From: Desulfatibacillum sp.
Lineage (GTDB): Bacteria > Desulfobacterota > Desulfobacteria > Desulfobacterales > Desulfatibacillaceae
Assembly: GCA_016342355.1 (NCBI GenBank)
Contig: JAEINP010000044.1
Span: 1-40,304 of the forward strand
DNA: 40,304 nucleotides
Direction of reading: 5' to 3'
Positions 1 to 40,304 of this stretch are shown in pieces. Position numbers and translations under genes: made by a program. The notes beneath the pieces were generated by a model. It had not been told where the DNA came from and did no database searches. It saw only the letters and a program-made list of their open reading frames with translations. How positions within the stretch are numbered: the first letter of the stretch is position 1; every line of letters begins with the position of its first letter.

Positions 1-278
1 AGGCTTTTTGTCCGATGAATTTATTTGTCCGGTGGAGGCCTGCGGGCCTCCACCTTGAATTCGCTCCAATCCCATCACGCCCCATTTTCGCCATATTGGG
101 GATTGCTTACTATATTTATCACTATTAATTTCAGTTAAATATAAAGTTGTTGAGTTGTTGAGAGACGTCCCCGAGATTAGAGAAATTATGGGTGATGAGT
201 TTGGCCTGATGAATCTCGTCAGGTATCCAAGAAATCCCGAACCACGCGGCTGATTAGCGGCGTTTACTGGTATCAGAA
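1..278. other. Left-edge non-coding stretch with hairpin and a possible gene remnant
   Basis: A perfect 10-bp inverted repeat with a 4-nt loop lies at 31-54 (GGTGGAGGCC / GGCCTCCACC). No T-run follows it on either strand, so it is not a convincing terminator. From about 98 to 253 the plus strand has a stop-free frame with no good start. It ends in a protein-like string (GLMNLVRYPRNPEPRG, then TGA at 251-253) and may be the 3' remnant of a lost gene. I could not assign it to a family. Confidence 0.3.
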
Positions 279-947
279 ATGAAACTACCAGATAAAAGAC
301 ATATAAAAAAGAACTCAGCATACTATTTGGCCTTGGATGCTGAACACATACTTTCGCTGGCCAGTGATGCAAGTAAAAACAAAAACGTGGAAGCCGAAAG
401 TACCTATTCACGGTCTGCTATTTTACTTTATCCTATCGTTCTGGAAGCCCTTATAAATATGGTATACGTCTACTATGAGGCATATGATGAAAAAGAATTG
501 AGAAAAATAGATATAAAAAAGAAGTGGCTTGAAGCACCAAGAGTTTGTTTACCCCTATGCGGAACACTTGCAAGCAATGGTGAAGTGATTTACGAACCAG
601 GCGACCCTATTGATGTTATCGACACAAATTCTGAACTATTCAAAAGTTACTGGGAGCTTAGAGAAATTCGTAATGATATTGCTCATTTAAAACCTTGCTT
701 TAAGTATATTGATAGCTGCGATATAGACGATTTTATTAACAAACCAGAGCTTTATCCTGTAACAAATATACCGAAAGATATTTCCCATATGCGTTTTAAA
801 CACGCTGAGATAGCGAAAAACATTTTTTTACAAATGGTTAATGAACTCGATCGGCTCTTTTTTGGCGGTATTAAGTGGATTATGAGTAGCCCTTTATTCG
901 AGGAAAAGTTTATAGAGGTGGATGGCTCTATCATCCCAGAAGAGTAG
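279..947 (+). CDS. HEPN-like hypothetical protein (AT-rich orphan)
   Basis: This 222-residue soluble protein has no signal peptide or membrane segment. The mostly helical sequence contains LREIRNDIAHLKP at about residues 126-138. Its R-N-x-x-x-H string is the R-x4-H signature of HEPN-fold proteins, many of which are RNases of toxin-antitoxin or abortive-infection systems. The gene is visibly AT-richer than the rest of the window and uses many AAA/ATA codons, which suggests recent transfer. The ATG at 279 has no strong ribosome binding site, so the start is tentative. No antitoxin-like MNT partner adjoins it. The next gene encodes an immunity-type protein on the opposite strand and is separated by repeat debris. 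RNase activity is inferred from the motif only. Confidence 0.6.
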   Translation: MKLPDKRHIKKNSAYYLALDAEHILSLASDASKNKNVEAESTYSRSAILLYPIVLEALINMVYVYYEAYDEKELRKIDIKKKWLEAPRVCLPLCGTLASNGEVIYEPGDPIDVIDTNSELFKSYWELREIRNDIAHLKPCFKYIDSCDIDDFINKPELYPVTNIPKDISHMRFKHAEIAKNIFLQMVNELDRLFFGGIKWIMSSPLFEEKFIEVDGSIIPEE

Positions 948-1256
948 TTGGGTGCCGGGTGGCACAGGCAACCCGGAAAAGTAGTTTGGGTGGCCCTTGC
1001 AGCGTCCTTTGCTGCCAGGGCGCGCCAGCGCAGTATGTGCGACCGGGAATGTGTATTGAATCCGGGAGAGATCGGCGGCTCGATTATGCCTGCGGAATCC
1101 TGGCTTTCAATGCAATAGAATCCCGGCTTTCAATACATATTTTGGGCAATTCCGGGGACGCTTACTTAATTCATGTCAAACATTACACCCACAGCTCAGG
1201 CTGAAAAAAAAGGTTCTGTCGCACCCGGGTAGCAAAGGATGCTCCCCGGGCCACCC
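948..1256. other. Gap with palindromic repeat debris
   Basis: I see no credible gene here. The short plus-strand frame at 959-1204 is Cys/Gly/Ser-rich with no family resemblance. The gap holds two 36-nt arms in inverted orientation, 988-1023 and 1221-1256, matching at 29 of 36 positions. They bracket about 200 bp and look like the ends of a non-autonomous palindromic element. The right arm is part of the 135-bp direct repeat listed separately. Confidence 0.5.
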
Positions 1257-1284
1257 TCACTGAGGAGGGCCAGGGCCACCCGCC
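1150..1284. repeat. Direct repeat copy 1 (about 135 bp)
   Basis: This is nearly identical to 2266-2401 in the same orientation. Both copies share GGGACGC, ACTTAATTCATGTCAAACA, ACACCCACAGCTCAGGCTG, the CCCGGGTAGCAAAGGA block and the GGGCCAGGGCCACCCGCC end. This copy overlaps the 3' end of the SUKH-ankyrin gene and supplies its last codons and stop. Confidence 0.9.
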
Positions 1285-2222
1285 TTTAAGCATTCAATAA
1301 GGGCCAGCACCTTCTCACTCTGATGCCTCATAGCATGAACTCTAACAGTATAACCTAGTTTATGCTTGGTGTTAATGTCCACACCAAGGTCCACTAACTT
1401 TGCAAAAACCTTTTCACGATCGCACTCAGCGGCAGCAAACAAAATACCTAACATCGCTTGTGAGTCACTAAATGCCTCATAGCCTATGGCCTCGATTGCA
1501 AAGAATGCGATGTCGTCATGACCTCCTCTAATGGCACTTTCCAAAACGTCTTTCAGGTTAGCCCCATAGTCACAAAACATTTCAAAAATCTCTCGCTGAC
1601 CTTCATATGCAGATCGTCTTGCTATTGTGGAACCCTTGGTAGTTTTTTGATTTGGAGAAAATCCCTCTTCAAGCATTTTCTTCAGAGATGTAATGTCTCC
1701 AGATTTTCTTGCTTCTTCAAATGGGTCTACTTCGGAAGGCTCATCGTCAAACTCAGGCGAAAGAGATTGAAAGAACGTTGAAAAATCCTCTGCAATCTGA
1801 GTAACATTGCCCCAGTATTTTCCAGTGGACTCATCACTTTCAAGCTCGTGGTCCCAAAAGTAAATCTTACCTCGCCTTCTTTTTTTTAACCCCATCAGAA
1901 TCAAGTTACCGAAGGCATCATCAGCGATTGGCAAGAGTTCCTTGGGGATTCTTCCTGCATAGATATCAAGAGCGTAACCAATGGAATGTGTGTCCCTTTC
2001 CTCAAATACTCCCAAGAAACAACTTATCACCGACCCCGAGGGCTTTCCGTTTTCCAAAAATTCAAAGACTGCATTCTCTGGAACGCCGCCATTGCATTGC
2101 TTTAGAAAGCTCAAGTAGTCTTCAGGCAGCGTAGCTCTTTTTACAGGTAAGAGTTTCTTAATCTTCCCATCGTCAAACTGTCCAAATTTATCTGAATATG
2201 TCTTTTTCATTCTAAAGTCCAT
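1257..2222 (-). CDS. SUKH (SMI1/KNR4) domain protein with C-terminal ankyrin-type repeats; immunity-like
   Basis: The protein has 321 residues. Residues about 10-160 match the SMI1/KNR4 (SUKH) pattern: LPEDYLSFLKQCNGG near 35, a LLPIADDAFGN strand near 95, then YFWDHE. This is followed by GNVTQIAEDFSTFF, the usual C-terminal helix. From about 175 on come degenerate ankyrin units (SPNQKTTKGSTIARRSAYEG, LVDLGVDINTKHKLGYT). SUKH proteins often act as immunity proteins against polymorphic nuclease toxins, and ankyrin repeats are common in the same gene sets. No toxin gene is visible next to it. The start at 2222 has GGAG seven bases upstream. The last seven residues (GGPGPPQ) and the stop are encoded by a repeat copy, so the native C-terminus may have been replaced. 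Confidence 0.75.
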   Translation of the reverse strand: MDFRMKKTYSDKFGQFDDGKIKKLLPVKRATLPEDYLSFLKQCNGGVPENAVFEFLENGKPSGSVISCFLGVFEERDTHSIGYALDIYAGRIPKELLPIADDAFGNLILMGLKKRRRGKIYFWDHELESDESTGKYWGNVTQIAEDFSTFFQSLSPEFDDEPSEVDPFEEARKSGDITSLKKMLEEGFSPNQKTTKGSTIARRSAYEGQREIFEMFCDYGANLKDVLESAIRGGHDDIAFFAIEAIGYEAFSDSQAMLGILFAAAECDREKVFAKLVDLGVDINTKHKLGYTVRVHAMRHQSEKVLALIECLKAGGPGPPQ

Positions 2223-2560
2223 TGTAACGCTCCATCAACGATCAGGTATGGAAATCCGGGCGGTATTCCAGGGACGCTTTACTTAATTCATGTCAAACAG
2301 TACACCCACAGCTCAGGCTGAAAAAAAATATGCTGCCGCACCCGGGTAGCAAAGGACGCTCCCCGGGCCACCCTCACTGAAGAGGGCCAGGGCCACCCGC
2401 CAATGAGGCTGAAATATGATGTAAAAAGGGGCATTGGGGTGAAATAATCTCCAGCGCCCCTTGGCCTTAACTCAGGATATAAAAACACCGTAGCTGGACC
2501 ATGCGAAGCGCATTTGGAGCGACAAAAACGCCGGACAGACCCAATTGAGGGAAATAAGTC
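2223..2560. other. Gap holding repeat copy 2
   Basis: The stretch contains the second long direct repeat at 2266-2401. The remaining 160 bp carry only a weak 6-bp inverted repeat near 2541-2569 that could end the lipoprotein transcript on the minus strand. I see no gene. Confidence 0.5.
2266..2401. repeat. Direct repeat copy 2 (about 136 bp)
   Basis: This is the partner of 1150-1284, in the same orientation with a handful of substitutions. It lies just upstream of the SUKH-ankyrin gene, so the two copies bracket that gene. This layout fits insertion or excision of the gene by recombination between copies. Confidence 0.9.
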
Positions 2561-3118
2561 TTATTGGGTGGTCAGGGGCGCCAGGGGAGCGATATACTTG
2601 CCCGGCTCCACCAGACCCTTATGCAGATTCCGGACGGCGCTCAGGGGCAGCATGCCCGAGGTCTTGAAAGGCACCCTGCCGGTCAGGAAACTCCCCCCGG
2701 CCAGATGCACCACGCCGCTGGCCTTGTAATCCACGTCCTTCATGGCCTCTCCGGATTGCAACTGGATGATAATTTTGGCCAGAAACGGGACCATCTTCAA
2801 ATTGGAGGCGATGGCCGTGGCCTCGATAATCTCGGAACCAAATCCGGGAACGGATTTTGCGTCGCCGGAAACCATGGTGATGAGCTTGGACCCCTCCAGG
2901 TAGATATCCCCTTCCGAGCCCACCACATCCAGGGGATCAGGATTTTTGTTCACCACACGAAGCTGCACCTTAAAGGTGGTTTCGAACAAGGTGGCGTCCT
3001 CCACCATGATGCTGGCCAGGGTGACTTCCGGGGCCTTATATCCCAAGCCAAAATGGGCGCAGGATGTGAAGGCCAGAACGCATATGCCGAACAGGGCTGC
3101 CAGGACGGATTTTTTCAT
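2561..3118 (-). CDS. LEA14-like (WHy domain) lipoprotein
   Basis: The protein has 185 residues. It begins with a basic and hydrophobic signal ending in a lipobox-like LAFTSC at about residues 15-20, so it should be exported and lipid-anchored. The rest is a single LEA14/WHy beta-sandwich: alternating strands such as FKVQLRVVNKNPDPLDVVG and GDIYLEGSKLI, followed by a second half ending in a GRVPFKTSG segment. The family is linked to desiccation and stress responses, but the bacterial role is not settled. I chose the ATG at 3118 because GGAG lies eight bases upstream and the signal peptide starts there. An upstream in-frame extension to 3262 would bury the signal. The gene is divergent from the tetR of the glycyl radical operon, with a 237-bp spacer. 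Confidence 0.8.
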   Translation of the reverse strand: MKKSVLAALFGICVLAFTSCAHFGLGYKAPEVTLASIMVEDATLFETTFKVQLRVVNKNPDPLDVVGSEGDIYLEGSKLITMVSGDAKSVPGFGSEIIEATAIASNLKMVPFLAKIIIQLQSGEAMKDVDYKASGVVHLAGGSFLTGRVPFKTSGMLPLSAVRNLHKGLVEPGKYIAPLAPLTTQ

Positions 3119-3255
3119 GGGGAAATCTCCAGGATTTAGAGGCTTGCCAGCACAAATTGTTAATCGTACCGCTAAGAATACCACATGGAGGCAGGGGGTC
3201 AAGTCCTGACGGTCGTATTGCGTCGGGACCAGGGATTTGGCCGCAAATAATTTTC

Positions 3256-3295
3256 TTGACATGTTAAAGTAACACTGTTACCGTAACGATGTTGT
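3256..3295 (+). promoter_or_regulatory. tetR promoter region with twin operator palindromes
   Basis: A TTGACA -35 hexamer lies at 3256-3261. Just downstream is GTAACACTGTTAC (3269-3281), a perfect 6+1+6 palindrome. One base later comes GTAACGATGTTGT (3283-3295), an imperfect copy. The two lie where the -10 element and transcription start should be, which is the usual position for a TetR-family autorepressor. Binding by the adjacent TetR is inferred. Confidence 0.6.
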
Positions 3296-3355
3296 AGGCT
3301 TAGGAAACTGTTTTCAAATATCAAAAACCCGCGCCAATCTTTAGAGGCCCTTGCC

Positions 3356-4036
3356 ATGCCCAAAAATCCCCGCACACCCGCTGAGGTGGAGGCATTCCGG
3401 GAAAAAATCCTGGAGCAGGCCATGGACCTCATCTCCCGCAAGGGATTTGAAGGCTTTAGCATGCGCAAGCTCTCCCTGGGCCTGGGAATCGCCGCAAAAA
3501 CCATTTATAATTATTACAAAAACAAGGATGAGCTCTACCTGGCCATCCTCACTAAGGGCTTTAACCGCCTGCACCGCCAGTGCGCCCGGGCCATGGATGC
3601 CCACGCCCTGCCCATGGACCGCATGGAGGCCATGGTCCTGGCTTTCCTGGATTTTGGTCTCCGGGAAGCCAATTCGTACAACCTCATGTTCACCTGGCAT
3701 GTCCCCAAATACAACGATTACGTGGGGAGCGACATGGAGCCCGTGGCCCTGGTGGAACTCCAGGCCGCCATGCGGGTGGTGGACCTGTTCATCGAGGCAA
3801 TCAGGGATTGCGCCAGCCCGGGCCGTATGATGCCGGAACAAGACGCCCGAATCATCATGATTTCCTTTTTCACGCGCCTTCATGGATTTATCGCAAGTCA
3901 TAACAATACCTTGCTTCAATATATGCACTCCAGTCCCCTGGATCTGATTCCCGCTGTGCGGGAACAAATCAAGGAGGAATTCGCCCGGAACCTGGAAAAA
4001 TTCCAGGTCCCGGAACGTTCCGTTTCCACCTCATAG
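3356..4036 (+). CDS. TetR-family transcriptional regulator
   Basis: The protein has 226 residues. The N-terminal helix-turn-helix is clear: FREKILEQAMDLISRKGFEG, then MRKLSLGLGIAAKTIYNYYK with the TIYNYYKNKDEL recognition-helix string at about residues 50-60. The C-terminal half is a ligand-binding domain that looks like the WHG type. The gene is the first of four plus-strand genes. The GRE activase starts 12 bases after its stop. It probably represses its own operon through the palindromes at 3269-3295. The hydrophobic content and SCP2/SDR neighbours suggest a lipid-like or acyl effector, but that is inference. Confidence 0.88.
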   Translation: MPKNPRTPAEVEAFREKILEQAMDLISRKGFEGFSMRKLSLGLGIAAKTIYNYYKNKDELYLAILTKGFNRLHRQCARAMDAHALPMDRMEAMVLAFLDFGLREANSYNLMFTWHVPKYNDYVGSDMEPVALVELQAAMRVVDLFIEAIRDCASPGRMMPEQDARIIMISFFTRLHGFIASHNNTLLQYMHSSPLDLIPAVREQIKEEFARNLEKFQVPERSVSTS

Positions 4037-4048
4037 GAGTAATTAACC

Positions 4049-4966
4049 ATGAAAGACCCTTTGATTTTGGACATCAAAGGCAATTCCCTGGACGACGGCC
4101 CGGGCATCCGCTCGGTGGTCTTTTTCAAGGGCTGCCCCCTGTCCTGCCTGTGGTGCCATAACCCGGAAAGCAAAAGGCGGGATACGGAAATCTCCTATGA
4201 TCCCAAGGATTGCGTCCATTGCAACACCTGCCTGGAAACCTGCCAGGAAAAGGCCCTGTCCCCGGATCATCCTTTTTTTATAGATCGGGAAAAATGCGCC
4301 CTGTGCATGGCTTGCGTGGACGCCTGCCCATCCGGCGCTTTGTCCCGGGTGGGAAAACCCATGGCCGTCGAGGAAATTGTCAGGGAAGTGGCCAAAGACA
4401 AGCCTTTTTTTAATACCTCCGGCGGAGGGGTGACCCTTTCGGGCGGCGAACCCACCCTGTTCATGGATTATTTGGGCCAGCTCGTGCAATCGTTCCAGGA
4501 TCAGGGCGTCCACACCCTGCTGGAAACCTGCGGCCTGTTTGGCCTTGAGGATTTTCTCGGTAAGGTTTATCCTTATCTCAATACCATCTACATGGACATC
4601 AAGTTGATGGAGAACTCTGCCCACAAGGAGTATTGCGGAGCTTCCAATGATGTTATTTTGCACAATTTCAGGGAATTGAATAAACGTTACCAGGATGGAG
4701 GCATCGAAATCCTGCCCCGGACCCCCCTGGTTCCAGGCATCACGGACACGGAAGAGAACATCCAGGCCATTATCGGGTTCTATAAGGAATGCGGTGTCAA
4801 AAAAGCCCAGGTCCTGCCTTATCATCCCTTGTGGCAGGAAAAGAATTTCAAGATCGGAATCCGCGATTACCGGGGTGAAACCCGGGCCATGCAGTCCTTT
4901 CTGGATAAAAACCGGCTCCAGGCCTGCCGGGACGCCTTTATGGCGGCCGATATCCAACTTGTCTGA
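4049..4966 (+). CDS. Glycyl radical enzyme activating enzyme (radical SAM)
   Basis: The protein has 305 residues. The radical-SAM cluster motif C-x3-C-x2-C is GCPLSCLWCHNPE, with C29, C33 and C36. Two ferredoxin-type [4Fe-4S] motifs follow, C55/C58/C61/C65 and C83/C86/C89/C93, each closing with a C-x-x-(K/G)-AL string. GGGVTLSGGEP at about 125-135 is the SAM-binding GGE region. This two-ferredoxin architecture is typical of activases for eliminase-class GREs such as glycerol dehydratase and choline lyase, rather than the short PflA type. It should install the glycyl radical on the GRE encoded 41 bases downstream. AGGAG precedes the start. Oxygen sensitivity is expected. Confidence 0.94.
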   Translation: MKDPLILDIKGNSLDDGPGIRSVVFFKGCPLSCLWCHNPESKRRDTEISYDPKDCVHCNTCLETCQEKALSPDHPFFIDREKCALCMACVDACPSGALSRVGKPMAVEEIVREVAKDKPFFNTSGGGVTLSGGEPTLFMDYLGQLVQSFQDQGVHTLLETCGLFGLEDFLGKVYPYLNTIYMDIKLMENSAHKEYCGASNDVILHNFRELNKRYQDGGIEILPRTPLVPGITDTEENIQAIIGFYKECGVKKAQVLPYHPLWQEKNFKIGIRDYRGETRAMQSFLDKNRLQACRDAFMAADIQLV

Positions 4967-5007
4967 TCCCTTTTTCCGGGCATAGCCCGCCACGGAGGTA
5001 TAGAGCC

Positions 5008-8000
5008 ATGCTGATGGAATTCCAATCCAACAACGCGTCCCTGCCCCAACCCAGGTTTCTCCTGACCAACCTGCTTATGAAAAACCTGCTCAGGCTTATG
5101 GCATTGAATTTCAACCTCAGGCCCAGCCTGAATCAATATTTAAAAAGCAACGAAGGCTGGTTGAATTTCAGCGCCAGCCTCCGCACGGAAAACCTTAGCG
5201 TGAACACGGCCATTGTGTTCAAGGACGGCAAGGCGTCCGTCCCCGGAACACCGCCCGAACCCTGCGATATCGCCCTGATCTTCCGGGACGACAAGACGGT
5301 CCGCAAACTCCTGAGCAACACACCCACGGAACAAATCTTCATGCTCATGAAAAGCGAACTCCGGGCCAAGGGCAACATGACTTATGTTAATCTTCTGTTT
5401 TTCCTCCTTAATCTACTGCTGAAGAAAAAAACCCTCAAATTGATGGAAAAGGAAAAACAAGCCTCGGCCAAACAGGCCCGGGAACTGGTCCCCCAATCCC
5501 GCCCCGAGCTAAGCCAGGTCTTGGAGGACCGGAAGAACCACCGCCTTCAGGGAAAGCCCACAGACCCGGGCGTACATTTTTTGGAAGATCCCTATTTGTC
5601 CGCCTTTTCCCTCCAGGATTTTCCCCGGCTTGGCCGTTTTTTGGATATCCATTTTACACAAAAAGCCGAAGTCTGTCCGGAACGGCCTAAAATCCTCACA
5701 GACTGGTTTAAGACGCACGGGTTCGAGAAAAACAGCCAGGGCAAGGACTGGATTCCCGAGCTCCGCCAGGGCTTGGCTTTCAAGCATCTCATGGAAAACC
5801 GCCGGCCCATCATCCGCAAGGACGACCTCATTGCAGGCACCACCACCACCAAAGAAATCGGCGTGGTGGTCTATCCCGACTCCCATGGGACCATGCTGTG
5901 GGGCGAGCTGTACACCGTGCCCCACCGGGCCTTGAACCCCTACGATATTTCCGAGGAAACCGTCCGCCTGCTCCATCACGATGTTTTTCCTTATTTTGCG
6001 CACAGGAATTTCAAGGAATGGGTGAGAGACAAATACCAGGCCCCTTTGTGTCAGGCCATCGACGAACGTTACGCCGTGTATTTCATCTGGAAGCAGGCGG
6101 CCTTGTCCCACACCATCCCCGACTTTCCCAAAATCCTTTCTATGGGGACAACGGGGATCATTCAGGAGATCCGGGAGAAACTTGTCCGGGAAGGCCTGTC
6201 AGCCCACGAACAAGCCACCTTGGAAGGCATGATCCTGTGCCTGGAAGGCCTGACAGTCTATTCCCAAAACCTGGCCAGCCAAGCCGCTTTTGAAGCCAAC
6301 AAGGAATCCGACCCTCAGCGCAAGGCCGAGCTGGAAAACCTTGCCGCCATATGCTCCCAGGTAGTGGAAAGGCCCGCCCGCACCCTGGACGAGGCCGTGA
6401 ACGCCATGTGGATCACCTGGGTGGGCCTGCATATGGAAAACACCAACGCAGGGCTTTCCCTGGGGCGCCTGGACCAATGGCTTCAGCCCTATTTTGAGGC
6501 GGATTTGCAAAATATTTCCCAGGGAGAAGAGCGGGGAGCCTATATCAGGCACGCCATCGAACTCATCGGTTGCTTTTACATGCGTTGCACCGATCACCTG
6601 CCCCTGACCCCGGACCTTGCCAACTGGTATTTTGGGGGAAGCTCCTCGGACCAGGCCATCACCCTGGGCGGCGTCACCCCCGCAGGCGAGGACGGGGTGA
6701 ACGACATGACCTACATCTTCCTGAAAGTCACGGAGATGCTGGCCATCCGCGATCCCAACATCAACGCCCGGTACAACCGGGAAAAAAACAGCGAAACCTA
6801 CTTAAAACGCCTGTGCGAGGTCAACCTCATCACCACGGCCACGCCTTCCCTCCACAGCGATCAGGCGGTCATGGAATCCCTGGAGGAATTCAATTACGCC
6901 CGGGAGGATTTGAACAACTGGTCCGCCACCGGCTGCGTGGAGCCCACCCTGTCAGGACGCCATATCGGCCACACCAATTTCCAGATGATGAACATGGTGG
7001 CGGCCCTGGAAATGGCCCTGAACAACGGCCTCCATCCCCTCATGAACTGGAATTTGGGACCGGAAACCGGCGCGGTGGAACAAGGCGCCTTCAAAACCTT
7101 TGACGATTTTTTTGAGGCCTTCACCAAGCAATTCGCCTTTCTCATCGACCAGTCTGTGGCCTATAACAACATGCTGGGCAAGGCCCATCAGGCCATTCGG
7201 CCCACCCCGCTTTTGTCTTCGCTCATCGAAGACTGCATCACCGACGCCGCGGATGTGACCCACGGCGGAGCAAGGTACAACAGCTCTGGAGCAGCCTGCA
7301 TTGGTTTGGCGGACGTCACCGACTCCCTGCTGGTTATCAAAAAAATGGTTTATGAAGACAAGTCTGTCAGTTTTTCAGACCTGAAAAACGCCGTAGCCGA
7401 CAATTTCCAGTCCGAGCCCGCACTCCATGCCCTGGTCACCAAAAAGGTTCCCTTGTTCGGATCAGGCAGCGACGAAGCCGTGGCCATGGCCGACCGGGTT
7501 ACCAAATTCGCCCACGACCATTATGGAAGCCACACCAATTACAGGGGCGGCAAATACACGGTGGGTTTCTGGTCCATGTCCAACCATGTGATTTACGGCA
7601 CCCTCAGCGGAGCCCTGCCCTCGGGCAAGCTGGCGGGCAAACCCTTCACTCCGGGCCTCACGCCACAGCCCATCGCCTCCCAGAACCTGTTGGACAACAT
7701 CCGGGACGTGGCCAGGCTTAATCCCAAAAACATGAACAACAACATCGCCTTTAACGTTAAAATCGTACCCGGCCCCAACGACTCCCACGAGCAGGTGGTC
7801 AACAACATGTTTTCCTACGTCAAAACCTATTTTGACCTGGGAGGCATGCAAATGCAGTTGAACGCCGTCACCTCGGATACCTTAAAGGACGCCATGGCCA
7901 ACCCGGAGAATTACCGCAACCTGTTGGTCCGGATTTCCGGGTACAACGCCTATTTTGTCACCCTCAACAGGGACATGCAGTTGGAACTGATCGAAAGGGC

Positions 8001-8016
8001 CCAGTACGGGCTTTAG
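5008..8016 (+). CDS. SCP2-domain glycyl radical enzyme (eliminase class, substrate unknown)
   Basis: The protein has 1002 residues, about 150-200 longer than ordinary GREs. Residues about 25-135 look like an SCP2 sterol/lipid-carrier domain: AIVFKDGKASV near 68 and LMKSELRAKGNMTYVN near 112-127, with long Leu-rich helices. From about 205-220 (ERPKILTDWFK) a full pyruvate-formate-lyase-like barrel follows. The catalytic thiyl motif is GCVEP with C643 and E645. This CxE pattern marks eliminases (glycerol dehydratase, choline TMA-lyase, hydroxyproline dehydratase, isethionate lyase) and is absent from PFL and from alkyl/benzylsuccinate synthases. The radical glycine is G978 in RISGYNAYF, 24 residues from the C-terminus. 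GGAGGT precedes the ATG. The substrate is unknown; the lipid-carrier domain and the SDR partner point to a long-chain hydroxylated or amino-alcohol compound. Confidence 0.9.
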   Translation: MLMEFQSNNASLPQPRFLLTNLLMKNLLRLMALNFNLRPSLNQYLKSNEGWLNFSASLRTENLSVNTAIVFKDGKASVPGTPPEPCDIALIFRDDKTVRKLLSNTPTEQIFMLMKSELRAKGNMTYVNLLFFLLNLLLKKKTLKLMEKEKQASAKQARELVPQSRPELSQVLEDRKNHRLQGKPTDPGVHFLEDPYLSAFSLQDFPRLGRFLDIHFTQKAEVCPERPKILTDWFKTHGFEKNSQGKDWIPELRQGLAFKHLMENRRPIIRKDDLIAGTTTTKEIGVVVYPDSHGTMLWGELYTVPHRALNPYDISEETVRLLHHDVFPYFAHRNFKEWVRDKYQAPLCQAIDERYAVYFIWKQAALSHTIPDFPKILSMGTTGIIQEIREKLVREGLSAHEQATLEGMILCLEGLTVYSQNLASQAAFEANKESDPQRKAELENLAAICSQVVERPARTLDEAVNAMWITWVGLHMENTNAGLSLGRLDQWLQPYFEADLQNISQGEERGAYIRHAIELIGCFYMRCTDHLPLTPDLANWYFGGSSSDQAITLGGVTPAGEDGVNDMTYIFLKVTEMLAIRDPNINARYNREKNSETYLKRLCEVNLITTATPSLHSDQAVMESLEEFNYAREDLNNWSATGCVEPTLSGRHIGHTNFQMMNMVAALEMALNNGLHPLMNWNLGPETGAVEQGAFKTFDDFFEAFTKQFAFLIDQSVAYNNMLGKAHQAIRPTPLLSSLIEDCITDAADVTHGGARYNSSGAACIGLADVTDSLLVIKKMVYEDKSVSFSDLKNAVADNFQSEPALHALVTKKVPLFGSGSDEAVAMADRVTKFAHDHYGSHTNYRGGKYTVGFWSMSNHVIYGTLSGALPSGKLAGKPFTPGLTPQPIASQNLLDNIRDVARLNPKNMNNNIAFNVKIVPGPNDSHEQVVNNMFSYVKTYFDLGGMQMQLNAVTSDTLKDAMANPENYRNLLVRISGYNAYFVTLNRDMQLELIERAQYGL

Positions 8017-8028
8017 GAAAGGAACCAC

Positions 8029-8847
8029 ATGAAAGATCTCCATGGAAAACAGGCCTATATCACAGGGGGCTCCAGCGGCATCGGCCTGGAAACCGCCCGG
8101 CAACTGGCGGCCAAGGGTTGCCACATCACCCTTTTTGCCCGGGACTCCCAAAAGCTGGAAAAGGCCCGGCAGCTCATCCTCAATTTCCGCAAGGCCCAGG
8201 CCCAGAAGGTGGAAATCTTCCCCATGGACGTGACCAACCCCCAGGGCGTGGAAGATGCCATAAAAGCTGCTGTGGAAGCCGCGGGGCCGCCGGACATTGT
8301 CATCGCCAACGCAGGCCAGGGCCACGGGGATTATTTTGAAAACACCACTTACGCCATCTTTGATAGAGTTCTTCAAACCAATGTGTACGGCGTCCGTAAC
8401 GTGGTGGCTTCCTCGCTTCCCTATTTGCAGGAAAAACAAGGGCATGTGGTGATTGTGGCCTCCCTGGGGGGCATGGCGGCCATGCCGGGATACACGGCTT
8501 ACGGAACCTCCAAGTTTGCTGCGGTGGGCTTTGCAAAATGCCTGCGACCCGAGTTAAAAACCAAGGGCATAGGCCTTACCCTGGTTTGCCCGCCCGAGGT
8601 TCCCACCCCCATGGTGGACGAGGAAATCCAGACCCTGCCCAAGGAATTCCGGGCTGTAAAGCTCATGGCCGGAATCCAGTCTGTGGAGCAGGTTTCCCGC
8701 ACCATTGTCCGGGGCATTGAGAAAAACCGGTTTGTGGTCATTCCGGGATTTTTGGCCAAGGCCTCTTACGCCCTGGTCAAGTTCCTGCCTGGTCTGCTTA
8801 GTAACTGGGTTACTGATCTGATGGTCCGACAACACTCAAAAAGTTAA
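8029..8847 (+). CDS. Short-chain dehydrogenase, 3-ketodihydrosphingosine reductase-like
   Basis: The protein has 272 residues. The cofactor motif TGGSSGIG lies at 13-19 with preceding strand QAYI. ITLFARD places Arg at 38 after the second strand, favouring NADP(H). NAG is at 94-96. The catalytic triad is S145, Y158, K162 (YGTSK). The segment after the active site, VCPPEVPTPMVDEE, matches the YPPDTDTP region that characterises 3-ketodihydrosphingosine reductases. A hydrophobic C-terminal tail (about 240-260) could contact the membrane. The gene starts 12 bases after the GRE stop and ends at a strong terminator, so it is the last gene of the operon. It probably processes the carbonyl product or makes the hydroxylated substrate of the GRE. 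Sphingoid specificity is a resemblance, not proven. Confidence 0.85.
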   Translation: MKDLHGKQAYITGGSSGIGLETARQLAAKGCHITLFARDSQKLEKARQLILNFRKAQAQKVEIFPMDVTNPQGVEDAIKAAVEAAGPPDIVIANAGQGHGDYFENTTYAIFDRVLQTNVYGVRNVVASSLPYLQEKQGHVVIVASLGGMAAMPGYTAYGTSKFAAVGFAKCLRPELKTKGIGLTLVCPPEVPTPMVDEEIQTLPKEFRAVKLMAGIQSVEQVSRTIVRGIEKNRFVVIPGFLAKASYALVKFLPGLLSNWVTDLMVRQHSKS

Positions 8848-8873
8848 CAAACCATCCCAAAGCAATCAAAAAA

Positions 8874-8915
8874 GGCGGACAGGTTAAATCGCCTGTCCGC
8901 CCTTTCCCTTTTTTT
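8874..8915. terminator. Bidirectional rho-independent terminator
   Basis: A perfect 10-bp stem GGCGGACAGG / CCTGTCCGCC (8874-8883, 8892-8901) has an 8-nt loop. It is followed on the plus strand by CTTTCCCTTTTTTT and on the minus strand by TTTTTT. It ends both the glycyl radical operon and the converging phospholipase gene. Confidence 0.92.
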
Positions 8916-8944
8916 CAATCCTGCCGTCGCAACTGAAAAACCAA

Positions 8945-10225
8945 TCAGCGCACCATGGCGAAGCCAATGCGGACGGCCTCGGTCCGTTCCTTGTAGTTCA
9001 GCAGGCTTTCAGCCAGGGCATTGACGTACTGGACCTGAAGGCAAAGGTTCAGGTGCTTCCAGATCAGATTGTGGAGAGGGTATGTAAGGTCAGCTTGTAT
9101 CGACGCCCCTTCATCCGCACAACTGAAGTTGGCGCCCAGGACCAGGGAATCCGCCTTGCCCATTTTTACATCCAGGTTAAAATAACCCCGGTAGCTGGCC
9201 AGGTCCGGGTTGGTTTCGTCCTCGTTATTGATGTAAGTCCAGATTTTGCTTGAGACGCTAAAACCCAGCTTGGTCCGCTTATGATAGGCCACAAAGCCCG
9301 GTCGCATATACAGGAAGTTGGTGCTCCGGGAGAATTCCCCGTCCCTGCCGTTGGACTCGTGCTGGAAACCGGTTTGCAGGAATAGCCCGTGCATCCATGC
9401 AGGCCGGGTTTTCAGGTTGCCCGAGGTGTAAAAGAATTCCGGCTTGTAGCTGGTGTCCTTAAAGGGCGCGGACTCCGACTCCAGGTCCCAGAACGAGGTC
9501 TGGGTGTAGGCGAAATGCAGGCCTGCAATCCAGGGATGTTTTTTCACGAATTCCTCTTCCGGCTTAAAAAAACGGTACCGGAAACTGAACTGAAACTTGC
9601 TGTCCTTCGGGTCCGCTCCCGCCAGGAAATACATGGGCTCGTACGGCGCCAGGTTGGTGAGATAAGGTTGGTACAGGGCGAAAAGGCTTTCCACGGAAAT
9701 ATTTTCATCAGACGCCTCTTCCTCCCCTGAAACATCGCCTTGTTCCAGCTCTGCTTTTGGCAAGTTGGCTGAAAACAGTTTCGCCGTATCGGGCAGGCTT
9801 TTTTCCACTAAAAACATGACCGGAGCTGCTTTGAAACCCTCCACAGCCAGGGTGGTCACTCCCATCAGGTCCTGGGGAATGTCCACGGAGTACTTTAACT
9901 TTATGTACCCTTTTCCCGGAATGGGGACTGTACTGTTTTCCAAAGGATCATCCAGCTTGGCTTGCAGGGTCTTGGCCTTCGGCCAGTCGCCCAGGCGGAC
10001 TTCCAGAACCGGGAAGATTTCCAGAGAGGCCTCATTATCCCCCGGATTATGGACATACACTTCAAATTGAGTGGCTGTTCCTGAGGCCGCCCCGCCCTTG
10101 GGCGGGGTGATTACAAAATCCAGGTTCTGGGCGGAAGTCCCTCCCCATGCGGGACTGGTGACGCAAAGCAAGGCGATCGCAAAAAAAGCCAACCTGACCA
10201 AGGATATCTTTTTCATTTTCATCAT
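8945..10225 (-). CDS. pldA: Outer-membrane phospholipase A (OmpLA/PldA family) with extra N-terminal domain
   Basis: The protein has 426 residues. A signal peptide ends near SPAWGG (residues 24-29). The C-terminal half carries the OmpLA signature: YTQTSFWDLES near 240-250, then QHESNGRDG with catalytic H289 and S291, and SRSTNFLYMRP with N303. It should hydrolyse phospholipids in the outer leaflet of the outer membrane as a calcium-dependent dimer. E. coli PldA is about 290 residues. Here about 150 extra residues (30-180) precede the barrel and read as a beta-sandwich-like domain (VITPPKGG, FEVYVHNPGDN, GYIKLKYSVDIP) plus an acidic linker. The last residues (FAMVR) do not end in the classic aromatic but are strand-like. 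The gene ends against a shared terminator. Confidence 0.92.
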   Translation of the reverse strand: MMKMKKISLVRLAFFAIALLCVTSPAWGGTSAQNLDFVITPPKGGAASGTATQFEVYVHNPGDNEASLEIFPVLEVRLGDWPKAKTLQAKLDDPLENSTVPIPGKGYIKLKYSVDIPQDLMGVTTLAVEGFKAAPVMFLVEKSLPDTAKLFSANLPKAELEQGDVSGEEEASDENISVESLFALYQPYLTNLAPYEPMYFLAGADPKDSKFQFSFRYRFFKPEEEFVKKHPWIAGLHFAYTQTSFWDLESESAPFKDTSYKPEFFYTSGNLKTRPAWMHGLFLQTGFQHESNGRDGEFSRSTNFLYMRPGFVAYHKRTKLGFSVSSKIWTYINNEDETNPDLASYRGYFNLDVKMGKADSLVLGANFSCADEGASIQADLTYPLHNLIWKHLNLCLQVQYVNALAESLLNYKERTEAVRIGFAMVR

Positions 10226-10420
10226 GTCATCTCTTGAATGGGAGAATAATCGGGGAGTTTGCCCCCCACAAAGAACGTTTGATTCATGTTATCATGACCC
10301 GAACATAGATTCAAGCCCCTATAATACCAGGGAATTTATGGGCGCTGGTTTTCAGTGTGGTCGGTTTCCTGATGTTTTAGGTTACTTATTCGGATGTGAC
10401 GGATGGGATTTGGAGATGTC

Positions 10421-11542
10421 TTATTCCCCGAGTAGGCGGCGGTATAGGGCCAGGAGCTTCGCCTCCTGGGTTTCCCAGCAGTATTTTGACTTGAAAAGGC
10501 GCTTGCCGTTGGCGCCCATTTCCCTGCAAAGTGCAGGGTTTTGCAACAGATTATCAATGGCTTCGGCGATTGCTTGGGGATCGGTGGGATCCACGGCCAG
10601 GCCGGTGTTTTCCTTTACGAGGTCGTCCTTCCACAAGGAAAAATCGGAAGCAATTATGGGCAGGCCCGCAGACATGTACTCGTACAGTTTATTGGGGGAT
10701 GTGTCTTCGTACCCGTGTATGGGTTGGAGGCACATGAAGCCTATGGCTGCGTTGTGCACATGTTCGTACACGGTTTTGAGATCCACCATGCCCAAAAAAT
10801 CCACTTTGTCCTTATAGGCGGGGAGTTTTCTGATGGCCCGGGTTTCCGGAGTATGGATCTCCTGACCCACGATAGTAAGGCGGACGCCCGGTGTTTTGAC
10901 CAGTTCCAGGGCCTGGACTATCTGGTAGGCGCCGATGTGGTCCCGCAATCCGCCGGTGTACACCAGCTTTGTTTTGCCATCATAGCTTTGGGGGATATGA
11001 GAAAAGGCATCGGCCATGTCCTGGAGAGCATAGTTTTCCACCGTCACGGTTTTTTTGGCGGGGAACCTGGCTGCGAGCCTGGAACCCAGGCTGGTGACAA
11101 TGGCGTCAATGGCAAAGATCGCCAGATGTTCCATGGCGCCCACGGCCTTGGCGGCAGGCTTTCTCATTGGCGCGGGAATCCAAGCCTTACCTGCGACCTT
11201 GTCCGGGTAGTTTTCATGGGCGTCGTAGACCACCTTGGCGCCGGTGACGATTTTCAGAAAAATGCCCACGGGCATGAGTTCGGGATCGTGAAAATGGTAC
11301 AGGTCCGCCTTGAGAGCCAAGGCTTTGGTGAGGACATCCCGAACGCCCCGGGTCATACGAACAGCCCGGCCCGGGCATGGGCGAACAGGAACCAGGGTGA
11401 CACCCTCGTGAACTCCGCCTGACTCGGCCTGGGCCACCAGGGAGACCTTGTACCCGGCCCTGACCAAGGACCGGCATTCCTTCATAAAAATCCGGGTATC
11501 AAAGGGCCGGTGCACGGAGGTGAGGTGGACCACATGCTTCAT
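10421..11542 (-). CDS. Glycosyltransferase family 4 (GT-B)
   Basis: The protein has 373 residues. The N-terminal MKHVVHLTSVHRPFDTRIFMKEC is the acceptor-domain start of GT4 enzymes that have a D-x-R-I-F motif near residues 15-19. LYHFHDPELMPVG lies near 101-113 and VVYDAHENYPD near 124-134. The donor domain has LVYTGGLRDHIG near 215 and the EX7E-like region SPNKLYEYMSAGLPIIASD near 290-308. It probably adds a sugar to a surface polysaccharide or lipid. It has no membrane segment. It is followed on the same strand by pldA after 195 bp, so it is probably a separate transcription unit. The acceptor is unknown. Confidence 0.87.
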   Translation of the reverse strand: MKHVVHLTSVHRPFDTRIFMKECRSLVRAGYKVSLVAQAESGGVHEGVTLVPVRPCPGRAVRMTRGVRDVLTKALALKADLYHFHDPELMPVGIFLKIVTGAKVVYDAHENYPDKVAGKAWIPAPMRKPAAKAVGAMEHLAIFAIDAIVTSLGSRLAARFPAKKTVTVENYALQDMADAFSHIPQSYDGKTKLVYTGGLRDHIGAYQIVQALELVKTPGVRLTIVGQEIHTPETRAIRKLPAYKDKVDFLGMVDLKTVYEHVHNAAIGFMCLQPIHGYEDTSPNKLYEYMSAGLPIIASDFSLWKDDLVKENTGLAVDPTDPQAIAEAIDNLLQNPALCREMGANGKRLFKSKYCWETQEAKLLALYRRLLGE

Positions 11543-11846
11543 GGTTTTTCCTTTTTTTTCGGAAATCAGATCGAACTAATAGGCAAGGGAGCATATCCGC
11601 GCACGGAAAATCGATAGATTCCATCAGTGCATGTAATTTTAAACACCAGAGCCGGAAGATTAGCACAACCTGTCAAGCAATGCCAGGGGCTGGTGAAGGA
11701 TCGGTCATTCAGGGAGGCAGGTGTGTAATGGTTCCGGGGGAAGGCAGACCAGGGATTTGCTATCCATATTAGTGTTAGGGATGCATTTAAAAATCCGGCC
11801 CACAAAACTCCAAAAGTGAACTCGGGAATCGGCCCCTTTGGGGGGA
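11543..11846. other. Intergenic stretch
   Basis: I see no supported gene or RNA here. A weak GGGGCC/CCCC hairpin without a T-run occurs at about 11830-11846, downstream of the HDOD gene on the minus strand. The rest should hold the glycosyltransferase end-to-start region without a recognisable promoter. Confidence 0.4.
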
Positions 11847-12848
11847 TTATTGCTGGACAGTATCCGTTGTTTTTTGGACGGATTCCGTCATCATGGATGA
11901 GATCTTTATAGTATCTTCCTGGCTCATGTTTAAAAATTCCAGGGCGCCGTCCTCAATTTTGATTTCCAGTTCATCCATAGAAAATTCCAGGCTGCAATTG
12001 AAAGCCAGAGAATCGGCAATGTGGAGGGCGTATGCCAGGTGGTCTCCATTGGACCGGGAGGGATAATGGTGAAAGCGAATGGCATTGGTCATATTTTCCG
12101 GCATTTTCCAGGCTTTGCAGACCTCTCCGGCGATTTCGCAATGGTCAAATCCCAGGATGGCTTTTTCGGCTTCCAGGAAGCTGAGGCCCCTTTCCCCCAT
12201 AAGACGGCGAAACATGCCGGATCGTTCCGCCACATAGGGTTCCAAGGCCAGTTTTCCGGCGTCGTGAGTGAGTCCTGCTGCAAAGGCGTCTTCGGCCAGG
12301 TGAGGTCTTACCCTGCCGGTGATGATGCGGGCGCCAAAGGCGACCAGCAGGGAATGGCGCCACAGCTCTCCGGGGTCCATGCCATAGCCTGGCATGGTTT
12401 TATCCAGGAGTTGGGAGGTGGAGGCCATGGTGAGGATCTCCGACAGGGTTTTCTGGCCCAGGACAACCGAGGCCTGCTGGATGGTGGAGACCGTGCCGGA
12501 CAGTCCGTAAAAGGGGGAGTTGGCGATTTTCAAAACCTTGGCCGCAATGGCCTGGTCCGTGATGAGTACGATGGCCAGGTCTTGGAAACTGGAGTTGGGA
12601 TTGGCCATGACCTTTCGGGCCTTGAAGATGACCTGGGGCATGGGAGGCAGATCTTTGATGCCTTTTACAATGGCTTTTTGCAGGGCTTCGCCCGTGGCGA
12701 ACTTGCTTGCTTCGTCGTCCAGGCCTGGAGGGGTGATGGTTATAAGGGTTTGGCAAACCGGGCATTTAAGGTTGACGGTTTTATCCTTGGGGAGCTTTTC
12801 GTCGGGAATATTATATTTTTTGTGGCAACCGGAACACTCTATCTTCAT
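11847..12848 (-). CDS. HDOD-domain signalling protein with N-terminal zinc ribbon
   Basis: The protein has 333 residues. An MJ0042-type zinc ribbon comes first: C5-x2-C8 and C29-x2-C32, with the typical IECSGCHKKYNIPDEKLP start. An acidic linker follows, then an HDOD domain from about 55 to 270. The marks are DLPPMPQVIFKARKVM, ITDQAIAAKVLKIANSPFYG and AGLTHDAGKLAL. HDOD proteins are non-catalytic HD relatives used in motility, stress and c-di-GMP-linked signalling. The HD pair is partly kept here (THDAGK), so loss of phosphodiesterase activity is not certain. The gene is monocistronic by appearance, and no partner kinase or response regulator adjoins it. Confidence 0.88.
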   Translation of the reverse strand: MKIECSGCHKKYNIPDEKLPKDKTVNLKCPVCQTLITITPPGLDDEASKFATGEALQKAIVKGIKDLPPMPQVIFKARKVMANPNSSFQDLAIVLITDQAIAAKVLKIANSPFYGLSGTVSTIQQASVVLGQKTLSEILTMASTSQLLDKTMPGYGMDPGELWRHSLLVAFGARIITGRVRPHLAEDAFAAGLTHDAGKLALEPYVAERSGMFRRLMGERGLSFLEAEKAILGFDHCEIAGEVCKAWKMPENMTNAIRFHHYPSRSNGDHLAYALHIADSLAFNCSLEFSMDELEIKIEDGALEFLNMSQEDTIKISSMMTESVQKTTDTVQQ

Positions 12849-13016
12849 CTCTGTATTTTCCTTCCCAGAGTCAAAAACTTGTCATTACGTGTCAACGCCC
12901 GAACACCCGAACCTGCCCCATGCGCGAATCCATTGGCCGGATCGTCCTATTTGTGCACGAGCGGCGCGCACTTTGTTCACAGAGCAAATACCCTGCCAAT
13001 TGGGCGCCCTTTGCAG

Positions 13017-13355
13017 CTAAAACAGGTATTTTCCCATAAGATTGTTCCAGAAGGCCAGGGTCCGGGAGGCCTGCCCTGTGGAATAAAGATTGTCGATCAC
13101 GGTCTCAACAAAGACCAGGACCAGGACCAGGAACAGGAGAATGAGCCATAGCATGCGCTTTTTTTCCGGGGAGCGATTGGATTCTGCCGTGGGGGTTTGC
13201 CAGGCGGGCCATGATGCAGGATGCGCGGTGGATGCGCCGGATCATGGATTCCCGGCCGGAAAGCTGGTGGGCAAGGGTTTTGATGGCGACATGGCGGTTT
13301 AAGGAGGACTGGGGCCCCTTGTAAACGGTAGCCATGCCCCCGGTTTTTCCTAAAG
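13017..13355 (-). pseudogene. Decayed Ser/Thr protein kinase remnant
   Basis: On the minus strand, just past the hydrolase stop, the frame reads GKTGGMATVYKG, LNRHVAIKTL and IRRIHRASCIMARLANP. This is a Hanks-type kinase glycine loop, the catalytic-lysine strand and the start of helix C. At a run of five G (plus strand, about 13190) the sense frame shifts. It continues as TAESNRSPEKKR followed by a membrane helix (MLWLILLFLVLVLVFVETVI) and a short tail ending at the TAG at 13017-13019. The kinase start and the whole catalytic loop and C-lobe are gone. The remnant is therefore truncated at the 5' end, internally deleted and frameshifted. Confidence 0.72.
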
Positions 13356-14243
13356 GGAGTTGGTATGCCGCCCGATTTCCCGGGCCAGATCCTTCCATGT
13401 TGAAGGAAAGGCCATGCCATGGCCCATGCCCTCAACCAAGAGGAGACGAGCCCCGGGGATGGCCTTTGCCGTGGCTTCGCCGTGGGCAGAGGGAATGAGG
13501 GTATCGGCTGTGCCGTGGACGACCAGGGCGGGCATGGTGAGTTTGGAAAGTTTCTCCAACCGATCGCCTCCCAGGGAAACGGCAAGGAACTGTCTCGCCA
13601 CTCCCAGGGGATGGAGACCCCGGTCAAACTGGTCCTCTGCCATACGGGCTTCGCATTCGGGGTCGTACAATGGACTGTTGGTTGCAAAAACCCTGAAAGA
13701 CTCCACCGTGTGTTGAATATACCCGTCCCTGTCCAGGGGGGGCGTAGCCAGGAGCTTTTCCGTGGCTTCCGGTGTTGTCCGTGGCAGGCTGGGGTCTGAA
13801 GGATTGGAAGGAGAGGATTGCATGGAAGTCAGAGTCAGAACCCTGTCCGGGTGATTGATGGCCGTGGTCTGGGCAATCATGCCACCCATGGACAGCCCGC
13901 AAATATGGGCTTTTTCCAGACCCAGGTGATCCATGAGCCCTGTGACGTCCCGGGCCATGTCCGACAAGGTGTAGGGAGGCGCCACGGTCTCTCCGGCGAA
14001 CATTTTGGCTGTGATGGCGGCCACTTCGTCTTTGCCCGCCTGGTTCCATTGGGTGGAAAGGCCAATGTCCCGGTTGTCAAAACGGATCACGTAGAGGTTC
14101 TGGTCCACCAGATCCTGGCAGAATTCTTCAGGCCACCGGACCATCTGACTTGCCAGGCCCATGATGAGGACCATGGGAGGATTTTCAGGGTTGCCGAGGG
14201 TTTGATAGTGAATGGTAATTCCGTTTGCTTGGGCGTTTGGCAT
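13350..14243 (-). CDS. Alpha/beta hydrolase (esterase-like)
   Basis: The protein has 297 residues. It has the alpha/beta hydrolase fold with nucleophile elbow GLSMGG (S118), acid D247 in HGTADTLIP and catalytic H275 in EGMGHGM. The oxyanion region is LIMGLASQM near 26-34, and RFDNRDIGLS near 54-63 is the loop seen in aclacinomycin methylesterase (RdmC)-like esterases. It has no signal peptide, so it is cytosolic. The substrate is unknown. The gene ends at 13350, where the decayed kinase remnant begins, which suggests the region was rearranged at its 3' end. A 7-bp inverted repeat (14267-14286) lies 24 bp upstream of the start. Confidence 0.87.
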   Translation of the reverse strand: MPNAQANGITIHYQTLGNPENPPMVLIMGLASQMVRWPEEFCQDLVDQNLYVIRFDNRDIGLSTQWNQAGKDEVAAITAKMFAGETVAPPYTLSDMARDVTGLMDHLGLEKAHICGLSMGGMIAQTTAINHPDRVLTLTSMQSSPSNPSDPSLPRTTPEATEKLLATPPLDRDGYIQHTVESFRVFATNSPLYDPECEARMAEDQFDRGLHPLGVARQFLAVSLGGDRLEKLSKLTMPALVVHGTADTLIPSAHGEATAKAIPGARLLLVEGMGHGMAFPSTWKDLAREIGRHTNSL

Positions 14244-14266
14244 GAGTTTCTCCGATTTTTATTTTT

Positions 14267-14286
14267 CACGAATGTATCAATTCGTG
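14267..14286. promoter_or_regulatory. Operator-like inverted repeat upstream of the hydrolase
   Basis: CACGAAT-GTATCA-ATTCGTG is a perfect 7-bp inverted repeat with a 6-bp spacer. It lies 24 bp upstream of the hydrolase start on the minus strand. It has the size of a dimeric repressor site, but no regulator gene adjoins it. Confidence 0.4.
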
Positions 14287-14531
14287 TATGATAGGAAATC
14301 GGGTCGCCCATTGTCAAGCTCCCAGTGCATAGCCTTAAGGATAGTGGCATGCCGTCAAGAGACGGAGTTTGGGCCGCCTATTGTACGAGCCAGGGGATTT
14401 GCCGGGGGTAAGGGGTAAACTCCTTTCATTCAACATAGGGATTTGTTAACAGGATAATATGTCCAGGGCCATAATCAAAACCCGGACGCAAACCTTTATT
14501 TAGCACAGCCATTTTTCAAGGAGGATACACC

Positions 14532-15329
14532 ATGAGCACAGGACCCCGTTTGCAAGGAAAAACCGCCATAATCACCGGAGCCGCCAGCGGGATAGGCGCC
14601 GCTACCGCCTTGCTTTTTGCCGAACACGGCGCATCCCTGGTTTTGGCTGATGTCACAGACGAGGCATTGGCGGCCGTGACCTCCAAGGCGTTGGAGATGG
14701 GGGGCAAGGTGGTCAGCCGGAAGACCGACGTCTCCGATGAGGAGCAGGTCAAAGCCCTGGCGGACCTTGCTGTAAACACCTTTGGACAGATAGATATTCT
14801 TTGCAATAACGCCGGGATAACCGGGGATTTTACGGACATGACTTCCGAAGACCAGGAAAACTGGAAACGGGTCCTGGGGGTGAATCTGATCGGCCCTGTT
14901 TTGCTGACCAAATATGTGGCGCCTGTTATGAAGGAGCGGTGCTGCGGCGCCATTGTTAACACGGCCTCGGTGGCGGGCATACGGGCCGGGGCGGGCTCCA
15001 ATGCATACAGCGCCAGCAAGGCGGCCCTCATAAATTTCACCCAAACCTCCGCTTGCGACCTGGGGGCTTTTAATGTGCGTGTGAACGCGGTTTGCCCCGG
15101 GCTGGTGGAAACCGGCATGACCAAAATGGTTTTCGACTATGCCCGGGAATCCGGCAAGGAAGCCAAGCTGGGAAGCCGGTGCGAGCTTCGGCGGTACGGT
15201 TTGCCCCACGAGATCGCTCACGCCATATTGTTTTTGGCCAGCGACGAAGCCAGTTATGTGACGGGCCAGTTTCTGGCGGTGGATGGCGGCAACACCGCCT
15301 CCCTTAACCTGCCGGGGATGAAGTTTTAG
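14532..15329 (+). CDS. Short-chain dehydrogenase/reductase (classical, FabG-like)
   Basis: The protein has 265 residues. TGAASGIG lies at 15-22, NNAG at 92-95, catalytic S146, Y159 and K163 (YSASK), then CPGLVETGM and the classical C-terminal YVTGQFLAVDGG. ADVTD after the second strand, with D40, favours NAD(H). AAGGAGG lies just upstream of the ATG. It is a single plus-strand gene with a large hairpin behind it. Classical SDRs of this shape oxidise hydroxyacyl, alicyclic or steroid alcohols, and nothing here fixes the substrate. It is clearly distinct from the sphingoid-reductase-like SDR of the glycyl radical operon. Confidence 0.88.
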   Translation: MSTGPRLQGKTAIITGAASGIGAATALLFAEHGASLVLADVTDEALAAVTSKALEMGGKVVSRKTDVSDEEQVKALADLAVNTFGQIDILCNNAGITGDFTDMTSEDQENWKRVLGVNLIGPVLLTKYVAPVMKERCCGAIVNTASVAGIRAGAGSNAYSASKAALINFTQTSACDLGAFNVRVNAVCPGLVETGMTKMVFDYARESGKEAKLGSRCELRRYGLPHEIAHAILFLASDEASYVTGQFLAVDGGNTASLNLPGMKF

Positions 15330-15369
15330 GTGGAATAAGGCGTTAAGGTTTTTTTGATGATGGGAGTAT

Positions 15370-15405
15370 TCCGGGCCGGGCTCGCAGCACGAAGCCCGGC
15401 CCGGA
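15370..15405. terminator. Large GC hairpin between converging genes
   Basis: A 13-bp perfect stem (CCGGGCCGGGCT / AGCCCGGCCCGG plus a T-A pair) closes a 10-nt loop. No good T-run flanks it on either strand. Its position between the ends of the plus-strand SDR and the minus-strand cNMP-binding gene supports a termination role. Confidence 0.6.
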
Positions 15406-15452
15406 TGTTTGAGCGCCCTATACCCCCTGAAAACAGGCTTTTGCCGCCCTTG

Positions 15453-15941
15453 TCATGCTTCGGCGTCAATAAAGGCCAGGGGCTGTTCCCGGTCCACGGG
15501 CAGGGGAAAATCTCCGTAACTGGAGGAGATGGATTGGTAAATGCGAATAAGCCGTGTGCCCAGGATAGCTGCCAGACGTTCGTAGATGATCATGCCGCTG
15601 GCCGGGTACTTTTCCATGGCCTCATACAGGTCTTCCCGGCTGATGGAAAGAAGGCGGGTATTGCCGACAGTGGTGGCGGTGGCCGAGTACACATCGCCCC
15701 CGGTCAGGCTGGACCAGCCTATGAACTCCCCGGGCTTTTTTACGGTATAGACCAGACGCCCTTCTTCCCCGATGGTCAGTCTTACAGTCCCCCTGATGAG
15801 AAAATAGGCGCGGCTGGCAGGATCTCCCTGCCTGAAAATCACCCGGTCCCCTTGCAGATGTTCCTTGCTAGCCACATACATGACCCGCTCCACAAAAGAT
15901 TCCTCCAGGTCCCAAAATATGGATGTCTTGTCTGATTTCAT
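15453..15941 (-). CDS. Cyclic nucleotide-binding domain protein without DNA-binding domain
   Basis: The protein has 162 residues. It is a single Crp-like beta-roll: VIFRQGDPASRAYFLIRGTV near 35-54, then KKPGEFIGWSSLTGG near 68-82 and ATTVGNTRLLSISREDL near 89-105. The phosphate-binding cassette position reads GEFIGWSSLTG and lacks the canonical R-SA pair, so cAMP binding is uncertain. There is no helix-turn-helix; the C-terminal residues form helices only. I start at 15941 because AGGAGG lies six bases upstream. An upstream frame to 16043 has no such signal. Such stand-alone domains often act as redox or nucleotide sensors for partner proteins. Confidence 0.8.
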   Translation of the reverse strand: MKSDKTSIFWDLEESFVERVMYVASKEHLQGDRVIFRQGDPASRAYFLIRGTVRLTIGEEGRLVYTVKKPGEFIGWSSLTGGDVYSATATTVGNTRLLSISREDLYEAMEKYPASGMIIYERLAAILGTRLIRIYQSISSSYGDFPLPVDREQPLAFIDAEA

Positions 15942-16235
15942 GGCGTTTCCTCCTTTTCCGAATCCGTTTATGCAAAGCAGGCGTTTTGCCTGGACGATTT
16001 TTCTATGGATTGGATCGGCTGAACCAGGGCATTGGCAGACCAATGGTGCACAGGCGGAGGAAACCGAAGGAACGGGAGCGTGAGATACGGCGCTGGAGTC
16101 ACAGGAGTGCGGGAAACCGGACGAGTTATGGTCCTATGGAAAGACCTCCTGTTTGTGGGTATGTGATTATGGGCTCACCCTAAAAATAATCCCCATTGGA
16201 GAAAAGTCAATTGGTGGAACCCTGTTAAAAGGCAC

Positions 16236-17246
16236 TCAGGAGTTCTGCCAGTTGGCCCCTTTGCCGGACACGGTGTACAGGCCTTCCTTATACGGGGTGG
16301 GGATCTGGGAAATCCTGAGTTCCAACTCGGCCCATTGGCGTTCCGAAAAACTATGGAGCACCCGGGAAATGGCAATTTTATCATTGGTGGCGCAAGGAAC
16401 CGGGACAAAGGAAAAATCCCGCCAATGTGGCTGATCATCATTTTTTCCCGCAGGCTTCGCCACGGTCGCCAGTCGCATGCCTTTTTTAAGGCTTTGGTTT
16501 TCTATTTGTTTGGCGGGATATTTCGCCACCCTGATTGCAGGGTATTTTCCCTGGTCTTTAGCCAGGTTCATGGCCACGGCGATCAAGGGCGGCGTGGCGG
16601 ATATGACCATGGCCGGAGCGGCTTTGGCGTTTCTGAACCGGGCATATACGGAGTTCCAGTACAGGAGTTTGGTAACAAGACATCCTGCCAGCAGCAGGGC
16701 GCCCATCAGGAAGGAATAGAAAACCGTGATGAGGACCGGCGGAACCCAGCAAAGGGCGATCACCGCAGGCCACAGAGGATAATGTTTTATCCAGACCATG
16801 GGGTTGATCCGCACCTTGGGCATTTTGGGGCGGCGGGGCTGGAAATCCGGGGAGGATTCCTCCTTTTGTTCGTCCGCATCCCTGGCCCGTAGGAGCGGTT
16901 CCTGGACAGGGGAGGGGATTTCCGGGGCTTGTTTGGGCATGTCCTCCGGTTCCTCATGAAGGGGGATGACCTGGCCGGTGCTCTCGTCCACAATGAACTC
17001 GGCGCCGTCCGGGTAATCCAGGTAATGGACCACGCCGGGATTATGCTCCACGATGGTTCTGAGCCCCACGGTTACGTAGTTCTCTATATTTCCGCTATAA
17101 TTTGCATCTTCATTGCCGAATAAAAAAACCCAGCCCGAAAGTACGCCCTCTTCCGGGGCTGCGCGAAGAAAGTGGCGGATTTGAAAGCCGTTGGCCAGCA
17201 CGACTTTTGAAACCATACATTGTTTTTGATCATCCATGGACTGCAT
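16236..17246 (-). CDS. Membrane protein with DUF2185 (Imm33-like) and DUF3239-like domains
   Basis: The protein has 336 residues. The N-terminal 100 residues resemble DUF2185, the Imm33-type immunity domain: MVSKVVLANGF, LSGWVFLFGNEDANYSGN, and a YLDYPDGAEFIVD strand pair. A charged proline-rich linker (about 100-145) leads to two close hydrophobic helices (about 157-192, PLWPAVIALCW and FLMGALLLAGC). The soluble C-terminal part, WRDFSFVPVPCATN through YKEGLYTV, looks like DUF3239. The ATG at 17246 is preferred over an in-frame TTG one codon earlier. It is the last gene of a four-gene minus-strand operon, 34 bp after the phosphatase. The role is unknown; the immunity-type domain may simply be a ligand-binding module. 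Confidence 0.65.
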   Translation of the reverse strand: MQSMDDQKQCMVSKVVLANGFQIRHFLRAAPEEGVLSGWVFLFGNEDANYSGNIENYVTVGLRTIVEHNPGVVHYLDYPDGAEFIVDESTGQVIPLHEEPEDMPKQAPEIPSPVQEPLLRARDADEQKEESSPDFQPRRPKMPKVRINPMVWIKHYPLWPAVIALCWVPPVLITVFYSFLMGALLLAGCLVTKLLYWNSVYARFRNAKAAPAMVISATPPLIAVAMNLAKDQGKYPAIRVAKYPAKQIENQSLKKGMRLATVAKPAGKNDDQPHWRDFSFVPVPCATNDKIAISRVLHSFSERQWAELELRISQIPTPYKEGLYTVSGKGANWQNS

Positions 17247-17283
17247 CAAACTTCCCTTTGCAAAACAGCATTTGGAGTCGAAT

Positions 17284-18420
17284 TTACTCCGTTATCTTTG
17301 TGTTTTCAAACCTGACTTTCAGCCGCTGTTCCAGGCTTTGGGGCAGGAATACGGAAATACTGTGGTTCATTTCCACATATTTTCCCGAAATATCAACCTG
17401 AAAATAGATATGGTGGATGTTCCCTTCCCTTTGGGAGTCCGGGTGAACCTGGAGCGACAGGGAGGGAACCCCGAAGCCCTTTGAATTTATGAGCACACGG
17501 CTCTCCTCTTGGGGGAGAAACCGGGTTTCTGTCTTGTCCGGGATGAAATTGGTATGCACCACCAGTTCCGTGACTGTGGGAGTGATTTTCAGTAGCTTTT
17601 TGTAAGTTTCAAAAAAAGGCCTGCGTGAAAAATATGAGGACGAAACACTGACGGCCAGGACCAGGACGATTGCCCCGAAGATCAGTTTTTTCAGCAGGGA
17701 AATCCTTTGAATCTCTCTTGTTTCGGGAGTTTCGGGGATTTTTAGCACCAGATAATAAAGGGCCGTGGCCACCGCAAGGTTGAGTCCGGCGGACCAGGTC
17801 ACGTCTGTTAAAAAATGGGCGCCCTGAACCACCCGGGTGGCGCCCATGAGGGCTCCGAAACCCAGGCTTGCCACGCCAATGCCAAAGGCCGCGCGGGATT
17901 TTTTCCGGAAAAACAACAGGGGGACAAAGGCAAAGCCCATGGCGGCATGGCCGCTGGGAAAACTCTGGCCCTGGCCCGGGGTCCCGGGGCTGTAGGCGTG
18001 GTGGTATTGCCATTCCCCGCCGAATTCCGTGATTTCCGAAGGGCGGGGCCTGCCCCAATAGGGTTTAAGAAAAGCATTGACAAGGATTCCGCTGGAAATC
18101 ACCCCGGTGAGAAAAACAAGCAGCATGTATCGGCGCCATTTGATCAGACCGGTGTAAAAATAGCTTCCGAACCACAAACCCAGACCGCCCAGGAGAAAAA
18201 GCACTCCCGGCAGGGTTCCCTGGTGGTACATCCACAGCCAGGGTTCTTTTTCAGCCAGGAAAAAGCCCTGGCCCGGTTCATAAAACAGGCCTGAGACCTT
18301 TCTGTCCAAATCCAGGAAAGACACCAGGGCCGTGAACAGGATAAGGACCAGGGCGATGCCCGCCAGGGCGAGCATCCCCCTTTTACGGTAATCGGTTTGT
18401 ATGGGATCTGTTGTGGTCAC
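17284..18420 (-). CDS. PAP2-family membrane phosphatase with soluble C-terminal domain
   Basis: The protein has 378 residues. The three PAP2 motifs are present: K119-x4-R124PRP, PSGH at 155-158, and the third motif with T195-R196-x5-H202-x3-D206 (TR in place of the usual SR). About six membrane helices lie between 15 and 265. It should remove phosphate from a lipid phosphate such as phosphatidic acid, undecaprenyl diphosphate or lipid A. After the last helix (about 248-268) come some 110 extra residues with beta-strand character (VTELVVHTNFIPD, SISVFLPQSLEQRL), probably periplasmic. That extension is unusual for the family. The gene is third in the TetR-activase operon, 30 bp after the activase. 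Confidence 0.87.
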   Translation of the reverse strand: MTTTDPIQTDYRKRGMLALAGIALVLILFTALVSFLDLDRKVSGLFYEPGQGFFLAEKEPWLWMYHQGTLPGVLFLLGGLGLWFGSYFYTGLIKWRRYMLLVFLTGVISSGILVNAFLKPYWGRPRPSEITEFGGEWQYHHAYSPGTPGQGQSFPSGHAAMGFAFVPLLFFRKKSRAAFGIGVASLGFGALMGATRVVQGAHFLTDVTWSAGLNLAVATALYYLVLKIPETPETREIQRISLLKKLIFGAIVLVLAVSVSSSYFSRRPFFETYKKLLKITPTVTELVVHTNFIPDKTETRFLPQEESRVLINSKGFGVPSLSLQVHPDSQREGNIHHIYFQVDISGKYVEMNHSISVFLPQSLEQRLKVRFENTKITE

Positions 18421-18450
18421 GTGGCTTCTTCCGGCTATTATTTCGGAGTA

Positions 18451-21400
18451 TTAATGCAACTCCCTATTCATAGCCATTTTATCGTGAAGCCGCAAGGCCC
18501 TGAGGCAAAAGGCCTCCAATTTTGCTTCAATAACCTGTGGAAAGGGAGAACCATCGCTTTCAATCGCCAAAAAGGGCAGGGTTTCCGAATCGCTAAGGAC
18601 CCTGCTTAGTTTTCCGTTGCCGGAGGTGAGGCTGATTTTATGTTCCCGGGTCATGGACCGGGCCATGATGGATTCGGAAATCCGGTTGGGCATGCATCCG
18701 AAAGGTCCGATAGCTATGGCGCCACAGGTTTGGGAACCCACCTCGTACAGGGCGCTGCCCACGGTAAGGACGGCCTCGCCCGTGAGGTTTTCGGAAATAA
18801 AGGCCGTGGCGCAGTTCATGATTCCCTTCATGTCCACGGTATGGGCCGACACCAAGCCGCTGGTGGCCAGCCATTCTTTGATGCGTTTTTCGTTGTGGGC
18901 TAAAAAGCGTTTTTTAAAGGCCAGGCGGATTTTGTCCGTGCGGCTTACCGCCCCCTCCACCAAGCCCTTTTCCACCAGATAGTTGGAATAAATGATCCAT
19001 TCGGCAATGGGGGAACACCGCACGGCGATTCCTTTTTCCGCCAGGCCTTCGGTCAGCCTCCGGCGGGACAGGGAGTCCCTGCGCACGTAGATTTCTCCCA
19101 CCAGGGAGATCACAGGAACCCGGGCCGGATCAAGTTTGCGGGGTATGGCGCCCAGGATTTTCGCCGTGGACAACGCCTGCTTTTTCAGGCCGAAAAAATT
19201 TCTGTTTTCCAAGGCTGTGAGGAGTTTTTTCCATTCCTTTTCAAAAACATCCATGGCAAAAGCGGGGTCTTTAGCGCTGGCCAGGAGCATGGAGCGCATA
19301 TCCTCCATGACATCAGCCACGACCACGCACCTGTATGCCCAAGCCTGAAAACCGCCGCCCATACCGGCGTAAGCGTTTTCGGAGGTGAGGGAAAACAGGG
19401 CCACATTGGGGATTTCCCGTTTTTTGATCAGGTCCTCCATGAAGATGTGGTACTGGCCGAATCGGCAGGGACCCGAAGCGGTGGGCATGAAATAAATGAG
19501 TATTTCATCCTCCCTCATCTCCCGTTTCACATAACTGAGCAGGGTGCCTGTGGTGAGGATAAGGGGCAGGCATTCCTTGCAGGAAGTGTTTGCCCGGCCC
19601 AGTTTCAGGATGCGTTCGTCCGAGGGTGGGTGGGCAATGGCGTTCAGGCCCATGCCCCGGAAAGCGGCCGCGGCTGCTTCACTGGATATCTTGCCCATGG
19701 AAGGGAGCATGAAGGTGACCCGGGGATCACGCCAGGACAATTTTTCTCCATGGGAGGTGGTGACAAAAGGCGTCCTTTTATCCAAGCCCACCAAGGCTGG
19801 GGTGAAGGGTTTGGGGGGCGCTGTGAGGGTGTCATAGCGTGTCAGTTGCCGGTACGAGGCCACAATGTCCAGAAAGGCCTCAATGCGTGTTTCCAGGCCT
19901 GCGTCTGCCGAATGGCTGTCCAGCTCCAGGGTCAGGGAGGGTTTCCGGCCCATGATGTCCCTGAAATAGCCCACCACAAAGGAGTCCGGCCCGCAGGAAA
20001 AGTTCGTAATAAAGGTCCCGAATAACTGGGGGTGTTTTTTGACGAACCGGGCTGCTTTGAGAATGAGCTGGCCCATGCCCCAGTACATGTGGCGTTTTGT
20101 GCGCTCCCCTTCCAGGGGCAAAAAGTCAAAGGGGATGACCATGACCCCCCGGGAGGCGATTTTGTGGGGAATACCCATGTGGGCTTCGGAAACGAATCCG
20201 TTATAGGGCCGGGCAAACAGGGCCACGGCTGCCAAGGCGGGATCTTTTTCCAAGACCTGCAAGGCCTTGGCGCCCAGGGCCTTCATTTCGTCCATGCATT
20301 GGGACTGGATAACCAGAGCCTTGTCAAAGGCCTCACCGGCTTCGCTGCGGGGAATGCCGATTTCATGGACGGCCTCCACCATGGCCGCCTTGGCGGCCTG
20401 GACTCCCTTGGAAAAATCCAGGGTGGGGGTCAGCATTTTCATACCTTTTTCTTCCAGATTTTGGATTTCCCCGGAAAAGGTGGCCTTTAGAAAAAATGGC
20501 TCTCCCTGAACAAAGGGGCAGACCTGGGAGGATTTGTATCCATTGGTAATGGAGATTGCCTTGAAATGGGGCAGGAAGATGTAGTCCGGCGCGGGATCGC
20601 TTTGGATGAGGGTGTGAAAAAACCCATGGGCCAGTTCGCCGGGATAGCAAAAGGCGGCCTCCCTGGCGTCAATCCCCTTTTGCGAGGGGACATCCGGCGC
20701 CACCGGGGCAATGCCCAGGTTGGCGAAAAAATGGGAGTACAGGGGATAGTAGGTGTTTGTCAAAAAGCTCCGGTTAATGCCCACCGTGCCCCGGCGGATT
20801 CCCTGCCGGGCTGTTCCCTGAGGCGCCCCGTATTTTTCAAAGACCAGTTCCTGGCGTTTGCGCACCAGATCCAGCTCCCTGACATCATAATTGATTTCCC
20901 TGCGGAGGTTGTAATAGCGGTTGCAGGCGCCCCCGAAGGGGTATTTTTTAGCGTCGATTTCTATAACCGCAATTTCGCATGCCCGGTCGCATTTTTCCTT
21001 GCCGCCCTTGCATATAAAGGGCTTTTTGTAGACCACATCCCGGTCCGCCAGGGTTTTGAGGTCAAAGGATTGGCGGGCCATAAGGCCTTGGAGGATTTTT
21101 TCCTGCACAGCCAGGGCCACGCCAAAGGCCCCCATGAGGCCGGGTTCCGGAGGAACCACGATGGGCTTGCCCACCAGGGCGGCCATGGCCAGGGGAACGG
21201 CCCGGTTGTAGCAGACGCCTCCCTGCATGAACACGCGTTCGCCCACGGTCCTGGCGCCCTTGACCCGGTTGGAGTAATTCATACAGATGGAATAGGTGAG
21301 GCCTGCCACAATGTCCTCATGGAGTACGCCTTCATGGATGGCGTTTTTTATGTCCGAGGAAATGAACGCCGCGCATTGATCGTTGAAATTGGGGGGCTTT

Positions 21401-22836
21401 AGTCCTTTCAGGGCGATGTCGGCGATGTCTTCCATTTTCACGCCCAGGGTTTCGTAGGCCGCTTCCTCCAGAAAGGAGCCGGTGCCCGCACTGCACGCCT
21501 CGTTCATGGCATAGTCGGAGGGTACGCCGTTGGTGAGCCAGGTGTATTTGGCATCCTGGCCGCCGATTTCAAAAATGGTGTCCACTTTGGGGTCAAAATG
21601 GACGGCAGCCGTGGCGTGGGCGATGATCTCGTTGATCACCCCATACGTGAGGGCGTGGAGTCCTGCGATCTGGCGGCCGGAGCCGCACACGCCCAGGCCG
21701 ATGATGGAAATGGCGTCGTTGGAAACCCGTTGTTCCACCTGATTCAAAATGGCTTGGTAGCATTGGCGGGAGGCCCCCACGGGGTCACCGTTGGTGCGGA
21801 GGTACACCGAAGCCAGCATGGCTTTGTCGCGGGTTCTCAGCAACACGGCCTTGGTGGTGGTGGAACCCACGTCCAGGCCCAGGATGCATTCGTCCTGTTC
21901 TTCCACCTGGCCGGTGGTCATGGTTTTGAAATGGACCTGGGGTTCGTATTTGGCCAAAGGTTCCAGGACATCCATGATCGTGGCGCTTAAGTTGATGAGG
22001 CCATCCATGCCGGGAAAAGCGAGGGTTTGGTTTTCCAGGCCCCAAAGGGCGGCCCCGATGGCCTCGAAGCAGGAGGCATGGTCCGGGATGACCAGGTCGG
22101 TGATTTCCTTTTTGAGATAATGGACCATCATCTGGTTTTGGGAGGTGCCACCCGTAAGCATGATGCGGTCCCGGCCCACCTTTTTCAGGAGTTCCAGGAT
22201 TTTATTGGCCATCATCTGACACAAACCGGCCGTAACCCGGGATTTGGGTATGCCTTTGTTGGTGGCATGGGTGCAGTCGGATTTGCAGAACACGCTGCAA
22301 CGGCCTGAAACATGATGGGGTGTTTCGGTGGCGGCCCAGGTGGCGGCTTCTTCCAGGGTTACGTTCATGCGCCGGATTTGCTGGAGGAAAAATTCGCCCG
22401 TGCCCGAGGCGCATTTGTTGCCGGTGAGCACGTTGGAAACCTGGCCTGCCTGGTTGATCTGGTAGACCATAAAGGTCTCGCCCCCTGCCGACACCACGGC
22501 TTGGCAAGGGTCTCCCTGAGGCTTGAGAAACCGGTAGGCTGCTTCCACAGCCTCGGGTTCGGGAATGGAGGTCAGGTTCAAGAGGTTGCGGAGGCGCCGA
22601 CCGGTGACGGTTATCCGGTCGTAGGCATCCAGGTCGAACTTTTCCAGGGCCTGGAGCAGGGTGGCCCTGGGGTTTCCTTCATGGGACAGGGCCAGTGTGT
22701 TTTCCACCCGGGGAGGGGCGTCTGGCTGTCCCAGGATAGATACAATCGTAATGGTGGAGGCGCCCAGGCACAGGCCCAAAGAGCGCGTGATTTGGGAAGG
22801 GTCTTTGTTTTCCTTGGTCATTTTTTTAGTATCCAT
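18451..22836 (-). CDS. Acyl-CoA dehydratase activase-type fusion protein (two BadF/BcrA ATPase domains + DUF2229 + HgdB-like)
   Basis: The protein has about 1460 residues. Two ASKHA ATPase domains come first. One is near 20-275, with conserved cysteines in NKCASGTGEF and GRCSVFCKSDC. The second is near 315-590, starting at LGLDVGSTTTK and containing EACSAGTGSFLEE and DQCAAFISSD. Then comes a DUF2229 region (CDRACEIAVIEI, GGACNRYYNLRR, CYPGELAHGFF) and an HgdB-like C-terminal half (FSCGPDSF, LELDSHSADAG, CKECLPL). The family couples ATP hydrolysis to low-potential electron transfer, as in 2-hydroxyglutaryl-CoA dehydratase activation or benzoyl-CoA reduction. No separate dehydratase subunit is encoded nearby. 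The ATG at 22836 has AAGGA nine bases upstream; an in-frame ATG three codons earlier abuts that signal. The gene is 33 bp after tetR. Confidence 0.88.
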   Translation of the reverse strand: MDTKKMTKENKDPSQITRSLGLCLGASTITIVSILGQPDAPPRVENTLALSHEGNPRATLLQALEKFDLDAYDRITVTGRRLRNLLNLTSIPEPEAVEAAYRFLKPQGDPCQAVVSAGGETFMVYQINQAGQVSNVLTGNKCASGTGEFFLQQIRRMNVTLEEAATWAATETPHHVSGRCSVFCKSDCTHATNKGIPKSRVTAGLCQMMANKILELLKKVGRDRIMLTGGTSQNQMMVHYLKKEITDLVIPDHASCFEAIGAALWGLENQTLAFPGMDGLINLSATIMDVLEPLAKYEPQVHFKTMTTGQVEEQDECILGLDVGSTTTKAVLLRTRDKAMLASVYLRTNGDPVGASRQCYQAILNQVEQRVSNDAISIIGLGVCGSGRQIAGLHALTYGVINEIIAHATAAVHFDPKVDTIFEIGGQDAKYTWLTNGVPSDYAMNEACSAGTGSFLEEAAYETLGVKMEDIADIALKGLKPPNFNDQCAAFISSDIKNAIHEGVLHEDIVAGLTYSICMNYSNRVKGARTVGERVFMQGGVCYNRAVPLAMAALVGKPIVVPPEPGLMGAFGVALAVQEKILQGLMARQSFDLKTLADRDVVYKKPFICKGGKEKCDRACEIAVIEIDAKKYPFGGACNRYYNLRREINYDVRELDLVRKRQELVFEKYGAPQGTARQGIRRGTVGINRSFLTNTYYPLYSHFFANLGIAPVAPDVPSQKGIDAREAAFCYPGELAHGFFHTLIQSDPAPDYIFLPHFKAISITNGYKSSQVCPFVQGEPFFLKATFSGEIQNLEEKGMKMLTPTLDFSKGVQAAKAAMVEAVHEIGIPRSEAGEAFDKALVIQSQCMDEMKALGAKALQVLEKDPALAAVALFARPYNGFVSEAHMGIPHKIASRGVMVIPFDFLPLEGERTKRHMYWGMGQLILKAARFVKKHPQLFGTFITNFSCGPDSFVVGYFRDIMGRKPSLTLELDSHSADAGLETRIEAFLDIVASYRQLTRYDTLTAPPKPFTPALVGLDKRTPFVTTSHGEKLSWRDPRVTFMLPSMGKISSEAAAAAFRGMGLNAIAHPPSDERILKLGRANTSCKECLPLILTTGTLLSYVKREMREDEILIYFMPTASGPCRFGQYHIFMEDLIKKREIPNVALFSLTSENAYAGMGGGFQAWAYRCVVVADVMEDMRSMLLASAKDPAFAMDVFEKEWKKLLTALENRNFFGLKKQALSTAKILGAIPRKLDPARVPVISLVGEIYVRRDSLSRRRLTEGLAEKGIAVRCSPIAEWIIYSNYLVEKGLVEGAVSRTDKIRLAFKKRFLAHNEKRIKEWLATSGLVSAHTVDMKGIMNCATAFISENLTGEAVLTVGSALYEVGSQTCGAIAIGPFGCMPNRISESIMARSMTREHKISLTSGNGKLSRVLSDSETLPFLAIESDGSPFPQVIEAKLEAFCLRALRLHDKMAMNRELH

Positions 22837-22869
22837 AGCAGTCATTCCTTAATTTTCCTTACGGAAGAC

Positions 22870-23502
22870 TTACGGGTTTTTACACAAAAATTTTCGGATG
22901 AGCGAGTCCAGGGTTTTTTTCACATCGGCTTTGCCATAGCCCAGGTCCTCGTTGCGGGACGCCTTGATAAACAGGCCGTACAACAGCATTTCCGTGGCGC
23001 CATACAAAACCTGGCGCATGGCGCTGGGCTTCAGGGAACCATCAAAGACACCCTGGTTCTGGCCATCCCTGATGATGGTGTCGATGGTGTTGATGAATTT
23101 TCTGTTTTCGACGGTGATCTCCATCCGGGTGTCCTTGAGCTCGTCGTCGCTGATCATAAACAGGCGGGGCAGCTCCTCGATAAGGACTTTGGCCAGATAA
23201 AGGCGGTTATTATCGCGCACTAGCATGAATTCGGCCAAACGGGCCAATTCCGTAATCCGGGCCACGGGGTCGGATATGCTGGCCAGTTGATTTTCCAGTC
23301 TCTCGTTCAGGATTTTCCAGAACCGGACTGTAATGGACAGGAGAACCTGGAGCTTGCCTTTGGGAAAATAAAAATAGATGAGGCCGCTGGAAACATTCGC
23401 TCTTTTAGCAATGCGGGCCATGGTAGCATTGGCGTACCCGTTTTCGGCGATTTCCAGGGTGGCGGCATCCAGGATGCGGTTTTCTTTGGAGAGGTCGTTC
23501 AT
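22870..23502 (-). CDS. TetR-family regulator (FadR/YsiA-like)
   Basis: The protein has 210 residues. The helix-turn-helix is RILDAATLEIAENGYANATM then RIAKRANVSSGLIYFYFPKG at about residues 10-50. The C-terminal domain (YLAKVLIEELPRLFM, near 105-120) resembles the acyl-CoA-responsive FadR/YsiA branch. It is the first gene of the operon with the activase fusion, PAP2 phosphatase and DUF2185-like protein. A 22-bp palindrome at 23550-23571, 48 bp upstream of the start, is the likely autoregulatory operator. An acyl-CoA effector would fit the activase family, but that is inference. Confidence 0.86.
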   Translation of the reverse strand: MNDLSKENRILDAATLEIAENGYANATMARIAKRANVSSGLIYFYFPKGKLQVLLSITVRFWKILNERLENQLASISDPVARITELARLAEFMLVRDNNRLYLAKVLIEELPRLFMISDDELKDTRMEITVENRKFINTIDTIIRDGQNQGVFDGSLKPSAMRQVLYGATEMLLYGLFIKASRNEDLGYGKADVKKTLDSLIRKFLCKNP

Positions 23503-23549
23503 AGGGGAAATGTATCCTTTCCACGTTTATGGAGAGATATTCGCAATTT

Positions 23550-23571
23550 TTGAATTTGAATTCAGATTCAA
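23550..23571 (-). promoter_or_regulatory. TetR operator-like palindrome
   Basis: TTGAATTTGAATTCAGATTCAA is symmetric at all but one pair around a central GAATTC. It lies 48 bp upstream of the tetR start. The TGAAT...ATTCA half-sites resemble those known for Bacillus FadR (YsiA), which suits the regulator encoded beside it. Confidence 0.6.
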
Positions 23572-23715
23572 TATTTGCCATCCGGGGGTGTCCTGTCAAG
23601 GGAAAGATTGTAAACTTTTTGTAAAAGCTCAAGGGTCCGGACTTTTATGCCGATGTGTCAATAGGTCTTTAGGCATCGGATATTTTAGGTGAAAGTCCAA
23701 CAATAGGAGGCGGAT

Positions 23716-23880
23716 ATGATGTGGTTGGTTTTGATAGGGGCCTCATTTTGTTCCCTGGTTTTGTTCAGCGTTGGAGTTTATTTTTTTGTGGCGCCTGAAA
23801 GCAAACGGGAAATAAAGGCGGTTCATGAAGCCAACGACGACCCGTCGGAGGCGGCCCAAAGATTACTGGAGATTTTTTAG
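23716..23880 (+). CDS. Small single-pass membrane protein (54 residues)
   Basis: This is a short gene with an ideal AGGAGG seven bases before ATGATG. Residues 2-25 form one hydrophobic helix (MWLVLIGASFCSLVLFSVGV, then YFFVAPE). They are followed by a charged, soluble tail (ESKREIKAVHEANDDPSEAA) ending in LLEIF. The N-terminus is probably outside and the tail cytoplasmic or the reverse; the positive SKR after the helix favours a cytoplasmic tail. I recognise no family. A good terminator lies 60 bp downstream, so it may be a complete small transcription unit. It is divergent from the tetR-activase operon. Confidence 0.6.
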   Translation: MMWLVLIGASFCSLVLFSVGVYFFVAPESKREIKAVHEANDDPSEAAQRLLEIF

Positions 23881-23940
23881 TGTGTTTTCTCGGGGGTGGC
23901 TGGCCGTTTTGTAGTGCGCCTTGTCGCCATCTACCATGGA

Positions 23941-23990
23941 AACCCGGTTGAGTTCCCTTTGCTGGGGAACTGACCGGGTTTTTTATTTTT
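23941..23990 (+). terminator. Rho-independent terminator
   Basis: The stem AACCCGGT-t-GAGTTCCC pairs with GGGAACT-g-ACCGGGTT across a short loop and is followed by TTTTTTATTTTT. It ends the small membrane-peptide transcript and insulates the SOS cassette that starts just downstream. Confidence 0.92.
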
Positions 23991-24007
23991 CAGAGCAAAA
24001 AAATTCC

Positions 24008-24055
24008 TTGACACTTGAACGTATGTCCTATAACTTTTCTATAGAACATATGTTC
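24008..24055 (+). promoter_or_regulatory. SOS promoter with LexA boxes (GAAC-N4-GTTC type)
   Basis: A TTGACA -35 lies at 24008-24013 and a TATAAC-like -10 at 24029-24034. GAACATATGTTC at 24044-24055 is a perfect GAAC-N4-GTTC box of the Bacillus type. GAACGTATGTCC at 24017-24028 is a one-mismatch second box in the -35/-10 spacer, with box centres 27 bp apart. Two boxes over the core promoter fit LexA autoregulation of the genes that follow. Confidence 0.8.
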
Positions 24056-24105
24056 AGGCATCCACACGGCGATCCTGGACCTATCGGCTGCAAAGGAGCG
24101 AAAAT

Positions 24106-24399
24106 ATGGACACATTCATAACGGTTTTCAATGCAAACAGACATTGGATACTGCCTATGGTGCTGGCAGTGGTTGCGGGGCTTTTGTTACGGGAACTGCG
24201 GAATTTTTTCCTGGAATCCGGTCCAGACATCCTTCGTCCCCAACTTAGGGAAGTCCGGAAGGACAAGGAGTCCCTGACTGGCTTCCCCTTGTCTGCCCGG
24301 GGTATATTGACTCCCATGCCCAAAAAGCGGTTTCGCCCCGGCCTGCAACTTGGAAGCGCCGTGCTTTTTCAGAACAGCCGATACAACAGCATGAAATAG
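24106..24399 (+). CDS. Small membrane protein, first gene of the SOS cassette
   Basis: The protein has 97 residues. AAAGGAG sits just upstream of the ATG. Residues about 12-28 form one membrane helix (HWILPMVLAVVAGLLLREL). The rest is a basic, soluble tail (ELRNFFLES, DILRPQLREVRKDKES, PMPKKRFRPG). It is the first gene behind the LexA boxes and ends 10 bp before lexA, so it should be SOS-induced together with LexA. I recognise no family. Small membrane proteins under LexA control in other bacteria (YneA, SidA, ChiZ types) block cell division, which makes that a reasonable guess for this one. There is no sequence evidence beyond topology and position. Confidence 0.65.
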   Translation: MDTFITVFNANRHWILPMVLAVVAGLLLRELRNFFLESGPDILRPQLREVRKDKESLTGFPLSARGILTPMPKKRFRPGLQLGSAVLFQNSRYNSMK

Positions 24400-24409
24400 G
24401 GAATAGGCC

Positions 24410-25021
24410 ATGGAAGACCTGACGGAAAAGCAAAGGCTGGTTTTCGATTACATCATGGAATATACGGCAAACTACGGATATCCCCCTACTGTGCGGGATC
24501 TTTGCGACGAGTTGGGATTCAGGTCCCCCAACACCGCCCACTTCCACTTGAAGGGGCTCAAGGACAAGGGATACATCCAGGTGGCCAAGGGCAAGAACCG
24601 GGGTATTACGGTTCTCCGGGTTCCACCGGGTTCGGGCAACCGCATTCCCCTTGTGGGGCGGATTGCTGCGGGAGCGCCTATTCTCGCGGTGGAAAACGTC
24701 ATGGATACCCTGGATGTGGACCGGTCCTTTTTCGGATCTTCGGACGCCTTTTCCGTGCGGGTGGAAGGGGACTCCATGATTGAAGCCCATATTGAGGACG
24801 GGGATTATGTGGTTATCAGGCCCACGTCCACCCCCAGGAACGGCGACATTGTGGCTGCAATGGTGGGGGATGATGTCACCCTGAAGTTTTTCCACAGGGA
24901 TGGAAGCCGAATTGAGTTGCGCCCCGCCAACGCGAAATACAAGTCCTATTTTTTCACCGAAGAGGATTTTATTGATGTGCGTGTGCTGGGCGTTATGGCT
25001 GGTTTGGTACGGAGAGTATAG
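24410..25021 (+). CDS. lexA: LexA repressor
   Basis: The protein has 203 residues. The N-terminal winged helix reads LTEKQRLVFDYIMEY, PPTVRDLCDELGFRSPNTAHFHLKGL near 25-50 and KGYIQVAKGKNRGI. The autocleavage site is A87-G88 (IAAGAPI). The Ser-Lys dyad is S122 (VEGDSMIE) and K159 (VTLKFF). All residues needed for RecA-stimulated self-cleavage are therefore present. The gene follows the small membrane protein by 10 bp and is followed after 3 bp by the OB-fold gene, so the three are probably one transcript under the boxes at 24017-24055. Confidence 0.97.
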   Translation: MEDLTEKQRLVFDYIMEYTANYGYPPTVRDLCDELGFRSPNTAHFHLKGLKDKGYIQVAKGKNRGITVLRVPPGSGNRIPLVGRIAAGAPILAVENVMDTLDVDRSFFGSSDAFSVRVEGDSMIEAHIEDGDYVVIRPTSTPRNGDIVAAMVGDDVTLKFFHRDGSRIELRPANAKYKSYFFTEEDFIDVRVLGVMAGLVRRV

Positions 25022-25024
25022 CCT

Positions 25025-25351
25025 GTGGAACCGGAAGTCTGGGAAAAGGGTTGCCTGGAAAGCGACCGGATCCGGTGGTGCGATGACGGTCGGTATGTAA
25101 AGGCTTGCGGGAGAGTTATTATTATCCACACGCCGCCCACAAAAAGCGGCAAACGGGTCATGTTTATCACCCTGGAGGATGCCAGGGGGTTGTTTGACGT
25201 GACAGTGTTTGAAAATGTAAGCAGGCGCTGCGCAAAAATTGTATTATCCCACTCCATTTTGGTGGTGGAAGGGGTGGTCAACCGTTTTGGCCTGCGCGGC
25301 GTTTCAATATTGGCGAAAAATATTCGCGCTCCCAGGAGCGCGTCCGAATAG
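25025..25351 (+). CDS. Stand-alone OB-fold protein resembling the C-terminus of DnaE2
   Basis: The protein has 108 residues and a GTG start three bases after the lexA stop. Residues about 20-95 form one OB (tRNA-anti type) fold: YVKACGRVIIIHTPPTKSGK, VMFITLEDARGLFDVTVFE, then ILVVEGVVNRFG. The VxFxTLEDxxGLxxVxVFE string is that of the C-terminal OB domain in error-prone DnaE2 polymerases, which are SOS-induced in many bacteria. No polymerase body (PHP, palm, fingers) or imuA/imuB is encoded nearby. It could be a split or vestigial part of a DnaE2 system, or an independent single-strand DNA-binding accessory. Direct coupling to lexA supports DNA-damage control. Confidence 0.75.
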   Translation: MEPEVWEKGCLESDRIRWCDDGRYVKACGRVIIIHTPPTKSGKRVMFITLEDARGLFDVTVFENVSRRCAKIVLSHSILVVEGVVNRFGLRGVSILAKNIRAPRSASE

Positions 25352-25469
25352 CCGGGGAATTTCAGGCCAACCGTATTGATTCCACTTCATTACGGCTCAA
25401 CACCCAAGCGTATTATCCATTCTTGATCACCCAGATCACCCACTTTGCCAATGGCCTGCAATTTCCCGG
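25352..25469. repeat. Inverted repeat, 17-bp arms
   Basis: CCGGGGAATTTCAGGCC (25352-25368) pairs with GGCCTGCAATTTCCCGG (25453-25469), matching at 15 of 17 positions over an 84-nt interior. The left arm begins directly after the OB-gene stop. The right arm is followed by a T-rich stretch, so it may act as a long-loop terminator or be a small mobile remnant. Confidence 0.55.
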
Positions 25470-25501
25470 TTTCCCTTTTTTTAGCGCAATCGTTTTCAGA
25501 G

Positions 25502-25540
25502 CCAAACAAAGGCGCCTGTTGCCTTCTCTTGTTTGGTTTT
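25502..25540 (+). terminator. Hairpin, possible terminator of the SOS cassette
   Basis: The stem CCAAACAA-AGGC / GCCT-tctc-TTGTTTGG has a 7-nt loop and is followed by TTTT. The T-run is short, so terminator strength is uncertain. Confidence 0.45.
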
Positions 25541-25548
25541 GGCCATTG

Positions 25549-25686
25549 ATACCAAATTGCTGTTCGAATTGGGGGGGCACGATCTTTATCTCAACTATTC
25601 AAATTTATTAGCTGTTATCGTTGCTTCAAGAGATAAGAGTCGTGTCCCCCTAATTCGAATCTACTTTTGTGAACGCAACTTGGTAT
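25549..25686. mobile_element. MITE-like palindromic element (138 bp)
   Basis: The two ends are ATACCAAATTGC and GCAACTTGGTAT, near-perfect inverted repeats. Inside these come a second pair, TTCGAATTGGGGGGGCACGA and TCGTGTCCCCCTAATTCGAA, and then TCTTTATCTC against GAGATAAGA. Together they fold into one long hairpin with a central AT-rich loop. There is no coding capacity. It resembles a small non-autonomous inverted-repeat element; the family is unknown. No short target duplication is obvious. Confidence 0.55.
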
Positions 25687-25713
25687 GAATACTTGCTGCA
25701 AAGACTTGTCATC

Positions 25714-26598
25714 ATGATACACATCGGAATTGCTGGTTGGACCCATGTTTCTCTGCATGGGAAGGGCGGATTTTATCCCCAGGGTATTTTACCCGGGGAC
25801 CGTCTTAACCATTACGGAAAGGCCTTTTCCATTGTGGAAGCGGCGTCCACTTTTTTCGAGATTCCGTCTGCCGACAAGGTTCAATTGTGGGTGGAAAGGA
25901 GTCCTGCAGAATTGGTTTTTCATTTCCAGGCGCCCGCTATGCTAATGGGGTATCCGGTTGCACCTAAAAGTTTGCCCGGAATTATCGCCAGGGAACTTGG
26001 GCGTGATATGTTGGATTCCGGCCAGATAAAATCTTTTCCTCGGGAAGTAACGGAAATGGCGTTTGACATGTTCATTGCCAGCCTTCGTCCGGTACGGGAC
26101 GCCGGTAAGATGGGGGCGGTGATTTACCGATTTCCAGCGTGGTTCGCGCCTGTCCGTGAATCTTATGCCTACCTGGACATGGTTTATGAAAAGACATGGG
26201 GTCTCTGTTCGGCTGTGGAGTTTCAGCATGCAGGCTGGCTAATTCAACCGGGCATGGGCCAGGCCATAGCCTTTTTAAAACAGCGGAAAATGGCCTTTAT
26301 TGCTTCCGATTCCCACAATATTCGGGGGTTTCAAGGGCCGGGGGCCTTGACAGCGCCCTTCGCCTACGTGCGCTTTGGCGGTAGAAAAAAAGGGCAAAGG
26401 TTTCTTTATAGCCAAAGGGATTTGACGCCGTGGGTGTACCGGGTGTTACGGGCAGACAGCAAGGTCAAGGATGTGTATGTTTTGTTTGCCAGTCGCCAGG
26501 GCATGGACTCTGTGCTGAATGCCCGATTGTTCCGTACAATGCTTAAAATGGAAGGTGGAGAAGGTTCTGTTAAAAGCCAAAGGCAGGCAGTGGATTGA
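25714..26598 (+). CDS. DUF72 family protein
   Basis: The protein has 294 residues from the ATG at 25714. It begins with the family's typical IHIGIAGWTHVSLHGKGGFYP and continues with ASTFFEIPSADKVQLWVERSP near 44-64. GAVIYRFPAWFAP near 130-142 and FAYVRFGGRKKGQRF near 217-231 match the usual LLxQFPPxF and xYxRxHG positions. DUF72 proteins are TIM-barrel-like with no settled biochemical role. An in-frame ATG at 25669 would put 15 residues inside the inverted-repeat element, so I reject it. A 10-bp inverted repeat spans the 3' end (26581-26629) and may stop transcription. Confidence 0.85.
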   Translation: MIHIGIAGWTHVSLHGKGGFYPQGILPGDRLNHYGKAFSIVEAASTFFEIPSADKVQLWVERSPAELVFHFQAPAMLMGYPVAPKSLPGIIARELGRDMLDSGQIKSFPREVTEMAFDMFIASLRPVRDAGKMGAVIYRFPAWFAPVRESYAYLDMVYEKTWGLCSAVEFQHAGWLIQPGMGQAIAFLKQRKMAFIASDSHNIRGFQGPGALTAPFAYVRFGGRKKGQRFLYSQRDLTPWVYRVLRADSKVKDVYVLFASRQGMDSVLNARLFRTMLKMEGGEGSVKSQRQAVD

Positions 26599-26629
26599 CT
26601 GGCTTGAGTCAGGGTCCTTCTGCCTGCCT
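26581..26629. terminator. Hairpin at the end of the DUF72 gene
   Basis: AGGCAGGCAG (26581-26590) and CTGCCTGCCT (26620-26629) form a perfect 10-bp stem with a 29-nt loop between converging genes. The tail CTTTA is poor in T, so this is only a probable terminator. Confidence 0.45.
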
Positions 26630-26661
26630 CTTTACGGGCAAAGGCGGCGTATCGGCCTTAA

Positions 26662-28848
26662 TCATTCTTTTTCGCTATCCAGAAAAGCCCGGTATTCGCA
26701 CATGCCGGAAAGGGCTTTGACCGCTCTTTCTGGGGTTTCGAAAAATACATCGGAATAGCGGCATTCGGGAATGTGGACCACAGTGCCTGCGCCTTCAGGC
26801 CTGCCCAGGCGGACGCCAATGAACGGTTTTTGATATTGATCCATTAATTGGGCCAAATGGAGCACGAATTTGTCCTCTGTATCGCATAACACCTGATGCA
26901 TGGCCTTTAATTCGGCCGGGTCTGCGTTTTTATCGGTACTGAGGGTACTGTCAATCAAACGCAAAAAGCTGTTTTTGCGTCCTACAATACCCAAAACCAG
27001 CACTGCGTCGCACCCGTCCCATCGCGCCAGTTCGTCCGCCACCTCAAAGAACAATTGGGGATTGTTTTCGCCCACCAAGTCTATGGGGTTGGAGCGGCTC
27101 CAGAACGGAGGAAGAATTTTGTCGATTTTTTGGATAATATCCTCCGCCAGGGGGGGGACCTCCAGGCGCCAGCGATTGCAAAGATCGGCGGTTACAACGC
27201 CCCACCCTCCACCCAGGGTCATGATGGCCACCCTGTTTCCCTTGGGCAGAGGCAGGGATGAGAATACGGCTGACAAGTCCAGGAGATCCATGGGTTTTTC
27301 CACGGAGACCACCCCGGCCTGATGGCAGGCGGCATCAAATACCTTAATATTGGAGGCCATGGCCCCGGTATGACTGGCGGCGGCTTTGCCTCCCGCCTCG
27401 GTGCGGCCTCCCTTGAGCACGATAACCGGTTTGATGCGACCAAGGCGGCGGGCGCTTTCGTAAAAACGGCGCCCGTTTTTAACGCTTTCCATGTACAGGA
27501 CCACGGTTTTAGTCACGTCATCCACTTCAAAGGCTTCCAAACCGTCCTCAATGGAGATCATGGCTTCATTGCCTGACCCGCAAAAGGCGCGGATTCCGAT
27601 CCCTTGTTCCAGGGCAAAACCCATCAGCTGGCCCCCCATGTTGCCTGACTGGGAGATGAAAGCCGTGCTGCCGGGTTCCGGGCGTATATGCGCTCCCGTG
27701 CAATAAAAGTGGGCGTGAGGGTTGTTAATCCCCATGGTATTGGGGCCAAGAATGACAATCCCGCATTCCCGGGCCTTGGCGACCAACTCTCTTTCCATGG
27801 CCTTGCCTTCGGGGCCGGTTTCTCCGTAACCCGATGAAATCACCAGGACGTGTTTGATTCCCTTGGCTTGGAATTCCGGAAACATGCCAGCCACAAAGGC
27901 TGCGGGGATGGTCATAACAGCCAAGTCCACATCGCCCGGGATTTCCGATACATCTTTATACACGCGCCTCCCAAGGATCGTTCCTCCTTTGGGATTGACC
28001 AGATGGAGTTTTCCTCCAAAATCGCCCCCTAAAATGCAGGTGGCGATGGAAAAACCCCATTTGCCTAACTTGCCGCTCGCTCCAACCAGGGCAACGGAAC
28101 GGGGAGTGAAAAAGCGCGATACATCCTCCGGCGGAATATGCGGTGGGTAGGCGGTCGCACCCTGGTTGGGTTTAAGCACCACCAGGGCGTCCACAGCTAC
28201 TAGGTTGCCGTCGGTTCTGACTTTGAGTGGGTTGATATCCACTTCCGCCACTTGGGGATGGTCCTGCACAAGCCTGGATAGGCCAGCCAGGGTTTTGATG
28301 ATGGCTTTTTGATCCACCGGGGCTTGTCCGCGGAAGGCGCCAAGCAACTTTTGGGCCTTGATTTCACCTGGCACGCTCGCAATGTCCTTTTCGGAACAGG
28401 GCGCCAGGCGAAAGACCACGTCTTCCAGGGCTTCCGTAAAAATACCGCCCAGGCCAAACATGATCACAGGGCCGAAAACCGGATCTGTAAAAAGCCCGGC
28501 CACCAACTCCCTGTCCCCTGTCACCAAAGGCTGGATTAAAAAACCTTCCAAGGCCTGACCGGCATTTTTCTGCATAATTGCGGCCGCCTGAAGTACGGCG
28601 TCCCGGGTGGCAAGACCCACGGCCACAAGGCCCATTTCCGTCTTGTGGGTGAGAGTTTGCCCCAGGCCTTTGAGGACAACGGGAAAGCCGGTCTCAGCCG
28701 CCATTTCAGCGGCTTGTTCCGGGCTGTTGGCGATTTTCTCTTCCACCACTGGAACCCCGTAAGCGGAGAGCAGGGTTTTGGACTCGGATTCGGTCAAAGT
28801 TTTACGGCCTGTTGATAAGGCTTGTTGGATGATGGGATGCTGATTCAC
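26662..28848 (-). CDS. ADP-forming acyl-CoA synthetase (fused beta-alpha type)
   Basis: The protein has 728 residues. It starts with an ATP-grasp half (LTESESKTLLSAYGVPVVEE, GFPVVLKGLG, VIMFGLGGIFTEAL, VAEVDINPL). From about 240 follows a CoA-binding Rossmann domain (RSVALVGASGKLGKWG, VNPKGGTILGRRVY). The succinyl-CoA-synthetase alpha-like part carries the phospho-histidine in AASHTGAMAS near 485-494. It should interconvert acyl-CoA + ADP + Pi with acid + ATP + CoA. The beta-alpha order is the reverse of E. coli YfiQ/Pat, and there is no acetyltransferase domain. I chose the GTG at 28848 because AGGAGG lies five bases upstream; two in-frame ATGs a few codons earlier have no such signal. Confidence 0.92.
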   Translation of the reverse strand: MNQHPIIQQALSTGRKTLTESESKTLLSAYGVPVVEEKIANSPEQAAEMAAETGFPVVLKGLGQTLTHKTEMGLVAVGLATRDAVLQAAAIMQKNAGQALEGFLIQPLVTGDRELVAGLFTDPVFGPVIMFGLGGIFTEALEDVVFRLAPCSEKDIASVPGEIKAQKLLGAFRGQAPVDQKAIIKTLAGLSRLVQDHPQVAEVDINPLKVRTDGNLVAVDALVVLKPNQGATAYPPHIPPEDVSRFFTPRSVALVGASGKLGKWGFSIATCILGGDFGGKLHLVNPKGGTILGRRVYKDVSEIPGDVDLAVMTIPAAFVAGMFPEFQAKGIKHVLVISSGYGETGPEGKAMERELVAKARECGIVILGPNTMGINNPHAHFYCTGAHIRPEPGSTAFISQSGNMGGQLMGFALEQGIGIRAFCGSGNEAMISIEDGLEAFEVDDVTKTVVLYMESVKNGRRFYESARRLGRIKPVIVLKGGRTEAGGKAAASHTGAMASNIKVFDAACHQAGVVSVEKPMDLLDLSAVFSSLPLPKGNRVAIMTLGGGWGVVTADLCNRWRLEVPPLAEDIIQKIDKILPPFWSRSNPIDLVGENNPQLFFEVADELARWDGCDAVLVLGIVGRKNSFLRLIDSTLSTDKNADPAELKAMHQVLCDTEDKFVLHLAQLMDQYQKPFIGVRLGRPEGAGTVVHIPECRYSDVFFETPERAVKALSGMCEYRAFLDSEKE

Positions 28849-28981
28849 GTTGTCCTCCTGATTCATCTGCATTCAAACATATTTCGCCAAATGGTATGTT
28901 GCAAAAAAAAGACTGGAATCCACTGCGGCCCAAGGGGGAGACAATCGGTTTCTCCTGGCCTTTGCCAACTGCCTATGCTGG

Positions 28982-29953
28982 TCATGCAAGGGTCAATGCC
29001 GTCTGGTGGTAAGCGGTTTCCGTCTGAATAAGTTTGTCCAGGCAGACCCTGATTTCCGAGATCTCAGGTTCTTCCTTTTCCGAAGCGTCCTTCAACGCAC
29101 TGGCCAGAGCGGTCCAGGCTTGGGCGCACTCACCCATGAGTTGGGGCAGCCCCAGGTTTCCGACCTCCGGCAAATAGGCCAGGGCTTCTTCCAGGAAATC
29201 CAGGTACATAAGCCGAAATCCGCCGCCGCCGGTGCCCCTTTTTTCGAAAACCTGGTAGGCAAATCGGAACGCCCACTGCCAGTCGGCGAAACCCGCCCAC
29301 AGATCCAGTTCCTTGATGAACATATTGAGGCCTGCTACGCCCTGGACCGGCCATGCCGGGTCCATAATGACCCGGCTGTTGAAGATAATGGCTTCCCGGA
29401 TGGCCTTGGCCATGTCAGGCGGAGGCGTCATGGATTCCGGGGCCATGCAATTGCCTTTGACGTTAAAAAAGGCGTCCCCGCAAAAGCGGGCCTTGGCGAT
29501 GTCTTCAAAAGCGACTTCTATGAGGTCAGGCCTTTCCGTATCAGTTACCAGAAAGACCTGCTTTTCAAGGTCGTAGCCCCAGGCAGTAATGACATGTCCT
29601 GGAAAATGCGTACTGGATTGGTAATAAGGCAGGTGGAAAATATCGGTTTGAATGATGGCAGGATGTCCAGCATCCAAAATGTTCATAAGGTCTTTTTGGC
29701 TTTGCTCCGGAGTCTCATACTTATTCCACGGCAAAGGCGCGTTGATTCGAATGAAAAACTGTTCCTCCAAGTCCGCAGACCGGACGTGAATCATGCGGGA
29801 GGGACTTTTGCTTTTAATATACCAGACGCCCAGGCCGGCTCCCAGGCCAAAGCACATGGCCTCGGTCCATCCCAGTCCGTGGTGTGCGGCCAGGTTGCGC
29901 AGGCCGCTGCTGGCGCAGTGACGACCGGGGATATTAAGCGGTTGTATCAACAC
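28982..29953 (-). CDS. BtrH-like N-terminal domain protein with DUF4872-like C-terminus
   Basis: The protein has 323 residues. GRHCASSGLRNLAAHHGLGWTE at about 10-31 is the conserved start of BtrH_N proteins, with C13 in the expected papain-like nucleophile position. MCFGLGAGLGVWY and later HFPGHVITAWGYD near 119-131 supply the likely His. BtrH in butirosin biosynthesis transfers a gamma-glutamyl-type acyl group from a carrier protein. The C-terminal third, with YLDFLEEA and MGECAQAWTALASAL, matches the DUF4872 pattern. The start is GTG with AGGAGG seven bases upstream. The gene lies 133 bp upstream of the acyl-CoA synthetase on the same strand and may share its transcript. No carrier protein or NRPS gene is in sight. 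Confidence 0.78.
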   Translation of the reverse strand: MLIQPLNIPGRHCASSGLRNLAAHHGLGWTEAMCFGLGAGLGVWYIKSKSPSRMIHVRSADLEEQFFIRINAPLPWNKYETPEQSQKDLMNILDAGHPAIIQTDIFHLPYYQSSTHFPGHVITAWGYDLEKQVFLVTDTERPDLIEVAFEDIAKARFCGDAFFNVKGNCMAPESMTPPPDMAKAIREAIIFNSRVIMDPAWPVQGVAGLNMFIKELDLWAGFADWQWAFRFAYQVFEKRGTGGGGFRLMYLDFLEEALAYLPEVGNLGLPQLMGECAQAWTALASALKDASEKEEPEISEIRVCLDKLIQTETAYHQTALTLA

Positions 29954-30009
29954 GGACTAACCTCCTGATTTGAGAATGAAGAAAGGAAAAGGCCATCGAC
30001 ATTTCGTTC

Positions 30010-30025
30010 GATACCGTACGATATC
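30010..30025 (-). promoter_or_regulatory. Operator-like palindrome upstream of the BtrH-like gene
   Basis: GATACCGTACGATATC is a 16-bp palindrome with one mismatched pair, centred on CGTACG. It overlaps the proposed -10 of the BtrH-like gene, 57 bp from its start. The cognate regulator is unknown and is not encoded alongside. Confidence 0.5.
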
Positions 30026-30092
30026 AAAAACCACTTGCTTTAGGCAAGTCAAATATTGATTCAAGGGCAATATTCCTGGAGCCGACCAACTA

Positions 30093-30131
30093 GTTCATCA
30101 TGGCCGAACAACAAGTTCGGCATGACTGAAC
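30093..30131. repeat. Inverted repeat with 17-nt arms
   Basis: GTTCATCATGGCCGAAC and GTTCGGCATGACTGAAC pair across AACAA with one bulge on each side. There is no T-run. It may be a small palindromic element or mRNA structure. Confidence 0.5.
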
Positions 30132-30366
30132 AAAGGGAGTTCCCGGACACCCTTTTCCTGGAATGTTGCCATGGGGGGCGCCGGTTTTTTGTTTATTCTG
30201 GCTCTTGGTGATTCCCCCCATGCGTATAGGAGACGCCGGGTTTCAAAAAGGGGGGCGAGAGGAAATAATCCTTTTCAAGCAGCCAGGTTTTATGAGAGCA
30301 TATAGTTAAGGATGTGAACTGCATATCTTGTACCAAACCTAATTCACCCACCCGGAGGAAACTATA

Positions 30367-30816
30367 ATGTCTCATGGTTTGAGTGTGATCATCCTGGATG
30401 ACGACCCTTCAGTCTGTTCGGCCATCTCTGAAATAGTGAAGAGCTTTTATACCTGGGGGGATGTGTACGCGTTTACGGACGCGGATGAAGCGACGGACTT
30501 TTGCCAAGCCGAGGAAGCCGGAGTCGCCATTTTTATATTGGATGTTTTTTTACAGGACCGTATGGGGTTTGTTTTCCTGGACAGTATAACAGATAAGTTC
30601 CCTGCCGCCTTTGAGGATACGATAGTCATATCGGGCGAGGCCAGCAAGGAAGTGGTGGATGTGTGTGTGGCTTCGGAAATCACTTATTTGCTGGAAAAAC
30701 CCGTCCGTCCCTACGCACTCCAGATGGCTGTGCGCGCCATTGTGGCCAAGTACATCAAGTTCGCCAAAAAAATCCTGGACGATCCGGTTTTGGCCGCAGC
30801 CGTGGGAAAGATGTAA
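30367..30816 (+). CDS. Single-domain response regulator (receiver only)
   Basis: The protein has 149 residues. The receiver fold is clear: VIILDDDPSV gives the acidic pocket D11-D13. The phospho-acceptor is D59 (IFILDVFL), the switch S89 (VISGEAS) and K111 (LEKPVRPYAL). There is no output domain; the C-terminal 30 residues form a short helix. GGAGG precedes the ATG. It faces the end of the PrkA2 gene and shares no promoter with it. It could relay a phosphate or bind a partner protein. No histidine kinase adjoins it, so its input is unknown. Confidence 0.87.
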   Translation: MSHGLSVIILDDDPSVCSAISEIVKSFYTWGDVYAFTDADEATDFCQAEEAGVAIFILDVFLQDRMGFVFLDSITDKFPAAFEDTIVISGEASKEVVDVCVASEITYLLEKPVRPYALQMAVRAIVAKYIKFAKKILDDPVLAAAVGKM

Positions 30817-30839
30817 TTTCCCAGGCTGTTATATCCGGC

Positions 30840-33209
30840 TTAGGGAGTGATTGCGTAGGCCCCCAGACCGTCAAAGGGGTTGATAGGGGGCGGCATTTTT
30901 GGGGGCTCGGAAAAGCGTTTGGCCAGATCCTTGTCAATGACGTATATGCAGATTTCCCGGGCGCCCTGATCTGTGTAGCCGTATTTTTTCTGCAGGTTGG
31001 CCATGAGATAGCTGACCTCTTCCCTGATGCGCCGGTCATAGGCCTTGAATGATTCGGTGTTGAAATCCTTGATGGCATGCCTGAAATTTTCGTTTTCCTG
31101 GAACGGGTCCATAACCTTTTCCTTCAGGTTGTGCACATAACGCTCCTGGAGCTTTTTATAGACGGCGGTTTGGGTGAGGGGCTTTTTTTCCAGGGCCATT
31201 TCCTGAGTCAGGGTTTTGGATGCGTACTCCCTTTGGGTATCCTGGCGGAAGGCGTGACGGGCTATTTCGGTAGTGCCGCTTCCCATGATCCTTTGTTCCA
31301 TGCCCGTCAGATAGGCTTCGGTGATTTCCAGGCTTTCCCCGGTGTACACGCATTTTTGCTCCCGCCCTATTTCAAAATTGATGGCAAAGAGATAGTTCTG
31401 GATATCCATGGAAATCCTGTCTTCGTTATAATAGTACAGGGATTCCTTGACCTCCTGAAGCAGCATGTAATTGTAGGAATCCACCAGGGAGTCCATGAAT
31501 CCTTCCGGGATGGAGACTCCAAGCTCTTTTTTCCGTTTGTTGAAAAAGTTCACCAACATATCCATGTTGATGAGCTTTCCCTTTTGAGCCGCCGCCGAGT
31601 AGAACTCGTTGAAGATATTGATGGAATCTCTTCCTGAAAATCCTGAAACGCCTTCATTTTCCGATTCCGCCACAACCCTTTTTCGCCGTTTGGAACTGAA
31701 GCTCTGTCGGTCCCGTTCGGAAAGCCAAACCGGGATGACTCCGGTATAAATGTCCATTTTCAGGAGCAGGAGGTTGCGGTCGCAAAATCTCCTGTACCGG
31801 TAGGGATCGCCTATCCATTCCAAAAGAGGTTCGGAGCTGGTTTTCATGCGGGTGGAGATGATGACCTTGGCGAAGTTCTCCAGGACCCTTGGGAGAAATC
31901 TTTTTTCTATCTGGTCTCCGAAATTGCTCTTATAGATTTTCACTTCCGTATTGTAGTCCAGCACATAGCCGATTTTTATGTAGGTGATACGGTCGGAAAA
32001 TGACAATGCCTGGTCCACCTGGCCGTGGTCCTCGGGGTTCATGAGGGCCAGGAACAGGGAGTGGACGTCTTCCTCCACGTCTTCCAGCTTGTGGACCCCT
32101 TCGCTGATGATTCCGTGCAGTGCGTTGAAACGGTATTTGTTGGCGTCCTTGATGTCCATGAGGGCGTATATACCGTTGTTGGTTTTAGCGTAACGGGAAT
32201 ACATGTAGCGAACCTGGTTGCTGCTCCGCAACAGGGAGTCCAGTTGCTGTTGAAGCACCGGATTGACCAGGAGGTTGGACTTGGGAATCATGTCGGCGGG
32301 ATTGAACACACTGATGCCTTCTCCCAGCCTGCGGTTGAACTGGTAGGGTTTGGCGAACACCATTTTAAAGACCTTAGCCGGAGAGCCCAGGACGTCCAGG
32401 AGGGAGCGGAACAGGGAGGAACAGATGGTGCAGGGGTTGTCCCTATATATCCACTGGTATTGTTTTTGGTTGAGGACCTTTTTTCGGATATCCGGGTCGT
32501 CAATCAGCTCTTCCATCAATTCCCGGCGGTAATTCTTGGGGATTTGCATGATGGGATGATCGTGGTTGGGGCAAGGCACCTGGAGGAAATTCTTGTTGGT
32601 CAGGGCCGCCAGATCCGCCCCTTTGACCGGGGACGCCCCCCTCACGCCAGGGGTTTCCACCAGACTTTTCAGTTGTTTGAGCAGTGCGGCGGCTTCAATT
32701 TCACTGGCGCCCAGTTCGTTTTTATCAATGCGCCAAAGGGTTTCGTAGTTGATGCCCCGGGAGGTTTTTGTGTACTGTTCGAATTTCATCAAGAGGTTGT
32801 TCAAAAAGGTGCTTTTGCCGCTGCCGTGGGGCCCCTCGAAAATATAGATGCGGTTTTGGGGGATGCCTCTGCGGAAGGTGGTAACATGGTTCACAAAGCG
32901 GTTGGCAAAAAGGCGGTCCGCGAAAAAGGGGTTATCGCTCCCTTCCACAAAGAGCTTGTGGGTGTCATAATAGACGAAATTGATGGATTCGGGGTCTCCG
33001 GGATATTCATCGTCTCCTGCCCCCACATAGGAGAGGATCATGTCGTGGAACACCTGGAGGATGTTGCGGAACACCAGGTCCGGGTCCCGGGAGGCGATTT
33101 GGAGGAACAGATCCAGGGGAATGGGCGCTCCGTGCTCTTTTTCGCGGATTTTCGCGCACAGGCTGTCCAACAGGTCCTGGCTCTTTTTTGCAAATATATT
33201 TTGGTTCAT
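30840..33209 (-). CDS. PrkA-family serine protein kinase, second paralogue
   Basis: The protein has 789 residues and the P-loop is GPHGSGKS at 126-133 in an AAA-like domain. CPNHDHPIMQIP followed by CTICSSLF matches the CPxH...CPxC cysteine/histidine region of canonical PrkA/YeaG, so a zinc site is probably kept. A typical PrkA C-terminal region follows (FKAYDRRIREEV near the end). E. coli YeaG is about 640 residues, so this one is longer. The start overlaps the SpoVR stop (ATGA), showing translational coupling. I reject an upstream extension that would run back into SpoVR. Its partner kinase PrkA1 is encoded at the other end of the operon. Both kinases may phosphorylate proteins in stress or starvation. 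Confidence 0.87.
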   Translation of the reverse strand: MNQNIFAKKSQDLLDSLCAKIREKEHGAPIPLDLFLQIASRDPDLVFRNILQVFHDMILSYVGAGDDEYPGDPESINFVYYDTHKLFVEGSDNPFFADRLFANRFVNHVTTFRRGIPQNRIYIFEGPHGSGKSTFLNNLLMKFEQYTKTSRGINYETLWRIDKNELGASEIEAAALLKQLKSLVETPGVRGASPVKGADLAALTNKNFLQVPCPNHDHPIMQIPKNYRRELMEELIDDPDIRKKVLNQKQYQWIYRDNPCTICSSLFRSLLDVLGSPAKVFKMVFAKPYQFNRRLGEGISVFNPADMIPKSNLLVNPVLQQQLDSLLRSSNQVRYMYSRYAKTNNGIYALMDIKDANKYRFNALHGIISEGVHKLEDVEEDVHSLFLALMNPEDHGQVDQALSFSDRITYIKIGYVLDYNTEVKIYKSNFGDQIEKRFLPRVLENFAKVIISTRMKTSSEPLLEWIGDPYRYRRFCDRNLLLLKMDIYTGVIPVWLSERDRQSFSSKRRKRVVAESENEGVSGFSGRDSINIFNEFYSAAAQKGKLINMDMLVNFFNKRKKELGVSIPEGFMDSLVDSYNYMLLQEVKESLYYYNEDRISMDIQNYLFAINFEIGREQKCVYTGESLEITEAYLTGMEQRIMGSGTTEIARHAFRQDTQREYASKTLTQEMALEKKPLTQTAVYKKLQERYVHNLKEKVMDPFQENENFRHAIKDFNTESFKAYDRRIREEVSYLMANLQKKYGYTDQGAREICIYVIDKDLAKRFSEPPKMPPPINPFDGLGAYAITP

Positions 33210-34858
33210 AGCACACCCTTTGAGAGCTTTCTGTTTTCCATCGTGTACACCACCCGTCTGTATGAGGCCTCCCTGGAGCTGCCCGGGAAGGGGTCTGTGG
33301 CAAAGGCTGCGTAGAAGGCGGCCAGCCCCGTGGGTTCGGGGGCGGGCATGACCACCTCGGTGGTTTCCAGCTTGACCGGGCCTCCCCACAGGAATTCGAT
33401 GCCCATCATGGTATTGGCGATGAACTCCTTGACCAGTGGTTTGCCTTCGAACCTGTGGGACAGGTACAGGAGGTTTTCTGCGGTCTTCTCTTCCACGATC
33501 TCCAGGCTCGGAGGGTGGTACAAAGAATCCAGAAGCATTTGCCTGTAATCTTTGGCCTTACGGCTTTTGATATAGTACTCCCAAACTTTTTTCCGGGGGT
33601 TGAGCCTTCGGCCCGCCACAAAGAGTTTGTGTTTGTCCACAAAATCCTGATCCACAAAGGTGTTGATGAAGGTGAAGTCGGAAAAGTTTTCCCGGACCTT
33701 GAAGACCCAATCCTGCCCTAAAACATCCTTGTGATCGAATTTTTTGCGTTGACCCGAATCCAATAGTTTCTGGAATGCGTGGGAGATTTTTCCTGTCCGG
33801 CCCATTTCCTCCACGTGCTCGAACAGGCGCATACCAATGGCATAGGGATTGAGGCCCACAAAAGGAAGGGCGGTGACAAAGGCATTGATCCGGGCAAAGC
33901 CCACTTCATTGCCGCTGATTCTATCGTCCTGAAGAAAAAGTTTTTCGTGCCAGTAGCTGGACCATCCCTCGTTGATGGTTTTGGTGCGGATTTGGGGCGC
34001 AAAAAACAGGGCGGTTTTACGGACAATTTCCACCACGGGTTTCATCCAGCGGTTTTGGTCCCTGGCCAGGAAGGGGGAGTTTTCCAGGATGAACTCCATT
34101 AAATCCTTGGGAACGATTCGGTTAGTCTCTCTGTATCTGCCATACAGGGTTTCGAATTCCGGATAGACGGTAGCCACGTCGGCGAAAAAAACGGGGTCAG
34201 ATGTTTCAGGGAAATCCCTGCAAGCCTTATTGTACCGCTCTATTTCCTTGAGGTATTTGCTGGAGCGAACCTTTTTTTCCTTTTGGAGAAACACGTCAAA
34301 ATAGTAGTCCAGCCGGGAAGGAACGGAATTTTCCTTGCGGTTGAGGCTGGAGAGTACGGAATACAAACCCACCATGTTGTCGATGCCCCGGGCGAATTCG
34401 ATGACATAGTCCACCCACCGGCCTTTTTCAGAACGGAGCTTGGCAATATAGCGTTTGTCCGAAAGGGCCTGACCCTCGAAATCCTCATGCCAGGTATGGG
34501 CGAAAAGCAGGTTGTTCTTGAAAAAGTCTATATGGCCCAGGACGTGGTAAAAAATCATGACATTGAGCCAGTCAGGGTTGTTGTCGTTGTAAAACGAGAT
34601 GGCGGGTCGGGTGTTGATGACGGTTTCGTAGGGGTTGCTGGGATAGAGCTCGTAGCGGCTCCGCTCCTTGATGACCTCCACGTCGTGGACCCAGTAATCG
34701 TAGAGGGTGGGGATCATGTTTTTGGGGCCCAGGTCCACAAGGTCCCGGTTGGTGACGATGTATTCCAGGGTTTCGTTGCCAAAGCTCAGACCCGCATCGC
34801 GGGCCCGTTCCTTGCACCCTTCCATGATTTTTTTTGTATGCTGATCGATAAGTTCCAT
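33206..34858 (-). CDS. SpoVR family protein (YcgB-like)
   Basis: The protein has 550 residues. It starts ELIDQHTKKIMEGCKERARD and carries the SpoVR marks LDYYFDVFLQ and the conserved histidine-rich FYHVLGHIDFFKNNLLFAHTWHEDF near 116-140. Further matches are NEGWSSYWHEKLF near 290 and the VGLNPYAIGMRLFEHVEE region near 335-352. The invariant W, H and E residues suggest a metal site, but no reaction is established. In Bacillus it affects spore cortex formation, and in Gram-negatives it is a stress-regulon member co-occurring with YeaG and YeaH. Its ATG abuts the YeaH stop (TAAATG) and its stop overlaps the PrkA2 start, so all are coupled. Confidence 0.93.
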   Translation of the reverse strand: MELIDQHTKKIMEGCKERARDAGLSFGNETLEYIVTNRDLVDLGPKNMIPTLYDYWVHDVEVIKERSRYELYPSNPYETVINTRPAISFYNDNNPDWLNVMIFYHVLGHIDFFKNNLLFAHTWHEDFEGQALSDKRYIAKLRSEKGRWVDYVIEFARGIDNMVGLYSVLSSLNRKENSVPSRLDYYFDVFLQKEKKVRSSKYLKEIERYNKACRDFPETSDPVFFADVATVYPEFETLYGRYRETNRIVPKDLMEFILENSPFLARDQNRWMKPVVEIVRKTALFFAPQIRTKTINEGWSSYWHEKLFLQDDRISGNEVGFARINAFVTALPFVGLNPYAIGMRLFEHVEEMGRTGKISHAFQKLLDSGQRKKFDHKDVLGQDWVFKVRENFSDFTFINTFVDQDFVDKHKLFVAGRRLNPRKKVWEYYIKSRKAKDYRQMLLDSLYHPPSLEIVEEKTAENLLYLSHRFEGKPLVKEFIANTMMGIEFLWGGPVKLETTEVVMPAPEPTGLAAFYAAFATDPFPGSSREASYRRVVYTMENRKLSKGVL

Positions 34859-36115
34859 TTATGCCATCAGCCTCCGAATGCCTTCTATCAGGCGGTCTTC
34901 GTCCGCGTTTTCGGAAAAGGTGTCCAGGCTCAGGCGGGTGGCCTGCTCGTGGAGGAGACCCGAGTTGCGAAGATAGCGCTCCACCACGGTTTTGCTTTGT
35001 CCGCCGAAATAGCGTTCGGCGATTGAAATGCCCACCCGGCTGGAGTACAGGAGCATTTTTTTGAGTTCCGGGAGGGTCTCTCTGCCGTCGGAGTCCCAGT
35101 CGTCCCCATCGGTGCCGTGGAACACATAAATGTTGTAATCCCGCTCCAGGTTTTCCTTTTCCACGATTTCGTTCACCAGTTGGTAGGCGGATTTGACCCG
35201 GGTGCCTCCGGCTACGGTGGAGCTGTAATAGGTGTGGAAGTCGTCCACTTCCTTGGCTTCGGTATCGTGGAGGATAAACCGGGTTTCCACCTGGCGGTCA
35301 TATTGGTACAGGAGCCAGCTATAGACGAGCACATGCTGGGAGACCACGGCCTCGGTGGGTTTGCCGCTCATGGACCCGGAATAGTCGCGGACGAAAAAGA
35401 CCATAGCCTGGGATTCGAAATCTTTCTCCCGGGAGACGATCCTGAAGATTCGGTCCTTAGGGCCCATCATGAGATCGCTGGTGTCGATTTCCCCGGACTC
35501 GTCAATCCTTCCCAGGGCGATGTTGGTCTTGATGATTTGCCGAAAGGTGGCCTTTTTGTCCAGGACCTGGCCGATACCCACATGCCGGTCCGTGAGGTCA
35601 TAGGTGAATTTGGTGAGGGACCGCTTTTTGCCTTTGTCCTTGAGGTTGGGAAGTTGGAATTTTTCCGTAAGGATTCTGCCCAGATCATAGGCGGAGGACT
35701 CGATTTCGTGTCCGCCGCCCTCGCCTTCCCCCGAAGCCCCTTTCCCGGACCCTGAGGACTGGTGCACGGGTTGTTCGCCGATCACATCCCCTTCCTGTCC
35801 GTCTCCCGACCCGCTGGTGGTCTGTTCTTCCTGTTCGTCCTGAGGGCGGGTGTCGTGCATGAACTTTTCTTCCACCGTGGTGGGGACCAGGATCACCTTA
35901 TCCTTGCCGCCCCGGGCGGGTTTCATAAACCGGCCTATGCGGATTTTCCGGGGAAACCCGTCCTTTTCCCTTTGGGCGTCCCGCTCCAGGAGTTCATCCA
36001 CGGAACTGAGGGTGTGGACGTAAGTCACGCCCGGGCCGGGACCCGCGGGCGGCTCTCCAGGAGAAGCGGCCATGTTCAGACCGGGGTTTTTTGTATTGTC
36101 AGGATCTTTTGCCAC
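34859..36115 (-). CDS. YeaH/YhbH family protein (DUF444, VWA-like)
   Basis: The protein has 418 residues. The first 140 residues are disordered (Gly/Ser/Glu-rich). A domain follows with TYDLTDRHVGIGQVLDKKATF near 172-192. The VWA-like C-terminal part has FFVRDYSGSM (MIDAS DxSxS), the TVAGGTRVKSAY threonine loop and HGTDGDDWDSDG (acidic loop), so metal-ion-dependent binding is likely. The family is UPF0229 and always sits with PrkA and SpoVR. The start is a GTG at 36115, with GAGG eight bases upstream. It lies 23 bp after PrkA1. Confidence 0.92.
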   Translation of the reverse strand: MAKDPDNTKNPGLNMAASPGEPPAGPGPGVTYVHTLSSVDELLERDAQREKDGFPRKIRIGRFMKPARGGKDKVILVPTTVEEKFMHDTRPQDEQEEQTTSGSGDGQEGDVIGEQPVHQSSGSGKGASGEGEGGGHEIESSAYDLGRILTEKFQLPNLKDKGKKRSLTKFTYDLTDRHVGIGQVLDKKATFRQIIKTNIALGRIDESGEIDTSDLMMGPKDRIFRIVSREKDFESQAMVFFVRDYSGSMSGKPTEAVVSQHVLVYSWLLYQYDRQVETRFILHDTEAKEVDDFHTYYSSTVAGGTRVKSAYQLVNEIVEKENLERDYNIYVFHGTDGDDWDSDGRETLPELKKMLLYSSRVGISIAERYFGGQSKTVVERYLRNSGLLHEQATRLSLDTFSENADEDRLIEGIRRLMA

Positions 36116-36138
36116 GTCCTTATCCTCGCCTGGGCAGG

Positions 36139-38205
36139 TTAGGTTTCGTCACTCTGGGTGCAGAAATACTCTATGGTCTTGTGGGCGCAGGTCCGGCAAT
36201 AGCCCAGTTTGTTAAGCATGGTGTCGATCATGCGGTCGTAGAGTTTTTGGTTTTCCTCGTTGGTGCGGTTGGCCAGGGCGCCAATGAGGCTGCCGGTTCC
36301 GGCAATGTCGGATTTCAGGCGTACGTCCGTGACCGCCTTGACCAGTTCGATGTTGTCCATAAAGTCGTATTCCGCATTGAGGGACATTTTTTGTCCGTAG
36401 ATTTTGCGGATGGAGGTCCGGAAACTTTCCCGCTGCTCCCGGGTTTTGAGTCCCAGGCGTTCTTCCACGCTCTGGACATAGCGTTCGTCGATTTTCAGGG
36501 CCTTGAGTTCACCAGTCTGGGGGTCCTTGTATTTCCACATCTGATCGGGTCCCAGGTTTTCAGCGTCTATGCCTATGATCATGTTCACGTAGTTCAAGAC
36601 GTCTTTGCGGATGGCCTGGGGCTCGTCCATATAGGCGTTGAACATTTCGGTCATGACCCGTTCCCGGTACAGGCCGCGGGCGGTTTTAATGTCGGAAAAG
36701 TATTTGGCCCGGTCGTTGGCTTCGGTAACGTAATCCAGGACCACCCGTTCCAGGGCTCTGAACACGTCTTCGGCGAACATGCATTTGCCCTCGTTGGTTT
36801 CCGAGGTTTCCATCTGGGCCTGGAGAGCCCGGCCCAAGGCGCGCTGGCCCAGGCCCCGCTGTCCAAAGCGGCGGGTGATGTCCGGCTCGTGGTTGAGGGA
36901 ATCCTTGACTTCGGCCAGGGTTTTAATGCTTTTTTCCCCGGCTATTTCACCGGCCGCCAGCTTCATCATTTCTATACTGGTGAGCTTTTCATTCTTGGGC
37001 AGACGGGTAAGAACCACCGCTGCGGATGCGGCGTAGTTCAGGTTGGGGTCCTGGTGCAATTGCTCGTTGGTGATGGTGGTTTTTGACTCGCTGCCAATGG
37101 CGTAGTCAGTCAATTGATTCTGAAGTCTGTAGTCGGTGTTGTGAGCCACATAACAGATGCGGCACCGGTCCACGATGGGGGCTTCTTCCTTTTCCGCCAA
37201 AAACCGGTTGAATTCGGCGTTATTGCTGGTGGCGATGATGAGGGTGTCAATGGGCCACCGGTATCCGTCAATTTCTATGTTACGGTTTTGGATCACGCCC
37301 AGGTAAATCTGGACCAGATCCTTTTTATTCTTAAAGATTTCATCGGAAAAGTGGATGCCGCCGCCCGCCACCCTGGACAGGGCGCCCCGGCGCAGGTCAA
37401 AGCGGTAGGGATTGTTGGGGTCGGCGATATGGAGCAAGCGGCTGATGGATTCCTCGCCCAGGAGGTCCACGGCGGAGGAGGTGATTTTATCCTTGGCCGA
37501 GTATTTACCGGTTATGGTGCCCAGGCTTTCACTCAGGGGCACGGGGGCCACCTCGAAGAAGGCAAGCATTTCCTCCAAGTTTCCGTCTGTATGCATACGG
37601 ATGTCGCTGAGCATGAAATCGCTACACGCGCCCAAGGGGCGGTAGTTTTCAAAGAGTTTGTCGATTTCCTTGTCTTTGAACTTGCCCCGTTTGGCCATGA
37701 TTTCCTTGCTTTGTTCCCGGGTTTCCCCCAGGTTCATCCACAGGATCATAGGGTCTTCAAAGGTCTGGGATTGAAATACTTTGAGCTTGCCGTAGGTGCC
37801 CAGACGGTCCATTCCCAGAAAATTAAAGGTAAACCGGCGGTTTTGCTCCCTGGCCAGGAACTCCCGGTACCGGGCGCAAAGGTAGTCCACAAAGAAGGTT
37901 TTGCCATTGCCTGGCTCGCCCACCAGGACAAAGGCCATTTCCCGGGAAGAACCTCCTTCGGCAGCGTCCTTGACGCAGGAGACAAAGCTGTTGATCTCCT
38001 CGAACATGCCGATAACGTGGCGGGGGCCTTGCCGGAATATCTTGAAATCATAGGTGTTACGGCCATGGACCACCACTTTTTCGACGGATTCCTCGTCTTC
38101 CAGGATCATCCTTGCCACAGCCTGGAAGGCATTTTCAAAATTCAACTTGCCGGTTTTCACCTGTTTGAGATGATTGTCCAGGGTAATGTTCCGGTTGCCA
38201 GTCAT
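36139..38205 (-). CDS. PrkA-family serine protein kinase, first paralogue (YeaG-like)
   Basis: The protein has 688 residues. The P-loop is GEPGNGKT at 96-103. FDLRRGALSRVAGGGIHFSD and TLIIATSNNAEFNRFLAE in the AAA domain match PrkA, as do EAPIVDRCRICYVAHNTDY and the helical C-terminus. The CPxH...CPxC site of canonical PrkA is missing from the usual place; instead a CRTCAHKTIEYFC group sits at the C-terminal end. It therefore differs clearly from the second paralogue in the same operon. I start at 38205 because GGAGG lies five bases upstream of that ATG; an upstream extension lacks any such signal. It is the first gene of PrkA1 - YeaH - SpoVR - PrkA2, behind a -24/-12 promoter. Confidence 0.9.
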   Translation of the reverse strand: MTGNRNITLDNHLKQVKTGKLNFENAFQAVARMILEDEESVEKVVVHGRNTYDFKIFRQGPRHVIGMFEEINSFVSCVKDAAEGGSSREMAFVLVGEPGNGKTFFVDYLCARYREFLAREQNRRFTFNFLGMDRLGTYGKLKVFQSQTFEDPMILWMNLGETREQSKEIMAKRGKFKDKEIDKLFENYRPLGACSDFMLSDIRMHTDGNLEEMLAFFEVAPVPLSESLGTITGKYSAKDKITSSAVDLLGEESISRLLHIADPNNPYRFDLRRGALSRVAGGGIHFSDEIFKNKKDLVQIYLGVIQNRNIEIDGYRWPIDTLIIATSNNAEFNRFLAEKEEAPIVDRCRICYVAHNTDYRLQNQLTDYAIGSESKTTITNEQLHQDPNLNYAASAAVVLTRLPKNEKLTSIEMMKLAAGEIAGEKSIKTLAEVKDSLNHEPDITRRFGQRGLGQRALGRALQAQMETSETNEGKCMFAEDVFRALERVVLDYVTEANDRAKYFSDIKTARGLYRERVMTEMFNAYMDEPQAIRKDVLNYVNMIIGIDAENLGPDQMWKYKDPQTGELKALKIDERYVQSVEERLGLKTREQRESFRTSIRKIYGQKMSLNAEYDFMDNIELVKAVTDVRLKSDIAGTGSLIGALANRTNEENQKLYDRMIDTMLNKLGYCRTCAHKTIEYFCTQSDET

Positions 38206-38650
38206 AGTCGCCTCCGGGGAATGTTTAAAAATAGTTTTAAATTGGGGGGCCAAGCCCCGTAACCTGTCAATTTTGTTGAGCGATGGGACGCCCGCCAAGG
38301 AGGCGGGGCAGCTTTGGGACAAGGGCCCGGGGAAACAGGTTGGAATGCGGACCCATTATTGGCCCATGGAACAGAAATGGCTTGCCCATTTTGTTAAGCA
38401 AGCAATGTGCCAAAAGAGAGCATGAGAGAAATTTGGACGTAAAACGAGGGCTGGAAGTGTATTGTTTGGGGCTTATGATCTGGAATTTGAGGAAATGCCC
38501 ATTCATTTTCATGGGAGTGACAAAATTATGACATATTTTGTCTTGATAGCCGTCAATGGCCCATTGTCAGGCGCAATGGCGAGACCATCCCGCCTTTGCT
38601 CCCGGGTGCCGTGCGCGGAGTCCAGGCTGGATAGAGCCAATTTCGTGCTC
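38206..38650. other. Intergenic leader of the PrkA operon
   Basis: This stretch has no gene. It holds a sigma-54-like promoter at 38397-38413 (minus strand). The roughly 180-nt leader carries two short GC hairpins: CCCGCC/GGCGGG near 38291-38307 and GGGGC/GCCCC near 38250-38262. A CCATTG/CAATGG inverted repeat at 38561-38579 may lie at the end of the diguanylate cyclase transcript. Confidence 0.5.
38397..38413 (-). promoter_or_regulatory. Sigma-54 (-24/-12) promoter for the PrkA operon
   Basis: On the minus strand TTGGCACATTGCTTGCT matches the consensus YTGGCAC-N5-TTGCW at every invariant base of both the GG (-24) and GC (-12) elements. Transcription should start about 12 bases further, near 38385, and run into the PrkA1 gene. 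E. coli yeaGH is also sigma-54 dependent, which strengthens the call. No enhancer-binding activator gene is in the window. Confidence 0.72.
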
Positions 38651-40304
38651 CTAATTGCCGGAAACCACCTTGTTCCTGCCGTTTTTCTTGGCTTGGTACA
38701 GGGCTTGATCCGCCTTTTCAAACAAGGAGGCCGCATCGTCCGACGGAGAAAGCTCCGCCACGCCCAGGCTGATGGTGGCCTTAATCTTTTCGCCGGAATA
38801 TGTTTTGAACATAAAGCCTGCAAAAATCTTTCGGAGCCTTTCGGCCACCTGAAGCGCCTTTTTGAGGTCTATCAAGGGCAGAATAATGACAAACTCCTCA
38901 CCTCCATAACGGCAGGGAGTATCCTGGTCCCGGACATTGACCCCAATGATTTTCCCAAGCTGATTGAGAACCCTATCTCCCATGGCATGGCCATAAGCGT
39001 CGTTGAGATTCTTAAAATGGTCGATATCTATGACAATCAGGGAAAGGGGTTGCCCAACGCTCTTACAGGCCTCGATTTCAGAATATATTTTACTGGAGAA
39101 CCACCGTTTATTAAAAAGACCTGTTAATTCGTCCCGGATGGACAGTTCAATGAGGCGTTTTTCCTGAATTTGCAGCACCTTCTTATCTTTTTGAAGGGCG
39201 TCAATCCGGGCGCCAAGGGCCAGGGATAGAATAACCGCTTCCATGGCGCAGGTGATAGCCACCGTGTTTGTGGTGAAAAAGTTCGCGGGAAAGACGCCAA
39301 AGCCCTGAAGAGCGACCGTCAGGCTTCCTAAAGCAAGAAATAGCCACCCGGCAAGATAATAGCGGGCAGGCAAATATCCCTGGCCCAGTCTGCGAAAACC
39401 TGTCACCACCGCTATAAAAGCGCCAAAAATACCCATAAAGTGCATCAGGGTATTTCCCATTCTGGGATAGTCCAGAAACATGGCGCTCAGGACAAGCAGA
39501 CAAGCAATAATACAGCCTGTAAGCACTCGGTGCAAAAGGGGGCAGTGCTCACGGCTTTGCAAAAAAAGCTGGGAAAAAATAATGCTGAAGCAAAAAGCAA
39601 TCGCTACGGCATGGATCGCGTATTTGTTCAGTTCCGGGAGGCCGATGGCGGTGCTCAGGCCGCTACGCAGTAGCGTATAAAAAAGAATGAAGGCGACATA
39701 GCCGATGTACGCATAATATACTTTGTCTCTTAAGAGCAGGGATAAAAACAGGTTATATACAAACAGCGACAGAAGCATTCCGGCAATAACGGAAAAGAAG
39801 GCGATTTCCAACCATGTGCGCTTTATGAAGGAGTTCTGTTCCTCTATAAAACCCATGAAGCTCAGCGAAGAATGGGAGGAAGATGAAAACGGCTGAACGC
39901 GAAGGAAAATGTACTGGTTTTCCGGCATGTTTTCCGGCAACCGGAAAACCGAATACCGGTAATTTACTGTATAGTCAGGCACCTGCGCCGTCATGTCCTG
40001 TTCTGTGGCCATATAGCCCGAACGGACAACCCTGTAGGCGTCCGGCTGGTTTATGTCGGGCAGATAGAGATCCACATGGGGAAAGGGCCTGTCCACGGCA
40101 AGGATCAGGGTCTGACCGCTTTGATTGATGATTTTTAAGCGCAGCCAGAGAACATCCTTGCCAAGGCCAAAAGTAAAAGCCTTTGCCTCGTGGGGCTGGA
40201 AAGCATTTTGGGTTTGATTTTTTAGAATGTCGGAGATGCCAAGCTGGCAGGAAGAATCCAGGAGGAAGTCGGTATGATTCCCGATGGATATGCTATCCGT
40301 GTTG
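38651..40304 (-). CDS. 7TMR-DISM diguanylate cyclase (5' end outside window)
   Basis: The gene is partial and its frame stays open past the right edge, so the N-terminus is missing. The visible part begins with a 7TMR-DISMED2-like extracellular domain (LGKDVLWLRLKIINQSG, FLRVQPFSSSS). Seven membrane helices follow over about 200 residues (for example FSVIAGMLLSLFVYNLFLSL). A short coiled stretch leads into a GGDEF domain: LSIRDELTGLFNKRWF, IDIDHFKNLNDAYGHAMGD, then RYGGEEF. The RxxD inhibitory site (RDQD) lies the usual five residues before GGEEF. It should make c-di-GMP in response to an external ligand, with product feedback. Active-site residues appear intact. Confidence 0.92.
   Translation of the reverse strand, partial: NTDSISIGNHTDFLLDSSCQLGISDILKNQTQNAFQPHEAKAFTFGLGKDVLWLRLKIINQSGQTLILAVDRPFPHVDLYLPDINQPDAYRVVRSGYMATEQDMTAQVPDYTVNYRYSVFRLPENMPENQYIFLRVQPFSSSSHSSLSFMGFIEEQNSFIKRTWLEIAFFSVIAGMLLSLFVYNLFLSLLLRDKVYYAYIGYVAFILFYTLLRSGLSTAIGLPELNKYAIHAVAIAFCFSIIFSQLFLQSREHCPLLHRVLTGCIIACLLVLSAMFLDYPRMGNTLMHFMGIFGAFIAVVTGFRRLGQGYLPARYYLAGWLFLALGSLTVALQGFGVFPANFFTTNTVAITCAMEAVILSLALGARIDALQKDKKVLQIQEKRLIELSIRDELTGLFNKRWFSSKIYSEIEACKSVGQPLSLIVIDIDHFKNLNDAYGHAMGDRVLNQLGKIIGVNVRDQDTPCRYGGEEFVIILPLIDLKKALQVAERLRKIFAGFMFKTYSGEKIKATISLGVAELSPSDDAASLFEKADQALYQAKKNGRNKVVSGN

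Follow-up and report, generated by a model that had tools for sequence, protein, structure and literature searches.

The window analysed here, a 40,304-nucleotide stretch of a Desulfatibacillum genome, carries a tightly packed cassette of four genes. In order, these encode a TetR-family regulator, the activating enzyme of a glycyl radical enzyme (GRE), a GRE fused to an SCP2-like module, and a short-chain dehydrogenase/reductase (SDR) that begins 12 nt past the GRE stop codon. The features, all on the forward strand, are:

3356..4036, +, TetR-family regulator opening the cassette (TetR_N, E 7.5e-12; TetR_C_33, E 9.4e-10)
4049..4966, +, radical-SAM activase that serves the GRE (TIGR02494, 284.3 bits vs a cut-off of 174.35)
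5008..8016, +, SCP2-GRE fusion protein, 1002 aa (ORF intact)
5062..5427, +, SCP2-like module, residues about 19-140 (family profile, fold matches, adjacency of the split gene to GRE genes)
5428..5622, +, helical linker, residues about 141-205 (model helices 124-160 and 166-177)
5623..8013, +, GRE domain, residues about 206-1002 (PFL-like, Gly_radical, dehydratase folds in the PDB)
6109..6111, +, H368, aligned with H164 of glycerol dehydratase (H in 34/36 fused relatives, Q in 2/36)
6934..6942, +, C643-V-E645, thiyl-radical cysteine and eliminase glutamate (C and E in 36/36 fused relatives)
7939..7941, +, G978, glycyl radical site (invariant in alignment A2)
8029..8847, +, short-chain dehydrogenase/reductase (adh_short, E 6.5e-45)

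The 1002-aa protein is a complete glycyl radical enzyme. Both Pfam domains score above their cut-offs (PFL-like, residues 219-864, E 2.5e-163, 545.6 bits; Gly_radical, residues 881-984, E 1.6e-22, 80.5 bits), and C643, E645 and G978 are invariant across the 37-row alignment A2. The model predicted for the whole protein has a pLDDT of 90.9 and a pTM of 0.92. The active-site loop reads GCVEP, and this CxE motif would place the protein in the CxE class of GRE eliminases. The original prediction of a complete GRE with these three residues and an eliminase motif is thereby borne out.

The N-terminal module is harder to assign. Queried alone, the window protein gives no Pfam SCP2 match at E up to 1. 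A PDB sequence search with residues 1-193 yields nothing significant (the best match, E 0.16, is an unrelated protein). The family as a whole points to SCP2: alignment A1 has 24 rows, of which 6 match PF02036 at E up to 1 (the lowest being 1.7e-5), and every other family matches at most one row. One paralogue in the source genome, on contig C31, exceeds the PF02036 cut-off (26.2 vs 21.3 bits), and the other, C4, falls below it. SCP2 proteins also rank first when a profile of the module is compared with the PDB, at non-significant E values of 0.66-0.78. The N-terminal model used for fold searches (pLDDT 76.7) resembles UbiJ-SCP2, the SCP2 domains of alkylsulfatases and human SCP2 (lowest Foldseek E, 5.9e-6). 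TM scores by target against SCP2 proteins are mostly 0.5-0.7, and VIA Z is 10-13 over about 100-120 residues for many SCP2 entries. The module is thus predicted to have an SCP2 fold, in keeping with the earlier placement of such a domain at residues 25-135; the assignment made here draws on the family profile and predicted fold rather than on a single-sequence Pfam match.

The fusion recurs in many anaerobes related to sulfate-reducing bacteria, in several families of the phylum. It occurs in 23 of 395 genomes sampled from the phylum, three times in the source genome, and in one metagenome-assembled genome of the Actinomycetes; since homologues of the same architecture are present in many genomes, it is not a chance product. 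Matches to the module profile were found in 44 genomes. Fifteen sampled genomes hold the module as a separate gene, and in 13 of them that gene directly adjoins a GRE gene, which links module and GRE whether or not they are fused. Five Thorarchaeota loci (L037-L041) hold a GRE and an activase, and no match to the module was found there. Three further matches to the N-terminal profile (L112, L113, L114) are not GREs by the GRE profile and were excluded from the fusion count; the match in L112 is a molybdopterin AhtL-like enzyme, with which L113 and L114 cluster by BLAST. We found no mention of a combination of SCP2 and GRE in open-access papers.

Fused and split forms make up one clade with support of 100/100. 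This clade excludes CutC, HypD, HpsG, PflD, YbiW and glycerol dehydratase (1r8w), in a tree built without IslA, HpfG, propanediol dehydratase and the close relatives L011, L013, L016 and L021. The GRE part thus lies outside the characterised groups that were placed. Neither outcome named beforehand as refuting the original prediction was seen: an SCP2 domain is recovered by family profile and by fold, and the GRE falls inside no characterised group of the tree. The nearest GREs in the tree, L001 and L007 of the source genome, join the clade weakly (90/39). The backbone is likewise weak (51/63), and the tree program flagged some reference rows for long branches and uneven composition.

Conservation of the cassette is uneven. 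In genome G036, which we take to be D. alkenivorans, the TetR regulator stands at the same place, as does an SDR 75% identical to that of the window. Among the 60 gene runs listed, 39 contain an activase together with the GRE and 23 a TetR regulator; SDR or extended-SDR neighbours appear in just 13, so that an SDR step is not general. The L010 homologue of the window SDR forms one protein with a second, extended SDR. Relatives encode extended SDRs at this position that hit Epimerase and 3Beta_HSD and that score with the HpnA and OleD models, below their cut-offs. Beyond the core cassette, neighbouring genes vary widely among relatives. The two paralogues in the source genome have neither an adjoining activase nor an adjoining SDR.

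When the predicted model is compared with the PDB, the GRE part finds its closest solved folds among the 1,2-propanediol and glycerol dehydratases. The simpler reading is for this reason an ordinary radical dehydration acting on an unusual substrate; the chemistry, which the earlier reading could not match to any described GRE, need not be new. Several residues of the substrate pocket differ from those of the groups that the clade excludes. Of the residues that we take to line the dehydratase pocket (H164, H281, S282, Y339 and D447 in 1r8w), H164 alone is kept, the other four being replaced by A, G, D and N, respectively, in the window protein. Where glycerol dehydratase has its second histidine, most family members have a small residue (A481 in 26/36), which may leave room for a larger substrate. 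Two pocket positions are polar, D548 and N657, each present in 27/36 fused relatives, and the residue set of the family matches no small-substrate group with which it was compared.

These observations suggest, with the odds about even in our judgement, a GRE eliminase similar in kind to the diol dehydratases, into which a lipid-carrier module is integrated and whose substrate is hydrophobic and hydroxylated. By analogy with the GRE family, the adjoining radical-SAM activase would form the radical on G978, from where it would move to C643, which would abstract a hydrogen from the hydroxyl-bearing carbon of the substrate. E645 and H368 may then assist the loss of water, or of a different leaving group, at the neighbouring carbon to give an aldehyde or ketone. 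The SCP2 module could hold or pass on the hydrophobic tail of the substrate, with alkylglycerols, acylglycerols and long-chain 1,2-diols as examples. The adjacent dehydrogenase could reduce or oxidise the carbonyl product, and the TetR protein would control the cassette. The leaving group, the lipid nature of the substrate and the parts played by the dehydrogenase and the TetR protein are inferred. A bolder reading, to which we give somewhat less than an even chance, has the SCP2 module take up a hydroxylated lipid, long-chain or derived from the membrane, and present its polar end to a diol-dehydratase-type radical site, which would make the clade a lipid-handling branch of the GREs.

SCP2 folds can also act as docking or structural parts. 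The module might accordingly serve in membrane anchoring, oligomer formation or activase recruitment, while the GRE, as its known relatives do, turns over a small, polar substrate. This is unlikely, though it deserves serious weight: the GRE part shares its fold with enzymes whose substrates are small and polar, D548 and N657 are polar, and the lack of a single-sequence match leaves room for a diverged SCP2 pocket. Against it stand the retention of the module in both fused and split forms, its predicted SCP2 fold in the window protein, and pocket residues that as a set fit none of the small-substrate groups compared. GRE eliminases cleave C-N, C-O and C-S bonds (see PMC11574389), and a lipid-directed lyase could remove a group other than water from a long-chain substrate, be it an amine, as in choline lyase, an alkoxy group or a sulfonate. 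T656 aligns with a threonine of CutC, presumably the functional T502, and the relative at L104 adjoins a PLP-dependent decarboxylase and a lipid-kinase-like (DAGK-type) gene. H368, however, is a dehydratase-type histidine, replaced by D in both CutC rows, and the PLP neighbour occurs at one locus only, its best PDB matches being amino-acid decarboxylases and related enzymes; we consider such a lyase improbable. A sphingoid-base substrate, considered for L104, was rejected on the same decarboxylase matches, on YegS/DgkB-type kinases as the best matches of the kinase, and on its restriction to a single locus. Sphingosine-phosphate lyase is absent among the 17 PDB matches of the PLP neighbour at E up to 1e-6, and the window SDR resembles many SDRs, with the 3-ketodihydrosphingosine reductase TSC10 last of the 28 matches listed.

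An enzyme specifically of alkyl ether lipid metabolism, dehydrating for instance 1-O-alkylglycerols, appears improbable as well. Alkylglycerols do bear a vicinal diol, and the same window holds a gene like that of glycerol ester reductase (Ger): ORF 18451-22845 (BcrAD_BadFG and DUF2229) encodes 1464 aa and 160.7 kDa, Ger being stated as 159 kDa. Membranes of Desulfatibacillum are also described as rich in alkyl ether lipids (PMC5552659, PMC11150832). In G036, however, the two gene blocks lie on separate contigs and, judging from their contig positions, are separated by at least some 30 kb, so their proximity in the window is not conserved, and DUF2229 (PF09989) proteins occur in 288/395 genomes of the phylum, which makes co-occurrence uninformative. 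A hopanoid polyol was rejected as substrate for the 28 genomes searched, all among the 44 that match the module profile: hopene cyclase (TIGR01507, E up to 1e-20) was found in 0/28, with a control search positive in B. subtilis only, below the family cut-off.

The characterised GRE eliminases known to us act on small polar molecules. The SCP2-GRE combination hints at radical chemistry on fatty substrates, and a conserved clade of this kind would bring lipids or some other class of hydrophobic compound within the reach of GRE elimination in anaerobes akin to sulfate reducers and oil degraders. If a lipid-handling branch exists, it would give anaerobes an oxygen-free means of removing hydroxyl or other groups from lipids. 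The finding supplies a defined gene cassette open to clear biochemical test.

Among known systems, the B12-independent glycerol and 1,2-propanediol dehydratases (1r8w, 5i2g, 9rco) have the same fold as the GRE part; TM scores by target are 0.92-0.94 and identities 27-29%. The fusion protein keeps the Cys, CxE motif, Gly radical site and H164 of 1r8w; these dehydratases lack its N-terminal SCP2 module, and 1r8w falls outside its clade. CutC and HypD are also CxE eliminases whose NCBIfam profiles align across the entire GRE part, but they form separate clades and give 380 and 403 bits vs equivalog cut-offs of 1050 and 1100. The equivalogs for HpsG, HpfG and PRK09983 formate acetyltransferase score 365, 338 and 357 bits; cut-offs for all five span 1000-1109 bits, and none is reached. 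MasD, the alkylsuccinate synthase, is a GRE that acts on hydrophobic hydrocarbons, but it lacks CxE and is distant in the tree. The CMSPC-type loop without CxE, which we take to be the motif of alkyl- and benzylsuccinate synthases and from which L008 of the source genome is presumed to be a MasD-type GRE, is absent from the window protein, which has GCVEP. The N-terminal module shares its fold with UbiJ-SCP2, human SCP2 and the alkylsulfatases SdsA1, Pisa1 and SdsAP, at just about 6-18% identity in structural alignments. In the alkylsulfatases an SCP2 fold is likewise joined to a catalytic domain (PMC5426288); unlike these SCP2-domain proteins, the fusion protein carries the module as the N-terminal part of a radical enzyme.

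The glycyl radical enzyme (GRE) with an N-terminal SCP2-like lipid-carrier module, here called SCP2-GRE, lies in the window together with two further gene runs, the second of which is presumably a common stress-related cluster:
5008-8016, + strand: SCP2-GRE, an unbroken open reading frame of 1002 aa
16236-23502, - strand: TetR, a 1464-aa BcrAD_BadFG/DUF2229 protein, a PAP2 phosphatase and Imm33/DUF3239
30840-38322, - strand: two PrkA-type genes and a SpoVR-like gene in one run

Pfam assigns the window protein a PFL-like domain at residues 219-864 (E 2.5e-163) and a Gly_radical domain at residues 881-984 (E 1.6e-22). The GCVEP motif (C643, E645) and G978 occupy the positions named in the original prediction, and none of the three varies when the protein is aligned with 36 relatives. 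The full-length model (pLDDT 90.9, pTM 0.92) contains an SCP2 module at residues ~19-140 and, after it, a helical linker. Among solved structures the model comes closest to 1,2-propanediol dehydratase, glycerol dehydratase and an Archaeoglobus GRE (27-29% identity, TM by target mostly 0.92-0.94), with HypD and CutC next.

The original prediction also placed an SCP2 domain at the N-terminus. This is borne out by family profiles and by the predicted fold but not by a plain Pfam search, as the window sequence alone gave no SCP2 match at E up to 1. A phmmer search of residues 1-193 against the PDB likewise returned nothing significant. The domain is nevertheless recognisable in sequence at the family level. 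PF02036 is matched by 6 of 24 aligned modules, window included, at E up to 1 (best 1.7e-5), while every other family matches at most one. Among paralogues from the same genome, the copy on contig C31 passes the 21.3-bit cut-off with 26.2 bits, and the copy on C4 falls slightly below it (19.6 bits). SCP2 proteins rank first when the 24-sequence profile is searched against the PDB, at non-significant E-values of 0.66-0.78. An AlphaFold model of residues 1-193 (pLDDT 76.7, good order at 21-100) matches UbiJ-SCP2 (6h6p, E 5.9e-6), alkylsulfatase SCP2 domains and human SCP2. Its VIA Z is 13.2 against the SCP2 domain of alkylsulfatase 4axh (rmsd 2.3 over 104 residues) and 12.0-12.4 against human SCP2 entries.

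In some lineages the module is encoded by a neighbouring gene and in others it is fused, which is strong evidence that module and GRE work together. All 15 stand-alone loci were fetched, and in 13 the SCP2 gene directly adjoins a same-strand GRE, with the GRE activase next in 10 of these. Since the split loci were found via the module alone, GRE adjacency was not built into the search. The exceptions are L120, a contig of 3.6 kb with an adjacent activase and no GRE, and L122, with neither of the two. At the split locus L147 (4453-7062, - strand), the GRE frame is broken by one in-frame TAG at a variable position. This is likely a broken gene or a sequence error, because the pyrrolysyl-tRNA synthetase profile reaches only 28.1 bits in that genome (cut-off 178). 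An unannotated family of ~320 aa, as two tandem copies or one 820-aa double protein, occurs near 10 of the 13 split loci (L117, L118, L119, L121 and L147-L152). For the L117 and L118 representatives, Pfam gives no match at E 1e-4 and NCBIfam none at 1e-10.

A maximum-likelihood tree of the GRE part of 58 sequences, from which four near relatives were removed beforehand, unites 33 fused rows (window included) and 4 split rows in one clade (100/100, stem 0.84). Split and fused forms are sister groups (100/99 each). Outside the clade fall HypD (4 rows), CutC (2), HpsG (4), E. coli PflD, YbiW, glycerol dehydratase, the MasD-type L008 and other GREs of the same genome, and two Thorarchaeota rows; the comparison is without IslA, HpfG and propanediol dehydratase, and the deeper branches have weak support. 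The top NCBIfam equivalog scores (HypD 403 bits against a cut-off of 1100, CutC 380 against 1050, HpsG 365 against 1000) agree with this placement.

The active site was compared by alignment to glycerol dehydratase, with counts over 36 fused relatives. The motif C and E are kept in 36/36. For the glycerol dehydratase pocket residues, whose roles we assume, H164 corresponds to H368 in the window protein (H in 34/36, Q in 2). Four positions differ: H281 is replaced by A481 (A 26, T 4, S 2, D 2, V 1, I 1), S282 by G482 (G in 33/36), Y339 by D548 (D in 27/36) and D447 by N657 (N 27, G 9). Twenty-nine positions, S367, H530, W638, H652 and W855 among them, are ≥95% conserved in 37 SCP2-GREs and carry another letter in all 13 reference enzymes. 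The pattern is consistent with dehydratase-type machinery whose substrate pocket, of predicted shape, has a different lining.

The best homologue is that of Desulfatibacillum alkenivorans DSM 16219 (83% identity over residues 1-1002). A scan of GTDB genome contigs gave 33 loci, 28 of them close homologues (L009 to L036), mostly from Desulfobacteraceae and related MAGs, with one Syntrophaceae, two Smithellaceae and one Actinomycetes MAG; contig ends truncate the Smithellaceae matches and a few others to the visible GRE part. The N-terminal profile is matched at E 0.001 or better in at least 44 of 395 phylum genomes, a lower bound with at most 8 candidates scored per genome. Among the 60 matches listed, 36 lie in 909-1074 aa frames that are either GREs or of a type not read; they come from 23 genomes and, by label, 8 families, and a GRE is present in all 32 of these whose regions were read. 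Of the remainder, 4 lie in frames 457-708 aa long, 15 in stand-alone frames (144-191 aa) and 5 are others, 3 of which are large non-GRE frames. In proteins of ~985 aa at L112 and L113 (genomes G349 and G293), an N-terminal stretch matches the module profile weakly (E ~1e-6 and 1e-5). The L112 protein is a molybdopterin pyrogallol-hydroxytransferase-like enzyme, and its operon resembles one for phloroglucinol-type degradation. The window's own genome holds three fused copies (C127, C31, C4) among 11 GRE places, from 12 listed matches of which two are pieces of one C46 gene. Two GREs on C33 (L002 and L003), ~4 kb apart, have both GRE Pfam domains and a GCVYLE loop instead of CxEP.

In the window, TetR, activase, SCP2-GRE and a short-chain dehydrogenase/reductase (SDR) follow one another with gaps of 12, 41 and 12 nt. 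D. alkenivorans keeps this order (74-83% identity across the four genes), with a convergent phospholipase A1 gene (66%) beyond the cassette. Gene calls elsewhere rest on a simple longest-ORF rule with BLAST labels. Across 60 printed gene runs, contig ends included, activase occurs in 39, TetR in 23 and SDR or extended SDR in 13; within 5-kb flanks, taken from the 36 loci that extend 5 kb or more on both sides, the counts are activase 23, TetR 19, SDR 8, AMP-binding ligase 7 and extended SDR 2. Some relatives carry an extended SDR between activase and GRE. Epimerase is the best and 3Beta_HSD the second Pfam match at L014 and L016; HpnA and OleD models rank in that order at L014 and L019, far under cut-offs. 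At L010 the extended SDR is fused to a classical one, and PRK07201 is the best match of the fusion (178/549 bits). Such partners would suit carbonyl or alcohol handling and do not name the substrate. At L056 (contig C131 of the same genome, 4465-10663), genes for a class-III aminotransferase and a split transketolase sit between two weak SCP2-like matches. An alanine dehydrogenase-like gene and, by eye, a TetR-like gene are nearby; genes of the same transketolase clusters adjoin the SCP2-GRE at L097.

The best reading is that SCP2-GRE is a predicted glycyl radical eliminase, most likely a dehydratase, for a hydrophobic, hydroxylated substrate that the SCP2 module would hold. Candidate substrates are alkyl- or acylglycerols and long-chain 1,2-diols. 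A hopanoid is unlikely, as hopene cyclase is absent in the 28 genomes searched. Membranes of two Desulfatibacillum species consist mostly of ether lipids, according to PMC5552659, and PMC11150832 describes the alkyl ether phospholipids of D. alkenivorans and glycerol ester reductase (Ger). A Ger-like gene is present in the window; its closeness to SCP2-GRE is not conserved in G036, the genome taken as D. alkenivorans, and the marker is too common among genomes to test co-occurrence. The BcrAD_BadFG/DUF2229 protein (160.7 kDa) is near the size stated there for D. alkenivorans Ger (PMC11150832), and the 16236-23502 run is kept as a block on contig C45 of G036.

Neither the architecture nor the clade appears to have been described in the literature searched, open PMC full texts exclusive of subscription papers and preprints: for a GRE paired with SCP2 or sterol carrier protein, the sole match was a fungal genomics paper on an unrelated subject by its title. 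The radical chemistry is of an already known kind. A precedent for linking an SCP2 domain to a catalytic domain is found in alkylsulfatases, in which the catalytic domain acts on alkyl chains (PMC5426288).
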